A DNA stretch of 64,000 nucleotides. It comes from Streptomyces sp. HUAS ZL42 (GTDB lineage Bacteria > Actinomycetota > Actinomycetes > Streptomycetales > Streptomycetaceae). Shown in pieces: positions 1-64,000 of the stretch. The number at the start of each line of letters is the position of its first letter. Within the stretch, counting starts at the first letter, position 1. Both the position numbers and the translations under genes were made by a program. The stretch is taken from the NCBI RefSeq assembly GCF_040782645.1, contig NZ_CP160403.1, forward strand, positions 1,426,001 to 1,490,000, written 5' to 3'. The notes under the pieces were generated by a model. It saw only the letters and a program-made list of their open reading frames with translations. It had not been told where the DNA came from and searched no databases.

Positions 1-2
1 AC

Positions 3-497
3 GGCGATCCGGAGGCGCTGGCCGCGGCCGAGGCGTGCGCGGCGCGCATCTGCGAGTTGCAGGGCGACGGCGGGCAGTGGTGGTGGCACTACGACGCGCG
101 CACCGGCGGTGTGGTGGAGGGCTACCCGGTCTACAGCGTCCACCAGCACGCGATGGCGCCGACCGCGCTGTTCGATCTCGCCGACGCCGGCGGCAGCGAC
201 TTCGACGCGTCGATCCGCAAGGGCCTGGGCTGGATGACGAGCGTGCCCGAACTGGCCGCCCGCCCGGAGCACCCGGAGCCGTTGATCCTCGACGAGCTCG
301 GTGCCACCTGGCGCAAGGTCTACCGGGGCGATCCGAAGAAGGCCGTACGCGCCGCCCGGGGGCTCGGCACCCGAGTCGCTCCGAACCTCCGGCTGAAGTC
401 CCTGGACCGGGTGTACCGCCCCGTGGCCGTGGACCGCGAATGCCGGCCGTACGAATTCGGCTGGATGCTCTACGCCTGGCAGGGGGGCCGAATATGA
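3..497 (+). CDS. C-terminal part of an unrecognised protein (5' cut by window edge)
   Basis: The reading frame is open from base 3 to the TGA at 495-497, so only the last 164 residues are seen and the start lies outside the window. The piece is aromatic-rich (QWWWHYD near residue 24 of the fragment, later a VYSVHQHAMAP stretch) and has no membrane segment. Such a pattern is reminiscent of alpha/alpha-toroid carbohydrate-active proteins, but I do not recognise the family and assign no reaction. Its stop overlaps the ATG of the next gene (ATGA), so it belongs to the same exopolysaccharide operon. A TTG at 57 is in frame but the homologous-looking sequence continues upstream of it, so it is not the start. 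Confidence 0.7.
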   Translation, partial: GDPEALAAAEACAARICELQGDGGQWWWHYDARTGGVVEGYPVYSVHQHAMAPTALFDLADAGGSDFDASIRKGLGWMTSVPELAARPEHPEPLILDELGATWRKVYRGDPKKAVRAARGLGTRVAPNLRLKSLDRVYRPVAVDRECRPYEFGWMLYAWQGGRI

Positions 498-1264
498 ACG
501 GGCGTCAGTCTCTGTTCGGGGTCGAGCTGGACCCGCTGACCATGGACGAGACCGTACAGCACTGCCTCGATGCCGTCCGGGACGGCAGACAGCTCGAGAT
601 CGGGGTGGTCAACGCCGCGAAGCTGGTGAACATGCGGCGGGACCCGCGGCTCGGCCAGGCGGTGGCCGGCTGCGATCTCGTCCTTGCCGACGGGCAGGCC
701 GTGGTCTGGGCCAGCCGGGTGCTGCGCGCCCCGTTGCCGGAACGGGTGGCCGGTATCGACCTGTTCCTGCGGCTGCTGGCCGAGGCGGAATCGGCAGGCA
801 TGTCCGTGTACTTCCTCGGCGCGAAGCAGGAGGTACTGGAGGAGATGCTGCGCCGGGTCGCCGACCGCTTCCCCGGCCTGAAGGTGGCCGGCAGCCGCAA
901 CGGCTACTTCGACGATTCCGAGCAGGAGGCCATCGCGGGCGCGATCGCCGACAGCGGCGCCCAGATGCTGTTCCTCGGCATGACGTCGCCCAAGAAAGAG
1001 ATCTTCACCGCCGCCTACGGCGCACGCACCGGCGCCCGCGTCGTGCACGGAGTCGGCGGCTCCTTCGACATCCTGGCCGGGGTCACCAAGCGGGCCCCCG
1101 CGTCCTGGCAGCGGTGGGGCCTGGAATGGCTCTACCGCACGCTGCAGGAGCCGCGCCGCCTGGGCCGGCGCTATCTCGCCACCAATGCCGCCTTCCTCCT
1201 CATGACGGCGCGCGAGCTCATCCGGCTCACCCCGTCGACCGCTGCCGCGAACAGGAGCCGCTGA
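494..1264 (+). CDS. WecG/TagA/CpsF family glycosyltransferase
   Basis: 256 residues. The WecG/TagA/CpsF (GT26) family adds ManNAc, ManNAcA or a related sugar from a UDP donor to a polyprenyl-PP-GlcNAc acceptor at the inner membrane face. Family hallmarks are visible: an N-terminal VNAAKLVNMRRDP block, LADGQAVVWASR, YFLGAKQEV, LFLGMTSPKKE and HGVGGSFDILAG. The ATG at 494 overlaps the previous stop by ATGA and the stop overlaps the next ATG, so it is translationally coupled. A longer in-frame extension back to base 35 reads through the upstream gene and is rejected. Its neighbours (6-dehydrogenase, 2-epimerase) would supply a ManNAc- or ManNAcA-type donor, which suits this family. The exact donor is inferred. 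Confidence 0.88.
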   Translation: MNGRQSLFGVELDPLTMDETVQHCLDAVRDGRQLEIGVVNAAKLVNMRRDPRLGQAVAGCDLVLADGQAVVWASRVLRAPLPERVAGIDLFLRLLAEAESAGMSVYFLGAKQEVLEEMLRRVADRFPGLKVAGSRNGYFDDSEQEAIAGAIADSGAQMLFLGMTSPKKEIFTAAYGARTGARVVHGVGGSFDILAGVTKRAPASWQRWGLEWLYRTLQEPRRLGRRYLATNAAFLLMTARELIRLTPSTAAANRSR

Positions 1265-2523
1265 TGCGTGTCGTCGTGGTTGGACAGGGATACGTCGGCC
1301 TGCCGCTGGCCATCCGGGCCGCCGAGGTCGGACACGAGGTGATCGGCTACGACGTCGACTCCCGGCGGATCAAGAGCCTTGCCGCGGGTGAGTCCTTCGT
1401 CGAGGACGTCTCCTCCGAGCGGATCCGCGCGGCACTGGACAGCGGCACCTACCGCCCGAGCGAATCGGCCCGCGACTGCGGCGGTTTCGACGTCGCGGTC
1501 GTGACCGTCCCGACCCCGCTGCACGAGGGCGCCCCCGACCTCCGCTACATCAGGGAGTCGGCCGCCACCCTTGCCCGCTACCTGCGCCCGGGCGCCACCG
1601 TGGTCCTCGAGTCGACCACCTATCCCGGCACCACCCAGGAGCTGTTCGCCCCGATCCTGGAAGACGGCTCGGGCCTGACCGCGGGCGCGGACTTCCACCT
1701 CGGCTACAGCCCGGAGCGGATCGACCCGGGAAACGCCGTCTGGGGCTTCAAGGAGACCCCGAAGGTCGTGTCCGGCGTAGACGCACCGTCGCTCAGAGCC
1801 GTTCAGGACTTCTACGCGCAACTCGTCGACACCACGGTGCCGGTGGGCTCGCCGAAGGAGGCCGAGCTCGCCAAGCTCCTTGAGAACACCTTCCGCCACG
1901 TGAACATCGCGCTGGTCAACGAGATCGCGATGTTCGCGCACCACTTGGGCATCGACGTCTGGCAGGCCATCGACGCCGCCTCCACCAAGCCCTTCGGCTT
2001 CATGAGGTTCACGCCCGGCCCGGGCGTCGGCGGCCACTGCCTGCCCATCGACCCCTCGTATCTGTCCTGGCGGGTGCAGCGCGAACTCGGCCAGAGCTTC
2101 CGCTTCGTGGAACTGGCCAACGACATCAACAACCACATGCCCGAGTATGTGGCACGCCGCATCAGCGACCTCTTCAACGAAAGACGTCGTTCCGTGAACG
2201 GCTCGCGCATCCTGCTGCTCGGCCTCGCGTACAAGAAGAACACCGGCGACGCCCGCGAGTCGCCCGCCCTGCGCGTGTCCCAACTGCTGCTCGACATGGG
2301 AGCCCAGGTCAAGGCGGCTGATCCGCACGTCGTCGAAGGCCTGCCGCTGGACACCCGGCTGGTGCGGGTCGACCTGACGCAGGAGGAGCTGGCGGCCGCC
2401 GATGCGGTGGTCCTGCTCACCGACCACGACAGCTTCGACTACGAACTCATAGCCGAACACGGCCGCTTCGTCCTCGACTGCCGTCGGCGGCTGTCGCCCG
2501 GACCCACGATCGAGGTGCTCTGA
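1264..2523 (+). CDS. Nucleotide-sugar 6-dehydrogenase (WbpA/WecC-like)
   Basis: 419 residues, a normal length for the UDP-glucose/GDP-mannose dehydrogenase superfamily. These enzymes oxidise C6 of a UDP-sugar twice with NAD+ to give the uronic acid. The N-terminal Rossmann motif VVGQGYVGLPLA (residues 4-15), the central ESTTYPGTT segment and the catalytic block GPGVGGHCLPIDP with Cys259 are all present; the C-terminal UDP-binding domain contains GLAYKKNTGDARESP. This form of the Cys block is typical of the UDP-GlcNAc/UDP-ManNAc dehydrogenases (WbpA, WecC) rather than UDP-glucose dehydrogenase. The ATG overlaps the previous TGA (TGATG). The following 2-epimerase suggests the product UDP-ManNAcA or a 3-acetamido derivative; this is inference. 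Confidence 0.9.
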   Translation: MRVVVVGQGYVGLPLAIRAAEVGHEVIGYDVDSRRIKSLAAGESFVEDVSSERIRAALDSGTYRPSESARDCGGFDVAVVTVPTPLHEGAPDLRYIRESAATLARYLRPGATVVLESTTYPGTTQELFAPILEDGSGLTAGADFHLGYSPERIDPGNAVWGFKETPKVVSGVDAPSLRAVQDFYAQLVDTTVPVGSPKEAELAKLLENTFRHVNIALVNEIAMFAHHLGIDVWQAIDAASTKPFGFMRFTPGPGVGGHCLPIDPSYLSWRVQRELGQSFRFVELANDINNHMPEYVARRISDLFNERRRSVNGSRILLLGLAYKKNTGDARESPALRVSQLLLDMGAQVKAADPHVVEGLPLDTRLVRVDLTQEELAAADAVVLLTDHDSFDYELIAEHGRFVLDCRRRLSPGPTIEVL

Positions 2524-2526
2524 GCA

Positions 2527-3642
2527 ATGCCGCGAGTCGTCTGCGTCGCCGGGGCGCGCCCCAACTACATGAAGATCAAACCGGTGATGGACGCCCTGGA
2601 ACGCCGGGGCGCCGAGGTGCTCCTCGTCCACACCGGCCAGCACTACGACCCGGCCATGAACGACGTGTTCTTCGCCGACCTCGGCATCCGTCCGCCCGAC
2701 CGCTTCCTCGGGGTCGGCTCCAGCACCCACGCCGAGCAGACCGGACGCGTCATGACCGCGTTCGAGCCGCTTCTCGAGGAGGTGTCCCCGGACCTCGTCG
2801 TCGTGGTCGGTGACATCAACTCCACGCTGGCCTGCGCCCTGGTCACCGCCAAGGCCGGACCGCTGCTGGCCCACGTCGAGGCCGGACTGCGCAGCCGTGA
2901 CTGGAGCATGCCGGAGGAGGTCAACCGGGTCGCCACCGACCGCGTCAGCGACTACCTGCTGGCTCCCTCGCCCGACGCCGCCGAGAACCTGCGCGCCGAA
3001 GGGTACCGGGACGACCAGATCCACCTCGTCGGCAACGTCATGATCGACACCCTGCTGGCCAACCTGGAACGGGCCCGGGCCTCGGACATCCTCGACCGAT
3101 ACGGCCTGTCCAGAGGCGAGTACGGCCTGGTCACCCTGCATCGCCCCGCCAACGTGGACGACCCCGAGGTCCTCGCGTCGCTGCTGAAGGCCCTGGGCGA
3201 GGTCGCCGGCCACTGCCCGCTCCTGCTGCCCGTGCACCCGCGCGCGGCCGAACGCCTGGCCGACATCGGCGTACCCGGGGGTATCCGGCTCGTACCCCCC
3301 GCCGGATACCTGGACTTCATCGCCCTGCAGGACTCCGCACGCCTCGTGCTGACCGACTCCGGCGGCGTACAGGAGGAGACCACCGCGCTGGGTGTGCCGT
3401 GCGTGACCCTGCGGGACAACACCGAACGGCCCATCACCGTCGAGCAGGGCACCAATGTGCTGGCCGGCCGGGACCCGGCGCGGATCGTGTCCACCGTGCA
3501 CCGGGTGCTGGACGATCCGCCCGCGCCGCGCCGGCCCGCACTGTGGGACGGCCGCGCGAGCGACCGCATCGCCGACGTGCTGCTGGAGGGAGGCACCGCG
3601 AGCACACGGCCGAGACCCACCGACAAGACGTTCCCCATATGA
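2527..3642 (+). CDS. wecB: Non-hydrolysing UDP-N-acetylglucosamine 2-epimerase
   Basis: 371 residues, matching the WecB/MnaA/WbpI family, which interconverts UDP-GlcNAc and UDP-ManNAc (or the 3-acetamido uronic versions for WbpI). Visible marks are AGARPNYMKIKPV at the N terminus, HTGQHYD, the HVEAGLRS motif, PEEVNR near the active site, LVTLHRPANVD, and the C-terminal LTDSGGVQEE and ITVEQGTN motifs that bind the UDP moiety. The ATG follows the dehydrogenase stop after only 3 bases. Together the two enzymes can convert UDP-GlcNAc to UDP-ManNAcA, the likely donor of the WecG-like transferase upstream. I cannot tell WecB from WbpI specificity by eye. Confidence 0.9.
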   Translation: MPRVVCVAGARPNYMKIKPVMDALERRGAEVLLVHTGQHYDPAMNDVFFADLGIRPPDRFLGVGSSTHAEQTGRVMTAFEPLLEEVSPDLVVVVGDINSTLACALVTAKAGPLLAHVEAGLRSRDWSMPEEVNRVATDRVSDYLLAPSPDAAENLRAEGYRDDQIHLVGNVMIDTLLANLERARASDILDRYGLSRGEYGLVTLHRPANVDDPEVLASLLKALGEVAGHCPLLLPVHPRAAERLADIGVPGGIRLVPPAGYLDFIALQDSARLVLTDSGGVQEETTALGVPCVTLRDNTERPITVEQGTNVLAGRDPARIVSTVHRVLDDPPAPRRPALWDGRASDRIADVLLEGGTASTRPRPTDKTFPI

Positions 3643-3693
3643 TCCGCCTGCAACATATGCTCGTCGAACGTCTGGTCGCTAGGGGGGACCACC

Positions 3694-4572
3694 ATGGATC
3701 TCGCTGAGATCTTCCGGGTGATGCGCAGGCGCTGGTACGTCCTGCTGCCCGGACTGCTGCTGACCGCCGGCCTGATCGTCGCCGTGACCCTGCTGGTTCC
3801 GGTCAGTTACCAGTCGCAGAGCACGGTGGTTCTGCTGAACTCCCAGAAGGCCACGCTGGCTTACGACGGCAACCCCTTCCTCAGCACCCAGACCTCGCTC
3901 ACCGGCATGGCCGACAGCCTGGCCCGCAACCTCAACTCCGACGACTCGCTCCGGGAGCTCAAGTCCCGTGGCGCCAAGGGCACGTTCGACGCCAAGCTCG
4001 CCGACAACGCCCAGGGGCCGCTGATGTGGCTCACCGTCACCGGCACCGACAAGGCCTCCGTCCTTGCCTCGGACCGCATCCTGACCGCGTATGCCAAGGA
4101 GCGCCTGGAGCAGTTCCAGAGTGAGCAGTCGGTCGCCCCGAAGGCCATGATCCGCATGACGACCATCGTGCCCCCGCAGAGCCCGGTGGCGCAGACCAAG
4201 ACCCGGCTCGAGTACATGGTGATGGCCGGGGGCCTGGGCTTGGTACTCACCCTGGTCGCCGTCTTCTACGTGGAGGCGCGCCGCCGGTCGCGCACGCCGG
4301 CGCACCCGGCAGAATCCGCGCAACCGGTCAGTGACCCCGACGCGGCCGCCGTTTCCCCCGTCACCGCCCCCGAGTCCGCGACCGAGGAGCCGATCGCGGA
4401 ACAGACGATCGCCCTCCGCACGCCGCCCACCTGGTCGCGGTCCGCCGGAAACAGGCCCGCCGCAGAGCCGCGAGCGGGGCGGCCCGCCGTGGCTGTGGCG
4501 CCCGCCCCCGAGCCGCTCGACGAGGAGTCGACTCATGGACAGCGTTCGCACACCGGACAGCGAGACCGCTGA
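3694..4572 (+). CDS. Wzz-like polysaccharide chain-length/co-polymerase protein
   Basis: 292 residues. It opens with the motif RVMRRRWYVLLPGL, a first membrane segment at about residues 17-38, an extracytoplasmic domain with YQSQSTVVLLNS, and a second membrane segment near residues 178-197 preceded by a Pro-rich PPQSPV stretch. This is the Wzz/CapA layout for proteins that set chain length or assist export of Wzy-dependent polysaccharides. The cytoplasmic tail of about 90 residues is Pro/Ala-rich and lacks Walker motifs, so it is not a fused tyrosine kinase. ATG 3694 is preceded by AGGGGGG. The 3' end overlaps the flippase gene by 38 bp. Two relatives lie at 10729-12753 and 12822-13493. Confidence 0.85.
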   Translation: MDLAEIFRVMRRRWYVLLPGLLLTAGLIVAVTLLVPVSYQSQSTVVLLNSQKATLAYDGNPFLSTQTSLTGMADSLARNLNSDDSLRELKSRGAKGTFDAKLADNAQGPLMWLTVTGTDKASVLASDRILTAYAKERLEQFQSEQSVAPKAMIRMTTIVPPQSPVAQTKTRLEYMVMAGGLGLVLTLVAVFYVEARRRSRTPAHPAESAQPVSDPDAAAVSPVTAPESATEEPIAEQTIALRTPPTWSRSAGNRPAAEPRAGRPAVAVAPAPEPLDEESTHGQRSHTGQRDR

Positions 4573-6088
4573 TCCGAGCGGCACGCCCGCTCCTCCCGCT
4601 CCTGACTCCCTCGGCAGGAAGGTCCGTTCCGCGGCTCGCTGGAGCCTGATCAACACCGTTGTGATGCGCCTCGGCAACTTCGCCACCGGCATCCTGCTGG
4701 CGCGCTACGCCCTCGGACCCGCGCAGTGGGGCGTCTACGGCATCGCCCAGACCGTCCTCCTGGTGCTGCTCTCCGCGAACGAGCTGGGCGTGGGCCTGGC
4801 CATCGTGCGCTGGGAGGGGGACGCGCGGCGGTTCGCGCCGACCGTACTGACCCTCAGCACCCTCTCCAGCGGTCTGCTGTACGTGGCGCTGTTCGCGGCG
4901 GCACCGACCGTGGCCGGCCTGCTCGGCTCGCCGGACGCCGCGGGCGTGCTGCGGGTGATGTGCCTGTGCGTGGTGATCGACGGGGTGGCACAGGTGCCCG
5001 GCGGCTTCCTCACCCGTGAGTTCGCCCAGGGCAAGCGGATGATCATCGACGGGCTCAACTTCGTGCTCAGCACCTCGGTGACGCTGCTGCTGGCCTTCCA
5101 GGGCTGGGGCGCGATGAGCTTCGCCTGGGGAGCCGTGGCGGGGAACGTCGTGACGCTGATCGGCTGCTGCCTGGCGGCACCGGGCACCCTGAAATTCGGC
5201 TGGGACCCCGGGCAGGCCCGGGCGCTGCTGAGGTTCGGGCTTCCGCTGGCAGGGGCGAGCATGCTGGCCCTCGCCGTGGTCAACGTCGACACCATGGTGG
5301 TGGGCGCGACGCTGGGAAACGTGTCTCTGGGCTTCTACGTGCTCGCCTTCAACATCTCCGGCTGGCCCGTGAGGATCATCTCCGAGGCCGCCCGCCGGGT
5401 CTCCTTCGCCGGCTTCTCCCGTCTGGCCGACTCGCCGCAGGCACTCGCCCAGGGCTTCAGCCGCGCCCTGGGCGTACTGGTCACCGGCACCGTCCCGCTG
5501 TGCGTACTGCTGGCCGGCCTCGCGGGGCCGGTCATCGAGCTGATCTACGGGAGCCAGTGGGCTCCCGCCGCCGCGGCACTGCCCTGGCTGATGGCCCTCG
5601 GCCTGATCCGCATCGGCGGCGAACTCGCCTACGACTGCCTGGTCGCGATCGGACAGCGCCGGTCGCTCTTCCTGGTGCAGGGCCTGTGGCTGGCGGCCCT
5701 GATCCCGGTGCTCCTCGTCGCCGCCCGCCTGAACGGCATTGTCGGAGTCTCACAGGCCCATGTCCTGGTCGCCGGCGGCATGGTGGTGCCCGTGTTCCTG
5801 ATCGCCCTCAGCCGTGGCGGCATCGGCGTCGGCCGGATCGCCAGGGCCTGTGCGTGGCCCTTCCTCGGCGGGGCCGTGATGGCCGCGATCATCCTCGGCC
5901 TGGAGCGCCGGTTCGGTGACGGCCGGCTCGCGCTCCTCGCCATCGGCACCATCGCCCTGGCCGGCTACACGCTGTGCGTACTGCCCAGCCGCGACTTCCT
6001 GCGCGGCGTCGGCCGCGGCGAGCGGCCCCACCGCGGCCGGCACCGGGCGTCCGCACCGGTTCGGCCTGCCCGACAGGACTCGAGGTGA
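4535..6088 (+). CDS. Wzx-like polysaccharide flippase (MOP superfamily)
   Basis: 517 residues with repeated hydrophobic helices throughout (about 12-14 by eye), beginning around RSAARWSLINTVVMRLGNF. The pattern, with an N-terminal GPAQWGVYGIAQT and a middle segment where a second half-repeat begins, fits the polysaccharide transporter/Wzx group, which moves undecaprenyl-PP-linked repeat units across the membrane. The start is ATG 4535, 38 bp inside the Wzz-like gene; the frame stays open further upstream to 4331 but that region is out-of-frame Wzz-like coding sequence. Its place beside Wzz-like and Wzy-like genes supports a Wzx/Wzy-type pathway. Confidence 0.87.
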   Translation: MDSVRTPDSETADPSGTPAPPAPDSLGRKVRSAARWSLINTVVMRLGNFATGILLARYALGPAQWGVYGIAQTVLLVLLSANELGVGLAIVRWEGDARRFAPTVLTLSTLSSGLLYVALFAAAPTVAGLLGSPDAAGVLRVMCLCVVIDGVAQVPGGFLTREFAQGKRMIIDGLNFVLSTSVTLLLAFQGWGAMSFAWGAVAGNVVTLIGCCLAAPGTLKFGWDPGQARALLRFGLPLAGASMLALAVVNVDTMVVGATLGNVSLGFYVLAFNISGWPVRIISEAARRVSFAGFSRLADSPQALAQGFSRALGVLVTGTVPLCVLLAGLAGPVIELIYGSQWAPAAAALPWLMALGLIRIGGELAYDCLVAIGQRRSLFLVQGLWLAALIPVLLVAARLNGIVGVSQAHVLVAGGMVVPVFLIALSRGGIGVGRIARACAWPFLGGAVMAAIILGLERRFGDGRLALLAIGTIALAGYTLCVLPSRDFLRGVGRGERPHRGRHRASAPVRPARQDSR

Positions 6089-6093
6089 GCCGG

Positions 6094-7200
6094 ATGTCAC
6101 GGCGTATCAGCCGAAGCTCGCTCGCGGGGCTGCTGCTTGCAGCCTTACTGGCGGTCGTGGGCGTGGCCTGCTCGGGATCGGACGGGTCCGCGTTGCCGGA
6201 CTGCCCGGATGACGCGCTGACCTGCCCCGAGAGCGGGTCCTCGGCGGCACCGAGCGCCGGTTCGTCGACCGCGATCGGCCAGGCGACGGGGCGCCCCGCC
6301 ACCTCGCCGCCCCCGACGGGGAAGCCCACCGCGACGGGCGGCGCGAGCGGCGCGTCCGGCAAACCCGCGGCCCCGGCCGCTTGCGCCTCTCCCGGCGCCT
6401 GTGGCTTCCCCGACGCGGACACGACCGGGCCGCGGATCCGCCTCACGCCCCACAGGACCGGGTACATGGCCGTCCGTACCAACGGGCTCGTCATCCGGGG
6501 CTGGGACATCACCGGCTCGCTCGACATCTACGCGAACGACGTCACCGTCATCGACACCAAGATCACCTCGGACAACTGGTGGGGCATCAACCTGCGCCCC
6601 GGGTACAGCGGCCTGCGCGTCCTGCACTCCACGATCACCGCCGTGCCCGGCAAGGGGCCGGACAACGGCGGCGTGGACTACGCGGTGTCGAACATGGGGG
6701 GCAGCTCCATCGAAGTCGGCTGGTGCGACATCTCGGTGTTCGGCGACGCCCTGTCCATGGGGCAGGGCGATCTGCACGACAACTACGTGCACGACATCGT
6801 TCCGTTCATCAACCTGGGCGGCGAGTGGCAGCACACCAACGCGGTGATCAGCGGCGGCGGCAACACCGGGCACCTGATCATCCGCCACAACACCCTGCTG
6901 AACCCCACCAGCCTCAAGCAGGGAGCCTCGGGAAGCATCGGCCTGTTCGCGGACACCGGAGTGGTCCGCAATGTCACCGTGGACCACAACTGGATTGCCG
7001 GCGGGGCGTACGCCCTCTACGGCGGTGACACGGGCGCCACCGGGATCAAGGTCACCGACAACGTCTTCTCGACGCAGTACCACCCCGCTTCCGGCGGATA
7101 CGGCGTCGTCGCCCACTGGAACGCGGGCGGCGCCGGAAACGTGTGGCGCAACAACCGGATGTCCGACGGCCGCCCGGTCGAGCCGGAGCCGGCCTCGTGA
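6094..7200 (+). CDS. Secreted lipoprotein with right-handed beta-helix domain
   Basis: 368 residues from ATG 6094; an in-frame GTG at 6085 overlaps the previous stop (GTGA) and is an alternative start. A hydrophobic signal (LAGLLLAALLAVVGVAC) ends in a Cys, with a weak lipobox (G at -3). A Ser/Thr/Pro/Gly linker follows to about residue 120, then a beta-helix body with repeated short strands such as NNGLVIRGWDI, NDVTVIDTKI, NLRPGYSGLRVLHSTIT and HLIIRHNTLLN. Such folds occur in polysaccharide lyases, hydrolases and epimerases, so an extracellular role on the exopolysaccharide is likely but no catalytic residues can be assigned. Codon 18 is a TTA (6145-6147), which in Streptomyces implies dependence on the bldA tRNA. 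Confidence 0.82.
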   Translation: MSRRISRSSLAGLLLAALLAVVGVACSGSDGSALPDCPDDALTCPESGSSAAPSAGSSTAIGQATGRPATSPPPTGKPTATGGASGASGKPAAPAACASPGACGFPDADTTGPRIRLTPHRTGYMAVRTNGLVIRGWDITGSLDIYANDVTVIDTKITSDNWWGINLRPGYSGLRVLHSTITAVPGKGPDNGGVDYAVSNMGGSSIEVGWCDISVFGDALSMGQGDLHDNYVHDIVPFINLGGEWQHTNAVISGGGNTGHLIIRHNTLLNPTSLKQGASGSIGLFADTGVVRNVTVDHNWIAGGAYALYGGDTGATGIKVTDNVFSTQYHPASGGYGVVAHWNAGGAGNVWRNNRMSDGRPVEPEPAS

Positions 7201-8009
7201 GCGGCGCCATGGCACGCCGTGTCGCGCGGGCGCCCTGGACGCTGCTCAAGGCGGTCTTCGGCTGGCTGGTGCTTTTCGAGGCCAGGAACAAGGTCCTGCT
7301 GGCCCCCACCGCGGTGCGGCTGCGCCGGATCGAGGACGCCGAGACCCGACGGCTGGCCGCCGGGCTGCCGTCGCCGCCCTCGGCGCTGGTCGCCACGGTG
7401 ATCGCCACCCACCGACGTCCCGGGCCGCTGCGCGCCGCGGTGCGCTCGGCCCTGGACCAGACCGTTCACGACCAGGTCGTCATCGTGGTCGACGACGGCG
7501 GGGGACTACCCGAACTCCCCGACGACCCCCGGCTGTTCGCCGTCTCGCTGGCCCGCAACACGGGCGTGGCGGGCGTCGTGCGCAACGTGGGCATCCGCCT
7601 CACCCGCTCGCGGTACGTGGCGTTCCTGGACGACGACAACCTGTGGGAACCCGACCATCTGGAACGGACGTTGGCTGTCCTGGAGTCCCCCGACGGGCCC
7701 GACGGCGTCTACACGGCACTGCGGCGCGTCCTGCCCGACGGCAGCGAGCAGGACGTCCTGTCGGTTCCCTACGACCGGCGCCGGGCCGCCCGCGAGGCCT
7801 TCCTGGACACCAACGCGTTCGTCGCCCGCCGCACGCGCTCCCTGCGCTTCAGCCGCCTGCGCCGGACACCGGAGGTGCTGCCCCGGGAGGACTGGGAGCT
7901 GATCCGCCGGTACGGCCGCAGACACCGGGTGCGCCATGTGCCGCACCCCACCGTCCGGTATCTGATGAACCCGGCCAGCTTCTACACGCAATGGCGGCAG
8001 CCCAGTTGA
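7197..8009 (+). CDS. Family 2 glycosyltransferase
   Basis: 270 residues from GTG 7197 (GTGA overlap with the lipoprotein stop); ATG 7209 is an alternative. The GT-A fold is shown by VATVIATHRRPGPLRAAVRSAL, the nucleotide-binding IVVDDGGG, the RNVGI helix and the metal-binding FLDDDNLW (DxD-type) motif, followed by EVLPREDWELIRRYG as the probable catalytic-base region. The N-terminal 60 residues carry a hydrophobic stretch (WTLLKAVFGWLVLFEA) that may associate it with the membrane. It would transfer one sugar in repeat-unit assembly; donor and acceptor are unknown. Confidence 0.85.
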   Translation: MSGAMARRVARAPWTLLKAVFGWLVLFEARNKVLLAPTAVRLRRIEDAETRRLAAGLPSPPSALVATVIATHRRPGPLRAAVRSALDQTVHDQVVIVVDDGGGLPELPDDPRLFAVSLARNTGVAGVVRNVGIRLTRSRYVAFLDDDNLWEPDHLERTLAVLESPDGPDGVYTALRRVLPDGSEQDVLSVPYDRRRAAREAFLDTNAFVARRTRSLRFSRLRRTPEVLPREDWELIRRYGRRHRVRHVPHPTVRYLMNPASFYTQWRQPS

Positions 8010-8050
8010 GGCTTGCCCCCTTTCCGCTCCGACCACAGGTGGTTGATCCC

Positions 8051-8728
8051 ATGCCCCGCTCCCGAGCCCTCAGAAACAGATTCGTCGACGCACCCGGCTC
8101 ACTCGGCGAACGACTCCGCGTCGCCCGCTGGGAGCGGTTCCGGCGCTGCTTCCCCGGCATCGAGAACATGAGCGTCGTGGACCTGGGCGGGACGGCCGAG
8201 ATGTGGCTGCGCGCACCGGTGCGCGCCAAGCACGTCCACCTGATCAACCTGGAGGAACATCCCGCCGGACTGCCCGACTGGATCACCGCGGAGATCGCCG
8301 ACGTCACCGACCCGGCGGTCGCCGCCGAACTGAGCAGCCACGGCGGCTACGACCTGGTGTTCTCCAACTCGACCATCGAGCACGTGGGCGGCCACAGCCA
8401 GCGCCGGATGTTCGTCTCGGCCGTCGAGCAACTGGCGCCGCTGCACTGGATCCAGACGCCGTACCGCTACTTCCCCATCGAGCCGCACTTCGTGGCACCG
8501 GGCTTCCAGTTCCTGCCACTGGCCGCCAGGGCACGTCTGGTACGGCACTGGCCGCTCGTCCACAGCCGCCCCGACAGCCCGGAGTCGGCGATGAACGCCG
8601 TGATCAACATCGAGCTGCTGACCCGCGCCGAAATGCGCTACCTGTTCCCCCGGTCGGAACTCCTCAGCGAGCGGGTGCTGGGTGCGCCGAAGTCGCTCAT
8701 AGCCGTAAGAACGGAGCCCGCATGCTGA
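8051..8728 (+). CDS. Class I SAM methyltransferase-like protein
   Basis: 225 residues. SVVDLGGTAEMW resembles methyltransferase motif I, HLINLEEHP the acidic end of strand 2, and YDLVFSNSTIEHVGGH the post-motif seen in many sugar or natural-product methyltransferases. The C-terminal half (WIQTPYRYFPIEPHF) is typical of a group found in polysaccharide clusters. Start ATG 8051; the frame runs open far upstream but over other genes. The gene ends inside the next coding sequence (7-bp overlap, ATGCTGA), implying coupled expression. Methylation of a sugar hydroxyl is the probable job; the substrate is not visible. Confidence 0.75.
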   Translation: MPRSRALRNRFVDAPGSLGERLRVARWERFRRCFPGIENMSVVDLGGTAEMWLRAPVRAKHVHLINLEEHPAGLPDWITAEIADVTDPAVAAELSSHGGYDLVFSNSTIEHVGGHSQRRMFVSAVEQLAPLHWIQTPYRYFPIEPHFVAPGFQFLPLAARARLVRHWPLVHSRPDSPESAMNAVINIELLTRAEMRYLFPRSELLSERVLGAPKSLIAVRTEPAC

Positions 8729-9708
8729 ACAACCTGATCAACAGGCATGACGCGGACCGGTTGCTGCGGAAGGTGCGGAAGCTTGACCTGGACCCGGTGC
8801 TGGCCAAGCTGCGGGTGCGCGGTGGCGAGCGGGTGGTCCAGCACTGGTCCCAGGTCGACCCGTCGCTGACCGAGTGGTGGGCGATACCAGAGGTCATCAA
8901 GCGGTGGAATCTGCTGATGACCGGCGACGCGGACACGTCCTTTCCGCAGTACGTGGCCGCCAAGCACTTCGCACCGCGCACCGATCTGCGCGGCCTGTCG
9001 CTGGGGTGCGGCACCGGCGGAAACGAGCTGCTCTGGGCGAAGACCGGCGCGTTCTCACTTCTGGAGGGCGTGGACGTGGCGCAGCAGCGGATCGACTTCG
9101 CCACCCGCGCCGCCGCCGAGAACGCTCTCGCCGACGTCCTGCGCTTCCGGGTCACCGACGTCAACCGGATGACCGGCGACGGGGAACGCTTCGACGTGCT
9201 GCTGGGCCTGCAGTCGCTGCATCATTTCGACGACCTCGACGAGACCCTGCCGCGCCTCGCCCAACTGATCGAGCCCGGCGGGATGTTCGTGATCGACGAG
9301 TTCGTCGGCCCCACCCGGTTCCAGTGGACCGACGGCCAACTGGACGCGGCGAACGCGCTGCTGGCCCAGCTCCCCGAGGAGCGGCGGCGCCTGGCCGACG
9401 GCCGGATCAAGCGCCGCGTCGTGCGGCCCAGCAGGCTGTCGATGGTGCTGGACGACCCCTCGGAGGCGGTCGACGCGGCGGCGCTGCTGCCGGGCCTGCG
9501 GCGCCATTTCGAGGTCGTCGAGGAACGCCCGTACGGGGGCACGGTGTTGCACATCGCGCTGTCCGGGATCGCGCACAACTTCCGTGACCAGGAGCCGGAG
9601 ACGCTCGCGCTGCTGCAGCGGTGCTTTGCTGCGGAGGACGCTGCCTTGCCTGAGGTGGGGCACGACTTCATCGCCATGGTGTGCCGGCCGCGGAGTGCTG
9701 GGGGCTGA
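8722..9708 (+). CDS. Class I SAM-dependent methyltransferase
   Basis: 328 residues. Motif I is clear (LSLGCGTGGNELLWA), followed by an acidic motif (LEGVDVAQQRIDFA), RVTDVNRM and FDVLLGLQSLHHFDDL, with an EPGGMFVIDEFVGPTRFQW motif after strand 5. The preceding 100 residues form a helical cap including SLTEWWAIPEVIKRWN. It closes the left operon; its ATG lies within the last codons of the previous gene. It probably methylates the glycan or its lipid-linked precursor, by context only. Confidence 0.82.
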   Translation: MLNNLINRHDADRLLRKVRKLDLDPVLAKLRVRGGERVVQHWSQVDPSLTEWWAIPEVIKRWNLLMTGDADTSFPQYVAAKHFAPRTDLRGLSLGCGTGGNELLWAKTGAFSLLEGVDVAQQRIDFATRAAAENALADVLRFRVTDVNRMTGDGERFDVLLGLQSLHHFDDLDETLPRLAQLIEPGGMFVIDEFVGPTRFQWTDGQLDAANALLAQLPEERRRLADGRIKRRVVRPSRLSMVLDDPSEAVDAAALLPGLRRHFEVVEERPYGGTVLHIALSGIAHNFRDQEPETLALLQRCFAAEDAALPEVGHDFIAMVCRPRSAGG

Positions 9709-9826
9709 GGGAAGTGCCGCGATGTGCCGTCGGCCGGCTGCGGCGCCGTCGTGGCTGATCGCGCCCACGCGGCGGAGCCGCATGTCGATACAGCCCCGCG
9801 CCCCTTTACGGCGCCCCGGTGGACGC
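9709..9826. repeat. Convergent intergenic spacer with a Streptomyces-type dispersed motif
   Basis: This 118-bp gap lies between two convergent genes. It holds a run of the form TCGCGCCCACGCGGCGGAGC followed by CCCCGCGCCCCTTTACGG. From memory, variants of this sequence recur in convergent intergenic spaces of many Streptomyces genomes, possibly as a terminator-associated repeat. There is no coding signal. Identification rests on recall and was not tested by a search. Confidence 0.4.
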
Positions 9827-10732
9827 TCACTGCCACGGACCCGGCGTCGTCCGCAGGGCGCCGGGGCGAGCGAGGGCGGCCGCGGCCGCGCGGCTGGCCG
9901 GGCGGCCGAGTGCCGCGCGCGAGGTCTCGCGGAGCAGGACGGCGGCGCGGAAGGCGGCCGTGGCGAGTGCGCCGTGCCGACGCCGGTACAGACGGACGCG
10001 GTTGAGGGTGAGGAGAGTCCAGAGCCGGGGCGACACCTGGGAGTCGCCCCCCAGGTGAACGGCCTCGGCCGTCGGCTCCAGCTGTGTGACGAATCCCCGA
10101 TCCCGCGCACGCAGGCAGTACTCGGTCTCCTCCGAGTAGAGAAAGAAGGACTCGTCCCACGGACCGCAAGCGGCCAGGCAGTCCCCCGAGACGGCCATGA
10201 GCGCTCCGGTCGCCCAGTCCGCGCGTGTGGGCCGCCGATACGCGGCGGGGTCGGTGACGAGCTCGCTCAGGGCCGGGAAGCGCCCGGCCCGGGTGTTGCC
10301 GATCACGGCCTCGCCGAGGGCTCGGAGCACGCTCGACTCGCGGCGCAGCGAGTGATGGGGCGTGTCCCTGCCTTCTTCGTACAGGAGGGGTACGGCGATC
10401 CCGACCCCGTCCCCGAGGCCGTCGACGAGACGTTTGGCGCAGCCCTGCCGCATCCGGATGTCGGGATTGCAGATGAGCGCGGCCCCGTACTCGCCGGCCG
10501 CGGCCAGCGCCGCGTTGACGCCGGCCGCGTACCCGGCGTTGCGGCCGGTCTGGACGACCGTGGCGTCCGGGGCCAGCACCCGCAGCACCTCGACGGTGTC
10601 GTCGGAGGAGTCGTTGTCGGCGACGACGAGCCTCCAGTCGAGGCCGGCCATGCCATCGGGAAGTGCGGCGAGGAACCCGGGGAGCACCGAGGCGCTGTTC
10701 CAGGTGACGACGATGACGGCGACGGGGCTCAT
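9827..10732 (-). CDS. Family 2 glycosyltransferase (rhamnosyltransferase-like)
   Basis: 301 residues. The N terminus VAVIVVTWNSASVLPGFL and VVADNDSSDDTVEVL give the nucleotide-binding fold; RNAGYAAGVNAAL and ICNPDIRM provide the acidic metal-binding part, and GALMAVSGDCLAACGPWDESFF with EETEYCLRARDRG is the characteristic second half of the WbbL/RfbF-like rhamnosyltransferase subgroup. The start codon overlaps the stop of the Wzz-Wzy fusion gene by 4 bp, so both are translated from one transcript. The sugar transferred is not provable from sequence. Confidence 0.87.
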   Translation of the reverse strand: MSPVAVIVVTWNSASVLPGFLAALPDGMAGLDWRLVVADNDSSDDTVEVLRVLAPDATVVQTGRNAGYAAGVNAALAAAGEYGAALICNPDIRMRQGCAKRLVDGLGDGVGIAVPLLYEEGRDTPHHSLRRESSVLRALGEAVIGNTRAGRFPALSELVTDPAAYRRPTRADWATGALMAVSGDCLAACGPWDESFFLYSEETEYCLRARDRGFVTQLEPTAEAVHLGGDSQVSPRLWTLLTLNRVRLYRRRHGALATAAFRAAVLLRETSRAALGRPASRAAAAALARPGALRTTPGPWQ

Positions 10733-12753
10733 CGGGACTCCGCGAGTTGAGGGAGCTGGACTTCGGATGCCTTACGGGGGGCTGGGACGGCGGCGGCAGC
10801 CGCCTCGCGGCGGATGAAGCCGAGGTAGCTGCCGCCGGCGCCCAGGGTCAGGAAGAACATCCCGGCGTACATGGGGAAGCTGAGCGCGTCGAAGGTGGCG
10901 CTGATGACCAGGGCGACCAGAGCCGAGGCGAGAAACGCCTGCCCGAGTTCCCGGTCCGAATCGGTGCGGGCCAGCCGGCGGATGGCACCGCCGGTGTGAA
11001 TCCCGGTGACGAACAGGGCGAGAAGGGCGACGAGCCCCACGAAGCCCATCTCGGCGAGGGTCAGCATGTACTGGTTGTCCGTGAAGAAGTACAGGTCGGG
11101 GGTGAAGGTTCCGAATCCGCGTCCGAACCAGGGGCGTTCGTCGAGATAGGGGACGATCGCGCTGTACTTCACGGTGCGCGCCTGGGTGCTGCTGTCGGAG
11201 TTGGACAGGAAGCTGGCGAACAGGTTGGTGATGGTTCCGATCAGCCCGGGAATGATCACCTTGAAGCCGGCCACCGAACCCAGGACGATGCCGATCGCGG
11301 CCCACCGCCGCTGCGGCTTCCAGCGGGGCACCATCACCAGGATCGCGATGAAGGCGCCGATGATGGACGTCCTGGACACCGTCAGCGGAAGCGCACCGGC
11401 CATGATCGCCACAGGGGCCCAGCGGCGCAGCGCGCCGGCGTGCCGGCGCACCGGATCGAACGCCTGGTGGACGGCGAAGGGAACCAGGATGGCCAGCATC
11501 CCCCCGAACTCCAGCGGATGAGCCGTGGTGGAGCGCGGCCGGGTGAACGACCCTCGGTCCATGGCGCTGATCCCGGCGGTGCTCGAATGCAGGCCGGGGA
11601 TGTGGATGGAGTCGGCGACGTTGGTCGCGGCGAAGAAGTCGTAGTAACCGATCAGGGCGACCACCGTGCCCAGGACGACGAGCCGGCGCATCAGGGTCTC
11701 CAGCCGGCTGCGCTCCTGGATGCCGGCCGAGGCCAGTACCACCAGCGCCACCCACACCCCGAGCCCGATGAGCCCCCGGTCGGCCCCGAGGACCTCCTCG
11801 TGCGAGCTCTGGCGTGTGGCGGCCGCGAGGTACGACAGCAGCACCGCCGCGGCGAGCACGCACATCACCACGCGCGGCAGCCTGGTGCCCTTCGCCGGAA
11901 GGATGCGGCCGCCGAGCCAGGTCGCCAGGTACCAGAGAAGTCCCAGCAGGGCGAAGACGTTCGCCGGGGTGCCGACGCCGCCCAGCGCGGGCAGGGTGAG
12001 GTTCGACGGGACGAAGAAGGCCAGCACCAGATAGCCGGTGAGGATCGTCGTCGCGTCGAGTCTCCGCACCAGCAGGCCCTTGGGCCGCTCGGGGGGACGG
12101 GCGCGATGGCGCCGGGGCACGTATCCGGCCAGGGCGCGTCCCCGGCGGCGGACCACCGCGACCCCTTCGGCCAGGATGGACAGCAGGAACGCGCTGACCA
12201 TCCCGACGATGACGACCGCCGCGATGCCCTGGTACCGGCTCTTCGACTGCGAGACCGGTGTCTGCGGCAGGACGACCGGCGCGGTCTGCACCGCGTACAC
12301 CGCCGGCACCTTGGACGCGGCCTGCAGGGCCTTCAGCTGCTCCCCGGTGAACTTGGTGAGGACGGTGGTCTCCCGGAGCACCTTCGCCCGGTCGGTTCCG
12401 GTGACGCTCAGGGTGAGCAGGGGGCTGTCGGCCTGCGGCGCGAAACCGACCGTGTACTGGTCCGTGACGCCACGGGAGCGCAGTTCCTTGGCCGAGTCGC
12501 TCGACTGGAGCGTTCTGATCAGCACGTCGGCCGTGACGACGAGCGAACCGCCCGCGTTCGACAGGGGGTTGCCGAAGGTCGGCGCGAGATCGGCGATCGC
12601 CGTGGAGTCGAGCAGCGTGACGGAGCTCTGCGACTCGTAGGACACCGGGATGGTCCGGTACAGATACCCGCCCGCGAGAAGACTGATCAGGGTCAGGGGC
12701 ACCATGAAGTACCAGCGCCTGCGCATGATCGCCAGGAGGTCGGCAAGGCTCAT
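10729..12753 (-). CDS. Wzz-like / Wzy (O-antigen polymerase-ligase) fusion protein
   Basis: 674 residues from ATG 12753; an upstream GTG at 12765 is in frame. Residues 1 to about 200 copy the Wzz-like layout (LLAIMRRRWYFMVPLTL, first membrane helix, YESQSSVTLLDS, a PVVLPQTPVSQSKSRY stretch, second helix). From about residue 235 there are roughly ten more hydrophobic helices with a Wzy_C/O-antigen-ligase signature, including SRTSIIGAFIAIL and RPWFGRGFGTFTPD before the last helices. The protein therefore joins the chain-length partner and the polymerase in one chain. It acts at the outer face of the membrane, polymerising flipped repeat units. It is divergent from the third Wzz-like gene. Confidence 0.85.
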   Translation of the reverse strand: MSLADLLAIMRRRWYFMVPLTLISLLAGGYLYRTIPVSYESQSSVTLLDSTAIADLAPTFGNPLSNAGGSLVVTADVLIRTLQSSDSAKELRSRGVTDQYTVGFAPQADSPLLTLSVTGTDRAKVLRETTVLTKFTGEQLKALQAASKVPAVYAVQTAPVVLPQTPVSQSKSRYQGIAAVVIVGMVSAFLLSILAEGVAVVRRRGRALAGYVPRRHRARPPERPKGLLVRRLDATTILTGYLVLAFFVPSNLTLPALGGVGTPANVFALLGLLWYLATWLGGRILPAKGTRLPRVVMCVLAAAVLLSYLAAATRQSSHEEVLGADRGLIGLGVWVALVVLASAGIQERSRLETLMRRLVVLGTVVALIGYYDFFAATNVADSIHIPGLHSSTAGISAMDRGSFTRPRSTTAHPLEFGGMLAILVPFAVHQAFDPVRRHAGALRRWAPVAIMAGALPLTVSRTSIIGAFIAILVMVPRWKPQRRWAAIGIVLGSVAGFKVIIPGLIGTITNLFASFLSNSDSSTQARTVKYSAIVPYLDERPWFGRGFGTFTPDLYFFTDNQYMLTLAEMGFVGLVALLALFVTGIHTGGAIRRLARTDSDRELGQAFLASALVALVISATFDALSFPMYAGMFFLTLGAGGSYLGFIRREAAAAAVPAPRKASEVQLPQLAESR

Positions 12754-12821
12754 GAGAACTCCCAACCGGTGGCGGCTCGCCCCGGCGCCTGCGAGGATCG
12801 GTGCCGACGGAAGGAATCCCC

Positions 12822-13493
12822 GTGTCGCCCCGTGACGTCGCCGAAGCGCTGCTGCGCCGCTGGTACGTGCTGTTGCTCGCGCTCGCGCTGACGGCCGCCG
12901 GAGCCTACCAGGTGCTGCACCCCGCCCCTCAGTACCTGAGTTCGGCGGTCGTCGTCCTCAAACCGCCCGTGACCGGCAACCAGCCGAACCAGCTGACGAA
13001 TCTCCAACCGCCGCTCGCCACCCTCTCGTACGGGGTCATCCAGCAACTCGAGTCGCCCGCCGGGCGCAAGGAGTTGGAGTCCGCAGGCGTGCACGGGACG
13101 TACCAGCTGATCCCGCGCAACAGCGGCACCAGCGCGACGCCGCGCTATCTGATCCCCTCGGTGCAGGTGCAGGCGCAGCGGTCCGGCGCCGTGGAGGCCG
13201 ACACGGCGGTCAGACGGCTCATCGAGGTCTACACCAAGCACGTGACGGACCTGCAGGACGCCCAGGGGATCGCACCCGCCTCGCGGATCAGCGCGTCCGT
13301 CCTGGTCGCCCCGAGCGCCGCCCCGGTGCAGGGCACCAGGACCCGCGCCCTGGCCGGTACGGCGCTGCTGGGCGCAGTCGCCGGGATCCTGGGCGCCCTG
13401 TGGCTCGACCATGTCGCGCTGCGGCGCAGGAAGCGCGAGGACGGCTCCCCGGACCCGGTCCGCCATACCGCCGGGATTCCGGTGGCCAACTGA
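12822..13493 (+). CDS. Third Wzz-like chain-length protein
   Basis: 223 residues from GTG 12822, chosen because GGAAGG sits 7 bases upstream; GTG 12801 is in frame but lacks a clear ribosome site. The layout is the same as the other two copies: a short cytoplasmic segment with LLRRWYVLLLALALTAAGA, an extracellular domain (SSAVVVLKPPVTG), a Pro-containing APSAAPVQGTRTR segment and a second helix (LAGTALLGAVAGILGALW). No kinase domain follows. It is transcribed away from the Wzz-Wzy fusion from a 68-bp gap, so the two may share a regulatory region. Confidence 0.8.
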   Translation: MSPRDVAEALLRRWYVLLLALALTAAGAYQVLHPAPQYLSSAVVVLKPPVTGNQPNQLTNLQPPLATLSYGVIQQLESPAGRKELESAGVHGTYQLIPRNSGTSATPRYLIPSVQVQAQRSGAVEADTAVRRLIEVYTKHVTDLQDAQGIAPASRISASVLVAPSAAPVQGTRTRALAGTALLGAVAGILGALWLDHVALRRRKREDGSPDPVRHTAGIPVAN

Positions 13494-13510
13494 ACTGAAC
13501 CGATCACGCA

Positions 13511-14557
13511 TCAGATACCGCGGCGCTTCCAGGACTCCCACCACAGCCACTCCCGCCCGCGCTCGGCCACGGCCGACCACACCAGGGGCTGGAGGTACGG
13601 CATGGCCTTCGGCCCGATGCGTCTGCGCAGCCGCAGCGCGCGGTACTCGGGGAGCGCCGCGTATCCGGGCAGGCACTCCTCGGCGAACGCCACGCACTCG
13701 TCGACCGGTACGACGTCGGTACGGCCCCGGTCGTAGGCCCGGTAGGCGCGGCGCAGGGCGTAGCGGGCGAGGCGGGTGTGGACCTGGTCGGCCAGACGGT
13801 CCGCGTGGGGCAGCCGGTCGGCGCACTTGGCGAGCACGGAATCGAAGGCGACGAGGCGCTGGCGCAGGTCGTCGAGCTGGCCACCGAAGTCGACGGTGGA
13901 CATGTTCTTGCCGTGGACGCGGTAGAAGGCCTGGTCGGCGCCGCGGACATAGCCGACGTCGGCATGTGCGGCGAGCCGCATCCACATCTCGATGTCGCCG
14001 GCGTGGGGAAGGGCGGGGTCGTAGCCGCCGACCTTTCGCTGGAGGCTGGTGCGGACGACGACCTCCGGCGAGGTGATGCAGCCGGTGCCCTCGCGGAAGC
14101 GGCGCTCCAGCCACCACTGCCCGGGATAGACGACCGAACCGGTGCTCTGCGTGCGGGCCTTCGGCAGCGGGCCGCCGTGCTGGAAGCGCAGGGGGCGCCC
14201 GTAGGCGAACCCCGCCTCGGGATGGGCGTCCAGGATGGCGGCGGACCGGACCAGCGCGCCCGGGACCAGGCGGTCGTCGGCGGAAAGGAGGGCCACGTAG
14301 TCGCCGTCGGCCCACTCCAGGAGGCCTTCGTTGTACGTGGCGATGTGGCCCTTGTTGGTTTCGTGGACGTGGACCTCGATGCGCGGGTCGGCGGCCGCCA
14401 GCTTGTGGGCGGTCTCCGCCGAGTCGTCGGGTGAGGCGTCGTCGATGATGAGTACCCGGACGTCAACGCCGTCCTGCTCGTCCAGGACGCTGCTCACGCA
14501 GTCGGCGAGGAAATGGCCGTACTTGTAGCAGGGGATCACAACACTGACAGTGCTCAT
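13511..14557 (-). CDS. Family 2 glycosyltransferase
   Basis: 348 residues from ATG 14557. The GT-A domain is obvious: VSVVIPCYKYGHFLADCVSS, VLIIDDASPDDSAETA, ETNKGHIATYNEGL and the metal-binding LLSADDRLV (DD) motif, with a later AGDIEMWMRLAAHADVGYV block typical of processive or repeat-unit GT2 enzymes. The C-terminal 100 residues are helical and basic. It converges with the Wzz-like gene upstream (17-bp gap) and follows the large secreted protein gene with a strong hairpin between, so it probably has its own promoter or reads through. Confidence 0.87.
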   Translation of the reverse strand: MSTVSVVIPCYKYGHFLADCVSSVLDEQDGVDVRVLIIDDASPDDSAETAHKLAAADPRIEVHVHETNKGHIATYNEGLLEWADGDYVALLSADDRLVPGALVRSAAILDAHPEAGFAYGRPLRFQHGGPLPKARTQSTGSVVYPGQWWLERRFREGTGCITSPEVVVRTSLQRKVGGYDPALPHAGDIEMWMRLAAHADVGYVRGADQAFYRVHGKNMSTVDFGGQLDDLRQRLVAFDSVLAKCADRLPHADRLADQVHTRLARYALRRAYRAYDRGRTDVVPVDECVAFAEECLPGYAALPEYRALRLRRRIGPKAMPYLQPLVWSAVAERGREWLWWESWKRRGI

Positions 14558-14577
14558 CGGTGAGAAAGCCAATCCCC

Positions 14578-14605
14578 GGTGCCGGCCTCGGGGGGAGGCC
14601 GGCAC
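14578..14605 (-). terminator. Hairpin terminator after the secreted multidomain gene
   Basis: A perfect 12-bp inverted repeat (GGTGCCGGCCTC / GAGGCCGGCACC) with a GGGG loop starts 9 bases past the stop of the 14615-18211 gene. There is no U-tract, as is usual in high-GC actinobacteria. It lies between that gene and the glycosyltransferase at 13511-14557. Confidence 0.7.
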
Positions 14606-14614
14606 CGGTGGGCA

Positions 14615-17600
14615 CTAGTGCTTCTTGCGGACGGTCTTGCTCGTCAGGACCCAGCTGCGGGACTTCACCGTGTTGCGGTGCTTGTCCCGGGCCGTGACCG
14701 TGATCTTGAATCGCGTGCCGTCCGGCAGCGGGGCGGACAGATGGACGGACATCTTGTGGGTGGCCCGGTCGTAGGAGAGGACGGCCTTGACGTCGAGCTT
14801 CCTGGCGGCCGCGGCTTTCGCGCCCGGCAGGACGGTCACCGTCGCCTTCACCGACGACAGCCCGGTCGTTGTGGGCAGCGTCGTGACCAGTGGACCGGCC
14901 GCGTCCGCGGTGTGCGACAGCGAGGACGCGGTCACCTCGGAGGAGGTGGCCGCGGAGAGCTGTGCGCTCGGGTCGTCGGCGGTGAAGACCGGGCCGACCC
15001 AGTAGTTCGCGGATCCGTAGGAGCCGGTCGGGAAGCCCACGTCGCTGCCGTACCGGTAGAGCCCGTTGTGGGCCGAGCCGGTGTCGGCCGGCGCGGTCAG
15101 CGGATAGGACTGGTGGGCTGCCGCGAAGTAGCCGCCGTCCACCGCGTAGTGGCCGTTCGGCGCGTGGTAGGAGACGACGTACGCGGTGTCGGCGCTGATC
15201 GCCACCGGGGTGGCGAAGGTCATCGTCTGCCAGCCGGTGGCCGTCTCGTTGGTGAAGGTGCCGGAGGCGAGGAGCGTGCCGTCGGCGGACCAGAGGCTGC
15301 CGGTGTGGGTGCCGGTGTTGCCGGCGCCCTTGTAGAAGGTGACGCCGGTGATCCAGCCGCTCACCGAGGACTGGAACCGGGTGCCCAGCTCAAGGGAGTT
15401 GGGGTCGCCGGTGACGTCGGTCGTGGCCGGCACGGCGCCGGCGTTCCACAGCGTGCAGGGGCAGGTGACCGCGGGCGGGGTGGAGCTGGTGGTGAAGCTC
15501 CATGTGACCGGGGCGTCCATCTCGTTGCCCCACAGGTCGGCGGCCTGAACGGAGGCGGTGTACGTGGTGTGCAGGGCCAGCTCGGTGGACGGGGTGAAGG
15601 TCGCGCTGTTCGACGCGGGAACCGTCTTGGCCCCCGGCACGGTGTTGCCGGCCGGGTCCTTCACGGTGAACGTCAGACTGTCGGCGTCGATGGCGTGGTC
15701 GAAGACCGCCGAGACCGGTGCCGTGATCGCCACACCGGTCGCCCCCGACGTCGGTGAGGTCGAGGTGACGGTGGGCGGGGTCGTACTGGCCCCCGAGGTG
15801 TCCAGCACCACGTCGACCCAGTAGTTGCTGCCGGAGGACTGCGAGGACGGGAAGGCGCTGGTCGAGGTGTAGCGGTAGACGCCGTTGCCGCCGTCGGTGC
15901 CGGACTGCAGTGCCGTGAGCGGGGCCAGGCCTGCGGCCTTGCCGGAGAAGTAGCCGCCGTCGTAGGAGTATCCGCCGTTGGGGGCGAAGTACGAGGCGAC
16001 GTAGGTGGTGTTGGCCTTGACCGGCACCGGGGTGGCGAAGTTCAGCTGCTGCCAGCCGGAGGCCGTCTCGTTGGTGAAGGTGCCGGTGGCCAGACGGGTG
16101 CCGGAGGCACTCCACAGGCTGCCGACGTGGGTGCCGGTGTTGACGGGTGACTTGTAGAAGCGGACGCCGGTGATCGATCCGGCCACCGTGGTGCGGATCT
16201 TCACACCCAGCTCCACCGAGCCACCGTCGCCTCCGTTGACCGTGCCGGGCACGGCGGTGGCGGGCCATACGGTGCAGGGGCAGGCCTGCGGGCCGACGGT
16301 CACCGGGACGGTGGTGACGGCTCCGATGTTGACGCTGTCGTCCACCGCGCGGACCTTGATCGCCTCCGAGCCCGGGGCCGTCGGCGTCCAGCTGTAGCTC
16401 CAGGATGCCAGGCCCTTGGCGGCGTTCCAGGTCGTTCCGCCGTCCGTGGACACCTCCACGCGGGCCACCACACCGCTCGAGTCGGTGGCGGTACCGGTGA
16501 TGGTGACCGGCTTCAGTGCCGGGATGGTGACCCCGGAGGCCGGGCTCGTCACGGTGACGGCCGGGCCGGTGGTGTCGGTGGAGGCCGTGGCGGTGACGAG
16601 GTTGCTCTGCAGGGACTTCGGCTGGACGCCCATGTCGGCCAGGACGTTCACCGTGGCCTGCTGCATGCGGGCGTCCTCGGTGACCACCACGTCATCGGGG
16701 TTGTACACCGGGAGGTTGGTCAGACCCCACGACCACTGCACGGTCCCCGCCCCGAACACCAGGGCCCCGGAGTCCTGGTCGCGGAACTCGACGAGATTGT
16801 GCGTCGCGGTGCCGTTGCCGTACATGTTGCCCCAGTCGAGGCGGTACTTGCCGTCGGTGATGTCCACCGTCGTGGACGACAGGTGGATCGCGCCGGCGGG
16901 CCTGGTGCTGTTCTCGATGTCGCTGTCCCACTCGTAGCCGAGGGTGCCCGCCGGGAAGGTGGCGGTCTGGCTCGAGGTGAGGTTCGCGACGGAGGTGTTG
17001 CGCCACAGCCGGTTCTTGCCGTACGAGCCGGGAACCGTGATCGCGTCGGCGCGGTAGCCGTTCACCTGGAACATGGAGCCGGTGAGGATGTTCGGCGGCT
17101 GGTAGGCCGTCCCGTAGGAGGTCATGGCCGGGTCCATCCAGGTGCCGGTCCAGGTGCCGCTGGGGTCGGCGATGCCGTTGCCCTGCGCCATCTTGGTCAT
17201 CTTGTAGCAGACCAGGGTCCGGTTCGCCGTGCTGGTGCCGTCGATGCTCGGGGTGAACCGCGTCTTCCAGAAGACCTCGTTGCCGCTGAAGAACGCCTGC
17301 CGGACACCGGCCTTCCTGGCCGCCAGGACATTGGAGTACTGGCTCTGCGTCCAGTACTCGTCATGGCCGGAGGACACGTACACCTTGTGGTTCAGCAGCA
17401 GGGATCCGTTGGTCGACACGTCCACGCCGGACAGGTAGCTGACGTCGTAGCCGTTGCGCTCCAGCCAGGACAGCATCATGAACTCGGAGCCGTAGATGCC
17501 GTTGTCACCGCCGATGTCCAGCGGCCGGTTGTAGCTGACCTCGTAGGCGCGGCCGTCCGGCGCGGGCCCCGTGCCTCCGTAGAGATCCTGGCCGCCGTAG

Positions 17601-18211
17601 TCGTTGTAGGCCTGCCACGTCTGGTCGCTGGTCTGCACGACGATGTCGGAGGTGCTGGAGTCCTTGCGGACGACGAACGGGTACGGCATCAGGCCGTCGC
17701 CGTCCGTCTGCGCCAGGTTGGCGATGTAGAGGCCGGACACGGCGTCGCTGGGCACCGTCCAGGTCGCGGTCACGGGCCAGTTGCCGCAGTCGACCAGGCC
17801 GGTGCTGCTCTTGGTGGTGCAACTGGCCGGATTGGCAGTGTAGTTGGCCGGATAGGTCACGGCCGCCTGGGCCGCGGTCGACATCAGGCGCGCCCCGTTT
17901 CCGCCGTACCAGCCCAGGCGATAGATCTCCACGCGATACGAGACCGGCGACTGGACCTTGAACTGGACGGTGTCACCGGCCTGGACGCTCTCCTTGGTGG
18001 TGAAACCCTTGATGTCACCGTAGGAGTTGGGCGAGTACCAGTCGGACATCGGGCTGCCCGTCTTGGAGTTCTCGCAGACGACGGGGTTGGAGCCCGACCC
18101 GCACGGATCGGCCACCGCCTGGGCGGACCCGGCCAGCGGGAGCACCGCCACTATCAATGCTGCCACGACGGCGAGGCGCCCGCCCCGGATCCGTCTGCTC
18201 CATCTCTTCAT
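14615..18211 (-). CDS. Large secreted multidomain protein (dimethylformamidase-like + Ig + two DUF4082)
   Basis: 1198 residues. A Sec signal peptide (RLAVVAALIVAVLPLAGSAQA) ends near residue 34. Residues about 40-500 resemble the N,N-dimethylformamidase large-subunit-like domain (YRVEIYRLGWYGGNGAR, SGHDEYWTQSQ, FFSGNEVFWKTRF). An Ig-like segment follows (about 545-645), then two DUF4082 copies (each with ELGxxxxxxxxGxITGVxFYK, TGTHxGSLWSA, TFTNETA and YxAPNGxY) separated by a SbsA-type Ig domain. The tail is basic (SKTVRKKH). DUF4082 and Ig modules occur in extracellular carbohydrate-associated proteins. Its catalytic role is unknown; location inside the polysaccharide cluster suggests work on the extracellular glycan or cell surface. 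Confidence 0.82.
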   Translation of the reverse strand: MKRWSRRIRGGRLAVVAALIVAVLPLAGSAQAVADPCGSGSNPVVCENSKTGSPMSDWYSPNSYGDIKGFTTKESVQAGDTVQFKVQSPVSYRVEIYRLGWYGGNGARLMSTAAQAAVTYPANYTANPASCTTKSSTGLVDCGNWPVTATWTVPSDAVSGLYIANLAQTDGDGLMPYPFVVRKDSSTSDIVVQTSDQTWQAYNDYGGQDLYGGTGPAPDGRAYEVSYNRPLDIGGDNGIYGSEFMMLSWLERNGYDVSYLSGVDVSTNGSLLLNHKVYVSSGHDEYWTQSQYSNVLAARKAGVRQAFFSGNEVFWKTRFTPSIDGTSTANRTLVCYKMTKMAQGNGIADPSGTWTGTWMDPAMTSYGTAYQPPNILTGSMFQVNGYRADAITVPGSYGKNRLWRNTSVANLTSSQTATFPAGTLGYEWDSDIENSTRPAGAIHLSSTTVDITDGKYRLDWGNMYGNGTATHNLVEFRDQDSGALVFGAGTVQWSWGLTNLPVYNPDDVVVTEDARMQQATVNVLADMGVQPKSLQSNLVTATASTDTTGPAVTVTSPASGVTIPALKPVTITGTATDSSGVVARVEVSTDGGTTWNAAKGLASWSYSWTPTAPGSEAIKVRAVDDSVNIGAVTTVPVTVGPQACPCTVWPATAVPGTVNGGDGGSVELGVKIRTTVAGSITGVRFYKSPVNTGTHVGSLWSASGTRLATGTFTNETASGWQQLNFATPVPVKANTTYVASYFAPNGGYSYDGGYFSGKAAGLAPLTALQSGTDGGNGVYRYTSTSAFPSSQSSGSNYWVDVVLDTSGASTTPPTVTSTSPTSGATGVAITAPVSAVFDHAIDADSLTFTVKDPAGNTVPGAKTVPASNSATFTPSTELALHTTYTASVQAADLWGNEMDAPVTWSFTTSSTPPAVTCPCTLWNAGAVPATTDVTGDPNSLELGTRFQSSVSGWITGVTFYKGAGNTGTHTGSLWSADGTLLASGTFTNETATGWQTMTFATPVAISADTAYVVSYHAPNGHYAVDGGYFAAAHQSYPLTAPADTGSAHNGLYRYGSDVGFPTGSYGSANYWVGPVFTADDPSAQLSAATSSEVTASSLSHTADAAGPLVTTLPTTTGLSSVKATVTVLPGAKAAAARKLDVKAVLSYDRATHKMSVHLSAPLPDGTRFKITVTARDKHRNTVKSRSWVLTSKTVRKKH

Positions 18212-18279
18212 GTGTACCTCTCAGCGGTGCTGTGCAGGACCGACCGGTGAAGTCGGGTGGTGCTGAAACCGGGAACCGA

Positions 18280-19398
18280 TCAGCCGCAAAGCGCGTCGGC
18301 GAGCGTGTCCACGACGCGTTGCTGCTGGTCGGGGGTGATCTGCGGGTAGAGCGGGAGCGACAGGATCCGCTCCGCCGCCTTCTCGGCGTTCGGGAAGTCG
18401 CCCCGGGCGTGGCCGAGATGGCGGTAGGCCGGCGTGAGGTGGACAGGGGCGGGATAGTGCACGCCGGCGCCGATGCCCTCGGCGTTGAGCTTGCCCACGA
18501 TGTCGTCGCGGTCCGCCCCAGGGACCTGGACGACGTACAGGTGCCATACGTGGACGTTGCCGGGCGCCGTCGTGGGGAGCACGACCCGTCCGTCGGCCGC
18601 CAGGTCGGCGAGCAGCGCGTCGTAGCGGGCCGCGGCCGCCCGCCGGGCCGCGTTGCCGTCCGCCAGCCGCGCCAGCTTCGCCCGCAGGACGACGGCCTGC
18701 AGCCCGTCCAGGCGGCTGTTGAACCCGGGTACGTCGTGGCGGTACTTGGCGACGCCGCCGTGGTTCGCGATCGCGCGCACCAGACCGGCCAGTTCCTCGT
18801 CGTCGGTCAGCACCGCGCCCGCGTCGCCGTAGGCGCCCAGGTTCTTGCCCGGGTAGAAGCTGGTGGCGGCGATCCCGCCACTGCCCGGCGAGCGGCCGTG
18901 GCGGGTCGCGCCCTGGCATTGCGCGGCGTCCTCGACGACCCGTACGCGGTCGGGGAGTCGGCCCGCCAGCTCCGCGACGTCGGCCAACTGCCCGTACAGG
19001 TGCACGGGTACCACCGCGCGGGTGGCCGGGCCGACCGCGTCCAGCGCGGCCTGAGGGTCGAGCAGATGGCTGTCGGGCAGGCAGTCCGCCAGGACCGGCC
19101 GCGCGCCGGTCCTGGCCACCGCGCCGGCGGTGGCGATGAAGGTGTTGGCGGGCACCACGACCGCGTCGCCGGGACCGACCCCGCTCGCGCGCAGGGCGAG
19201 TTCGACCGCGTCGGTGCCGTTGGCGACACCCACGCAGTGCGCGACGCCGCCGAAGTCCGCGTACTCGCGTTCGAACAGGCGCACTTCGTCGCCTCCGATG
19301 AACGCGGTGTCGGCCAGGACCCGTTCGAATCCGGCCCGTACCTCGTCGGCGACCTCCTGGTGGGCCGCCTTGAGGTCCACCAGCGGAATCTGGTTCAT
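18280..19398 (-). CDS. DegT/DnrJ/EryC1/StrS aminotransferase (WbpE-like)
   Basis: 372 residues. These PLP enzymes aminate a keto nucleotide-sugar using glutamate. It begins with IPLVDLKAAH and has GTDAVELALRA, the Asp157 contact in VVEDAAQCQGA and the Schiff-base lysine Lys185 in SFYPGKNLGAYGD. The start and the later YHPAPVHL-like segment (GVHYPAPVHLTPAYR) resemble the subgroup that makes 3-amino sugars (WbpE/WlbC, QdtB). It lies in a six-gene minus-strand operon and its ATG overlaps the acetyltransferase stop by 4 bp, which suits a keto-to-amino-to-acetamido relay. Regiochemistry is inferred. Confidence 0.87.
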   Translation of the reverse strand: MNQIPLVDLKAAHQEVADEVRAGFERVLADTAFIGGDEVRLFEREYADFGGVAHCVGVANGTDAVELALRASGVGPGDAVVVPANTFIATAGAVARTGARPVLADCLPDSHLLDPQAALDAVGPATRAVVPVHLYGQLADVAELAGRLPDRVRVVEDAAQCQGATRHGRSPGSGGIAATSFYPGKNLGAYGDAGAVLTDDEELAGLVRAIANHGGVAKYRHDVPGFNSRLDGLQAVVLRAKLARLADGNAARRAAAARYDALLADLAADGRVVLPTTAPGNVHVWHLYVVQVPGADRDDIVGKLNAEGIGAGVHYPAPVHLTPAYRHLGHARGDFPNAEKAAERILSLPLYPQITPDQQQRVVDTLADALCG

Positions 19399-20084
19399 GT
19401 CAGCGGTCCCCCCACTGTTCGCGTCGCGAGTTCGTCGAGCGCGGGCGCGTCCGCCCCGCGCAGCCGTCGGGCCGGGCTCCCCACCCAGACCTCGCCCGGC
19501 GGAACGTCGCCGAGCACGCTGCTGCCCATCCCGATCAGCGACCAGGCGCCGACCGTCGTACCCTCCCTGACCAGAGCCCCGGAACCCACATAGGCCCCGC
19601 GCTCCAGCCGCGCTCCCCCGCCCAGGCGGACGCCGGAGGCGAGGGTGGCGCAGTCCTCGACCACGTCGTCATGGGTGAGGACGACGTGCGGCATCACCGC
19701 GACGTGCGCGCCCACCCGCACGGCGGCGGTCAGCACGCAGTGCGCGAGCAGGACCGAGCCGGGCCCCACCTGCGAGGTCGCCGACACCGCCGCCGTCGGA
19801 TGGATCACGGTGGCGTAGCGGTCCGCGGGCAGGCCGAGCCTGCGGACCAGGCGGGCGCGGGCCGCGTAGTCCCTGGGATTGCCCACGCAGATGACCACCC
19901 GGGCCTCGGGCAGGTCGTGGACCAGGTCGCAGCCGCCGAGCACGGGCACGCCGTCCACCTCGGTGCCGTGCAGCGCGGTGTTGTCGTCGAGGTGCCCGAG
20001 CAGCTTGACGTCACCCGCGTCCTGTACGGCCTGCGCGGTCTCCCGGGCGAAGCCGCCCGCGCCGACGATCAGCAGCCCGTTCAT
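19395..20084 (-). CDS. PglD/NeuD-like sugar O/N-acetyltransferase
   Basis: 229 residues from ATG 20084. The N-terminal domain has the PglD-type dinucleotide-like motif LLIVGAGGFARETAQA (4-19), and residues about 95-210 are a left-handed beta-helix of hexapeptide repeats (TSQVGPGSVLLAHCVLTA and following). His138 in VVLTHDDVVEDC corresponds to the likely catalytic base. The family acetylates an amino-sugar nucleotide with acetyl-CoA. The gene sits between two aminotransferase genes with 4-bp overlaps at both ends. The upstream open frame to 21137 is an artefact of high G+C. Confidence 0.87.
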   Translation of the reverse strand: MNGLLIVGAGGFARETAQAVQDAGDVKLLGHLDDNTALHGTEVDGVPVLGGCDLVHDLPEARVVICVGNPRDYAARARLVRRLGLPADRYATVIHPTAAVSATSQVGPGSVLLAHCVLTAAVRVGAHVAVMPHVVLTHDDVVEDCATLASGVRLGGGARLERGAYVGSGALVREGTTVGAWSLIGMGSSVLGDVPPGEVWVGSPARRLRGADAPALDELATRTVGGPLT

Positions 20085-21220
20085 CTTCGGGCCTGTTCGC
20101 GCAGCGCCGCCACGACGCGGTCCTGCTGGGCCTCGGTCATCGTGTGGAACAGGGGCAGGATCAGCGAGTCGCGGCTGATCCGCTCGGTGGCCGGCAGCGG
20201 AGCGCAGGGGTGGCCCGCGTAGGCGGGTTCGAGGTGCGCGGCCATGATCCCGCGCCGGGCGGAGACGCCGGCCTCGGCGAGCGCGGCGAGCAGGTCGTCC
20301 CGGCCGACGGGGAAGTCCTCGCCCACGAGCACCCAGTACGACTGGAAGTTGCTCTGCCCGTGCGCGGGATCGCGTACGGGGGTGAGGCCGGGGACGCCCT
20401 GCAGCAGCGTGTCGTAGCGGGCCGCCAGCTCGCGGCGGCGGACGATCATCGCGTCGAGTTTCCGGAGCTGGACCAGGCCGACCGCGGCCTGGATGTCCGT
20501 CATCCGGTAGTTGTAGCCGACCTCGAGGTAGCTCTCCAGGACGGGCTTGTTGCTCGCATGGCGCTCCGCCGCCGAGGCGTTCATCCCGTGCTCGCGCAGC
20601 CGGCGCAGACGCGCCGCCCACTCGGCGTCGTCGGTGGTGATCATCCCGCCCTCGCCCGTGGTGACGACCTTGCGGGGGTGGAAGGACCAGGCGGCGATCA
20701 GCGCGCCGTGCCCCACGGGCTTGCCGCCGGCGGTCGAGCCGATGGCGCAGGCCGCGTCCTCCACCAGGGGAAGGTCCCAGTCGGCGCAGGCGGCGCGCAG
20801 GGCGTGCACATCGGCCGGCACGCCGCCCTGGTGGACGACGAGTACGGCCTTGGTACGGGGTGTGCGGACCGCGTCCACGGTGGCCGTGGTCAGGTTGCCG
20901 GTGGCGGGATCGACGTCGGCGAACACGGGCTCGGCCCCGACGTAGCGCACGGCGTTGGCGGTGGCGATGAACGACAGCGAGGGCACCACCACCTCGTCGC
21001 CGGGCCCAAGGCCGAGCGCGACGAGCGAGAGATGCAGGGCGGTGGTGCACGAGCTGACGGCGATGCCGTGCTCGGCGCCCACCCGCTCCGCGAAGGCCCG
21101 CTCGAATTCGGCGACCCGGGGCCCTTGGGCGACCCACCCGGACAGCACCGCGTCGGAGGCGGCCTTGGCCTCCTCCTCGCCGAGCCAGGGGATCATCACC
21201 GGGATGCGGTCGTTGCTCAC
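20081..21220 (-). CDS. DegT family PLP aminotransferase (PglE/perosamine synthase-like)
   Basis: 379 residues from GTG 21220, whose GTGA overlaps the stop of the preceding SDR gene. It opens with IPVMIPWLGEEE, has SCTTALHLSLVALG, Asp155 in LPLVEDAACAIGS and Lys184 in FHPRKVVTTGEGG. This version of the lysine motif is common in 4-amino sugar enzymes (PglE, ArnB, Per), unlike the sister gene at 18280-19398. Presence of two different aminotransferases implies either two amino sugars or a diamino sugar in the glycan. The neighbouring acetyltransferase could serve either one. Confidence 0.87.
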   Translation of the reverse strand: MSNDRIPVMIPWLGEEEAKAASDAVLSGWVAQGPRVAEFERAFAERVGAEHGIAVSSCTTALHLSLVALGLGPGDEVVVPSLSFIATANAVRYVGAEPVFADVDPATGNLTTATVDAVRTPRTKAVLVVHQGGVPADVHALRAACADWDLPLVEDAACAIGSTAGGKPVGHGALIAAWSFHPRKVVTTGEGGMITTDDAEWAARLRRLREHGMNASAAERHASNKPVLESYLEVGYNYRMTDIQAAVGLVQLRKLDAMIVRRRELAARYDTLLQGVPGLTPVRDPAHGQSNFQSYWVLVGEDFPVGRDDLLAALAEAGVSARRGIMAAHLEPAYAGHPCAPLPATERISRDSLILPLFHTMTEAQQDRVVAALREQARR

Positions 21221-22197
21221 TTGGCGGCCTCCCGCTCCGCGCGCCACCAATCCACCAGGTCGCGCAGACCGGTGCGCAGGTCGATCTGCGCCGTGAAGCC
21301 GAGTCGTTCGGCGGCCTGCGTGGTGTCCGCGAGCCGCCTGCTCACCCCGTTCACCGCGCGGGCGGGCCCGTGCACCGGCTCCAGGTCCGGCGCCCCCATC
21401 GCCTCCAGCAGGCCCTGGGCGAGCTCCTTCAGCGAAGTCTCCGTACCGCTGGCGACGTTGAAGACCTCGTCGGTGAGGTCCGACTCGGCGGCCAGCACAT
21501 TGGCCCTTGCGATGTCCCTGACGTCGACGAAGTCCATGGTCTGCGTGCCGTCGCCGAGGATCAGCGGCGGCTCGCCCGCCTCGATGCGCTCCATCCAGCG
21601 GATGAGCACCTCGGTGTAGAGACCGTGGATGTCCATCCGGGGGCCGTAGACGTTGAAGTAGCGCAACGCCACATAGTCCAGGCCGTACATGGCGTGGAAG
21701 CTGCGCAGCATGCCCTCGTTGAAGGCCTTCGCGGCGCCGTAGAAGGTGTCGTTGTTGTACGCGTGATGGCGCTCGGTCGTCGGGAAGGTCTCGGCCATGC
21801 CGTAGACGGACGCCGAGGACGACGCGATCACCTTGGCCACGCCGGCCTCGGCCGCCGCCTCCAGGACGTTGAAGGTGCCGTCGACCAGGACCTCGTTGGC
21901 GAGCCGCGGCTCCTCCGCGCACTGGGTGATGCGTATCGCGGCGAGGTGGAACACGAGGTCCGCGCCCTCGGTGACCTTCCGTACGGTGGCGGCGTCCCGG
22001 ATGTCGCCCTCGACGATCTCCACGACGCCGCTGGGCAGGGCCTGGGCGAGGTTGGCCCTCCGCCCGCGCACGAAGTTGTCCAGGACCACGATCTCGCGGG
22101 CGCCGCCCTCGGCCAGAAGGTCGACGAGGTTGGAGCCGATGGTGCCCGCTCCCCCGGTGACCAGGATCTTCTTGCCTCGTACGCTGCTCAACTGCAC
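21217..22197 (-). CDS. NAD-dependent nucleotide-sugar epimerase/dehydratase (extended SDR)
   Basis: 326 residues from GTG 22197 (a TTG at 22191 is possible). The NAD motif TGGAGTIGS is at residues 14-22, HLAA near 84, and the catalytic pair is Tyr153/Lys157 in FYGAAKAFNE, with SSSASVYG supplying the Ser. ALRYFNVYGPRM is the substrate-side signature of the GalE/WbpP-like group. It would make a 4-epimer or a 4-keto-6-deoxy intermediate for the following aminotransferase. The two chemistries cannot be separated by eye. It is part of the 18280-24741 operon with 4-bp overlap to the next gene. Confidence 0.85.
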   Translation of the reverse strand: MQLSSVRGKKILVTGGAGTIGSNLVDLLAEGGAREIVVLDNFVRGRRANLAQALPSGVVEIVEGDIRDAATVRKVTEGADLVFHLAAIRITQCAEEPRLANEVLVDGTFNVLEAAAEAGVAKVIASSSASVYGMAETFPTTERHHAYNNDTFYGAAKAFNEGMLRSFHAMYGLDYVALRYFNVYGPRMDIHGLYTEVLIRWMERIEAGEPPLILGDGTQTMDFVDVRDIARANVLAAESDLTDEVFNVASGTETSLKELAQGLLEAMGAPDLEPVHGPARAVNGVSRRLADTTQAAERLGFTAQIDLRTGLRDLVDWWRAEREAAK

Positions 22198-22222
22198 TGC
22201 CCTTTCAGTGAATGACAACCCG

Positions 22223-23302
22223 TCAACGCCCGGCTCGCAGGCCGACGACCGCGCCCCGGAATTCCAGGCTCCGGGATGCCGCCTCAAGAATGTCCAGCAC
22301 CCGCAGGCCCGCCCGGCCGTCGGTCAGCGGCGCCCGGCGTTGCCCGATCGCGTCGGCGAACTCGTCGACCATGCTGCGCAGCGCTTCCTTCTCGCCGATC
22401 GCGGGCGCGACCATGTCGCCGGAGCGGTACGAGATGAGCATGTCCCGGCGCTCGTCCGCGCCGATCTCCTGGGGGGCGGCCAGGTCCACACCCCGGTCGT
22501 AAATCGCCACCCGCTGGAGCGGGTTGAGGTCGTCCCAGACCAGAGTGCGTTTGGCACCGCCCACCATGGTGGTCCGAACCTTGGTCGGCGAAAGCCAGTT
22601 GACGTGCACGTGGGCGATGGCCCCCGTGTTGAGCTGAAGCGTCAGATAGGCAACGCAGGCCTGTCCCGCACCGATCGGGTCGGCCCCGTGGGCGGCGACG
22701 GCGACCGGCTCGACGTTGTCGGGGAGGATGAAGTCCAGGATCGACAGATCGTGCGGGGCCAGGTCCCACATCACGTCGATGTCCTTCTGGACGAGCCCGA
22801 GGTTGATCCGGACCGAGTCGACGAAGTGGATCTCGCCGAGTTCGCCGGAGCGCACCAGCTCCCGGATGCGGCCCACGGCGGGCGTGTAGCAGTAGGTGTG
22901 ATCGCACATCAGGGTGAGTCCGCGCTCTTCCGCCTCGGCCACCAGGCGCAACCCGTCGGCGTAGGTCGCCGCGAGTGGCTTCTCCACGAGGACGTGCTTG
23001 CCGGCGCGCAGGGCGGCCAGGGCGATGTCGAGGTGGGTTCCGGCGGGCGTGGCCACGGCGACGGCGGCAACGGCCGGGTCGGCGAGGACGGCCGCGTAGT
23101 CCGAGGTGGCCTGGACCGTCGAGTAGCCGCCGAGGACCCGCTGGGCCCTCTCCACGTCGAGGTCGCACAGCCAGCGCAGCCGGAACTGCTCGCTGGCCTG
23201 GAAGTTGCGGACGAGGTTGGGGCCCCAGTAGCCGGCCCCGACGACCGCGACCCCCAACGGCTCCGTGGTCTGCGTCACTTGCTTCCTCTTCCCTCGGTCC
23301 AT
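22223..23302 (-). CDS. Gfo/Idh/MocA family oxidoreductase (WbpB/WlbA-like)
   Basis: 359 residues. ATG 23302 overlaps the stop of the sugar-transferase gene (TGATG), supporting coupling; GTG 23278 with AGAGGAAG before it is an alternative. The NAD fold is shown by VAVVGAGYWGPNLVRNF, and Lys108 in VLVEKPLA is the conserved catalytic-site lysine of the family; CDHTYCYTPA and WDLAPHDLSIL follow. In acetamido-uronic acid pathways such enzymes oxidise C3 of the sugar before amination. Combined with the 6-dehydrogenase at 1264 and the aminotransferase at 18280, a 3-amino sugar route is plausible but not proven. Confidence 0.85.
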   Translation of the reverse strand: MDRGKRKQVTQTTEPLGVAVVGAGYWGPNLVRNFQASEQFRLRWLCDLDVERAQRVLGGYSTVQATSDYAAVLADPAVAAVAVATPAGTHLDIALAALRAGKHVLVEKPLAATYADGLRLVAEAEERGLTLMCDHTYCYTPAVGRIRELVRSGELGEIHFVDSVRINLGLVQKDIDVMWDLAPHDLSILDFILPDNVEPVAVAAHGADPIGAGQACVAYLTLQLNTGAIAHVHVNWLSPTKVRTTMVGGAKRTLVWDDLNPLQRVAIYDRGVDLAAPQEIGADERRDMLISYRSGDMVAPAIGEKEALRSMVDEFADAIGQRRAPLTDGRAGLRVLDILEAASRSLEFRGAVVGLRAGR

Positions 23303-24741
23303 CAGTAGGCCCCCGTTCCTCGCACCACTGCAGACCCGGTGCGCACCAGGATCGACAGGTCCAGGCCCATCGACCAGTTGTCCACGTATCCGAGATCGAG
23401 CCGGACCGCCTCGTCCCAGGGCAGGTCGGAGCGGCCGCTGACCTGCCACAGCCCCGTGAGGCCGGGCTTCACGAGCAGCCGTCGCTTGATGTCCGGCGTG
23501 TACTCCTCCACCTCCTCCGGCAGCGGCGGGCGGGGGCCGACGAGCGACATGTGTCCCTTGACCACGTTGATCAGCTGCGGCAGTTCGTCGAGCGAGCTGC
23601 GGCGCAGCACCGAGCCGACCCGGGTGATCCGCGGATCTTCCTTCACCTTGAACAGCAGGCCGTCGCTGTTCTGGTTGAGGTGCGCCAGTTCCGCCCGGAG
23701 AGCCTCCGAATCCGGCCGCATCGTGCGGAACTTCAGCATGGTGAAGTGGTCGCCGTACCGGCCCACCCGTTCCTGCCTGAACAGTGCAGGACCGCGGCTG
23801 TCCAGCCGGACGATCAGGGCGATCAGCAGCATGGGCAGCGCGAGGAGCACGAGCAGCGCCCCCGCGAGCGACCGGTCCAGGAGGTCCTTGGGCAGGCGGG
23901 AGGTCCGGGAGAGGTTCGGGGCCTGTATCCGCACCAGCGGCACCCCGTTGGTGGGCCGTACCGCCAGCCGGGAGGCGGACACGTCGGCCAGCACGGGGGC
24001 CAGCAGGAAGTCGACACCCTGTACGGCCGCCGTCCAGGACATCCTGCGCAGCACCGAGGCGTCGGACTCGGGTACCGGCAACGCCACCACCGTGGTGATG
24101 CCCATGGCCCGGACGACGTCGTTCATGTCGCCGACACCGCCGAGGAAGGGCAGCCCCAACTTGCGGACGGCCGCAGCGTTTTGCGGGTCACTCAGGCACA
24201 CTCCGGTGACCCGCAGTTCGTGTACGCCGCCGCGTCGCAGCACGGCGACCAGCTCCACGATGCCGCGCGACGGCCCGACCAGGAGCGTCGCGCTCCGGTC
24301 CTGGTCCCGTGCCCACCGTCTGTGCAGCCGGCGGCGCAGCGTGTACCGGACCGCAAGGGCGATCGCGGTGGCCGGCACGGCAGCCATGATCATGTCATGA
24401 AAGAGTCCGGAGTCACGCGTGAACAGGTAGTGCGCACCCGCGGCCAGCGCCGGCAGCGCGACGGCGCCGCGGAGCACCCGCCGGAACTCCTCGGTCCCCA
24501 GGCCAAGGGCGCTGCGGTCGTAGGAGCGGTGGGCCAGCATGGCCACGATCCACGTCGGAGGCAGCACCAGGGCCACCGCCCAGCGGCCGTACGCCGCGTG
24601 GATCAGGAAGGCCGCGGCAACGGCCGCGAAGCCGTCCGCGACCAGCAGGACGATCCGGTACTTCTGTTCCCAACGTCTACGGCGAGCTTCCGGAGTTCTG
24701 TGTTCCACAACCAGTTGCTCATGCGTGACCTCAATGGTCAT
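23302..24741 (-). CDS. Initiating polyprenyl-phosphate sugar-1-P transferase
   Basis: 479 residues from ATG 24741 with GGGGGGAGC just upstream. The N-terminal 130 residues carry four or five membrane helices, a Rossmann-like middle (ATLLVGPSRGIVELVAVL) follows, and the C-terminal 200 residues are the bacterial sugar transferase domain: a membrane segment, LFRQERVGRYGDHFTMLKF, SLDELPQLINVVKGHMSLVG, PRPPLPEEV and KPGLTGLWQVSGRSDL. This WbaP/CpsE-type enzyme loads the first sugar-1-phosphate on undecaprenyl phosphate. It is the first gene of the right operon, preceded by a 285-bp divergent promoter region. Confidence 0.92.
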   Translation of the reverse strand: MTIEVTHEQLVVEHRTPEARRRRWEQKYRIVLLVADGFAAVAAAFLIHAAYGRWAVALVLPPTWIVAMLAHRSYDRSALGLGTEEFRRVLRGAVALPALAAGAHYLFTRDSGLFHDMIMAAVPATAIALAVRYTLRRRLHRRWARDQDRSATLLVGPSRGIVELVAVLRRGGVHELRVTGVCLSDPQNAAAVRKLGLPFLGGVGDMNDVVRAMGITTVVALPVPESDASVLRRMSWTAAVQGVDFLLAPVLADVSASRLAVRPTNGVPLVRIQAPNLSRTSRLPKDLLDRSLAGALLVLLALPMLLIALIVRLDSRGPALFRQERVGRYGDHFTMLKFRTMRPDSEALRAELAHLNQNSDGLLFKVKEDPRITRVGSVLRRSSLDELPQLINVVKGHMSLVGPRPPLPEEVEEYTPDIKRRLLVKPGLTGLWQVSGRSDLPWDEAVRLDLGYVDNWSMGLDLSILVRTGSAVVRGTGAY

Positions 24742-24977
24742 GCTCCCCCCACCACATGCGCGGCTACCCCTGACCGAAGTGCCCCCACACAGCGGCACCG
24801 GAAAGCGAGGGAGCTTCAGCGGTTCCCCAACCGCCTCATGCCCCCAGCATGCTGGTTACTGATCTGTTCAAAGCCGTTCACAGAGCCGTACCGTGACGTG
24901 CAGTCAAGAACAAGTTCCCCACCCAAACCGGTCCGGCGGAGCTCAATCTAGACCACTGGACGCAGTCACGGGAACAG

Positions 24978-25005
24978 TTGGACGAAACACACATCGCAAT
25001 AGTGA
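24978..25005 (+). promoter_or_regulatory. Possible housekeeping promoter before the 25027 operon
   Basis: TTGGAC at 24978-24983 and TAGTGA at 25000-25005 are separated by 16 bp and lie about 20 bp before GTG 25027. They resemble Streptomyces -35 and -10 boxes (TTGACN, TAGRRT). The rest of the 24742-25026 divergent gap shows no ORF or strong hairpin. A near-leaderless mRNA would result; this is only a pattern match. Confidence 0.3.
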
Positions 25006-25026
25006 CATCGGCTGCATACTGCCCTG

Positions 25027-25875
25027 GTGACGAGCATCGTGATCCCGGCTCACAACGAGGAGCGAGTCCTCGGCCGGCTCCTCGATTCGCTGCTGGCCGA
25101 TGCCTCCGACGACGAGACCGACATCGTGGTCGTATGCAATGGCTGCACCGATGACACCGCGAAGGTCGCGGCCGCCCGCGGCCCGCGCGTCCGGGTGGTC
25201 GAGATCCCCGTCCCCTCAAAGCACGCCGCCCTGCGGGCAGGTGACGATCACGCACGCGGCTTCCCCCGTGTGTACGTGGATGCCGACGTCGTCATCACGG
25301 GCGCCGACGTACGGGCGCTGACCGAGTCCCTCGACGACGACAGCTCGGGCATCCTCGCCACCGCCCCCGAGCGGCGGATCCCGCTGGCCGCCTGCGCCTG
25401 GCGGGTGCGTGCCTACTACCAGGTGTGGCAGCGACTCCCTGCCGTACGCGAAGGGCTGTTCGGCCGAGGAGTCATCGCGGTCTCCAAGGCCGGGCACGCC
25501 CGGATCGCCGCACTGCCGCCCCTGATGGCGGACGACCTGGCCGCGTCCCTGGCGTTCGCCCCGGAGGAACGTCTCGTGGTCGGTGCGGCCGGTGTCGTCG
25601 TCCACCCGCCGCGCACCTGGCCGGACTTGATCAAACGGCGGATCCGTGCCGCGGTCTCCACCGCCCAGGTCGAACAGCATCAGGGACCGGAAGAAGCCTC
25701 GGCGCGCACGAGCAAGGCAGACCTCAAAGCCCTGCTCCGCAGGGAGCCGAGGCTCTTTCCCGGTGTCGTAGTCTTCGTCGCGGCGGCGGTCGTCGCCCGG
25801 CGGGGAGCCCGCAAGGCCATCCGGGCTCAGGACTTCGGCACCTGGCTACGGGACGAGAGCAGCCGGCAGAACTGA
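25027..25875 (+). CDS. Family 2 glycosyltransferase
   Basis: 282 residues from GTG 25027. SIVIPAHNEERVLGRLLDSLL, IVVVCNGCTDDTAKVA and the metal-binding VYVDADVVI give a clear GT-A fold, and the tail holds a hydrophobic helix (LFPGVVVFVAAAVVARRG). The catalytic-base region is less canonical than in the other GT2 genes (LMADDLAASLAF). It is divergent from the phosphoglycosyltransferase and is followed after 19 bp by an MFS gene, so it may belong to a separate three-gene operon rather than the main polysaccharide cluster. Confidence 0.83.
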   Translation: MTSIVIPAHNEERVLGRLLDSLLADASDDETDIVVVCNGCTDDTAKVAAARGPRVRVVEIPVPSKHAALRAGDDHARGFPRVYVDADVVITGADVRALTESLDDDSSGILATAPERRIPLAACAWRVRAYYQVWQRLPAVREGLFGRGVIAVSKAGHARIAALPPLMADDLAASLAFAPEERLVVGAAGVVVHPPRTWPDLIKRRIRAAVSTAQVEQHQGPEEASARTSKADLKALLRREPRLFPGVVVFVAAAVVARRGARKAIRAQDFGTWLRDESSRQN

Positions 25876-25894
25876 TGCACCGCACCTGGAGTCC

Positions 25895-27196
25895 GTGACC
25901 ATGTACCTCACCGACCGCTCCGCACCTCCGGGGGCGGACACCGAGCAGGGCCGAAGACGCGGCAGGAGGGCAAAGGTCGCCCCGGTCGTACTCGTCCTGG
26001 GCTCGGTCAGCCTGATCACCGACGTCTCCTCGGAGATGGTCACCGCGGTCCTGCCGCTGTACATCGTCACCACGCTCGGCTTCAGCCCGCTGGCGTTCGG
26101 CACCCTCGACGGTGTCTACAACGGCGTCAGCGCGCTGGTCCAGCTCACCGGCGGCCACCTCGCCGACCGGGTGCGCAACCACAAGCTGATAGCCGGGCTC
26201 GGCTACGGCCTGTCCGCGCTGTGCAAGCCGCTGCTCCTGCTCGCGAGCAGCCTCGGCGCACTCGGTGCGGTCCTCACCCTGGAACGGACCGGCAAAGGCC
26301 TGCGCACCGCCCCGCGCGACGCGATGATCTCCCTGGCCACGCCGCTGGAGAACCAGGGCCGGGCCTTCGGCGTGCACCGGGCGATGGACACCACCGGCGC
26401 GATGCTCGGCCCGCTCGCGGCGTTCCTCATCCTGAGCGCGGCGGCCGACGGCTACGACGCCGTGTTCGGTGTGAGCGCGTGCGTCGCCGTGCTCGGCGTG
26501 CTCGTGCTGGTGCTGTTCGTACCCGGCAGACGGCAAGGCACGCAGCAAGGCACGCAGCAAGGCACGCAGACGGACGAAGCAGGCGCGGCGGACGCCGAGC
26601 GGCCCGTCCGGGTACGCGAAGCGCTGGCGCTGCTGCGCCTGCCGCGTCTGCGGGCGCTCGCCGGCTGTGCCGTGCTGCTCGGCCTGACCACCGTCAGCGA
26701 CGCCTTCGTCTACCTGCTCCTGCAACGGCGCACGGGCATCGGCGAGCAGTGGTTCCCGCTGCTGCCGCTGGGCACCGCAGCGGTGTTCCTGCTGCTGGCC
26801 GTGCCCGTCGGCGCGCTCGCCGACCGGGTCGGGCGGCACTTCGTGTTCCTCACCGGGCACGTAGGACTGCTCACCGGCTACGCCCTGCTGCTGTGGGCCC
26901 CGGCCACGCCGGTCCTGCCCTTTCTCGTACTCGCCCTGCACGGCACGTTCTACGCGGCCACCGACGGCGTGCTCCCTGCCGCTCTCGCCGGCGTCGTGCC
27001 CGAGCAGCTGCGCGCCAGCGGCCTCGCCATCGTCGGCACCGTCCAGGCGCTGGCCCGGTTCGGCTGCTCGCTCGCCTTCGGCGCCGCCTGGACGATGTGG
27101 GGAGACGGCCCGGCGCTGGCCGGCTCAGCGGTCGGCCTGCTGTGCTGCGCGGCCGTCGCGGGCATGGTGCTGCGACCGGCTGGCGGAACCCGATGA
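25895..27196 (+). CDS. Major facilitator superfamily transporter
   Basis: 433 residues from GTG 25895 (ATG 25901 also in frame). About 12 hydrophobic helices are present, with the MFS loop motif as GGHLADRVRNHK between helices 2 and 3 and a second-half copy GALADRVGRHF. SLITDVSSEMVTAVLPLYIVT at the first helix resembles the YxlH-like permease group. The central cytoplasmic loop contains three tandem copies of a 12-bp unit, giving GTQQGTQQGTQ. Substrate unknown. The last four bases overlap the next ATG. Confidence 0.85.
   Translation: MTMYLTDRSAPPGADTEQGRRRGRRAKVAPVVLVLGSVSLITDVSSEMVTAVLPLYIVTTLGFSPLAFGTLDGVYNGVSALVQLTGGHLADRVRNHKLIAGLGYGLSALCKPLLLLASSLGALGAVLTLERTGKGLRTAPRDAMISLATPLENQGRAFGVHRAMDTTGAMLGPLAAFLILSAAADGYDAVFGVSACVAVLGVLVLVLFVPGRRQGTQQGTQQGTQTDEAGAADAERPVRVREALALLRLPRLRALAGCAVLLGLTTVSDAFVYLLLQRRTGIGEQWFPLLPLGTAAVFLLLAVPVGALADRVGRHFVFLTGHVGLLTGYALLLWAPATPVLPFLVLALHGTFYAATDGVLPAALAGVVPEQLRASGLAIVGTVQALARFGCSLAFGAAWTMWGDGPALAGSAVGLLCCAAVAGMVLRPAGGTR
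26534..26569 (+). repeat. Three tandem 12-bp units inside the MFS gene
   Basis: The unit CAAGGCACGCAG occurs exactly three times at 26534-26545, 26546-26557 and 26558-26569. It keeps the frame and lengthens the central loop of the transporter. Copy number is likely to vary between strains by slippage. Confidence 0.85.
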
Positions 27197-28242
27197 CCAC
27201 CACAGCCACAAGGATCCGGATGACACCGCTGCGCCGCCGCCTGCTCGTACTCGTCACGGCGGTGCTGCTCCTCGCGGGCCTGGCAACCGGCGTGGTCCTG
27301 CACGCGGCCGCCCGCGCGGACCGCGCGCACCGGCCGCAGTCGGGCGGCCCCGCTGTCAGCGCGGGCAAGTTGACGCTCACGCAGAAAGGCCGCCTGACGT
27401 TCATCAACGCGGCCGCCGGCCCGCACCGCACCGCGGTCGCCTCGGTGCCCTCCGCCGATCCCGAGGCCGGGCGGACCGCCTCAAGCCTGAAGTGCGCGCG
27501 CTTCTACGCTGCGGCCGGCACGGGCGTCTGCCTCCAGTCCAACCCCGGCGTCCTCAAGCAGAGCAACCGCGCCCTGCTCCTGGACGCCGACCTCCGCACC
27601 GTGCGCACCTTCCCGCTCGCGGGCACCCCGAGCCGGGCCCGGGTCTCGCCCAGTGGCCGCTTTGCCGCCTGGACCGTCTTCGTCTCCGGCGAGTCCTACG
27701 CGTCGGCCTACTTCTCCACCCGGACCTCGATCCTGGACACCCGCAGCATGCGGCTGACGCCCAGCCTGGAGACGTTCGCCATCGTCCTGGACGGCAAGCC
27801 CTACCACGCTTCGGACATCAACTTCTGGGGCGTGACCTTCGCCTCCGACGACGACACTTTCTACGCAACCCTCAACACCGCCAACCGCACCTACCTGGTG
27901 CGGGGTTCCCTCTCCCGGCGTACGGTGACCACCCTGATCCAGAACGTGGAGTGCCCGTCGCTCTCCCCCGACGGGACCCGAGTCGTCTTCAAGAAGCGGG
28001 TCCTGTCCGGTGCCACCCTCTGGCACGAGTACGTCCTCGACCTGAAGACCCTGCACGAGACGGCGCTCGCCGAACGCCACAGCGTCGACGACCAGGCCAC
28101 CTGGCTCGACAACGACACCGTCGCCTATGCCCTCCCCACCGACGGCAAGGTCGGCAGCAGCGACCTGTGGAGCGTGCCCGCGGACGGCACGGGCACGCCC
28201 CGCCTGCTGATCGCCGGCGCTTCCTCCCCGGCGCCGTTGTAG
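27193..28242 (+). CDS. Membrane-anchored or secreted TolB-like beta-propeller protein
   Basis: 349 residues from ATG 27193 (ATGA overlap with the MFS stop). An N-terminal helix at about residues 16-38 (RLLVLVTAVLLLAGLATGVVLHAAA) anchors or exports it. The remainder has repeated propeller-like blades: ARVSPSGRFAAWTVFVSGESY, NRTYLVRGSLSRRTVTTL, CPSLSPDGTRVVFKKR and DDQATWLDNDTVAYALP, the last with the TolB/PD40 pattern. It ends 21 bp before the left copy of the 43-bp repeat. It may work with the MFS transporter; function unknown. Confidence 0.78.
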   Translation: MTTTATRIRMTPLRRRLLVLVTAVLLLAGLATGVVLHAAARADRAHRPQSGGPAVSAGKLTLTQKGRLTFINAAAGPHRTAVASVPSADPEAGRTASSLKCARFYAAAGTGVCLQSNPGVLKQSNRALLLDADLRTVRTFPLAGTPSRARVSPSGRFAAWTVFVSGESYASAYFSTRTSILDTRSMRLTPSLETFAIVLDGKPYHASDINFWGVTFASDDDTFYATLNTANRTYLVRGSLSRRTVTTLIQNVECPSLSPDGTRVVFKKRVLSGATLWHEYVLDLKTLHETALAERHSVDDQATWLDNDTVAYALPTDGKVGSSDLWSVPADGTGTPRLLIAGASSPAPL

Positions 28243-28671
28243 ACCCGGCGCCGGTTCGGTTCATCAGGCCCAGGCTGCCACCGGCACGAACGAACTGTCC
28301 TGCCGGCCGGTTGTCCCGCGCACCCTCGGGTTGTCGTCTCGTCCCGGCGTGCGGTGATCATCGGCGTCCACGCGCTGGGTGTCTCGACCCTGCTCGGTTC
28401 ACTGGTGGGCACGGCTCACGCCGATAGGGCCGAAAGTCCCGGTCCCCTCCGCATCACCATGATCAGCGACTCGGACACCGGCGGTGAGAGCGCTCGGCGG
28501 CGATGAGAGTGCACGAACCCCACTTTCGAGGTGATGTTCGCGCTGGGCCACATCAGCGGTCGCCTGACACGAGACTTGCGTAAAGCGCGTACGTAATTAC
28601 CCCGATGTCTCCCCCTCACGGCTCGGCAAAGCTCGAGATGCAGTACGACGATCTGGAGATGAGGACATCCG
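28243..28671. other. Island left-end spacer
   Basis: This 429-bp gap has no convincing intact gene. At 28264-28306 it contains the left 43-bp repeat. On the plus strand 28354-28506 reads as 50 codons from a GTG with a signal-peptide-like core (VSTLLGSLVGTAHA) and a quick stop; it lacks an obvious ribosome site and is probably the 5' remnant of a secreted-protein gene. The last 160 bp before the TTG at 28672 should carry the promoter of the LAL regulator. Confidence 0.6.
28264..28306 (-). repeat. Left 43-bp direct repeat (att-like)
   Basis: Starts with TCAGGCCCAGGC and ends with ACTGTCCTGCCGG. It is 41/43 identical to 42308-42350 and stops being similar exactly at the stop codon on one side. 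Read on the minus strand it gives RQDSSFVPVAAWA and a stop, the terminus of an AbfB domain with no gene in front of it. Confidence 0.9.
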
Positions 28672-31600
28672 TTGGAGCACGCACGTCCGATCGCCGCGGC
28701 CCCACCTGCACCCCTGCACCGGGAGGTGTCCGCCTCCGAGGTACCACCGCTGGTCGGCCGTGAGCGCGAGGTCGAGCGGCTGCGGCACACGCTCACCGTA
28801 CGGACGCACACGGGGCCCTGGCTGCTGGAGATCACCGGTGAGCCAGGCGCGGGAAAGACCGGGCTGCTGACCGAATGGACCGGGCAGGCCGAACGGGCGG
28901 GGGTGGCCGTGCTGTCGGGCAGAGCGTCCGGGCCGGACCGGCATCGCCCGTTCGCGGCCTTCGCGGCACCCGTCGCCAAGGCCCTCGGTTTTCCCGACGC
29001 CTTCAGTGGCCTCACTCCGGCGGACAGGGCTCTGCTGCTCCGTCACTTCCCGGAGGCCGGTCCGTCGGGCGTCCCTCGGGCGCCGGGGCCCGAGGGTGCG
29101 GAGCGGGACCAACTGCTCGAAGCGATCGCCGAGTTGCTCTCGGCAGCCGGACATCGCCGCCGTCTGGCAGTCTGCCTCGACGACCTGCAGTGGGCGGACG
29201 ATGCCTCCCTCGATCTGCTGATCCATCTGCTGCGCCGTCCTCGTCCCAGAACGCCGCTGATCCTCGTGTGCTCCGTACGTCCCGGCCAGGGATCCCCGGG
29301 ACTGATGGCGAGCCTCGCGGACCCACACGACGCCTACCGGGTGGAACGGGTCGCGCTCGGCCCGCTGCCGCGCAGCGCGGCCGGTGAGCTGTTCGGACCG
29401 GGGACGACCGCCGACCGCCAGCGGCTGCTGTACGAAGCCGGGGGAGGCAACCCGTTCTACATGCGGGTGCTGTCACTGTCGCCGGGACCGCTGATGCCGC
29501 CCGGCGGGACCACCCCATGGGTACTGTCGGACGAGGCGGCCACGGTGGCGGCAACAGCGATCGCCCGTGAACTCACCCTGCTCGACGCCGAGGAGCACGA
29601 GATCCTCAGGGCCGCGACGGTGCTGGGCGAGGAGTTCGACCCCGCTCACCTGGCGTATCTGGCCGACCGGGCCCAGACGGTGACGGCGAAGGCCCTCGAC
29701 CGTCTGATCGCCCTGGACCTGATACGGGCCGACCACACCCATGGCCGCAGCTGCCGGCTCCGCCATCCGGTGCTACGCGCCGTCGTCTACCAGCGCGCGC
29801 CGCACAGCTGGCGCCGGGACGCCCATGCGCGCGCCGACCGCATTCTGCGGAAAACCGGCGCCGGTCCGGTGGAGCGTGCTCCGCATGTCGCGCGCTCGGC
29901 CACGACGGGCGACCACGACGCGGTCCGTCTGCTGATGGCGGCCTCCGAGCAGGTGCGGTGGAGCGAACCCACAGCCGCGGCGTCGTGGCTGAGCACGGCG
30001 CTGAGCCTGGTCCGCGGGGACGGCGACGGGCTGCGGCTGCCGTTGATGAAGTCGCTGGCGCAGTCACTGGGGACCATCGGGCGGCTACGCGAATGCCAGG
30101 AGCTGCTGCGGCGGATCCCACGGCCGGCCGGGCTGCCCCGTACCCGCGACAACGTCGAACTCGTCGCGTTCCAGGCCATGATGGAGCGCCATCTCGGCAA
30201 CTACCGTGAGGCCGAGGCCCTCCTGGAGGCCGAACTCGCCGAACTCGCCGAGCTTCCCCTGGCGCCGGAGGATCACGCCGCGCTGAGCGCGCCCCTGCGT
30301 CTGGAACTGGCCACGGTCAGTCTGCTGCGCCGGGCGTTTCCCAGGTCACGGTCGCTGGCGGAGGAGGCTCTGCGGCAGGCGCCGGCCGGGGAGGACCGGC
30401 ACAACCGTGCGGCGGACACGGCACATACAGCGGAGTCGGCGCGTACAGCGGACACGGCGCATACGGGGAACCCCTATCGCACCACCGCCCCGGTCGACCC
30501 GCCCTACCCGGTACGCATGGCCGCCATGGTCTGCCTGACGCACTGCGCCGCCTTCGAGGGAGAGGTCCCGGTGCTGCTGCGTTCAGCCCGGGAGGCCGGC
30601 GCGCTGGTGGACTCGATTGCCGACGCGGAACTCACTCCGCATCTGGACACCCTCTCCCAGCTGGGCTGGGCCGAGGCTCTCGCCGAGCTGCATCACGACG
30701 CGCTGCGCCACATGGCCCGCGGTATCCGGCTCGCCCATGCCTCAGGGCAATTGTTCATCCTGCCCTACCTGCGGCTCGCCCACGCCTACGCCAGCGTCAG
30801 CGTCGGCCGACTCACGGACGCGGTGCGGTCGGCCGAGGGCGCCGAGGAGGACGCCCGTTGGATGAAGCGGCCGGCCCTGCTCGGGTTTGCCCTGGCCCTG
30901 CGGGCATGGGCGACCTCGCTGCTGGACGGCCCGGGCGCCGCCTCACCCATCGCGGAACGGGCCGTCCAGGAACTCGGTGCGGGAGGCAGGCTGTGGGCGG
31001 TCACCGCCGGGGTGCTCGCCGATGTCCGGCTCGCGCAGGAACGGCCCGTGGACTGCCTGGAGCTGACCCGGTCCGCCACCGAACACACCCGACATCCCGG
31101 CACCGCCCGATGCATCCGGCCGATCTGGTACGCCCTGGGGGCCAGGGCCGCGGCGGCCCTGGGCGATCGCGGAGCGGCAGCCGACTGGGCACGTCGCGCC
31201 ACCGCCGACGCGGACCTGCTGGGCCTGCCGGGGCAGCGCGGTTTTGCCGCCCTCGCCCGGGCCCACAGTGTCTTGGACCCGGTCGGCCCGCTGCACGAGG
31301 CCGTCGTCGGCTTCAGCGCCGGCGGGCTGGTCCTGATGGAGTGCCAGGCAAGGCTGCTGCTCGCCAGAACACTCCTCTCCCGAGAGGCATACGACAAGGC
31401 ACTGGAGCAGGCCAAGCGGGCCAAGAACCTCGCGGCGGCGTCCGGGGCCCGCCGCCTGTACCGGGAGGCTGTGGACATCCAGCGCCGGCTGGGAGCCCAC
31501 CAGCCTCGTTCGGTCCGGGAGAGGGAGAGCCCACTGCCCGAGATGTCCGTCCGCGAGCGGGAGATCGCCCGCATGGTGACCCTTGGCATGTCGAACAGCG

Positions 31601-31740
31601 ACATCGCCCGCGCGCTCGTCGTCTCCCCCAAGACCGTCGAGGCCCATCTCACCCGCATCTTCCGCAAAGTCGGCGTACGCTCCCGCGTCGCCCTGGTCAC
31701 CGCACTGCGGCCGCAGACCGGCCAGGAGTCCCCCGCCTGA
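28672..31740 (+). CDS. LAL-type LuxR family transcriptional regulator
   Basis: 1022 residues from TTG 28672 (GATGAGGAC upstream). Large ATP-binding LuxR regulators activate secondary-metabolite operons. Walker A is GEPGAGKT (56-63), Walker B LAVCLDDLQWADD near residue 165, then TPR-like helices, and the C-terminal 65 residues form the LuxR HTH (VREREIARMVTLGMSNSDIARALVV, then SPKTVEAHLTRIFRKVGV). Near residues 580-600 a low-complexity repeat (DTAHTAESARTADTAHT) reflects an imperfect DNA repeat at 30412-30470. It is the only regulator inside the putative island and is a candidate controller of the lanthipeptide genes, which lie downstream on the opposite strand. Confidence 0.88.
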   Translation: MEHARPIAAAPPAPLHREVSASEVPPLVGREREVERLRHTLTVRTHTGPWLLEITGEPGAGKTGLLTEWTGQAERAGVAVLSGRASGPDRHRPFAAFAAPVAKALGFPDAFSGLTPADRALLLRHFPEAGPSGVPRAPGPEGAERDQLLEAIAELLSAAGHRRRLAVCLDDLQWADDASLDLLIHLLRRPRPRTPLILVCSVRPGQGSPGLMASLADPHDAYRVERVALGPLPRSAAGELFGPGTTADRQRLLYEAGGGNPFYMRVLSLSPGPLMPPGGTTPWVLSDEAATVAATAIARELTLLDAEEHEILRAATVLGEEFDPAHLAYLADRAQTVTAKALDRLIALDLIRADHTHGRSCRLRHPVLRAVVYQRAPHSWRRDAHARADRILRKTGAGPVERAPHVARSATTGDHDAVRLLMAASEQVRWSEPTAAASWLSTALSLVRGDGDGLRLPLMKSLAQSLGTIGRLRECQELLRRIPRPAGLPRTRDNVELVAFQAMMERHLGNYREAEALLEAELAELAELPLAPEDHAALSAPLRLELATVSLLRRAFPRSRSLAEEALRQAPAGEDRHNRAADTAHTAESARTADTAHTGNPYRTTAPVDPPYPVRMAAMVCLTHCAAFEGEVPVLLRSAREAGALVDSIADAELTPHLDTLSQLGWAEALAELHHDALRHMARGIRLAHASGQLFILPYLRLAHAYASVSVGRLTDAVRSAEGAEEDARWMKRPALLGFALALRAWATSLLDGPGAASPIAERAVQELGAGGRLWAVTAGVLADVRLAQERPVDCLELTRSATEHTRHPGTARCIRPIWYALGARAAAALGDRGAAADWARRATADADLLGLPGQRGFAALARAHSVLDPVGPLHEAVVGFSAGGLVLMECQARLLLARTLLSREAYDKALEQAKRAKNLAAASGARRLYREAVDIQRRLGAHQPRSVRERESPLPEMSVREREIARMVTLGMSNSDIARALVVSPKTVEAHLTRIFRKVGVRSRVALVTALRPQTGQESPA

Positions 31741-32260
31741 GCCTGAGACGGGCGACGCCCGAGCACCGCTGCGCGTGCGGTCACTCGATCGCCTTTCGCC
31801 GAACCGGGCCTGCGGAGGAGATCCCCACCAATGCGGATGCCGGCCGCTACGCCAGTGCCTGGCTCACCACGTCTGCACACCCTGGCCGTCACCGAACGCG
31901 CCCTCATCCGGACCCGTGGGACGGCGGCACAGGACGTGACGCGGGCGGGGGCGCGTCAGTTGCAGCCCGTCAGCGCGTCGGAGGGCTTGAGGCGAGCCAA
32001 TGGCAGCTCTTGGCGAGGCACGATTCCGCCCACACAAGAGGGGGAGCGTTGCTGCGGTGTCAATCCCTGGTTTCGTAGAGACGTTGGTTATGCGGCCCGG
32101 CCTTCCTGATCGGTCCGGGCTCGCGCGTCCTGGATGATCCGTTCGAACTCGACGGGGCGTTCTCCGGCCGGCCGCGCTGCTCGCACAACGGCTGCACCTC
32201 ACCGAGATCAAGATCCGCGGCGTGGGTGACGTGCTGATGCTGGTCTGCGACCGGCTCGAA
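31741..32260. other. Convergent spacer with mobile-element debris
   Basis: The 520 bp between the LAL regulator and the last lanthipeptide ABC gene hold no intact gene. The final 70 bp are an IS256-type transposase scrap (separate entry). The rest has short open frames in several phases without ribosome sites or recognisable motifs, consistent with decayed sequence. Confidence 0.6.
32190..32260 (+). pseudogene. IS256-family transposase fragment
   Basis: The plus strand encodes LTEIKIRGVGDVLMLVCDRL, which closely matches the conserved central block of actinobacterial IS256 (Mutator-like) transposases, where the usual text is TEIKNRGVxDVLMLVCDGLKG. It contains the second catalytic Asp region (VCD). 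Upstream and downstream continuity is lost and no terminal repeats were found, so only about 23 codons of a transposase of some 400 residues survive. It abuts the stop of the ABC transporter gene on the other strand. Confidence 0.75.
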
Positions 32261-34006
32261 CTATGTTGCGTCCTCGGGTCGCCAGCGGCCGACGAGGTCC
32301 GCGTAGCCGGTGCTGCGCACCAGGAGTTCGCCATGGGTGCCCAGGTCCGCGCGGTCGCCGTCGAGCAGGAGGACCCGCCCGGCACGATGGGCCGAGGCGA
32401 TGCGGTGAGCGATGACGATCAGTGTGCCGGGCCGGTCGGCGAAGACCTTCTCGGCACGTGCTTCGGCCGGCGGGTCGAGGTGGCACGTGGCCTCGTCGAG
32501 GATGACCACCCTCGCCGGTGACACAAATACCCGTACAAGTACCAGTAGTTGGCCCTCCCCACTGGACAACTGGGTGGCCGGGTCGGTTATCTCGGCGTCC
32601 AGGCCGCCGAGGCGGTCGATCACGGCCTTCGCGCCCAACAACGCAGCGTCCCGGGCCAGTTCGGCATCGGTCACCTCGCTGTTGAGGTAGGTCAGGTTCT
32701 CGCGGACCGTGCCATGAAAGACGTACGCCTGCTGCGGGACCAGCGCGATCGTCCGGCTTCTGAGCCGATCGTCGAGTACGGCGGCGTCGGCCCCGCCGAG
32801 TCGCACGGTGCCCGAGTCCGGGGCTGCGAGGCCCGCCAGCAAGCCCGCCAGAGTGGACTTGCCGATGCCACTGGAACCGACGATCACCAGATGCTCGTCC
32901 TCCGGAACGGACATCGACAGATCGTGCAGCACGGCCTCGGCATGCGGACCGTAGCCGAAGGTGAGGCGGTCCACGCTCAGTTCGTAGCCCTCGGGAGTGG
33001 GGGCGTGTGCCGGGGCGGGCGCGTCGGATGTCCCGGGCGCTGCGGTGGTCTCCGCCAGCCGGGTGAGAACGGTGCCCAGGTGAATCCACTGGCCGCCGAC
33101 CGACCCGGTCAGCGCCTGCAACGCCGCCACCAGGTATCCCGTCACATAGGTGACGGCTCCGACCAGTGCGCCCGCGCTGATCCTTCCGCTCGAGACGAGC
33201 CACGGCCCGGCGAGGAGCAGCCCCAGCAGCGGCAGGTGTCCACCGAGGAAGACGATGAGGATCCGCACCGCGCTCAAGCGGGCCGTCGCCACGCCGGCCC
33301 GGGCGTACCCGAGCGCCCCCTCCTCGACCTCCCCGGCGGCACGGTCCTGTGCGCCGAGCGCGAAGATGTCGTGCCGGGCGTCGAGCACCTGCCCGGTGCG
33401 CACGGCCACGGATTCCTCGGCCAGGACGGAAGCTCTGAACCTGCGCGACATCGCGCGCAGCGTGAGGGGTAGCACGAGCAGGGCGAGCAGCATGGGGGGC
33501 AGCACGAGCGCGGCCGCGACGGGGTTGAGCGTGACCAGCCCGATGATCGCCGCAAGCAGTGTGGCGGCCAGTGGCCGGGCCGTACGCAGCAGCGTGGCGA
33601 CCAGCCCGCGCACGGAGTCCACCTGACCGGTCAGCCGGGCCACTCCGGCGGCGTCCGGGGTGCTGCCGCTCCCGGACGCGGCCTGCCGCAGCGCAGACTC
33701 TACGAGTCGGCGCACCAAGTGGTCGCGCAACGGCTCGACGACCTCGGCCAGATGGGGAAACATGGCTCGCTCGGCCGCCGACCGCACCACGTAGAGCACG
33801 CCGAGCAGGGTCAGCCAGCCCAGACCGGCGAAGGGGCGTCCGGCCAGGAAGCCCCGGTCGATCGCCGTCGCCGTCACCCAGCCCGCTGCCAGCGCCGGGC
33901 AGGCCTCCAGTACCGACCAGCCCGCGATCCTGAGCATCGGCGACCGGCTGCCTCGCAGCCCCGACCTCAGCAGTCGCAGTCCGTCCCCGCTCACCATGCT
34001 AGACAC
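32261..34006 (-). CDS. ABC transporter, fused permease and ATPase (lanthipeptide export, second subunit)
   Basis: 581 residues from GTG 34006, or 578 from ATG 33997 just after the previous stop. Six membrane helices occupy residues about 20-310; the nucleotide-binding domain follows with Walker A GSSGIGKST, Q-loop ALVPQQAYVFHGTV, Walker B RVVILDEATCHLD and the H-loop IAHR. The signature is LSSGEGQLL instead of LSGGQ, a modest deviation. It is the last gene of the lanthipeptide operon and overlaps its partner, so the two half-transporters probably form a heterodimer exporting one or more of the peptides. Substrate is inferred from context. Confidence 0.87.
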   Translation of the reverse strand: MSSMVSGDGLRLLRSGLRGSRSPMLRIAGWSVLEACPALAAGWVTATAIDRGFLAGRPFAGLGWLTLLGVLYVVRSAAERAMFPHLAEVVEPLRDHLVRRLVESALRQAASGSGSTPDAAGVARLTGQVDSVRGLVATLLRTARPLAATLLAAIIGLVTLNPVAAALVLPPMLLALLVLPLTLRAMSRRFRASVLAEESVAVRTGQVLDARHDIFALGAQDRAAGEVEEGALGYARAGVATARLSAVRILIVFLGGHLPLLGLLLAGPWLVSSGRISAGALVGAVTYVTGYLVAALQALTGSVGGQWIHLGTVLTRLAETTAAPGTSDAPAPAHAPTPEGYELSVDRLTFGYGPHAEAVLHDLSMSVPEDEHLVIVGSSGIGKSTLAGLLAGLAAPDSGTVRLGGADAAVLDDRLRSRTIALVPQQAYVFHGTVRENLTYLNSEVTDAELARDAALLGAKAVIDRLGGLDAEITDPATQLSSGEGQLLVLVRVFVSPARVVILDEATCHLDPPAEARAEKVFADRPGTLIVIAHRIASAHRAGRVLLLDGDRADLGTHGELLVRSTGYADLVGRWRPEDAT

Positions 34007-35735
34007 GTGTCGTCTCCCGCCCGTGTGGTGCCTGGGGCGCCGGGGTGGTGTCCCCGCCGTCCGCGAAGACCGCCCGGTAGCCGCCGTCCTGCCACAGCTC
34101 GGCGTGCGGCGCGACCGCCACGACGCGTCCGTTCTCCAGCCATGCCACGAGATCGCAGCGGGCCGCCGTGGCCGCCCGGTGGGCGACGACCAGGCGGGTG
34201 CGGTCCCGGAGCATCGTCGTGATCGCCTCGGTGACCTCCGCCTCGGTGACGGTGTCCAGTCCCGAGGTTGCGTCGTCGAGCACGAATACCCGCGCCGGGC
34301 GGACCAACGCCCTGGCCAGACCTACGCGTTGGCGTTCGCCGCCGGACATCGGCGCCCGGTCCAGCGGGGTGTCGTACCCCTCCGGCAGTCGCCGGATGAA
34401 GGAGTCGGCGTGCGCCGCTCGAGCCGCGGCCGTCACATCGGCGCGGGTCAGCTCGGCACGGCCGTACGCGATCGCCTCGTGCACCGTCCCGCCGACCAGA
34501 GCCGGCTGGTCGAAGGCGTAGGTGACCCGGCGGCTCAGCTCCGCCAGGCTCAGCTCGTCGACCGGCACTCCGTCCAGGAGCACATGGCCCGACTCGGGGT
34601 CGGTCAGCCGGCCTATCAACGAGGCCACCAGGCTCTTGCCCGCGCCCGAACGGCCGACCAGCCCCACGGACTTTCCGGCCGGGATGTCCAGGTCGAGGTG
34701 GTCGAGCAGGGGTTCGCCGTCCCGGGTGACCGTCACGTCGCGCAGCCGGACCGCGCCGGGGCCGTCCTGCGGGCTCTGCCGGGTACCGCTCACCGGCGCG
34801 GGATCGGCCAGGATCTCGGCCAGCCGGCCGGTGCCCGCCCGTACCTGGGCGATCTGCAGCAGGACGTCGATCTGTCCCAGCGCGCCGGATGCCATCGTCA
34901 GGTATCCGGAGACCGCCAGCAGTTCCGCCGGGCCGACCCGTCCGGCGGACACACCGAAGCCCGCGACCGTCAGGACCACCACCTGGGCCAGCGGGGTCAG
35001 CAGCTTCAACTGCCACACCGCACCCCGCTGGAGGCTCCACAGCGACCGGCCCGCCGCGGACAGCTCGGGCAGCGGGCGCAGTACGCGTTCGCTCTCCGGG
35101 CCGACCGTGCCCGCGGCCCGGATCGTACGTGCCCCGCCCAGCGCGGACAGCAGCCGGGCCGCGATGCCCGACTGTGCTTCCAGGTACTCGGCCTGCGCGG
35201 CCGTCGCGCCCCCGATGAACCGCTTAGCGATCAGTACCACGGTGGGCAACGCCAGTGTGAAGGCCAGGCCCGACCACCAGTCCATCCGCCACAGCAGCAC
35301 CAGCGCGACCAGCGAAGCGGTCAGCGAGACCACCGAACCCGCCAGCGCGACGGGCAGGTTCGCGGTACTGGGCGCACCCTGCACCACCCGGGCGGTGGCG
35401 TCTCCCGGCGGCAGGGGCGAGCGGGATCCCAGCGTCAGCAGGTGCCGCACGGTACGGGTCTGCAGCCATACGCCCGCCCGGCCCGCGGCCGAGGCGCCCA
35501 GCAGGGCGAGTACGGCCTCCAGCAGTCCGCCGACGACGATCGCCAGCCCCAGCAGTGTCGCCGGGCGGACGATGTCGCCGCCCTCCAGCGCCACCGCCAC
35601 GGCCGACGCGAGCAGGGCCGGGGTGGCCAGGGTCAGCACGGCGCTTCCCGCCATCATGACCACGATCGCGGTCAGCGGACCGCGTATGCGTTGTGCTGTG
35701 CTCAGCAGCAGCTCACGGCTGCCGTAGGAGGCCAA
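33999..35735 (-). CDS. ABC transporter, fused permease and ATPase (lanthipeptide export, first subunit)
   Basis: About 578 residues if TTG 35735 is the start; GGAG lies 6 bases before it. The frame stays open to 35906, but that extension runs through a hairpin and precursor 1, so it is rejected. Residues about 18-300 hold six helices; the ATPase has Walker A GRSGAGKS (361-368), signature MSGGERQRVGLARAL and Walker B VFVLDDATSGLD with the H-loop VVAHR. It uses canonical motifs, unlike its partner. Distance from precursor 1 is 91 bp with a strong hairpin between, which probably lowers transporter expression relative to the precursors. Confidence 0.87.
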   Translation of the reverse strand: MASYGSRELLLSTAQRIRGPLTAIVVMMAGSAVLTLATPALLASAVAVALEGGDIVRPATLLGLAIVVGGLLEAVLALLGASAAGRAGVWLQTRTVRHLLTLGSRSPLPPGDATARVVQGAPSTANLPVALAGSVVSLTASLVALVLLWRMDWWSGLAFTLALPTVVLIAKRFIGGATAAQAEYLEAQSGIAARLLSALGGARTIRAAGTVGPESERVLRPLPELSAAGRSLWSLQRGAVWQLKLLTPLAQVVVLTVAGFGVSAGRVGPAELLAVSGYLTMASGALGQIDVLLQIAQVRAGTGRLAEILADPAPVSGTRQSPQDGPGAVRLRDVTVTRDGEPLLDHLDLDIPAGKSVGLVGRSGAGKSLVASLIGRLTDPESGHVLLDGVPVDELSLAELSRRVTYAFDQPALVGGTVHEAIAYGRAELTRADVTAAARAAHADSFIRRLPEGYDTPLDRAPMSGGERQRVGLARALVRPARVFVLDDATSGLDTVTEAEVTEAITTMLRDRTRLVVAHRAATAARCDLVAWLENGRVVAVAPHAELWQDGGYRAVFADGGDTTPAPQAPHGRETTRV

Positions 35736-35783
35736 ATCCGACTCCGATCCATGGATGATGCGGCTTTTTTCGGTGCCACGAGC

Positions 35784-35818
35784 ACGGCCGGGCGTGGAGC
35801 ATCTCCACGCCCGGCCGT
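35784..35818 (-). terminator. 15-bp hairpin between precursor genes and exporter genes
   Basis: Perfect inverted repeat ACGGCCGGGCGTGGA / TCCACGCCCGGCCGT with a 5-base loop, starting 9 bases after the stop of precursor 1. On the minus strand no U-run follows (an A-run does), so it may act as a partial terminator or an mRNA-stabilising 3' end. On the plus strand it would lie just downstream of a T-run. Confidence 0.7.
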
Positions 35819-35826
35819 TCAGTCGG

Positions 35827-35979
35827 TCACCAGGCACTGATGTTGCAGCTGAGTCCTTCACACGTGCCGACGCACGTGAAGAGGCAGCTGGTGGGGCACT
35901 TCCCATCCGGGCTGATGGCGAGCTGCTTCTCCTGACTGTCCAGGAGCTGCAATGCCTCGATGCTGTATTCGATATCCAT
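35827..35979 (-). CDS. Cys-rich lanthipeptide precursor 1
   Basis: 50 residues, too short for routine gene calling. ATG 35979 is preceded by AGGAGGTGAAAC. The leader MDIEYSIEALQLLDSQEKQL carries the amphipathic ALQLL motif found in class III/IV leaders. The predicted core after about Gly26 has Cys at 28, 32, 36, 40 and 45 and Ser/Thr at 30, 31, 35, 39, 44 and 48; four of the Cys are immediately preceded by Ser or Thr. The leader is nearly identical to precursor 2, but the core differs in sequence and Cys spacing (3-3-3-4). It lies downstream of lanL and the protease. Product structure unknown. Confidence 0.85.
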   Translation of the reverse strand: MDIEYSIEALQLLDSQEKQLAISPDGKCPTSCLFTCVGTCEGLSCNISAW

Positions 35980-36035
35980 GTTTCACCTCCTCTCGGGGAA
36001 CCAGTTCATCTGTCACCGGCTCAGCTGGTGACGAG
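35954..36035 (-). repeat. 82-bp perfect direct repeat, copy A (precursor 1/2 junction)
   Basis: Identical base for base to 36145-36226, 191 bp apart. It spans the 5' leader codons and ribosome site of precursor 1, the 41-bp spacer and the last codons of precursor 2. This shows that the precursor genes arose by tandem duplication with strong conservation of leader and spacing. Confidence 0.92.
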
Positions 36036-36170
36036 ACACGAGAGGGCGCAACTCACCTCGCAGGAAACGACGTTGCAACTGAACGCGCAGACCCACTCCC
36101 TGTATCCGGACAGCGCCGCCTCATCGCCCTTGAAAAGCTGCAGCGCCTCGATGCTGTATTCGATATCCAT
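36021..36170 (-). CDS. Cys-rich lanthipeptide precursor 2
   Basis: 49 residues; ATG 36170 with AGGAGGTGAAAC before it. The leader MDIEYSIEALQLFKGDEAAL matches precursor 1 for the first 12 residues and precursor 3 in the LQLFxGDEA block. Cys at 28, 32, 37, 41 and 45 (spacing 3-4-3-3) and Ser/Thr at 31, 36, 40, 44, 48 and 49; four Ser-Cys dyads. The core tail SCALSCLVTS is identical to precursor 3. Spacer to precursor 1 is 41 bp, the same as that from precursor 3. Confidence 0.87.
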   Translation of the reverse strand: MDIEYSIEALQLFKGDEAALSGYREWVCAFSCNVVSCEVSCALSCLVTS

Positions 36171-36226
36171 GTTTCACCTCCTCTCGGGGAACCAGTTCAT
36201 CTGTCACCGGCTCAGCTGGTGACGAG
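36145..36226 (-). repeat. 82-bp perfect direct repeat, copy B (precursor 2/3 junction)
   Basis: Identical to 35954-36035. It covers the leader start and ribosome site of precursor 2, the 41-bp spacer and the 3' end of precursor 3. Perfect identity between copies implies recent duplication or gene conversion, since the core segments outside the repeat have diverged. Confidence 0.92.
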
Positions 36227-36367
36227 GCAGGAAAGGGCGCAGCTCACCTTGCAGGAAGCGATGTTGCAGCTGAACGTGCACATCCCCTTGGTCGGGTCTT
36301 CATAGGCAAGGGAAGCCTCATCGCCCTGGAAGAGCTGCAGAGCGTCGATCTCGAACTCCATGTCCAT
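36212..36367 (-). CDS. Cys-rich lanthipeptide precursor 3
   Basis: 51 residues from ATG 36367 (a second in-frame ATG at 36361); AGAGGAGGTGAAACAC lies upstream. The leader MDMEFEIDALQLFQGDEASL contains the same ALQLF motif. Cys at 30, 34, 39, 43 and 47 have the same 3-4-3-3 spacing as precursor 2, each of the last four preceded by Ser; extra Thr/Ser at 31, 50 and 51. The first 50 bp overlap the 3' end of the S9 peptidase gene, so it is translationally linked to the protease. It is the first of three tandem precursors. Confidence 0.87.
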   Translation of the reverse strand: MDMEFEIDALQLFQGDEASLAYEDPTKGMCTFSCNIASCKVSCALSCLVTS

Positions 36368-38219
36368 GTGTTTCACCTCCTCTCTCGGTGGTTTGGTCGC
36401 AGTCGCCGTTCACGACCGTGGTCCCGGCGCGGCCGTCGTGCCCGCGCGCCGAAGCGGAGGGTTCCGCCCGGAGGTGGTCAGGCCGTGCCAGGAAGCCTGT
36501 GATCTCGGGTCCCAGCGGGTCGCCCTCGTGCATGCCGAACGTCATGTGGCCGCGGTTGGCGGGTTCGCGGTAGGTGATGTCGCCATGGCCCGCGTCGATC
36601 AGCCGGTGCACCAGTGCCCGGGACTGGGAGACGGGAATGGTCTCGTCGAGCCGACCGTGGGCGATGAGCACCCTCGCCCGGATACGCGGCACCAGCAGGT
36701 CCAGGTCGCGCGGTCCGAGGCCGTCGTCCACCTCACCGTGGCCGCGCAGCCGGTCGATCAGGTTGCGTGTCGGCTGGTACGCCTCCTCGTACAGCTTGGC
36801 GGCCGAGCGGAACGGGGCGACCGCCACGCAGGCCGACCAGCCGTCGGGATCGGCGGCTGCCGCGAGAAGGGCCAGGAAGGCCCCGTAGCTGATGCCGTAG
36901 ACCGCAGGGCGGTCGGCGTCCGGTGCCCGGACCGTGCCTATGGTGTCGCGAAGGGCGCGGATGTCGGCGAGGTCGGGGCCGCCCCAGGCGTCCCGGATGG
37001 CGTCCTCGTGGGCCTTTCCGTATCCGGTGCTGCCGCGCTGGTTGGGTGCGATCACGGCCAGGCCGGCGGCGGCGAGCTTCTGCAGCAGCGGATCGAAGCC
37101 GAGCGTCCAGTGCCGGTTCGGACCGCCGTGCAGGGCGATCACCACGCGGCGGCTGGTCCGCCAGTCCGGGCCGTACACGACGGCCTCGATCGGACCCGCC
37201 GGGCCATGGAAGGTCTCCAGTCGCCCGGGCGTCCACACCACCCCGGTGGGGTCCTCCGGCTGCCAGGGCAGGAGCTCCCGGCCACCGGGCGGAACCCAGC
37301 CGAAGGCGGTGGGCCGGGTCGGTGAGGAGAACGGCAGCCACAGTCCGCGGCTGGTCCACGCCGCCACGGGGTCCAGCTGCCCCGGGGGCATGTCGACGTG
37401 CTGGACCGTGTCCGACTCGATGTCGTACAGGACGAGTTCCGACCGTGCTCCACGGGTCACCACCGTGGCCGTCGCCGTCCCTTCGGGATCGAGCGCTACC
37501 GGGCTCATGACACCGTCCTGGACGCGAGGGCCGTCAAGGAGACGTATGCCTGCGCAGCCGGAGGTGCGGGCCAGCCCCAGCCGCATCCCCGCCTCGGTGT
37601 CGGCCGCGACAAGGACCTGGTCCGCGCCGGCGAGTACGACATGACAGGCCCTGGCGGGCGGCAACTCGGCGAGCAGGCGGTTCCTGCGGTCTTCCGGCGG
37701 ATCCGGATCGATGACCAGGGGGGTCGGCGTGCCGTCGAGGACGGCGGTGACGATCAGCAGGCCGCCGGTGACGGCCACCCCTCCGATGCGGCCGGGCACG
37801 CGCGCCACCTCTGTGGGCGACACGTCCGCATCCACCCGGTAGAACGTCGAAGAGCCGTCTGCCTCGGTGGCGATCGCCGTGGCGATCCAGTCGTTCCGGG
37901 ACAGCCCCGGCACCAGCCGAAGCGGCGTTTCGCTGGTCCGCAGCGCCAGCCGTCGGCCGTCTTCGCCGAGAAGCTCATAGTGCTGGGCGCCGCCGAGTCC
38001 ATGCCAGGAGAGCAGCACCCGGCCGTCGTCGAGCACCACGGCCTGAGGCATTTCCATGTCATGGGTGAGCGGGACGCGCAGGGTCCGCCGGGGACCGTCG
38101 TCAGCGAGCTCCCAGACTTCCAGATGGCCGACGCCCCGGTCGTCCTTGCACAGGCACGCGGCGCGCAGTGCGCCTGCGGAGAACACCACAGCGCCGCGCG
38201 AGACGATACGAGGCGTCAT
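36318..38219 (-). CDS. S9-family prolyl oligopeptidase-like protease (candidate leader peptidase)
   Basis: 633 residues from ATG 38219, which overlaps the lanL stop (ATGA). Residues 1 to about 320 form a degenerate beta-propeller; the alpha/beta-hydrolase domain follows with HGGPNRHW, GSTGYGKAHEDAIRDAWGGP, nucleophile Ser444 in GISYGAF, Asp525 in HGRLDETIPV and His558 in NRGHMTF. There is no signal peptide, so it acts in the cytoplasm. POP-type proteases (for example FlaP) remove leaders in some class III lanthipeptide systems; this gene sits between the synthetase and three precursors, so the same role is likely. The last 17 codons overlap precursor 3. Confidence 0.87.
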   Translation of the reverse strand: MTPRIVSRGAVVFSAGALRAACLCKDDRGVGHLEVWELADDGPRRTLRVPLTHDMEMPQAVVLDDGRVLLSWHGLGGAQHYELLGEDGRRLALRTSETPLRLVPGLSRNDWIATAIATEADGSSTFYRVDADVSPTEVARVPGRIGGVAVTGGLLIVTAVLDGTPTPLVIDPDPPEDRRNRLLAELPPARACHVVLAGADQVLVAADTEAGMRLGLARTSGCAGIRLLDGPRVQDGVMSPVALDPEGTATATVVTRGARSELVLYDIESDTVQHVDMPPGQLDPVAAWTSRGLWLPFSSPTRPTAFGWVPPGGRELLPWQPEDPTGVVWTPGRLETFHGPAGPIEAVVYGPDWRTSRRVVIALHGGPNRHWTLGFDPLLQKLAAAGLAVIAPNQRGSTGYGKAHEDAIRDAWGGPDLADIRALRDTIGTVRAPDADRPAVYGISYGAFLALLAAAADPDGWSACVAVAPFRSAAKLYEEAYQPTRNLIDRLRGHGEVDDGLGPRDLDLLVPRIRARVLIAHGRLDETIPVSQSRALVHRLIDAGHGDITYREPANRGHMTFGMHEGDPLGPEITGFLARPDHLRAEPSASARGHDGRAGTTVVNGDCDQTTERGGETHGHGVRDRRSAALPGR

Positions 38220-40996
38220 GTCAGCGCGCCAGCCGTCCCGATGATGCTCGTACCCTGCTCGGGAAGCGGCCAGGCGGTGTCGACCATGAGGGGACGCGTT
38301 CCGCCGTGACGCAACCGCAGCAGGAACGCCACCACCCCGGCCAGCCCCACCCCGTAGTCGGCGGTGACCTGCATACCGGTCTCGTTCGGGACGAGCATCC
38401 GACCTTCGTGCAGAGCGTGCCGTGCGTGGAGGGCGGCGGCGATGTCCTCGGCCCACCGCTGGTACGGGCCGCCCAGCAGCTGGGCCATGTCGAGGAGGAA
38501 GTCGCCGTTTCCGGCGAGTCCGTGGCAGATCGATGTCCCCGAGGACAAGTGGGCGTGGCGGACGGCCTTGGCCGCGTCCTCCGCCAGTTCGCGCATCACC
38601 GGGTCATCGGTCGCACGCCACAGCCGGATCAGGAAGGTGCCCACGCCCGAGGCGCCGCTGCACAGGTGGTAGAGCATTCCCGTGCCGTCCTCGTCGGCCC
38701 GGTCGACGCGCCAGCGGGCACCCCACGGACCGTGCTCGGCAGTGCTTGCGAGGGTCTCGCCCGCCTTGCGCGCCGCGTCGAGGCAGTCCTCCCGGCCGGT
38801 TGCCAGCGCGGCCTCCAGCAGGAAGGCGCCGACTCCGGCGACGCCGTGGGCGTATCCCAGGTGGGTGATGCCCGCGAGGGAGGAGTCGAAGTCCGACGGA
38901 ACCGGCCAGAACACCCCGTCGTCGGTGTGCTGGGCTGCGGCCAGCACACCGTCGGCGCAGTCCGCGGCACGGTCGAGGAACTCCTGCCGACCGGTTGCCC
39001 GCCAGAAGTGCAGCTGGGTCAGGCCGGCTCCGGCTGCTCCGTGGAACAGATCCGGGTTGGGCCAGCGGACGGGCAGCGTTAGGGCGAACCGTGCCGCGCG
39101 TTCGGCCAGTGCGGTGTCTCCCAGGTGGCGGGCGGCGTCGTACACGGCCCAGGCGGTGCCCGCCCTGCCGAAGTACAGACCGGGCAGCGGTGTGGTGGCC
39201 TGCCGATCGCCGCGGATGTCGAGCCACGCGGCCGTGTCGGCCATGGCGGTGCACAGGTCTTCGCGGGCGAGGACCTTGTCGGCCTGGGTGAGAACGGTCA
39301 GGACGCCGGCCGCGCCGTGCTGCACGTTGCACGGGTCGGTGGTGGCGCCGAAGGACGTGCTGTCCCAGAGCCGTTCGGCGTCGCCCTTGGCCATGGTGGA
39401 CAGCACATGGGCGAGGCCGTCGTCGATGAGCCGGTCGGTGAGGGCCGGGTCCAGGCCTGATGCCGGCGGTTCCGCAGCGGGACCGGTGGCTGCCGGCCGC
39501 ACCGGTTCCGGCTGAGACTCCGTCTCGTCGAGATACGCCGTCAGCCGCTCCAGCGACCAGCGCTGTTCGGGGTCCTGCGCGCACAGCCCGCGGATGGCCG
39601 GTGCCAGCAACGCCGCCGCGGCGCCGCGGTGCGTGAACAGGGCAAGCAGGCCGTCGAGCCGTTCCAGCGCGGTGCGTTGGTCCGCAGGCTGGTCGGGCGG
39701 CAGCGCCGGGTTCATGCCGGTCGCCATCTGGAAGAGCATCGCCCCGAGAGCGAACAGGTCCATGCTCTGCCCGGGCACCGGGCCGTACGTCGGCCCTGAC
39801 ACGTACTCGGGCGCGGCGAACCCCGGGGTGTAGGCCCGGTGGTCCCACACTCCAGGCTTGCCGAGGAACTCCGGGTCGATCAGGCGCAGTTGGCCGTCCG
39901 GCGTCACCATCACGTTGTTGGGAGTGAAGTCGCGGTACACCAGGCCCCGGCCGTGGATGTCGCCGAGCAGAGCGGCCAGCCGGCGGGCGGTGTCCCTCAC
40001 CAGGTCGCAGGAGAGCCCCAGGCTCTGGTCCTCCAGCTCCGAGTAACGCTCTTGCAGCCACCCCAGCAGGGTGACGCCCGGTACCACGGTCTCCACCAGG
40101 AAGGTGTGGTCGTCCTGGTCGAACAGCTCGACCAGCTCCGCGCCGAGTCCGGACAGCTCGGTCAGTGCCTTCGCCTCGGCCCTGAGCCCGTCGCGCGCGT
40201 CGAGCCCGCTGTACCCGCCGCCGACGTGGGCGCGAGCCTGCTTGACGATGACCTCCTGGCCCGTCTGCTGGTCCAGCGCCCGGTACACCCCGCCTCGCGC
40301 CGAGTGCCGGATCGCCTCATGGACGGCGTACCTGTCGTGCAGCAGCACCTTCTTCGGGGTCTTGGGGGCCACGCCCGGCCGGCCAGGTGCACCGGGGAAG
40401 GGCAGCTCCGCCCAGGGCGGAGGGGAGAACCACGGGTTGCGCCGGTCCTCGACCGCGTTGCCGTCGGGCGCCTCCAGCCGGACCTGCCGCACACCCTCAT
40501 TGGTCACATGCGGGACACCGAGGAACGCGCCGTACCGGTAGTGCACGATGCTGCCCTTCCGGAACGGACGGTCCGACTGGATCGCGGGCCCCGGCAGTCC
40601 GGCCGTGGCGAAGTCGAGTTCCTCGGCCAGCTCCCGGAACTGGTCGTCGTCATGCGGATAGGCGGTGATGAACTTGCCGCACTGAGCCCGGTCGGAGCGC
40701 ATGCTGGTCAGTTCCTCGACGTACTCCGCCCGCGCGGCGAACTTGAACGAGCACCCCTTGCGCACCAGCACCCGTGCGGCGCGGTGCAGCACCTCAGGCG
40801 CCGACAGCGGGGTCGCCGACAGGTGCAGCTTCCATCCCTGGATCCGCTTCGACTCCTCCGTCACCGGGCCCACCCGGCACCAGAAGTCGCCCTCGGCCAG
40901 CCCCCAGTCCTGCACGCCCTCGTCGTCCAGGACCAGGCGCACCAGCGCCTGCAGCGGAAATCGTGAGCCTCCGGCTCCAGGGCCGTTCACCGACAT
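38216..40996 (-). CDS. lanL: Class IV lanthipeptide synthetase LanL
   Basis: 926 residues from ATG 40996 (GGAG six bases upstream); the frame is open to 41122 but without a ribosome site. Three modules are visible: an N-terminal lyase region (about 1-215), a Ser/Thr kinase-like domain (about 220-490: GGVYRAL, Lys252 in VIVKQ, YRDFTPNN at 354-361, DPE at 374-376) and a LanC-like cyclase (about 520-926). The cyclase keeps zinc-ligand residues Cys779 (HLCSGASG) and Cys824/His825 (ICHGLAGN) and GYAHG at 714-718, which separates class IV LanL from class III LanKC. It phosphorylates and eliminates Ser/Thr and adds Cys thiols. Four precursors flank it. Confidence 0.92.
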   Translation of the reverse strand: MSVNGPGAGGSRFPLQALVRLVLDDEGVQDWGLAEGDFWCRVGPVTEESKRIQGWKLHLSATPLSAPEVLHRAARVLVRKGCSFKFAARAEYVEELTSMRSDRAQCGKFITAYPHDDDQFRELAEELDFATAGLPGPAIQSDRPFRKGSIVHYRYGAFLGVPHVTNEGVRQVRLEAPDGNAVEDRRNPWFSPPPWAELPFPGAPGRPGVAPKTPKKVLLHDRYAVHEAIRHSARGGVYRALDQQTGQEVIVKQARAHVGGGYSGLDARDGLRAEAKALTELSGLGAELVELFDQDDHTFLVETVVPGVTLLGWLQERYSELEDQSLGLSCDLVRDTARRLAALLGDIHGRGLVYRDFTPNNVMVTPDGQLRLIDPEFLGKPGVWDHRAYTPGFAAPEYVSGPTYGPVPGQSMDLFALGAMLFQMATGMNPALPPDQPADQRTALERLDGLLALFTHRGAAAALLAPAIRGLCAQDPEQRWSLERLTAYLDETESQPEPVRPAATGPAAEPPASGLDPALTDRLIDDGLAHVLSTMAKGDAERLWDSTSFGATTDPCNVQHGAAGVLTVLTQADKVLAREDLCTAMADTAAWLDIRGDRQATTPLPGLYFGRAGTAWAVYDAARHLGDTALAERAARFALTLPVRWPNPDLFHGAAGAGLTQLHFWRATGRQEFLDRAADCADGVLAAAQHTDDGVFWPVPSDFDSSLAGITHLGYAHGVAGVGAFLLEAALATGREDCLDAARKAGETLASTAEHGPWGARWRVDRADEDGTGMLYHLCSGASGVGTFLIRLWRATDDPVMRELAEDAAKAVRHAHLSSGTSICHGLAGNGDFLLDMAQLLGGPYQRWAEDIAAALHARHALHEGRMLVPNETGMQVTADYGVGLAGVVAFLLRLRHGGTRPLMVDTAWPLPEQGTSIIGTAGALT

Positions 40997-41154
40997 TGAG
41001 TACTCCAGGATGAGACGTGCATGAGTGAGCAGGAGGTGGGCAGCAACCGGTGCCGTGCGTGGGCGCGGTCCGCTGGGACTTGCGGGAACCGGCGGATGCC
41101 CGTGGGGCCGAGCGGGGAACACGGCCCCACGGATCTACACGGAGGGCAGGACCT

Positions 41155-41283
41155 TTACCACTGTTCGGTGGTCCACGAGATGGTGATGACGCAACCGATG
41201 GTGAAGCCACAGGCCTTGTCGGGTTCCGGGCCGGCGGCGGTCGGCTCGATCAGCATCTGCAGCGACTCGAGTTCGGTGTCCAT
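41155..41283 (-). CDS. lanA: Class IV-type lanthipeptide precursor 4
   Basis: 42 residues from ATG 41283; AGGGAG lies eight bases upstream. The leader MDTELESLQMLIEPTAAGPE has the LQML motif. The presumed core after Asp22 has Cys at 25 and 31 and Thr/Ser at 28, 34, 36, 38 and 39, with GCVITISWTTEQW at the end; this GCVxTxSW text is, from memory, like known class IV cores such as the venezuelin/streptocollin group. It is unlike precursors 1-3 in leader and core. It is the first gene of the operon, 158 bp before lanL, and is preceded by a LuxR-box-like palindrome. Confidence 0.85.
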   Translation of the reverse strand: MDTELESLQMLIEPTAAGPEPDKACGFTIGCVITISWTTEQW

Positions 41284-41627
41284 AGATTCACTCCCTGGTC
41301 GTTCCTTCTCGGACGACACGATCCTGGCAACCGCCCCTCCGCCCTAGCATTGGGGAAACCCCTAATTCGGTTGTCTAACCGGTTCTGACTGACGAAAAGT
41401 TGACCTGGCGGGCTTACTGCACGACGGATTTCGCACCCAGACGTATGGAGCATGCGGGCCCTCTCCGTGGATCGGGTGTCAGCGCGCCTTGGTGGTTGAA
41501 CCTGGCCCGCTAGTGCCGGGTTCCTCTTTTGTTGGGTATATGTCCTGGTGGCGGGGTCGTTCGGGTCTCGGGGGCGGGTGCTGGTGCCATCGCGGAAGGG
41601 CAGGGGCTCCGCCGGGTGCGGGATGCC
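41284..41627. other. Lanthipeptide promoter region and decayed sequence
   Basis: The first 120 bp upstream of precursor 4 (minus strand) hold its ribosome site, a palindrome at 41350-41365 and a possible -10 (TAGGGC) about 6 bp downstream of it. The remaining part to 41627 is the decayed 3' side of an IS982-type transposase frame and has no intact gene. Confidence 0.5.
41350..41365 (-). promoter_or_regulatory. LuxR-box-like palindrome upstream of precursor 4
   Basis: On the minus strand the text is TTAGGGGTTTCCCCAA, centred about 74 bp before the ATG at 41283. The published consensus for PAS-LuxR regulators of the PimM type is CTVGGGAWWTCCCBAG; 13 of 16 positions agree. Its position relative to the possible -10 would place it over the -35 element, usual for an activator. 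A LuxR-family LAL gene lies in the same island. Binding is inferred. Confidence 0.5.
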
Positions 41628-41825
41628 GCGGTTGCGGTAGGAGGACCGCAGCAGGCTGACGCCGCGGGCGGCGAGGAAGCGGTCGAGTTCGGTAGCAATG
41701 TGGCCCTTGTCCGCCAGGATCAGCCGGCCCGGCCGGGCGGCGGCCAGATGTGGTTCGTTGCCGATCAGGGCGGCCGGCACCTGCCGGTCGTCGATCTTGG
41801 GATCGGTCACGGCCCAGGTGAGGGT
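41628..41825 (-). pseudogene. IS982-family transposase fragment
   Basis: The minus strand encodes TDPKIDDRQVPAALI, GRLILADKGHIATELDRFLA and ARGVSLLRSSYRNR, matching the central DDE part of actinobacterial IS982 transposases (DPKxxxREV, LLADKGF, GLTLLRP). Only about 65 codons are recognisable; the N-terminal catalytic Asp and the C-terminal part are missing or scrambled. Its 5' end abuts the DUF2637 fragment in another frame, so an insertion or deletion joined them. Confidence 0.78.
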
Positions 41826-42207
41826 TCGCGGCGAGGGAGACGGCAACTCCCAGCAAGAAGGCCAACCAGATGGCCGATCGAGCTCGGCGGGTGGCAAGGA
41901 GCAAGAGGCCGTCCACCGACAGGGGCCACAACAAAGCACTCACCGTGTCCGCTCCGCCTTGCAGAGCGAACTCCCGCTGATGCACGTACGAATCGCAGGC
42001 GGCGGCCCCTGCGACGACGAGCGCACACAGGGGCCGCAACCACACTTCGAGACCCACTGCACGTCGGCCGACAGCGAGTCCCGCCGCCTCTTCGAGCCGC
42101 CGCCTCATCCGGCCCTTACCTGCGGCACTGGGAACTTGGCGGACTCGTCGGTCCAACGTGCGCTGCCCGCTGAGCGATACAGCCCAGCCAGCAAGATCAT
42201 TGCGCAT
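41826..42207 (-). pseudogene. Truncated DUF2637 (Spd-like mobile-element) membrane protein gene
   Basis: From ATG 42207 (or 42108) the minus strand encodes a protein whose second half has two membrane helices and the DUF2637 text: DSYVHQREFALQGGADTVSA, LLWPLSVDGLLLLA and IWLAFLLGVAVSLAAN. Genes with this domain occur in actinomycete integrative elements of the pSAM2 type and related plasmids. The domain normally continues past SLAAN with a further helix; here it stops and the DNA switches to IS982-type sequence in another frame. The gene is therefore broken. Confidence 0.75.
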
Positions 42208-42307
42208 CTATTGCACAGTTGGCCGGGAACTCCCGGGAATTGCAGGGAAGTGGAGGGATGCGTTCCGCAGCCGTCGGCGCAACTTCCCAGGTCAGCAAGG
42301 GTGCAGC

Positions 42308-42350
42308 TCAGGCCCAGGCCGTCACCGGCACGAACGAACTGTCCTGCCGG
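42308..42350 (-). repeat. Right 43-bp direct repeat (att-like)
   Basis: This copy forms the 3' end of the GH43/AbfB gene, including its stop codon. It matches 28264-28306 at 41 of 43 bases; similarity ends sharply on both sides. The 100 bp before it (42208-42307) contain no gene. Confidence 0.9.
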
Positions 42351-43696
42351 AACAGATCCGTCCCGTCCGCCGGGTCCACTCGGAGTTGGTAGTCGTAGTG
42401 GCGCAGGTAGTAGCCGGGGTAGTTGTACGACTCGAAGCGGATCGAGCCCGCTGCCGTGCCCGTTCTGGCGATGAACGTCGCGTCCTTGGCGAAGGTCGTC
42501 GTGCCGTCGTTCGCGTCGAAGCGGCCCCGGAAGCCGTAGTGCCGCAGGTAGTTGCCGGCCGCGTCACGGAACGAGTAGCCGCCCGAGTCGGCGAGGCCGG
42601 CCACGACCGTGAAGGTGGACGCCTGCTTCTCCGCGCTCGTGCTGGAGCCGGTCACCACGGGGAGGTTGAGGAGGGAGGACTGCTCCTGCCAGTAGCGGGT
42701 GGTGTAGTTGGCGGACTGGAAGGAACGGGTCACGTTCTTCGCGAGGCTCACGCCGCCGGAGACCGTCTCCTTGATGACGGTGAAGTGGCGTGCGGTGCCC
42801 GAGATCGACGGCAGTGCCTTCGGGGCGCTCCAGGTGGCGAACGTGTCGTAGCTGTCGCTGTAGTAGTAGTTGCCGTCGCCGTAGCCGTCGAAGAAGAGCC
42901 GCCAGCCGCCGTTGTCGAGCTGCACCAGTGCCGGGCCCTCGCGGTAGCTGCCCCAGCCGGCCCAGTTGCCGGTCTTGGTGATCGTGTAGGGGCCGGTGAG
43001 GTTCGACGCGGTGCCGTACTCGATGTACTTCGTCGTCTCGTTCTTCGTGAAGGCGTGGTAGGTCGAGCCGATCTTCACGATGAACGTGTCGATGTGGTTC
43101 GGCCCTATGCCGGACAGGGCGACAGGTGAACTCCACGCCGTGAGCGAGGAGTTCGTCGCCTTCAGCAGGTACGGCGTGAAGATCCACTGGTCGCTGGTCA
43201 CCGAGCAGGACACGATGATGTTGACGCTGCCGTCGCTGTCGACGAACCACTCCGGCGCCCAGGCGCGGGAGAGGTTGCTGATCGGGACCGTGTAGTCGTA
43301 CAGGAACGTCCAGTTGACCCGGTCGGCGCTGCGCGCGAAGCCGATCGTCGTGCTGACGTCCTGCCAGGTGTGGGTGGTGTAGGTGATGTAGTAGTAACCG
43401 TCGGTGTGCTTGAAGGCGCTCGCGTCGCGAATGCGGTTGCTCGGCGGCGTGTAGGCGGAGGACTTCACCAGCCGGAAGTCGGTGGCGTCGTCGGACTGGT
43501 AGACGTTGACCGTGCCGTCGTTGCTGTTGAGGAACGGCACGATCGTGTAGCGGGTGGCGGAACCGCTCGGCGGGGCCGCGGCGAACGCGCTGCCGAGCAG
43601 GCCGGGTGCTTCGCCCAGCAGGACGGCCGAGGCGGGCAGGACGGCCATCGCGCGCAGCAGCGTACGGCGGGACGGCGTCGGGGGACGTGTGGACAC
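42308..43696 (-). CDS. Tat-exported GH43-like arabinofuranosidase with AbfB (CBM42) domain
   Basis: 462 residues from GTG 43696 (AAGGGAGAG upstream). The signal has a twin-arginine motif (SRRTLLRAM) and ends near AFAAAPP. The catalytic region (about 45-320) resembles five-bladed propeller enzymes of GH43/GH62: IRDASAFKHTDGYYYITYT, WAPEWFVDSDGSVNIIVSC and SYREGPALVQLDNGGWRLFF supply candidate acidic residues. The C-terminal 130 residues are an AbfB domain with repeated YLRHY(G/D)F/Y and FDANDGTTTF elements that bind arabinose side chains. It probably releases arabinose from plant arabinoxylan. Its 3' end is the right repeat of the island. Two palindromes lie in its 5' region. Confidence 0.88.
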   Translation of the reverse strand: MSTRPPTPSRRTLLRAMAVLPASAVLLGEAPGLLGSAFAAAPPSGSATRYTIVPFLNSNDGTVNVYQSDDATDFRLVKSSAYTPPSNRIRDASAFKHTDGYYYITYTTHTWQDVSTTIGFARSADRVNWTFLYDYTVPISNLSRAWAPEWFVDSDGSVNIIVSCSVTSDQWIFTPYLLKATNSSLTAWSSPVALSGIGPNHIDTFIVKIGSTYHAFTKNETTKYIEYGTASNLTGPYTITKTGNWAGWGSYREGPALVQLDNGGWRLFFDGYGDGNYYYSDSYDTFATWSAPKALPSISGTARHFTVIKETVSGGVSLAKNVTRSFQSANYTTRYWQEQSSLLNLPVVTGSSTSAEKQASTFTVVAGLADSGGYSFRDAAGNYLRHYGFRGRFDANDGTTTFAKDATFIARTGTAAGSIRFESYNYPGYYLRHYDYQLRVDPADGTDLFRQDSSFVPVTAWA

Positions 43697-44003
43697 GGGC
43701 GGCTCTCCCTTGGACTCAGGAGTCTCCCTGCGACTCGCGAGTTCGATATACCGAACTAGGTTCGGAAAGTCGATCAGAAGGTAGGGGTGAGGTCCGGGGG
43801 CGTCAATGCTTTGCGCAGGACGGGGTTTGCCCTGTGGGAAACCTGTGGCGGCCGGGATGACACGCTCCCGTAGGAAAAAGATCTCTGCCGCAGGGGGAAA
43901 GCCCTCTCTCGGACGAGGAAAGCCCTCTCTCGGGCGAAGGACGTTCCGCCGCCGCCCGCCAGAGGTTACCGTTCGGTAGACAGCGTCGTCCCGGAGGTGC
44001 CGT
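43697..44003. other. Divergent promoter region between GH43 and amidase genes
   Basis: The 307-bp gap has no gene. Its GH43-proximal half holds several palindromes (separate entry). The amidase-proximal half contains a direct repeat, AAAGCCCTCTCTCGG, at about 43900-43914 and 43919-43933, and a TACCGTTCGGTA-like palindrome near 43967-43979, a possible operator for the amidase. Confidence 0.5.
43741..43765 (-). promoter_or_regulatory. Overlapping palindromes, likely operator of the GH43 gene
   Basis: GTTCGATATACCGAAC (43741-43756) is a 5-bp inverted repeat with a 6-bp centre, and CCGAACTAGGTTCGG (43751-43765) is a perfect 6-bp inverted repeat with a 3-bp centre; they share the CCGAAC half. A further palindrome, ACTCGCGAGT, lies at 43733-43742. 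They sit 45-70 bp before the start codon, where a substrate-responsive repressor (GntR, LacI or IclR type) would act. The regulator is not in the window as far as I can tell. Confidence 0.5.
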
Positions 44004-45428
44004 ATGACCCTCGACCGTGCCGCAGGCCTGGCGGAGACCGCCCAAGCGCTGGCCGACGGAGAGGTGTCGTCCCGCGCGCTCGTCGAGGAGGCCCTCGCAC
44101 GGATCGAGGCGTCGCAGGGCACCCTCAACGCCTTCCGGGTCGTGCGGACGGAGGCGGCGCTCGCCGAGGCCGAGGCGGCGGACCGCGAACTGGCCGCCGG
44201 AACACAACGGCCGCTGCTGGGCGTGCCCGTGGCCGTCAAGGACGACATGGACGTGGCGGGCGAGCCGACCGCGTTCGGCTGTCAGGGCGCGCACCCCTCG
44301 GTCGCCGCGGACGGCGAGGCGGTACGGCGGCTACGCGCGGCCGGAGCCGTCATCGTCGGCAAGACCAACACCTGCGAGCTCGGGCAGTGGCCCTTCACCG
44401 AGGGGCCGGCCTTCGGCGCGACCCGCAATCCGTGGAGCGCGGGGCACACGCCGGGCGGCTCGTCGGGGGGTTCGGCGGCCGCGGTGGCCGCCGGTCTGGT
44501 GCCCGCCGCGCTCGGCTCGGACGGCGCCGGATCGGTGCGGATCCCCGCCTCCTGGACCCATCTGATCGGCATCAAGCCGCAGCGCGGCCGCATCTCCACC
44601 TGGCCGCGCGGCGAGTCCTTCCAGGGAATCACGGTCAACGGAACGCTGGCACGCACGGTCTCGGACGCGGCCCTGCTGCTGGACGCGGCGAGCGGCAACC
44701 ACGAGCGCGACCCGCACCGCCCGCCGGCCGTCGACGTCTCGGAGGCGGTGGGCCGCGATCCCGGCAGGCTGCGCATCGCGCTCTCCCTGAAGCCACCGTT
44801 CACCGCCGTCCCCGCACGGCTCCAGCCGGAGGTACGGTCCCGGGTCGTCGAACTCGCCGAGAAACTGGCCGCGTTGGGGCACACCGTCGAGGAGGCCGAC
44901 CCGCCGTACGGGCAGATCGGACTGACCTTCGTGCCGCGGGCGACGGTCGGGCTCTCCGAATGGGTCGCGGAGGCGCCCTTCCCCTCGCTCCTCGACCGGC
45001 GCACCCGTGACGCCGCCCGCCTGGGGCGCCTCCTCGGCGGGGCCCCGCTGCGGGCGGCGCGGCGCGCGGAGGCGGTACTGCACCGTCGTATCGGCGGGTT
45101 CTTCACGTCGTACGACGTGATCCTCGCGCCGACCACGGCCGCTCCCCCACCGCGCATCGGCTCGATGCTGAACCTGAGCGGTCTGGCCACCGACCGCGCG
45201 ATGATCGCGGCGTGCCCCTACGCCTGGCCGTGGAACGTCCTCGGCTGGCCGGGCGTCAACGTCCCGGCTGGTTTCGTCTCCGGCGGTCTGCCCGTCGGGG
45301 CGCAGCTCCTGGGTCCGGCGAACAGCGAGCCGCTGCTGGTGTCGCTCGCCGCGCAGCTGGAGGCGGACCTGCGCTGGCACGAGATCTGGCCGCCGGAGCC
45401 GGCCGTCGCGCAAACACCGGCCGTGTGA
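44004..45428 (+). CDS. Amidase signature family hydrolase
   Basis: 474 residues from ATG 44004. The Ser-cisSer-Lys triad is clear: Lys79 in VPVAVKDDMDV, Ser154 in GGSSGGSAAA and nucleophile Ser177 in GSDGAGSVRIPAS (the usual GSDIGGSIR here has Ala at the third Gly-side position). TNTCELGQWPFTEG is the usual neighbour of the triad. The enzyme hydrolyses an amide; substrate cannot be told. No membrane or signal segment. The stop overlaps a GTG of the next small gene, so they may be coupled. Confidence 0.88.
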   Translation: MTLDRAAGLAETAQALADGEVSSRALVEEALARIEASQGTLNAFRVVRTEAALAEAEAADRELAAGTQRPLLGVPVAVKDDMDVAGEPTAFGCQGAHPSVAADGEAVRRLRAAGAVIVGKTNTCELGQWPFTEGPAFGATRNPWSAGHTPGGSSGGSAAAVAAGLVPAALGSDGAGSVRIPASWTHLIGIKPQRGRISTWPRGESFQGITVNGTLARTVSDAALLLDAASGNHERDPHRPPAVDVSEAVGRDPGRLRIALSLKPPFTAVPARLQPEVRSRVVELAEKLAALGHTVEEADPPYGQIGLTFVPRATVGLSEWVAEAPFPSLLDRRTRDAARLGRLLGGAPLRAARRAEAVLHRRIGGFFTSYDVILAPTTAAPPPRIGSMLNLSGLATDRAMIAACPYAWPWNVLGWPGVNVPAGFVSGGLPVGAQLLGPANSEPLLVSLAAQLEADLRWHEIWPPEPAVAQTPAV

Positions 45429-45454
45429 CGGCGTTCCGCCCCTACCCTGTGACC

Positions 45455-45673
45455 ATGGACGATGCGTCGATGGTCGGGCTCATGGGGCGGGTCACCGGGA
45501 CGATCGGGCCCGGGCTGGTCGGCGAGGTGATCGTCCGGGTGCGCGGCGGGGCCGAGCACTTCCTGGCCTACCCGGCCTCCGGGACGGACCGGATCGAGCG
45601 GGGCACGGTGGTGATGGTCGTGGAGTACCAGCCGCCCAGGACGGTCTACGTCACTGCCGCGTACGAGGGTTGA
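45455..45673 (+). CDS. NfeD-like OB-fold small protein
   Basis: 72 residues from ATG 45455 (GTG at 45425 and 45449 are also in frame). It is a single beta-rich domain, GLMGRVTGTIGPGLVGEVIV, followed by TVVMVVEYQPPRTVYVTAAY, like the soluble C-terminal OB domain of NfeD proteins but without the membrane part. NfeD and flotillin genes are commonly paired, and the next gene is a flotillin. It probably modulates the flotillin assembly; the link rests on genomic habit. Confidence 0.75.
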   Translation: MDDASMVGLMGRVTGTIGPGLVGEVIVRVRGGAEHFLAYPASGTDRIERGTVVMVVEYQPPRTVYVTAAYEG

Positions 45674-45813
45674 GCGCCGCGGCCCGCCACAGGTGAGCCG
45701 GCCTCTTCCCAGGTGAGAGGCGTCGCGTCAAGACTTCGACAAGGTTCCGTAAGCGTCTTCACCCCGGGCCTGCGCAGGAGCACACTCCCTTCGTTCGGTG
45801 CCGAAAGGGCACC

Positions 45814-47316
45814 ATGCAAAGGGGGCGTATGCCGATGGTTGTCGGCGTCGTTGCGGGGGCGGCGGTCGTCGCCGTCCTCGTTCTGATCGGTCTGTTCAAG
45901 ATGATGTGGCGGGTCGCCGAACCCAACGAGGCACTGGTCATCTCCGGCTCCAAGCACCGTACGGAGGGCCTCGAGGAGGGCATGGGATTCCGCATCGTCA
46001 CTGGGCGCGGCACGCTCGTGCTGCCCGGTGTGCAGGTGGTGCGCAAGCTGTCGCTCGACCTGAACGAGACCGAACTGCATGTGGACTGCGTGACCCACCA
46101 GGGCATTCCGCTCAAGGTGCGGGGCGTGGTCATCTTCAAGGTGGGCGACGACTTCGTGTCGATCGCCAACGCGGCCCGTCGCTTCCTCGACCAGCAGAAG
46201 CTGATGTCGGAGCGGGTGCACAACGTCTTCGCCGGTCATCTGCGGTCCATCGTGGGCGGGTTGACGGTCGAGGACATGATCCGGGACCGGGAGAAGCTCA
46301 CCGGGCAGACGCGTGCCGCGTGCGGCACGGAAATGGAGAAGCTGGGCCTGATCGTGGACTCGCTGCAGATCCACGAGATCGAGGACCCGACCGGCTACAT
46401 CCGCAATCTGGCCGCCCCGCACGCTGCGGCGGTGCAGCGGGACGCGCGGATCGCGCAGGCGGAGGCGAACCGTCTCGCAACCGAGGCCGAGCAGCAGTCG
46501 TTCGCGCGGATGGCGGAGGCCACCCGGGACAGCGAGATCCTGCAGGCGGGATATCAGGCCGAGCGCGACAAGGCGGCGGCCAAGGCACAGCAGGCCGGTC
46601 CGCTCGCCGCGGCCGCGTCCCGCCAGGAGGTCGTCGTCCAGGAGACCCGGGTCGCCGAACTGGAGGCGCACCGGCGCGAACAGCAGCTCCAGGCGGACGT
46701 CCGCAAGCCCGCGGACGCGATGGCCTACGAGAAGCGCACGCTGGCCGAGGCCGAGCGCGACGCGCGGATCTCGGCGGCACAGGCCAAGGCGAAGGAGACG
46801 GAGCTCGCGGCGGCGGCCGAGGCGACCCGGGTCAAGACGGCCGCGGGCGCCGAGGCCGAGGCGACGCAGGCCCGTGGTGCGGCGACCGCCGCGGCGACCC
46901 GGGCGACAGGCGAGGCCGAGGCGGCTGCCGCCCAGGCCAAGGGCCTGGCGGAGGCGGAGGCGGCGAAGGCACAGGGTCTGGCCGAGGCGGAGGCCATCAA
47001 AGCCCGTGCCGCCGCCCTCGCCGAGAACCAGGAGGCCGTCGTCGCCCAGCAACTCGCCGAGAAGTGGCCGGAGATCGTCCGGGCGGGTGCGTCCGCCTTC
47101 GGCAACGTCGACAACATGGTGCTGCTCAACGGCGCCGACGGCATGGCGGAGTTGTTCGCGAAGGCGCTCACGATGGGTGGCACGGGCCTGGGCCTGGCCC
47201 GTCAGCTGCTCGCGTCGATGAACCAGAACGGGCAGAGCACGAACGGGACTTCGGCGCTGAACGGGGCCGGGACTCCGCCCGCGCAAAAGGTGCCGGTGGA
47301 CACGGAATCGAGCTAG
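45814..47316 (+). CDS. Flotillin family (SPFH domain) protein
   Basis: 500 residues from ATG 45814. An N-terminal membrane helix (VVGVVAGAAVVAVLVLIGLF) is followed by the SPFH/PHB domain (WRVAEPNEALVISGSKHRTEG, RGTLVLPGVQVVRKLSLDL, TGYIRNLAAPHAA) to about residue 215. Residues about 215-410 are a long Ala/Glu-rich coiled coil with repeats such as AEAEAAKAQGLAEAEAIKAR, and the tail is Gly/Asn-rich. Flotillins scaffold ordered membrane microdomains. A 140-bp gap separates it from the NfeD-like gene, and a bidirectional hairpin follows. Confidence 0.92.
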   Translation: MQRGRMPMVVGVVAGAAVVAVLVLIGLFKMMWRVAEPNEALVISGSKHRTEGLEEGMGFRIVTGRGTLVLPGVQVVRKLSLDLNETELHVDCVTHQGIPLKVRGVVIFKVGDDFVSIANAARRFLDQQKLMSERVHNVFAGHLRSIVGGLTVEDMIRDREKLTGQTRAACGTEMEKLGLIVDSLQIHEIEDPTGYIRNLAAPHAAAVQRDARIAQAEANRLATEAEQQSFARMAEATRDSEILQAGYQAERDKAAAKAQQAGPLAAAASRQEVVVQETRVAELEAHRREQQLQADVRKPADAMAYEKRTLAEAERDARISAAQAKAKETELAAAAEATRVKTAAGAEAEATQARGAATAAATRATGEAEAAAAQAKGLAEAEAAKAQGLAEAEAIKARAAALAENQEAVVAQQLAEKWPEIVRAGASAFGNVDNMVLLNGADGMAELFAKALTMGGTGLGLARQLLASMNQNGQSTNGTSALNGAGTPPAQKVPVDTESS

Positions 47317-47342
47317 GCAGTCCGGGTTCTGACGTTCGTACG

Positions 47343-47377
47343 ACGGCGGTGCTCCCCGACTCGGGGCGCACCGCCGT
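47343..47377. terminator. Bidirectional hairpin terminator between flotillin and HTH-TPR genes
   Basis: ACGGCGGTGCTCCCC and GGGGCGCACCGCCGT pair over 15 positions with one mismatch and a 5-base loop. It lies 27 bp after the flotillin stop and 20 bp beyond the stop of the convergent gene, so it can serve both. Confidence 0.75.
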
Positions 47378-47396
47378 GTACTTGGGGGAGCCCCGC

Positions 47397-50300
47397 TCAG
47401 CCCTCCATACCGAGAGTGTCGGACAGTTGAGCTCGGAACTCCTCGGCGAGTTCGTGCAGCCCGGCGTTGTCCGCGGCGTCCGCGGCAGTGCGGACCAACG
47501 CAGCCAACTCGGGAACGTGCTCGTCGGGCGCCTGCGGCACGAGCCTCATGCGGATCTCCATGGCCTCCGTCAACTGTTGCAGCGTTGCGCTCACGTCGGA
47601 ATCGGTCGAGATCTCAGCCTTGGCCAGCTCGTGGAGCGCGTCGGCGAGCCGCGATTCGGCCTCGCCGGCGTCGCCTTGGCCGTACTCTCGGAAGGCGGCG
47701 ACCGCCTCCCGCAGCACGAGCACGGCTTCCGTGTTCCGGTTCATCTCGCGCAGCCTGACGCCGTAGCCGAGGAGGGTGGTGGCCGCCAACCTCGTGTCCA
47801 CAGGGGCCGAGGACTCTCTCCACTTGCGATGGAACTCCACGGCCCTTGCTCCTGCGTCCAGGGCCGCTTCACGGTCCCCCGCACGCCACCGGGCGACCAT
47901 GAGCGCGCTCAGAATCCCTAGGTAACTTCCCATGAAGCGGTCCTCGTCGCGGGCTGCACAAGCTTCGATCAGCGGGGCGGCCAGTTCCAGAGCTCGCATG
48001 GCAGTCTCCTGGCCGGACTCCTCGAACAGAGCCGCATACGCGGTCGCCAGGAGATGGACGAACGAGAAGCCGAGGTCGTCGTCCGCAAGGCCGTCGGCCC
48101 CAAGGCCCAATGCTGTGGCCGCCGCCTCGACGGTCTCCGTCCAGCGCTCGGCGTGGGCGTACGTCGCCGCCAGGTTGTACAGCACCGACCGCAGCGTCGC
48201 ACGGTGCGTGGCAGGGTCGGCGTCGTAAAGGCGACGCCGGATCTGGGCGGCCTCGTCGAAGACCCGGATCGCGGCGTCCGTATCACCCAGATTCACCGAA
48301 CGGGCCCCGAGATTGACCAGGGCGACGGCGAACTCGGCCTCGTGTGCCGCGGGATCATGCGCGGCCAGGCGACGCAGGATCTCAGCGCGTGCGACATTCG
48401 CTGGAAGTGCCTCCTCCGAGTGGCCTTGGGTCGCGGTCTTGGCGGCGAGGGAGCCGAGGAGCTGGGCCAACGGCACCGCCTGCTCCAGGAGGTCCGGCCC
48501 TTCTTCGTCCAGCGTCAGTCGCGCCGCCTCCATGGCCGCATCGAGCCCGGCGTCGGTGTGGCCTGCCTCGGCGTGGCAGCGGGCGAGCCGGTACAGGAGA
48601 TGCGGAAGGCTGACCTGCGCGTCATAGGCGCTGGGGTTCGCGTCCAGTACCTGCCGACACGTGGCAACCGCTTCCGCCACTGCGGACAGCGCCTCGTCCG
48701 TGCGTCCGGCGAGTCCCAGGGCAGCGTTCATGTTGCCCAGCGCGGTGACGAGCTTGAGGCCGAAAGCATCAGGATTGGCTGCGGCCGACAGCTTGTAGAG
48801 GGCCACCGCCTCCTCTGCGGACGCCACGGCGTCATCGTGTCGGCCCGCCTCCGTCAGCACTCCCGACGCCGTGTTCAGGGCCGCGGCAAGCGTGGGCGTG
48901 TGTGCGGCCGGCTGGAGCAGCGCCGCATTCCTGGCGACCTCGACCGCCTCCACCGCCAGACGCACTGCCTGCGCGACGTCCCTTTCCCGCAACATTCCCG
49001 CCAGATTGTTCAGCCCGGAAGCGAAATAGGGCGCATGGAGGGCGTGGTGTTCCGTGTACTCGCGGTGGAGATCGACGGCGCGCCGAGCGGTGTCGATCGC
49101 CGCGTCATGCCGCCCGAGCCGGGACAGCCGCAGCGCCTCGTTGCTCAGCGCCGTCGCGTAGTCGCCCTGGTAGCGGTCGAAGTCGGATGCCGCGAGTCGT
49201 CCGAACACCTCGCTCGCCTCGCGGCAGGTACGCAGCGCCTCCTCGTCCCTGCCGACGTTTGCCAGCCAGACGCCCAAATTGCGCAGCGACGCGGCGAGGG
49301 CCGGGGCCTGGTCAGCGTGGGCATCCGCGGGCAAAGAGCGCAGCAGGTCGACAGCCTGCTCCGTCGCCGAGAGCGCCTCCTGGAACCGGCCCGCCATCGC
49401 CAGCCGCCATCCCAGGTTGATCATCTGGTGCGCCCTGTTCGTGACATCGGGGGATTCCGCCGTGCGCCATTCGGTCAGGGCCCGTACGAGAGCGGCAATC
49501 CCGCTGTCCAAGCCGATGTGCCGCTGGGACATGAGGAGGTCCTCCACCGCCTCGCAGACACTCATGTCGATGTCCTGGAGGTCCGCGAAGCGGATCATGG
49601 CGGCGTTGCCCGCCATGAGCAGCAGGTGCGGGGCCTGTCTCAGGACGGGATTGAGGTGGGTGTGCACGAGGTGCGGCCAGCGGTGCGCCGCTTCGATCAG
49701 CACGGTGATCGCACGGCGGGCGGGGTGCGGCGGCCGCACTGCTTCGGATGCGGCGCCCAGCAGCAGGCGTTCGACGGCCGTAGCCGCCCACGGATCGCCT
49801 CGGTATTCGGGCAGGCCGTGTCCGGGCGTCTGCAGAGCCAGGAAGTCCTCGCCCAAGCGGTCCGGAGCGAGCGGTGCGAGGACGCTACCGTCGTCGGGCG
49901 GCGGATAGACCACCGAGTGGTCGTCCAACACCTCGGTGCCCTGGTCGGAGACTCCCGCGGCGCGCAGAAGCACAAGTCCGTCGTCATATGTGCGTGGCCC
50001 GCAGGCAGTCGCCGTGAACACGGCCCTGGCGAACTTCGCCGGAGGGGTGCGCAGGGGGTGTCCGGGCTTTTCGTGCATGCTGTGCCAGTAGTCCCGCTCG
50101 CGGTCCAGAAGGTACGCCGACAGGGCGAGCGGATCGGCTGGGGACCGCTCGCCCCGCGCGTGCGCGTCGACCGCGACGAGTGCGGCCATGTGTAGGCTCA
50201 GCGCGTGGGCGAACGTCTCACCCCCCACGTGCGCGGGAACATCGACGGGAGTCGCCTCGACGCCGAGTTCGGCGGCGAAAGCGTCGCGAGCGGCGATGAA

Positions 50301-51149
50301 CGCCTCCCGCCGTTGCTCCGGGCTCAGGGCAAGGGGCGGCAGTTCCATCTGACCCACCGTCAGGCCCAGTCTGCGCAGGCGTGTTCGAGTGACCTCCCAC
50401 CAGGCACCAGCGGGGCGGGCGATCAGAAGCAGGCGCAGCGGGCCACCGCCGTGCAGCCGCTGATCCTGGGCCAGGACAAGGAGGTCCTCTGCGGGCCAGC
50501 GTTCCGCGTAGTCCACGACGACTAGGACACCGGTGGCCGAAGACAGGCGGCTGCGGGACACCTGCCGGACTCGGGGAGCCGGCTCCGTCCGGTGCCGGGC
50601 CTGCACCACAGCCCATCCCGGGCACTGTGCGGCGAACTTCTGGGAGAGCCTCGTCTTGCCCTGGCCACCGCTGCCGTGGACCAGCAGGGCTCCGGTGGCG
50701 CAGTCCGGGTCGTCGCGCCACTCGGTGAGCGTCAGCAGTTCCGCATCACGACCGAAGAACGGGACGACCGCGCCGGCCGTGGACAGCAAACGGCTCGGTG
50801 AGGTACCTGATGGGGGCGGGGCGGCCCCCGATGTCATGGACTGCAGCCGGTAGGGGGCGTCCGGTTCGGCCACCGGCTGTGCCGGCTCCAGTTGTGCCCG
50901 TTCCGCGAGATGGCGTGCCGCACCAGTCTCTCGGGCATTCGCGCCCAGCGTCAGGGCCAGCCGCTCCGCCTTGTCCGGCTTCGGAGTCTTCCTGCCCGCG
51001 AGGATCTCGCTCAGGTAGCCCGCCGACATACCGGTCCTGGCGGCGATCTGACGGAGGGACAGCGACGGCTTGTCCGCCCGCAGCTTGGTCAGCAGGTCGA
51101 ACAGGTCCTGTGCGGCCCCGTACAGCACCTGACGGCGCTGGTTCGTCAT
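47397..51149 (-). CDS. HTH - P-loop NTPase - TPR protein (STAND-like)
   Basis: 1250 residues. Residues about 25-65 form an XRE-type HTH (LSLRQIAARTGMSAGYLSEI). A P-loop NTPase follows with Walker A GSGGQGKT (159-166) and Walker B GVLVVVDYAERW near 206-217, then a winged or helical region. From about residue 560 to the end there are many TPR-like helix pairs (for example ALAASLRNLGVWLANVGRDE, ALSNEALRLSRLGRHDAAID). This build fits STAND regulators or sensors, some of which act in phage defence. It is divergent from a 69-residue membrane protein gene. It could also be a plain transcription regulator; no effector domain is seen. Confidence 0.82.
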   Translation of the reverse strand: MTNQRRQVLYGAAQDLFDLLTKLRADKPSLSLRQIAARTGMSAGYLSEILAGRKTPKPDKAERLALTLGANARETGAARHLAERAQLEPAQPVAEPDAPYRLQSMTSGAAPPPSGTSPSRLLSTAGAVVPFFGRDAELLTLTEWRDDPDCATGALLVHGSGGQGKTRLSQKFAAQCPGWAVVQARHRTEPAPRVRQVSRSRLSSATGVLVVVDYAERWPAEDLLVLAQDQRLHGGGPLRLLLIARPAGAWWEVTRTRLRRLGLTVGQMELPPLALSPEQRREAFIAARDAFAAELGVEATPVDVPAHVGGETFAHALSLHMAALVAVDAHARGERSPADPLALSAYLLDRERDYWHSMHEKPGHPLRTPPAKFARAVFTATACGPRTYDDGLVLLRAAGVSDQGTEVLDDHSVVYPPPDDGSVLAPLAPDRLGEDFLALQTPGHGLPEYRGDPWAATAVERLLLGAASEAVRPPHPARRAITVLIEAAHRWPHLVHTHLNPVLRQAPHLLLMAGNAAMIRFADLQDIDMSVCEAVEDLLMSQRHIGLDSGIAALVRALTEWRTAESPDVTNRAHQMINLGWRLAMAGRFQEALSATEQAVDLLRSLPADAHADQAPALAASLRNLGVWLANVGRDEEALRTCREASEVFGRLAASDFDRYQGDYATALSNEALRLSRLGRHDAAIDTARRAVDLHREYTEHHALHAPYFASGLNNLAGMLRERDVAQAVRLAVEAVEVARNAALLQPAAHTPTLAAALNTASGVLTEAGRHDDAVASAEEAVALYKLSAAANPDAFGLKLVTALGNMNAALGLAGRTDEALSAVAEAVATCRQVLDANPSAYDAQVSLPHLLYRLARCHAEAGHTDAGLDAAMEAARLTLDEEGPDLLEQAVPLAQLLGSLAAKTATQGHSEEALPANVARAEILRRLAAHDPAAHEAEFAVALVNLGARSVNLGDTDAAIRVFDEAAQIRRRLYDADPATHRATLRSVLYNLAATYAHAERWTETVEAAATALGLGADGLADDDLGFSFVHLLATAYAALFEESGQETAMRALELAAPLIEACAARDEDRFMGSYLGILSALMVARWRAGDREAALDAGARAVEFHRKWRESSAPVDTRLAATTLLGYGVRLREMNRNTEAVLVLREAVAAFREYGQGDAGEAESRLADALHELAKAEISTDSDVSATLQQLTEAMEIRMRLVPQAPDEHVPELAALVRTAADAADNAGLHELAEEFRAQLSDTLGMEG

Positions 51150-51332
51150 TTCTCTCCCTCGTCCCCTACGGCTGGGCGGTCGCCGACGGCCCGGTGTTCG
51201 CCGGCAGCCGGCGAACAGTCAACGATCCCCCCAGGTCTGGGGCATACCACGATGCGGTGTTCGCCCGGCAGGAAAGTTTCGTAGGACACGGGTTGATCGT
51301 GGACGCCGAAAGCACGACACCCGGAGGAAACC

Positions 51333-51542
51333 ATGAAGCACATGCGTCTGTCCCTGCGTTCCCTCACCATCGTGGGAATCTCCGCGACCGGTGGCGCAAC
51401 CACCCGTTCGACGATCGAACACCTGATGGAAACCTGGGGACAGTCTTCGAGCCTCGGCACCCTCGCCGGCATCGCCGTGGCGCTGTTGATCGCCGAGAAG
51501 CTCGACGCCATTATCGCACCGGACAAGACCGACGAGAACTGA
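51333..51542 (+). CDS. Small membrane protein of unknown function
   Basis: 69 residues from ATG 51333 (GGAGGAAACC upstream, a strong ribosome site). It has one amphipathic helix with a basic start (MKHMRLSLRSLTIVG), a Thr-rich turn, and one hydrophobic helix (LGTLAGIAVALLIAEKL). No family recognised. The gene is divergent from the HTH-NTPase-TPR gene across 183 bp and is followed by a hairpin, so it is an independent unit that may be controlled by the neighbour's HTH. Confidence 0.65.
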   Translation: MKHMRLSLRSLTIVGISATGGATTRSTIEHLMETWGQSSSLGTLAGIAVALLIAEKLDAIIAPDKTDEN

Positions 51543-51580
51543 CCGCGTGACCATTTCGGCACCACATCCCCTCGCACAGG

Positions 51581-51610
51581 ACGCCCCGAGCCGACACGGC
51601 CTCGGGGCGT
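51581..51610 (+). terminator. Hairpin terminator after the small membrane protein gene
   Basis: ACGCCCCGAG / CTCGGGGCGT form a perfect 10-bp stem with a 10-base loop, 38 bp past the stop. No U-tract. The next gene starts 31 bp further on, so it needs its own promoter or read-through. Confidence 0.65.
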
Positions 51611-51641
51611 TCCCGCGTATCAAGTCCCTTAAGGTGCCCTC

Positions 51642-52088
51642 GTGACCGCGTTTATCGACGAGAACCTCCCCGGCCGCCACGGCCCCACCGCCACCACCGA
51701 GGCCGACCCGCGCGCGGTCGGCCGGGTGCGCACCGAGTACTCGCCCGCGCACGACGGCGACCCGGATCCCGGGGAGATCGTCTGGACGTGGGTTCCCTTC
51801 GAGGAGAACGACGGGCGCGGCAAGGACCGCCCGGTGCTCGTGGTCGCCCGGGAGGGGGCCGGGACCTTCCTGGCCGTCCAGCTGTCCAGCAAGCGGCACG
51901 ACGGGGACCGCGAGTGGGTGCCGATCGGGAGCGGGCCCTGGGACCGGTCCGGCCGGGACTCATGGGTGGACGTGGACCGCGTGCTGCGGCTGCACGAGGA
52001 GGGCATGCGCCGGGAGGCGTGCGCGCTGGACCGGATGCGGTTCAACCTGGTCAGGCACCGGCTGCACGAACGCTACGGCTGGACCTGA
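51642..52088 (+). CDS. PemK/MazF-like protein
   Basis: 148 residues from GTG 51642. The core resembles PemK/MazF endoribonucleases: GEIVWTWVPFEENDGRGKDRPVLVV near the N-terminal third and DVDRVLRLHEEG near the C-terminal third. Typical toxins have GDIVWVDLxPxxGxExxKxRPxLV, so several positions differ. No antitoxin gene is adjacent (the upstream gene is a membrane protein; the downstream gene is on the other strand). It may be a solitary or domesticated member. The last 16 bp overlap the convergent TIGR02452 gene. Confidence 0.7.
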   Translation: MTAFIDENLPGRHGPTATTEADPRAVGRVRTEYSPAHDGDPDPGEIVWTWVPFEENDGRGKDRPVLVVAREGAGTFLAVQLSSKRHDGDREWVPIGSGPWDRSGRDSWVDVDRVLRLHEEGMRREACALDRMRFNLVRHRLHERYGWT

Positions 52089-52891
52089 AACGCCTGCTCG
52101 AAGGCGCCCCGCACCACGCTCCCCCGCGTGCGGTCCAGCACTCCGAACACCACGTGCTCGAAGGCCGCGGCGAACCGCCCGCCGGGGCCCAGCAGCGCCT
52201 GGAAGGCGCCCGCCACCTGCGCCGGGTCGTTCCGGAACACCCCGCAGCCCCAGGCGCCCAGCACGAGCCGCCGGTAGCCGTGGGCCGCGGCCGTCTCCAG
52301 CACCCGTTCGGCGCGGACCGCGAGGGCATGGGGCAGCTCGGGTGCGCGTTCCGGCGCCGTACGCAGGACCACCCCGGCGTTCGGTGCCGCCGCGGTCAGG
52401 AATCCGGCCGTGTACGGCTCGTCCAGCAGTCGGCCGCGGTCGTCCCGGAAGACGGGCACGGCCGGTGAGTGGATGACGCGGTCCGTGTAGAACGGGTCAC
52501 GGTGGGCACGGTGGTGGTCGTAGAACTCCGGGGCCCGAAGCAGGCACGTGTAGAGCGCGGAGGCGCGGCAGAGGGCCTCCTCCTGGGCCTGCGCGCCGTT
52601 CAGGTAGCCGCCCCCGGGGTTGCGCGCGGAGGCGAAGTTGAGGACGGCGACCGGCTGCGCGGCGAGCCGGCGGGCGGCCTCGAAGCTGCTCTCACCCGTG
52701 ACCTCGACCGACGTGTCCACCGCGGGAGCGTCCGGCACCGGCACCGGGTCCGGCCCGACCATCCGCGTGCCCTTGCGGGCGGCCTCGATCGCCGCCACGA
52801 GGGACACCTCGCGCCCGTCCGCCGCGCGATAGCCGCCCGCCGCCACGACACGCTCGGTCTCCTGCGCGATGCCCCGCAGGCGCGCGCTCAT
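52073..52891 (-). CDS. TIGR02452 family protein (macrodomain-like)
   Basis: 272 residues from ATG 52891. The family marks are visible: VAVLNFASARNPGGGYLNGA with the downstream QEEALCRASALY, HSPAVPVFRDDRG and LVLGAWGCGVFRNDPAQVA. These proteins (also called DUF2263/PARG-like) are related to poly(ADP-ribose) glycohydrolase-type macrodomains and may remove or bind ADP-ribose. It overlaps the MazF-like gene tail to tail by 16 bp. The neighbourhood with a STAND-like protein suggests stress or defence, but this is speculative. Confidence 0.85.
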   Translation of the reverse strand: MSARLRGIAQETERVVAAGGYRAADGREVSLVAAIEAARKGTRMVGPDPVPVPDAPAVDTSVEVTGESSFEAARRLAAQPVAVLNFASARNPGGGYLNGAQAQEEALCRASALYTCLLRAPEFYDHHRAHRDPFYTDRVIHSPAVPVFRDDRGRLLDEPYTAGFLTAAAPNAGVVLRTAPERAPELPHALAVRAERVLETAAAHGYRRLVLGAWGCGVFRNDPAQVAGAFQALLGPGGRFAAAFEHVVFGVLDRTRGSVVRGAFEQAFQVQP

Positions 52892-53197
52892 GGCGCCACC
52901 CCCGTGAGCGCCATGACCGCGCACCGCGCGACCTCTCCGATCCCCCGTGTCTCCCCCGTCGTGCTCATGAACGCATCGTGGGTGATGCTGGTGATGCGGT
53001 GCAACAGAGTTTCCCGACCGCGGGAACGACCGGGAAAGCCCTTGGAAACGCCCGGAACGCGCGGATTACCGACCCGGAACGTGCCACTGCGCACCCTTGT
53101 GCGAAGCGACACGAGGGTCTTGGGTGGGACGGGTGATGCCGACCCGGCCCACGAAATCCGGGCCGGTGGCATGGTGGAATCTCAGGAGGATCCCGAC
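52892..53197. promoter_or_regulatory. Divergent intergenic region upstream of the ergothioneine operon
   Basis: 306 bp without a gene. It contains the inverted repeat TTCCCGACCGCGGGAA (53011-53026) followed by another CGGGAA at 53031, and a GCATC...GATGC repeat near 52976. One of these may be an operator for egtA. A good ribosome site, CAGGAGGATC, lies before ATG 53198. Confidence 0.45.
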
Positions 53198-54541
53198 ATG
53201 TCCGATTCGGTAAGTGACTGTAGCGACTGTACGGAGGCCCCGGCCGCCGTCACGGAGACCGGGGTGGAGGACCTGGTCAGCGGCATCTGTTTCAAGACGG
53301 GACCACCCCGCAGCGTGGGCGTGGAAGTGGAATGGCTCGTCCACGAGCTGCATCTGCCGCAGCTCCCCGTGACACCCGAACGGCTCGAAGCGGCGTACGC
53401 CGCACTGCGGACCGTGCCCCTGAGCTCGCCGCTCACCGTCGAACCCGGCGGCCAGCTGGAGCTGAGCTCGCCCCCGGCCGCCTCGCTGATGGAGTGCATC
53501 GGCACCGTCTCGGCCGACCTCGACGCCGTCCGCGCGGTACTGCGCGAGCACGATCTCGCGATCGTCGGCCTCGGTACCGATCCCTGGCACTCTCCCCGCC
53601 GGTACCTGCGCGAAGCCCGCTACGACGCCATGGAGGCCTGCCTCGACCGCACGGGCCCGGCCGGCCGCGCCATGATGTGCACCTCGGCGTCCGTGCAGGT
53701 GTGCCTCGACGCCGGGTACGAGGAGCCCGGCCCGCTCGGGCACGGGCGGCGCTGGTGGCTCGCGCACACGCTGGGCCCGGTGCTGGTGGCCGCCTTCGCC
53801 AACTCCCCCGCACTCGACGGCAGCCCCACCGGCTGGCGCTCCACCCGGCAGCTGCTGTGGATGGAGATCGGCGCGGGCCGCGCCGGGGCCCCCGCCCTGG
53901 ACGGCGAGCCCCGCGGCGCCTGGGCCCGGCATGTGCTGGACGCTCCGGTGATGTGCGTACGACGGGACGGCCCGTGGGACGTGCCGCAGGGCCTGACCTT
54001 CCGCGAGTGGATCAGGTCCGGGGTGCCGCGGCAGCCGACCCGCAATGACCTCGACTACCACCTCACGACACTCTTCCCGCCGGTCAGACCCCGTGGCCAT
54101 CTGGAGCTGCGCATGATCGACGCGCAGCCCGGGGACGACGGGTGGATCGTGCCGCTCGCCGTGACGACCGCCCTCTTCGACGACCCGGAGGCCGCCGAGC
54201 TGGCCTACCGCACCGTGAAGCCGCTGGCCGAACGCGCCCTGGGGCTGCCCGCCCCGCACAACCCGCTGTGGCTCGACGCGGCCCGGTCCGGGCTGACCGA
54301 CCCCGAACTGCACGAGGTCGCCGTCGCCTGTTTCGGCACGGCCCTCGAGGCCCTGCCCCGGCTCGGCGCCACCACCGAGGTCACCGAGGCCGTCACGGCG
54401 TACCTGAACCGCTACGTCCTGCGGGGCCGCAGCCCCGCCGACGACCTGCTCGACCGACTGCGCGGCACGGACCTCCCCCAGTCCCTGCTCCGCTCGACCG
54501 GGGGGACCCGCACCGCGTACGGGAAGGACATCCGCACATGA
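53198..54541 (+). CDS. egtA: Glutamate-cysteine ligase EgtA
   Basis: 447 residues from ATG 53198 (AGGAGG upstream; another in-frame ATG at 53171 is less suited). GCS2-type glutamate-cysteine ligase: VGVEVEWLVHEL and GGQLELSSPP at the N-terminal half bind substrate and metal, MMCTSASVQVCLDAG follows, and HLELRMIDAQPGDDGWIVPLAV lies near the end. It makes gamma-glutamylcysteine, the sulfur donor for EgtB. It starts a four-gene operon with 1-4 bp overlaps (egtA-egtB-egtC-egtD). Confidence 0.92.
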   Translation: MSDSVSDCSDCTEAPAAVTETGVEDLVSGICFKTGPPRSVGVEVEWLVHELHLPQLPVTPERLEAAYAALRTVPLSSPLTVEPGGQLELSSPPAASLMECIGTVSADLDAVRAVLREHDLAIVGLGTDPWHSPRRYLREARYDAMEACLDRTGPAGRAMMCTSASVQVCLDAGYEEPGPLGHGRRWWLAHTLGPVLVAAFANSPALDGSPTGWRSTRQLLWMEIGAGRAGAPALDGEPRGAWARHVLDAPVMCVRRDGPWDVPQGLTFREWIRSGVPRQPTRNDLDYHLTTLFPPVRPRGHLELRMIDAQPGDDGWIVPLAVTTALFDDPEAAELAYRTVKPLAERALGLPAPHNPLWLDAARSGLTDPELHEVAVACFGTALEALPRLGATTEVTEAVTAYLNRYVLRGRSPADDLLDRLRGTDLPQSLLRSTGGTRTAYGKDIRT

Positions 54542-55881
54542 CCGACGCCGCAACCGGCGCCACGACGGAGCCCGCACTCGACGCCGAGGCGCTCCGGGAA
54601 CGGGCGCTCACCACGCTCACCACGGCCCGCGACCGCACCACGCTCCTGACCACCTGCGTCGACGAGCCGGACCTCACCGCCCAGCACTCCCCGCTGATGT
54701 CACCGCTGGTCTGGGACCTCGCCCACATCGGCAACCAGGAGGAGCTGTGGCTGCTGCGCGCGGTCGCGGGGCGGGAGGCGATGCGGCCCGAGATCGACGG
54801 CCTGTACGACGCCTTCGAGCACCCGCGCTCCGAACGGCCCTCGCTGCCGCTGCTGCCGCCCGGCGAGGCCCGCGCCTACGCGTCCGACGTCCGCGGGCGG
54901 GCCCTGGACGTCCTGGAGAGCGCCGATTTCCACGGCACGCGGCTTACGGAGGCGGGCTTCGCCTTCGGGATGATCGCCCAGCACGAACAGCAGCACGACG
55001 AGACGATGCTGATCACCCATCAGCTCCGCAAGGGGCCGCCGGCCCTGACCGCCCCGGACCCCGAGCCCGCCCCACTGTTCACGGGACCTGCCGAAGTCCT
55101 CGTCCCCGGCGGCCCGTTCACCATGGGCACCTCCACCGAGCCGTGGGCCCTGGACAACGAACGGCCCGCGCACCGGCGCGAGGTGGCGCCCTACTACATC
55201 GACACGACACCGGTGACGAACGCCGCGTACCAGTCGTTCATCGACGACGGCGGGTACGACAACGAGCGCTGGTGGACGGCGGAGGGCTGGGCGCACATAC
55301 GTCAGCACTCGATCCACGCCCCGTTGTTCTGGCGCCGGGACGGCAAACAGTGGCTGCGGCGCCGCTTCGGTGTCACCGAGGTCGTGCCGCCCGACGAGCC
55401 GGTGCTGCACGTGTGCTGGTACGAGGCCGACGCGTACGCCCGCTGGGCGGGGCGACGGCTGCCCACCGAGGCCGAGTGGGAGAAGGCCGCGCGGCACGAC
55501 CCCGCGGGCGACCGCTCGATGCGCTACCCCTGGGGCGACACCGACCCGGCGCCCGAGCACGCCAACCTCGGCCAGCGGCATCTGCGTCCCGCATCCGCCG
55601 GGAGCTATCCCGAGGGTGAGTCACCGCTCGGCGTACGGCAGTTGATCGGCGACGTGTGGGAGTGGACGGCGAGCGACTTCCTGCCCTACCCCGGGTTCCG
55701 GGCGTTCCCGTACAAGGAGTACTCGGAGGTGTTCTTCGGCCCCGAGTACAAGGTGCTGCGCGGCGGTTCGTTCGCCGTGGACTCGGTGGCCTGCCGCGGC
55801 ACCTTCCGCAACTGGGACTATCCGATCCGGCGGCAGATCTTCTCCGGCTTCCGCACGGCCCGGTCCGCGGGGGACGTCTGA
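54538..55881 (+). CDS. egtB: Ergothioneine sulfoxide synthase EgtB
   Basis: 447 residues from ATG 54538 (ATGA overlap). The N-terminal DinB-like domain supplies the non-haem iron His ligands: His63 in LAHIGNQEE and His149/His153 in HEQQHDET, spaced as in mycobacterial EgtB. The C-terminal FGE/sulfatase-modifying domain has GGPFTMGTSTEPW, WYEADAYARWAGRRLPTEAE, GDVWEWTASDF and LRGGSFAV. It joins hercynine and gamma-glutamylcysteine with oxygen. The gene ends one base into egtC. Confidence 0.93.
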   Translation: MTDAATGATTEPALDAEALRERALTTLTTARDRTTLLTTCVDEPDLTAQHSPLMSPLVWDLAHIGNQEELWLLRAVAGREAMRPEIDGLYDAFEHPRSERPSLPLLPPGEARAYASDVRGRALDVLESADFHGTRLTEAGFAFGMIAQHEQQHDETMLITHQLRKGPPALTAPDPEPAPLFTGPAEVLVPGGPFTMGTSTEPWALDNERPAHRREVAPYYIDTTPVTNAAYQSFIDDGGYDNERWWTAEGWAHIRQHSIHAPLFWRRDGKQWLRRRFGVTEVVPPDEPVLHVCWYEADAYARWAGRRLPTEAEWEKAARHDPAGDRSMRYPWGDTDPAPEHANLGQRHLRPASAGSYPEGESPLGVRQLIGDVWEWTASDFLPYPGFRAFPYKEYSEVFFGPEYKVLRGGSFAVDSVACRGTFRNWDYPIRRQIFSGFRTARSAGDV

Positions 55882-56672
55882 TGTGCCGTCACCTGGCCTA
55901 CCTGGGGCCCGAGGAACCGCTCGGCCGGCTTCTCGTGGAGCCGCCGCACAGCCTGTACCGCCAGTCCTGGGCGCCCCGCCGGCAGCGGTACGGGACGGTC
56001 AACGCCGACGGTTTCGGGGTGGGTTGGTACGCCGAGGGCGACCCGCATCCGGCACGGTACCGCCGGGCCGGGCCGATCTGGGCCGACCAGTCCTTCGCCG
56101 ACCTGGCGAGAGTCGTACGCTCCGGGGCACTGCTCGCCGCCGTACGGGACGCGACCCTCGCGGGCGCCGACGCCGAGGCCGCGGCGGCACCCTACGCCGC
56201 GGGCCCCTGGCTGTTCAGCCACAACGGCGCGGTGTCCGGCTGGCCGCGCTCCCTCGCGCCCGTCGCCCAGACCCTGCCCGCCGCGGACCTGCTGTCGATG
56301 GAGGCCCGCAACGACTCCGCCTTCGTGTGGGCGCTGGTCCTGGCGCGGCTGCGCGGCGGTGACCAGGAGGGGCAGGCGCTGGCCGACACGGTGCTGGAGG
56401 TCGCCGCGGCGGCCCCCGGCTCGCGGCTCAACCTGCTGCTCACCAACGGCGAGGCCATCGCCGCCACTGCCTGGGGCGACACCCTCTGGTACCTCTCCGA
56501 GCCCGGCCGGCGCACGGTCGTGGCCTCCGAGCCCCACGACGACGATCCGCACTGGCGGGAGGTCCCCGACCGCACGCTGCTCGCGGCGAGCCGCACGGAC
56601 ATCCTGCTCACCCCGCTCAAGGACCCCGACGAAACCTTGGCACCCGCACTGTCGAAGGAGCCCTCTGCGTGA
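55881..56672 (+). CDS. egtC: Class II glutamine amidotransferase-like hydrolase EgtC
   Basis: 263 residues from ATG 55881 (overlap TGATG). The catalytic nucleophile is Cys2 (MCRHLAYLG), exposed after Met removal, with ADGFGVGWY and FSHNGAVSG as the other class II amidotransferase marks. EgtC removes the glutamyl group from the sulfoxide intermediate. Its stop overlaps the egtD GTG by 4 bp. Confidence 0.92.
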
Positions 56673-57631
56673 GCCCGTTCCTTGTCACCCGAACCCTGCC
56701 CGAGGACGCGACCGACACCGCGCTGCGCACCGACGTCCTGCGCGGCCTGACCCGTACCCCCAAGACCCTCCCGCCGAAGTGGTTCTACGACGCCCACGGC
56801 AGCGAACTCTTCGACCGGATCACGGAACTGCCCGAGTACTACCCCACGCGTGCCGAGCGGGAGATCCTGATCGCCCGGTCCGGCGAGATCGCCGCGGCGA
56901 GCCGTGCCCGCACCCTCGTCGAACTGGGGTCGGGCTCCTCCGAGAAGACGCGCCATCTGATCGACGCGCTCGACGGCCTGCACACCTACGTCCCGGTCGA
57001 CGTGAGCGAGAGCGCGCTCACCCAGGCCGGGCACGCCCTGATCGCCGAGCGGCCGGGGCTGGACGTCCACGCGCTGATCGCCGACTTCACCGAGGCGCTG
57101 ACCCTGCCGGAGACGCCGGGCCCCCGGCTGCTGGCGTTCCTCGGCGGCACGATCGGCAACCTCCTGCCGGACGAGCGCGCCATGTTCCTGGCCTCGATCC
57201 GGGCCCTGCTCGCGCCGGGTGACGCCCTGCTCCTCGGCACGGACCTGGTCAAGGACGAAGACGTCCTGGTCAGGGCGTACGACGACGCGGCCGGTGTGAC
57301 GGCGGCGTTCAACAAGAACGTCCTGACCGTGGTCAACCGCGAACTGGGCGCCGACTTCGATCCGGACGCCTTCGACCATGTCGCCCTCTGGGACCCTAAG
57401 AACGAGTGGATCGAGATGCGGTTGCGGTCCCGCGCGGATCAGACCGTGAAGATTCCCGTCCTCGATCTCGCAGTCGACTTCTCGGCGGGCGAGGAACTGC
57501 ACACCGAGGTGTCGGCGAAGTTCCGGAAGGAGGGTGTGCGCGACGAACTCGCGTCCGCCGGGCTGACGCTGTCCCGTTGGTGGACCGACGGTGAGGCACG
57601 CTTCGCACTGTCCCTGAGCACGGTGAGCTGA
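56669..57631 (+). CDS. egtD: Histidine N-alpha-methyltransferase EgtD
   Basis: 320 residues from GTG 56669. [29 protein letters not shown] is the family opening (split here as visible text around residues 35-60), [16 protein letters not shown] the SAM-binding motif and [11 protein letters not shown] the following strand; the C-terminal segment has [18 protein letters not shown] and WIEMRLRS. It trimethylates histidine to hercynine, the first step of ergothioneine synthesis. No egtE gene follows; the next gene encodes dodecin. Confidence 0.93.
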
Positions 57632-57737
57632 TCCACCCCACGCCTCGCGCTCCGCCGCGCCTTGGGGCACGGTGGAGTGACGCGTGACATACGTGACGCT
57701 CCGGTCGTCACGGCTTCACGGAGAGGAGCACATCCGT

Positions 57738-57953
57738 ATGTCGAACCACATCTACCGCGTCACGGAGATCGTCGGCAGCTCGCAGGAGGGCGTCGACGAC
57801 GCCATCCGCAACGGCATCGCCCGCGCCTCGCAGACCCTGCGGAACCTGGACTGGTTCGAGGTGACGCAGGTGCGTGGCCAGCTCGAGAACGGGCAGATCG
57901 CGTACTGGCAGGTCGGTCTGAAGGTCGGCTTCCGGCTCGAGGACACGGCCTGA
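57738..57953 (+). CDS. Dodecin family flavin-binding protein
   Basis: 71 residues from ATG 57738 (GGAGAGGAGC upstream), the normal size of dodecin. SNHIYRVTEIVGSSQEGVDDA, ASQTLRNLDWFEVTQVRG and WQVGLKVGFRLE are family text, including the Trp that stacks on flavin (LDWFEV) and the Gln-containing QVGLKV strand. Dodecins assemble into dodecamers that store flavin or CoA. It has its own start region 106 bp after egtD. Confidence 0.9.
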   Translation: MSNHIYRVTEIVGSSQEGVDDAIRNGIARASQTLRNLDWFEVTQVRGQLENGQIAYWQVGLKVGFRLEDTA

Positions 57954-57971
57954 CGTCCGTCCCGGCAGGAC

Positions 57972-58463
57972 TCAGGTCCGCCCCTCCCGTTCCTGGGCCG
58001 CCTCCAGCGCGGCCGACGGGGCCGTCCAGCGTGCCCGTACGACGGTGAAGCCCGCCCGTTCCGCGTCCTCGCACACCAACTCGTCGTCGTCCACGAGGAC
58101 CCGGATCTCCCGCGTACGGGCCAGGCGGCGAAGGATCTCCAGCTTGGTGCGCCGCGCCGGCCTGCGGTCGTCGTTGCGCCGCATGTACACGCGCCCCTCG
58201 GGCAGCCCGTGCGCCGCGACCCAGGCCAGAGTGTCGCGCCGGCAGCGCTCGGGCCGTCCCGTGAGGTAGACGACCTCGCACTCCTGCGCGCTCTCCAGCA
58301 CCAGCTCGATGCCCTCCGCGATCGGCGGATCCTGCGGCGCGGCGGCGAAGAAGGCGTCCCAGTCACGCGGCCTGCGCTCCAGGAACCGCTGCCGGTGCGC
58401 CGTGTCGGCGAGGGTGTTGTCCAGGTCGAACACGGCGAGCGGACGCTTGCTGCTGTCGGTCAC
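57972..58463 (-). CDS. HAD superfamily phosphatase
   Basis: 163 residues from GTG 58463. HAD motif I is FDLDNTLADT (nucleophile Asp13), motif II VYLTGRPER, and motif IV VLVDDDELVCEDAE. There is no large cap domain. The form, with RDWDAFFAAAPQDPP between motifs I and II, resembles the phosphatase half of phage-type polynucleotide kinase/phosphatase. The substrate is unknown. It converges with the dodecin gene (18 bp). Confidence 0.82.
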   Translation of the reverse strand: MTDSSKRPLAVFDLDNTLADTAHRQRFLERRPRDWDAFFAAAPQDPPIAEGIELVLESAQECEVVYLTGRPERCRRDTLAWVAAHGLPEGRVYMRRNDDRRPARRTKLEILRRLARTREIRVLVDDDELVCEDAERAGFTVVRARWTAPSAALEAAQEREGRT

Positions 58464-58729
58464 GCCACCACCCTAGCCCTGCACACCCCGGCAACCTCCG
58501 CGCCCCGGGCGGCCACTGCTGTGCGACAGAGCCGACAGGCGGACAGCGGACAGGCGGAGGCGGGAGGCCCCCATGCGCAACACGTCGATCTGGACGGTGG
58601 CACCGAATTCGAGCCGGCCTGCCCGGAACAAGCCAACAGGAACATCAGTTCCTTCCCGAAGTTGATTGCCGAAAGACGCTGCTGCAATACTCCGCATCCA
58701 CGCCACCCGAAATTCCGATACCACGCTTT

Positions 58730-59089
58730 GTGTTCCACACCGAATCGACAGAACCGCAGCCGATATCCGACCATCCCGCATTTCACGATCTGCGGCGTGC
58801 CCAACGGCACTTCGGCCCCTGGGCGACGGTTCTGTCGGTCGGCGGATTCCTGTCGTACGTGCTGTTGTCGAGATTCCTTCCAGCCGTGATGAACCAACCG
58901 CTGCTCGGCCGTCTCACCCTGGGACTCGCCCTCGGTCTCGCACAGTTCGCCGTCATGGCCGTGACCGCCTGGCGCTGCACCCGGCACATGCGCACCCGGG
59001 TCGACCCGCTCGCCCGCAGTCTCCGGTCCCATCTCCACCACCGCCGGCAGCCCGTCGCCCCCGGCACGAGGGAGCCGCGCACGTGGTGA
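58730..59089 (+). CDS. DUF485 family membrane protein
   Basis: 119 residues from GTG 58730. HPAFHDLRRAQRHFGPWATVL leads into two membrane helices (SVGGFLSYVLLSRFLPAVM and LTLGLALGLAQFAVMAVTAW), the normal DUF485 layout. In bacteria such proteins are encoded just before ActP-type acetate/solute symporters, as here, and are thought to assist them. The 266 bp before it hold no gene. The stop overlaps the start of the symporter gene. Confidence 0.85.
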   Translation: MFHTESTEPQPISDHPAFHDLRRAQRHFGPWATVLSVGGFLSYVLLSRFLPAVMNQPLLGRLTLGLALGLAQFAVMAVTAWRCTRHMRTRVDPLARSLRSHLHHRRQPVAPGTREPRTW

Positions 59090-60684
59090 CCACAGCCGCC
59101 GCCGTCGCCGACCGGTTCAGTCTGCAGCTGACCTTCGTGCCGTTCGTGTCGGTCGTCGTGGTCACCCTGTTCACGGCGCTGCTGACGGCCCCGCAGGGCG
59201 ACGAGATCAGCGAGTTCTATCTCGGCGACCGCGCCATGTCGCCGCTGCGCAACGGCCTCGCGATGTGCGGGGACCACCTGTCCGCCGCGACCCTGCTGGG
59301 CAGCACCGGACTCGTCGCACCGACCGGGTACGACGGACTGCTGTACCTGGGCGGCACCGTGGTCGCCTGGATGACGGTACTGCTGCTGATCGCCGAACCC
59401 CTGCACCGGGCGGGCCGGTTCACCCTGGGCGACACACTCGCGCTGCGCCTGCCCCGGAAGCAGCGGCCGGTCCGGCTCGCCCTGTCGGTGTGCACCCTCG
59501 CCATCACGACGCTCTATCTGGTGGCCCAACTCGTGGGCAGCGTGGCCCTGCTGACCCAGTTCACCGGCGAACCCGGCGCCACCACCCGGACCCTGTGCGT
59601 GGTCGTGATCGGCACGATCGTCATCGTCTACGCCTCGCTCGGCGGCATGCCCGGGGCCACGGTCATCCAGATCATCAAGGCCGTGATGCTGGTGTCGGGC
59701 GTGACCATTACCGCGGTGATGGTGCTCCACCACCACTGGAACGTCAACGCCCTGCTCGGCGCGGCCGCCGACCACAGCGGACACGGCACACGATTCCTGG
59801 AACCCGGTCTGCGCTACGGCGCCGGAACCGCCAGCAAGCTGGACTTCTTCAGCCTTGAACCGGCCATCGTCTTGGGACTCGCCGCACTCCCCCACGTACT
59901 GATGCGGCTGCTCGCGCCGCGCACCGGCGCCGTACTGCGCTCCTCCGTCGTCTGGGCCGTGGGCCTGGTCGGACTGGTCTGGCTGGCGGCGGGCATCCTC
60001 GGCCTCGGCGCCACCGCGGTCGTCGGCCGGGACACCATCGCGGGAACGGACCACAAGGGCGACACGGCCGTCCTGCTCCTCGCCCACGCCCTGGGCGGCG
60101 GTGTCCTCACCGCCCTCCTGTCCTGCCTGGCCTTCGTCACGCTGCTCGCCGTCGCGGCCGGCCTCACCCTCGCCGCGGCCTCGTCCCTCGCCCACGACCT
60201 GTACAGCGCGGTGATCCGCAGGGGCCGCGCGAGCCAGCGGGAGGAACTGACCGTCGCCCGCCCGGCCGCGGTCGTCATCGGCGTCCTGGGCATCCTGCTC
60301 GCGCTCCTCGCCTGGGGCACCGACACCGCGACGCTGGCGTTCCTCGCCTTCGCCATCGCGGCGTCGGCGATCCTGCCGACGATCGTGTACACGCTCTTCT
60401 GGCGGGGCTTCACGGGCCGGGGCGCGCTGATCGGCCTGTGGGGCGGGCTGCTGTGCTCGGTAGGCCTCGTCGTGTTCTCCCCGGTCGTCTCCTCCACCCC
60501 GACCTCGCTCTACCCGGCCTCGGACTTCGCCCGGTTCCCCCTCCAGAACCCCGGCATCGTCTCCATCCCGGCGGGCTTCCTGCTGGGCTGGCTCGGATCG
60601 GTGCCCGGCACCCGGCACGAGGACGCGACGTACGAGGACTTCGAGGTACGGATGCTCGTGGGCTCGGACCCCGCCCCGTCCTGA
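59086..60684 (+). CDS. Cation/acetate-type solute:sodium symporter (ActP-like)
   Basis: 532 residues from GTG 59086 (GTGA overlap; GTG 59083 also possible). About 13 hydrophobic helices are present with sodium:solute symporter text: EFYLGDRAMSPLRNGLAMCGDHLSAATLLGST is split over the first helices, YDGLLYLGGTVVAWMTVLLL follows, and GGMPGATVIQIIKAVMLVSG and LAAASSLAHDLYSAV mark the core and later helices. It imports a small carboxylate such as acetate with sodium. Substrate is by family only. Confidence 0.88.
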   Translation: MTTAAAVADRFSLQLTFVPFVSVVVVTLFTALLTAPQGDEISEFYLGDRAMSPLRNGLAMCGDHLSAATLLGSTGLVAPTGYDGLLYLGGTVVAWMTVLLLIAEPLHRAGRFTLGDTLALRLPRKQRPVRLALSVCTLAITTLYLVAQLVGSVALLTQFTGEPGATTRTLCVVVIGTIVIVYASLGGMPGATVIQIIKAVMLVSGVTITAVMVLHHHWNVNALLGAAADHSGHGTRFLEPGLRYGAGTASKLDFFSLEPAIVLGLAALPHVLMRLLAPRTGAVLRSSVVWAVGLVGLVWLAAGILGLGATAVVGRDTIAGTDHKGDTAVLLLAHALGGGVLTALLSCLAFVTLLAVAAGLTLAAASSLAHDLYSAVIRRGRASQREELTVARPAAVVIGVLGILLALLAWGTDTATLAFLAFAIAASAILPTIVYTLFWRGFTGRGALIGLWGGLLCSVGLVVFSPVVSSTPTSLYPASDFARFPLQNPGIVSIPAGFLLGWLGSVPGTRHEDATYEDFEVRMLVGSDPAPS

Positions 60685-60736
60685 CTATTCTGGTGAAGGG
60701 TGGTCCTGCTCGCGGCGAGCGAGAAGGGAGCCGTCG

Positions 60737-62407
60737 GTGACAGGGCGGACAGCCGAAGAGATGGCCACGGACACGCTACGGCAGGCACGGGACGCCGCGG
60801 CCGACGAGGCGTGGGCCGATGCCTACCGCCTGCTGAGCGGCCTGGACGCAGCCCGTCTGACCCCGGACGACCGTGCCGCCTTCGCCGACGCCGCCTGGTG
60901 GACGAGCCGCGTCGAGGAGTCGATCACCCAGCGGATGAAGGCCTACTCCGGGTACGCGGCGACGGGGGCTTCCCAGCGGGCGGGACTCATGGCCTGGCTG
61001 CTGTTCTACGAGCACCGGCTCGCGGGCCGCGCGGCCGTGGCCGCCGGCTGGCTGCGCCGGGCCCGGCGACATCTGCGCGGCGAGCCGGAGTGCGTCGAGC
61101 AGTGCTATCTCGCCTGGGTCGATGCGGAAGAGGCGCAGGAGCGCGGCGCGTTCGACGAGGCGATGGCCTCGGCGCGGCACATGGCCGCGATCGCACGGCG
61201 CTGCGGCAGCCCGGACCTGCACGCCATGAGCCTCCAGACACAGGGCGCCGTCCTGGTGGCCCGTGGCCGGGTCGCCGACGGACTCGATCTGCTCGACGAC
61301 GCGATGTGCTCGGCCGTCGCGGGGGAGCTCAGCGCCTTCTTCACCGGGTGGATCTACTGCCTGGGCCTGCAGCAGTGCATGGCCTGCGCCGACCTCGAGC
61401 GGGCCGCCGAATGGACCGACGCGGCCATGAGGTGGTGCGCCTCGATGCCGGCGGAGAACAACTTCCGCGGACTGTGCCGGGTGCACCGGGCGGAGGTGCT
61501 GGAACTGCGGGGCAGCTGGCCGCGGGCAGTGGACGAAGCCGTACGGACATGCGAGGAGCTGCTTCCGTACGAGCGGAGGATGGCCGCCGAGGCGGTCTAC
61601 CTGATCGGAGAGATCCAGCGGCGGCGCGGAGAGCTGACCGCGGCCGAGGAGTCGTACGACCGGACGTACGAGCTCGGCCGCGATCCGCAACCCGGCCTGG
61701 CCCTGCTGCGGCTGGCCCAGGGAAAGCCGGAGGCCTCGGCCGCGGCACTGCGACGAGCCCTCGCAGGTGACGGCGGAGGCCGTCTGAGGCGGTGCGGGCT
61801 ACTTGCGGCCCAGGTCGAGGTCTCCCTCGCGCTCGGCCGACTCGACGAGGCACGCACGGCGGCCGGCGAGCTGGAGGCCATGGCCCTGGACTGGCAGCGG
61901 CGGCGCGGCTCGACGGCGACCGCGCTGCACGCGAGCGCGGCGTCGGCGGGCGGCGCGGTGGCGTTCGCGGAACGCGACCTCGACGGTGCCCTGCACCTGC
62001 TGCACCGCGCGCTGGCGCTCTGGCTGGAGTTGGCGGTGCCGTACGAGGCGGCCCAGGTGCGCATGACGCTGGCGGCCGCCGACCGCGACGCGGGCGACGC
62101 AGAGGGAGCTCGGATGGAGCTGCGGGCGGCATGGCAGGCCTTCGAGCAGCTGGGCGCCGCACCCGACGCACGCCGGGCCGCCGCCCTGCTCGCCGATGCG
62201 CGCCGCCCGCAGCCGGGCGGACTCACGGAGCGGGAGATCCAGGTGCTGCGACTGGTCGCGGCGGGCCGGACGAACCGGACCATTGCCGAGGAACTGGTGA
62301 TCAGCGAGCACACCGTCGCCCGGCACCTCAACAACATCTTCGCCAAGCTCGACGTGTCCTCGCGGGCCGCGGCCACGGCGTACGCCTGCACCCACGGTCT
62401 GGCGTGA
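60737..62407 (+). CDS. LuxR family transcriptional regulator with TPR-like N-terminal region
   Basis: 556 residues from GTG 60737. Most of the protein is helical repeats (for example WLRRARRHLRGEPECVEQCY, GFDEAMASARHMAAIAR-like and LGRLDEARTAAGELEAMALD), and the C-terminal 65 residues are the LuxR HTH (LTEREIQVLRLVAAGRTNRT, IAEELVISEHTVARHLNNIF). No Walker motifs, so it is not a LAL regulator. It lies upstream of the FAD oxidoreductase gene on the same strand, with a 133-bp gap, and may control it. Confidence 0.87.
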   Translation: MTGRTAEEMATDTLRQARDAAADEAWADAYRLLSGLDAARLTPDDRAAFADAAWWTSRVEESITQRMKAYSGYAATGASQRAGLMAWLLFYEHRLAGRAAVAAGWLRRARRHLRGEPECVEQCYLAWVDAEEAQERGAFDEAMASARHMAAIARRCGSPDLHAMSLQTQGAVLVARGRVADGLDLLDDAMCSAVAGELSAFFTGWIYCLGLQQCMACADLERAAEWTDAAMRWCASMPAENNFRGLCRVHRAEVLELRGSWPRAVDEAVRTCEELLPYERRMAAEAVYLIGEIQRRRGELTAAEESYDRTYELGRDPQPGLALLRLAQGKPEASAAALRRALAGDGGGRLRRCGLLAAQVEVSLALGRLDEARTAAGELEAMALDWQRRRGSTATALHASAASAGGAVAFAERDLDGALHLLHRALALWLELAVPYEAAQVRMTLAAADRDAGDAEGARMELRAAWQAFEQLGAAPDARRAAALLADARRPQPGGLTEREIQVLRLVAAGRTNRTIAEELVISEHTVARHLNNIFAKLDVSSRAAATAYACTHGLA

Positions 62408-62540
62408 GTCGCATGGGCCGTTCTGCCCATGGCCGCCCCGCCGGACATGGGCGGTTCCGGCGATGAGCACGCCCCGGGTCCCCGCGTAGACCTGGGGTGT
62501 ACCCCTTCCCCGACTCTGGAGTGGAAAGCAGGTGGCGGCC

Positions 62541-63926
62541 ATGACCACCTACCCCCCGACCCTCGACCACCGATTGCTGGAGCGGCTGCGCGGAGCCGTG
62601 CGCGGCAACATCGTGCAGCCCGGCGACCCGGACTACGACGAGGCACGCAAGGTCTACAACGCCATGCACGACAAACGGCCCGCGATCGTGGTCGGGGCCG
62701 TCGACGCCGGCGACGTCATGGCCACGGTGGACTTCGCCCGTGACCAGGGCCTCCAGCTCGCCGTGCGCGGCGGCAGCCACAGCGTTCCCGGCTACGGGAC
62801 CTGCGACGGCGGCGTCGTCCTCGACCTCGGACGGATGCGCGGCATCCGCGTCGATCCGGACGCCCGCAGGGCCTCGGTCGAGGGCGGCTGCACCTGGGCG
62901 GACGTCAACCACGCCACGCACGCTTTCGGTCTGGCCGTGACCGGCGGGATCGTGTCCACCACCGGGGTGGGTGGCCTGACGACGGGTGGCGGCATGGGCT
63001 ATCTGGCCCGGCGCTGCGGTCTGGCCTGCGACAACCTGGTCTCCGTGGATGTGGTGACGGCGGACGGGCACTTCGTGACCTGCACCGACGAGCAGAACAG
63101 CGACCTCATGTGGGCCGTGCGCGGTGGCGGCGGGAACTTCGGAGTCGTCACATCCTTCACGTATCGGCTGCACCCCGTCGCCGGCATTCTGGGCGGGCCG
63201 ACGTTCTATCCACTGGCCGGCGACGTGATCCGCCGGTACCGGGAGCTGATCGCCGAGTCCGGCGAGAACCTCGGCGCCGTGCTCGTCGTCGGGCTCGGAC
63301 CGCCGGTGCCGTTCCTGCCCGAACGATGGCACGGCCGACCGCTGTGTGGCGTGGTCGCCTGCTGGACCGGACCGGAGGACGAGGACGACGGCATCCGTGA
63401 GCGCCTCGCCGCCCTCGGACCCGTTGCGGGCCGACACGTGGAGCGCATGCCCTACCCGGTGATCAACACCCTCTTCGACGACCTCGTGCCCGCCGGCCTC
63501 TTCCACTACTGGAAGGGTTCCTTCACCCAGGGCCTGCCCGACGGCGCCATCGACGCGTTCGTCGAGTACGGCGACTCGACCCCCTCCATCCAGAGCGTGA
63601 CGGTCGTCTTCCCCGTCGACGGCGCCTGCCACCGGGTCGGTCCCGGGGACACCGCCTTCTCCTACCGGGACGCCGACTACTCGATCGCGCTCAGCCCGAC
63701 CCTCACCACCCGGGAGGACTGCGAGGCCCAGAAGGACTGGGTCCGCGCCTTCCACGGAGCGCTCGAACCGCACTCGATGCAGGGCGGCTACGTCAACTTC
63801 ATGGACGCCGACGACCAGGACCGCGTGCAGGTCAACTACCGCGACAACCACACCCGTCTGACGGCTCTGAAGCGGCGCTACGATCCCGGCAACCTGTTCC
63901 GCCTCAACCACAACATCGCACCATGA
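62541..63926 (+). CDS. BBE-type FAD-dependent oxidoreductase
   Basis: 461 residues from ATG 62541 (AGGTGG five bases upstream; GTG 62532 possible). The PP-loop motif has His80 in RGGSHSVPGYG, the site of 8-alpha-histidyl FAD attachment. VEGGCTWADVNHATHAFGLA, GGLTTGGGMGYLARRCG and MWAVRGGGGNFGVVT complete the FAD domain, and the C-terminal BBE domain ends in YDPGNLFRLNHNIAP. The second cysteinyl attachment residue of berberine bridge enzyme is replaced by Thr in VSTTGVGG, so single covalent linkage is expected. It oxidises an alcohol, sugar or secondary metabolite; substrate not visible. Confidence 0.88.
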   Translation: MTTYPPTLDHRLLERLRGAVRGNIVQPGDPDYDEARKVYNAMHDKRPAIVVGAVDAGDVMATVDFARDQGLQLAVRGGSHSVPGYGTCDGGVVLDLGRMRGIRVDPDARRASVEGGCTWADVNHATHAFGLAVTGGIVSTTGVGGLTTGGGMGYLARRCGLACDNLVSVDVVTADGHFVTCTDEQNSDLMWAVRGGGGNFGVVTSFTYRLHPVAGILGGPTFYPLAGDVIRRYRELIAESGENLGAVLVVGLGPPVPFLPERWHGRPLCGVVACWTGPEDEDDGIRERLAALGPVAGRHVERMPYPVINTLFDDLVPAGLFHYWKGSFTQGLPDGAIDAFVEYGDSTPSIQSVTVVFPVDGACHRVGPGDTAFSYRDADYSIALSPTLTTREDCEAQKDWVRAFHGALEPHSMQGGYVNFMDADDQDRVQVNYRDNHTRLTALKRRYDPGNLFRLNHNIAP

Positions 63927-64000
63927 GGAATCCTGCGGGCCTCCCGTTGTTGAACCGTGCATGAACTCCGTGATCGCCTCGACCCGCTTCTCCGTTCTCG

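Follow-up and report, generated by a model that had tools for sequence, protein, structure and literature searches.

How did a 14-kb block of lanthipeptide genes come to be flanked on both sides by the 3' end of an AbfB-domain gene? The window, i.e., the whole stretch of 64,000 nucleotides analysed here, carries two 43-bp direct repeats (28264-28306 and 42308-42350), which share a strand and agree at 41 of 43 positions, as the initial annotation had described. A whole-genome pattern search allowing up to three mismatches placed this repeat at these two positions and nowhere else in the window genome, while a reversed-pattern control gave 0 matches. The right copy comprises the final 13 codons and stop with which an intact AbfB-domain ORF ends. 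The left copy, an orphan, matches the AbfB gene from -42 to 0 only, with agreement at one of the next 12 bases; it lies 21 bp past the stop of the ORF at 27193-28242, which we liken to the undisturbed junction in the empty sites described below. We consider it very likely that the 14-kb stretch is bounded by both attachment sites of an integrative element that once used a tyrosine integrase and has since decayed. The features of the locus are listed in Table 1.

Table 1. Features of the island and its flanks, in window positions.
Feature	Position	Strand	Basis or remark
Left native neighbour, "propeller-like" gene, 349 aa	27193..28242	+	No family match; nearest orthologues 79-89% identical
Left repeat, displaced orphan AbfB tail, putative attachment-site remnant on the native side	28264..28306	-	41/43 to AbfB tail
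Predicted core of left copy	28281..28306	-	CCGGCAGGA-CAGTTCGT-TCGTGCCGG; inverted 9-bp half-sites (8/9) around 8 bp
Decayed left inner edge, P arm and integrase absent	28307..28671		GC 0.643 vs 0.70-0.71
AAA/LuxR-type regulator, large, 1022 aa	28672..31740	+	Pfam AAA_16 4.7e-26, GerE 4.3e-16
ABC transporter 1, lanthipeptide cluster	32261..34006	-	Pfam ABC_tran, ABC_membrane
ABC transporter 2, start uncertain	33999..35906	-	Pfam ABC_tran, ABC_membrane
Candidate precursor peptide A3, 50 aa	35827..35979	-	Small ORF, ribosome-binding site, Cys/Ser-rich end
Candidate precursor peptide A2, 49 aa	36021..36170	-	Small-ORF reading
Candidate precursor peptide A1, 51 aa	36212..36367	-	Small-ORF reading
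S9 prolyl-oligopeptidase-like, possible leader peptidase, start uncertain	36318..38240	-	Pfam Peptidase_S9 2.3e-21
LanL, class IV lanthionine synthetase, start uncertain	38216..41122	-	NCBIfam lanthi_synth_IV 1036.7 bits, cutoff 650
Possible fourth precursor, 42 aa	41155..41283	-	Read by eye
Broken DUF2637 gene (match ~41824-42030), first gene inside the predicted element end	41479..42207	-	Pfam 4.1e-09
Predicted element end (P' arm)	42198..42307	-	CTGACCTG at +13..+20 (42295-42288), repeated TTCCC, TGTGCA-like repeats
Right repeat, AbfB tail, part of intact gene	42308..42350	-	Core 42325-42350
AbfB-domain gene, intact	42308..43696	-	Pfam AbfB 4.6e-46

The initial annotation had predicted that relatives would show an empty site with a single copy of the repeat. 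Such a site is present in two named relatives, S. canus V4I20 and Streptomyces sp. S3(2020) (loci L220 and L224), where the gene order is propeller-like gene, a gap of 8 or 10 bp, AbfB with its single tail copy, amidase and flotillin. Both came from scanning named genomes; the 392-genome sample yielded none. Propeller-like gene and AbfB lie less than 10 kb apart in 4 of 78 loci, some of which are cut by contig ends, and at two of these (L222 and L231) 4 kb of other genes, with 0 orphan tails, stand between both neighbours. Within the 392-genome sample, AbfB shares a contig with a close orthologue (≥79%) of the propeller-like gene in G260, G125, G213 and G115, where the two genes are ~158 kb or further apart. 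Some names given earlier to the parts of this locus found no backing: the "propeller" ORF has 0 Pfam or NCBIfam matches, the presumed GH43 gene gives the AbfB domain alone in Pfam and nothing in NCBIfam, and the six ORFs tested as IS scraps returned 0 Pfam matches at E ≤ 0.01. The DUF2637 fragment, by contrast with these, was recovered by Pfam.

AbfB orthologues with at least 78% identity were fetched as 79 loci from 78 other genomes. A survey of orphan AbfB tails, from which close AbfB paralogues (~65% identical) were left out, found them in six other genomes (G007, G011 twice, G148, G121, G236 and G299), all oriented as the gene. Measured against each genome's own gene, the orphan starts at -42 in six of eight copies, the window's included, at -44 in G236 and at -47 in G299, and the left boundary agrees within 5 bp across these six genomes and the window; another orphan, in G244, is weak (24 of 27 bp matching). 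The orphans of G007, G011 and G148 are on the same contig as AbfB, 8.2-20.7 kb behind it, and the cargo of these three islands is unrelated to that of the window, with a two-component system plus TRAP transport in G007, GH32/sugar transport in G011, and deacetylases and kinases in G148. The initial annotation had held that two copies in relatives without the lanthipeptide genes would refute an insertion. These three genomes do have two such copies; since the copies flank other cargo, they point to a shared landing site and leave the idea of insertion standing. In several related species, other gene islands seem to have settled at the AbfB 3' end as well. By blastn, conserved blocks start at gene ends and not at the tails; a tblastx comparison was discarded as noise in GC-rich DNA.

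The sequence next to the intact gene recurs patchily. DNA like 42198-42307 lies behind AbfB in 13 of the 79 fetched loci and in the window (E ≤ 0.01, some matches being just 17-18 nt), and is absent from the empty sites. On the AbfB gene tree this element end requires at least nine changes on supported branches, and as a label it is somewhat clustered (10 changes against a shuffled mean of 13.1). Related sequences also occur in other genomes behind rnpB and behind an aldehyde-dehydrogenase-like gene; we dropped the idea that 42198-42307 is native DNA downstream of AbfB after it turned up there. The motif CTGACCTG is at +13 in 10 of the 14 P' arms. On the other side, CAGGTCMG is found in four of eight orphans, three times at -79 and once at -78; -79 is the exact mirror position about the core centre at -29.5, and the arms of three orphans are mirrored there. 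The mirrored P-arm motif is missing from the G148, G121 and G236 orphans and from the window, where the 130 nt adjoining the left core contain 0 CAGGTCMG and 0 GTGCA. The window has a predicted core and P' arm but lacks the P arm that half of the orphans possess. The half-sites of the core were read off the sequence, and their role in binding is a prediction.

Orphans and arms tend to occur together. Of the 14 arm-bearing loci, 5 have an orphan on the same contig, as against 0 of the 66 that lack the arm (Fisher 8e-5, with kinship ignored and the weak G244 copy counted), and by independent pairs on the tree the link is one-directional and not significant (median p 0.125). The other 9 of the 14 arm-bearing loci show no same-contig orphan in the stretch read; G121 and G299 have theirs on another contig. 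Exact core and arm patterns gave 0 matches in IMG/VR, and tail-plus-arm DNA gave 0 matches against plasmids and phages.

An integrase is absent from the window, both by an integrase HMM and by tblastn with the integrase of the element family, as had been noted before, and we accordingly speak of a remnant and not of a working island. The nearest match to this family in the window genome is ~30% identical. The intact relative is found at rnpB: in G241 the order is tyrosine integrase, P arm, rnpB tail, P' arm, DUF2637. A C-terminal fragment of a G241-type integrase, 76-83% identical, lies ~0.2 kb before the second (c2) orphan AbfB tail of G011. Elsewhere the repeat recurs as an orphan gene tail, with this integrase piece beside it in G011, and an intact integrase of the family was seen at rnpB. 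The scan turned up no intact integrase downstream of AbfB in the 79 loci (nine of them with less than 10 kb downstream), nor in the last 8.3 kb of contig C373 of G121. The HMM matched 30 of 30 control loci, 16 of which had been used in building the model, and overlooked the short fragment of G011; its negatives therefore hold for intact genes only. Elements of the rnpB type have similar arms and a weakly similar core: 118 of 20,000 shuffles and 146 of 9140 window 26-mers were as good a likeness between the AbfB and rnpB cores.

In G299, G241, G103 and G217, too, DUF2637 comes after the arm, and G073 has a DUF2637 remnant behind its AbfB gene without the arm. Two of three DUF2637 proteins tested match PHROG 733, which is named excisionase, and the window's fragment does not; a DUF2637 protein query gave 0 matches against plasmids and phages. 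The island proteins tested contain no traB (FtsK-type) domain, and the window yielded no gene for replication or transfer. With flanking attachment sites and no recombinase of its own, the island has the make-up of a cis-mobilizable element.

Its genes mark the cargo as a lanthipeptide cluster of class IV (LanL), with a predicted peptide product. A class III assignment of the synthetase was rejected, its NCBIfam score of 458.4 being below the cutoff of 575. Of 7991 scored candidates, 735 match LanL at E ≤ 1e-50, the best other one being 75% identical. The stretch that encodes A1 to A3 contains a 153-nt near-tandem DNA repeat, 91% identical.

Whether these genes travelled with the element is a separate matter. 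It is quite plausible, if a little less than evenly so, that the scar is real and that ordinary recombination or transposition put the lanthipeptide cluster into an element that had decayed before, with which the cluster never moved; this refines the main explanation, and the probabilities of the two overlap. It would fit the wholly different cargo of the three other islands examined, the other gene sets held without orphan tails at L222 and L231, and the state of the edges, which are lower in GC (0.643 from 28307 to ~28670 and 0.663 from 41290 to 42307) and look decayed, unlike the interior genes, which keep long open frames. However, no second-insertion junction was identified, the cluster reaches near both ends, and cargo borne by elements is ordinary. 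The initial claim of a mobile island is well supported, whereas taking the lanthipeptide genes as cargo of this particular element, like the IS scraps, goes further than the evidence.

Two other explanations dispense with an element. The left copy might be all that a deletion spared of a second AbfB gene, the alternative named in the initial annotation, in a genome where AbfB-domain sequence is frequent (23 matches). The lone tail of G236 has the look of such a loss: it sits among genes that follow AbfB in other species, and matches the AbfB consensus five bases further, to -47. That this tail is on a different contig from the AbfB gene of its genome, and that this gene has no arm, tells against the element. 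Independent deletions are, however, unlikely to end within 5 bp in seven genomes, with -42 in six of eight copies, and would not predict mirrored arms or an integrase fragment; the empty sites have a single AbfB gene, and the 60 nt beside each orphan contain no long AbfB remnant. We regard this origin as very improbable. Alternatively, 42198-42307 could be ancestral AbfB downstream DNA, the island having arisen when an AbfB allele came in together with the DNA behind it and supplanted the resident gene, of which the tail stayed in place. Conservation behind AbfB in several species, the clustering on the gene tree and the two differences between the tails, as between species, are in line with such a replacement, but related sequence behind rnpB and an unrelated gene elsewhere, beside an integrase in one genome, and its absence from the empty sites make it very improbable.

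Returning to the integrative element, we infer in which direction integration went, that this integrase family acted at the window's AbfB gene, and in what order the steps occurred, as follows. The element would have recombined into the last 43 bp of the AbfB-domain gene and brought a fresh gene end, so that the gene remained whole at the right copy, while the original end would have been pushed away together with the native propeller-like neighbour to become the left copy. Near AbfB the element would have left its P' arm and the broken DUF2637 gene; at the far end integrase and P arm were presumably lost, so the island is probably immobile by itself. The class IV cluster that now fills the interior may have been brought by the element or captured later. 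More speculatively, and in our view rather improbably, the AbfB end could be a long-lived docking bay, where integrase-less scars persist and cargo, natural-product clusters included, is swapped between them by integrases from related elements that normally use rnpB.

These results add an attachment site in a carbohydrate-enzyme gene that is used by several Streptomyces species, and point to an apparently undescribed group of integrases with a predicted site. Searches based on integrases miss islands that have lost theirs; the recognisable end sequence, related to ends at rnpB and other genes, offers a handle for finding them, and also helps to ask how clusters of the lanthipeptide type are exchanged.

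The kind of element is known, while the attachment site and the element family are apparently undescribed: in the open-licence literature no title or abstract opening names an AbfB or rnpB site in Streptomyces, and no paper was found that combines arabinofuranosidase, Streptomyces, attachment site and integrative. As a cluster, the cargo resembles other LanL clusters in its NCBIfam LanL, two ABC transporters and small Cys/Ser-rich precursors, and differs in its three or four precursors, its S9 peptidase and its A2 peptide, whose sole match in a protein database search was itself. Islander deals with tyrosine-integrase genomic islands at tRNA and tmRNA targets (PMC4383910); as there, the island restores its target gene and a displaced fragment marks the far end. 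The window island differs in its target, which is an AbfB-domain gene end, and in having lost its integrase. In Streptomyces, actinomycete integrative and conjugative elements (AICEs) are inserted in tRNA (36) or protein-coding (14) genes (Choufa et al. 2022, PMC9513070), and the main text of that study names neither arabinofuranosidase nor rnpB. Accretion at one site, decay to cargo between direct repeats and empty sites in relatives are shared with AICEs and their defective forms; the defective AICEs of that study keep traB (PMC9513070), whereas no traB, rep or int was found in the window island. PAISt of Streptomyces turgidiscabies (PMC4057263) likewise occupies the 3' end of a protein-coding gene in a Streptomyces genome, with modular excision, and uses an 8-bp palindrome at bacA where the window island uses 43 bp of an AbfB-domain gene.

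The two direct repeats of 43 bp that the initial annotation had placed around the lanthipeptide island, identical at 41 positions, were confirmed. A pattern search of the 9.87-Mb single-contig genome, of which the window spans bases 1,426,001-1,490,000, found these two copies and no further one at up to 3 mismatches. Between them lie genes for a LuxR-type regulator, two ABC transporters, an S9 peptidase and a lanthionine synthetase, a DUF2637 fragment, and three small, Cys/Ser-rich precursor ORFs; for precursor A2, a word search of about 5.8 billion proteins found no relative. The synthetase belongs to class IV (LanL) and not to class III. The GC content of the island (0.707) is no different from that of the flanks (0.712 and 0.702), and is lower at the decayed island edges (0.643 and 0.663).

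Coordinates of features in the window
Feature	Position	Remark
MFS transporter gene, internal tandem repeat	26525-26569	12-base unit
Left repeat	28264-28306	Orphan tail (AbfB tail without its gene); 21 bp beyond the stop of the propeller-like gene
Precursor-like ORFs	35827-36367	Three, in near-tandem, five Cys apiece
Element end (P' arm)	42198-42307	Behind the AbfB gene
Right repeat	42308-42350	End of the AbfB-domain gene, intact

Named genomes were scanned with the propeller-like protein, and an AbfB orthologue was found within 10 kb downstream of its gene in 4 of the 78 loci obtained, some of which run into the end of a contig. S. canus V4I20 and Streptomyces sp. S3(2020) have them as a convergent pair, with a gap of 8 and 10 bp and a single tail, and an amidase and then a flotillin gene come next, matching the window order; the empty site that had been predicted is present in these two relatives. 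At two further loci (L222 and L231) other genes fill about 4 kb between the propeller-like gene and AbfB and no orphan tail is found there, while in genome G217, which is without a close AbfB orthologue, the amidase gene directly follows the propeller-like gene. These loci thus place the genes bordering the island side by side in some species, and show the locus to be variable.

With as many as 3 mismatches allowed, the AbfB-tail pattern had matches in 66 of the 392 sampled genomes of the genus (G-handles), and its reversed control gave 0 among the matches listed. Extra copies beyond the gene's own were found in the window's genome (G000), G007, G011 (two, c2 and c3), G148, G121 and G236; an arm search added an orphan in G299, and that of G244 is weak, with 27 bp. 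The orphans of G007, G011, G148 and G244 lie 4.2-20.7 kb behind an intact AbfB gene in the same orientation, and in G121, G236 and G299 the orphan and the AbfB gene are on separate contigs. Compared with the genome's own gene, and counted from the end of the AbfB stop codon, the orphan match starts at -42 in six of eight copies (G000, G007, G148, both of G011, G121); the G236 match starts at -44 and that of G299 at -47. On contig 1 of G236, at 46788, the lone tail stands among genes that in other species follow AbfB. In the three genomes whose cargo was inspected it differs: G011 has sugar-use genes, G007 a two-component system alongside TRAP transport, and G148 deacetylases, kinases and oxidoreductases. 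The initial annotation had held that a repeat pair in relatives without the lanthipeptide genes would refute an inserted island; taken literally, such pairs occur in G007, G011 and G148, but their copies look like a landing site common to islands with different cargo.

The AbfB tail core consists of 8 bp bordered by two half-sites of 9 bp, inverted and agreeing at 8 of 9 positions; its centre is at -29.5. Of the 79 fetched loci (78 genomes), 13 share with the window a conserved end behind AbfB, from +1 to about +120 (E <= 0.01; match lengths go down to 17-18 nt). This end has CTGACCTG at +13 and, each in repeated form, TTCCC and TGTGCA. Among these 14 ends, 10 carry an exact CTGACCTG at +13, and CTGASC stands there in 13. 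Inward of the orphans, the motif CAGGTCMG (background expectation 1.0e-4 per position) starts at -79 in G299 and for both G011 copies, c2 and c3; in G007 it starts at -78, and it is missing next to the orphans of G000, G148, G121 and G236 (four of eight have the motif); at -79 it is the exact mirror of CTGACCTG around the core centre. TC precedes the core in six of the seven other orphans and GG in the window, whose own P arm (the mirrored arm on the orphan side) and integrase are gone. In G032 (contig 152, L013) the AbfB 3' end follows the consensus into the core as far as CAGTTCGTTCGTG and then diverges, as though the end of another element had been attached there and the gene not restored.

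On the AbfB gene tree, presence of the end needs 10 changes, 9 of them forced by supported branches, and shows some clustering (13.1 changes on average after shuffling; 4 of 500 shuffles as low). A same-contig orphan occurs at 5 of 14 loci with the end versus 0 of 66 without it (Fisher 8e-5), a count that includes the weak G244 copy and in which 9 of 79 loci had less than 10 kb downstream; by independent pairs, corrected for kinship, the link is one-directional and not significant.

A DNA search of the 392 genomes with the end sequence gave matches in 22, several over the distal half only. The end also lies behind rnpB: Rfam confirms RNase P in two of six loci tested, and others show no more than a recognisable rnpB-like tail. 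The resemblance between the AbfB core and the rnpB core is suggestive at most. In G299 (contig 21, 338588; L316) a related end lies behind the 3' end of a third target gene, which from its sequence we take to be aldehyde-dehydrogenase-like. The rnpB tail of G335 is duplicated, with copies 11.5 kb apart; the rnpB-flanked island there (L318, 4383-15911) encodes an RHS protein with a Tox-ART-HYD1 domain and has a Gp3-like directionality-factor match. Next after the end comes a DUF2637 gene, or what remains of one, in G299, G241, G103, G217 and the window, and in G073 a remnant lies behind AbfB, the end being absent. Of three DUF2637 proteins tested, two match PHROG 733, which is named excisionase; the one of the window gave no match. 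In G103 (L323, 6378-8239) group II intron matches lie near a DUF2637 pair and an rnpB-like tail.

On contig 46 of G241 (L313/L330) a tyrosine integrase is followed by an arm with GCGCAGGTCAGG, the rnpB tail, the end sequence and DUF2637, a complete junction at rnpB. Relatives of this integrase are rare and occur in 3 of 276 genomes at E <= 1e-60; that of G237 has an internal stop, and behind it only a more distant sequence was found, with no rnpB or AbfB tail at the thresholds used. The integrase of G295 and the broken one of G146 each stand before an rnpB tail. In G011 a C-terminal piece of the family lies about 0.2 kb before orphan c2, an adjacency that ties the AbfB scars to the G241-type integrases. 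Contig 1 of G260 has an integrase remnant (65-69% identical) at ~1318 kb, 85.5 kb behind AbfB and in the orientation of that gene, and no tail copy was found at it; a DUF2637 remnant after AbfB was seen there by eye and was not reported by tblastn.

The observed scar, empty site, recurrence, arms and integrase family form the basis of the mechanism that we propose, where an element would have integrated at the 8-bp centre of the AbfB tail core and supplied the new AbfB gene end, and may have lost its integrase and P arm after integration.

Our searches of open-licence papers gave no description of AbfB or rnpB attachment sites, and the G241-type integrase group, which counts 58 proteins at E <= 1e-30, some of them annotated just as hypothetical protein, has apparently not been described before. 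The restoration of a gene end by an island is known already (PMC4383910 and PMC4057263); for Streptomyces, accretion and decay, as well as empty sites, are described by Choufa et al. 2022 (PMC9513070).
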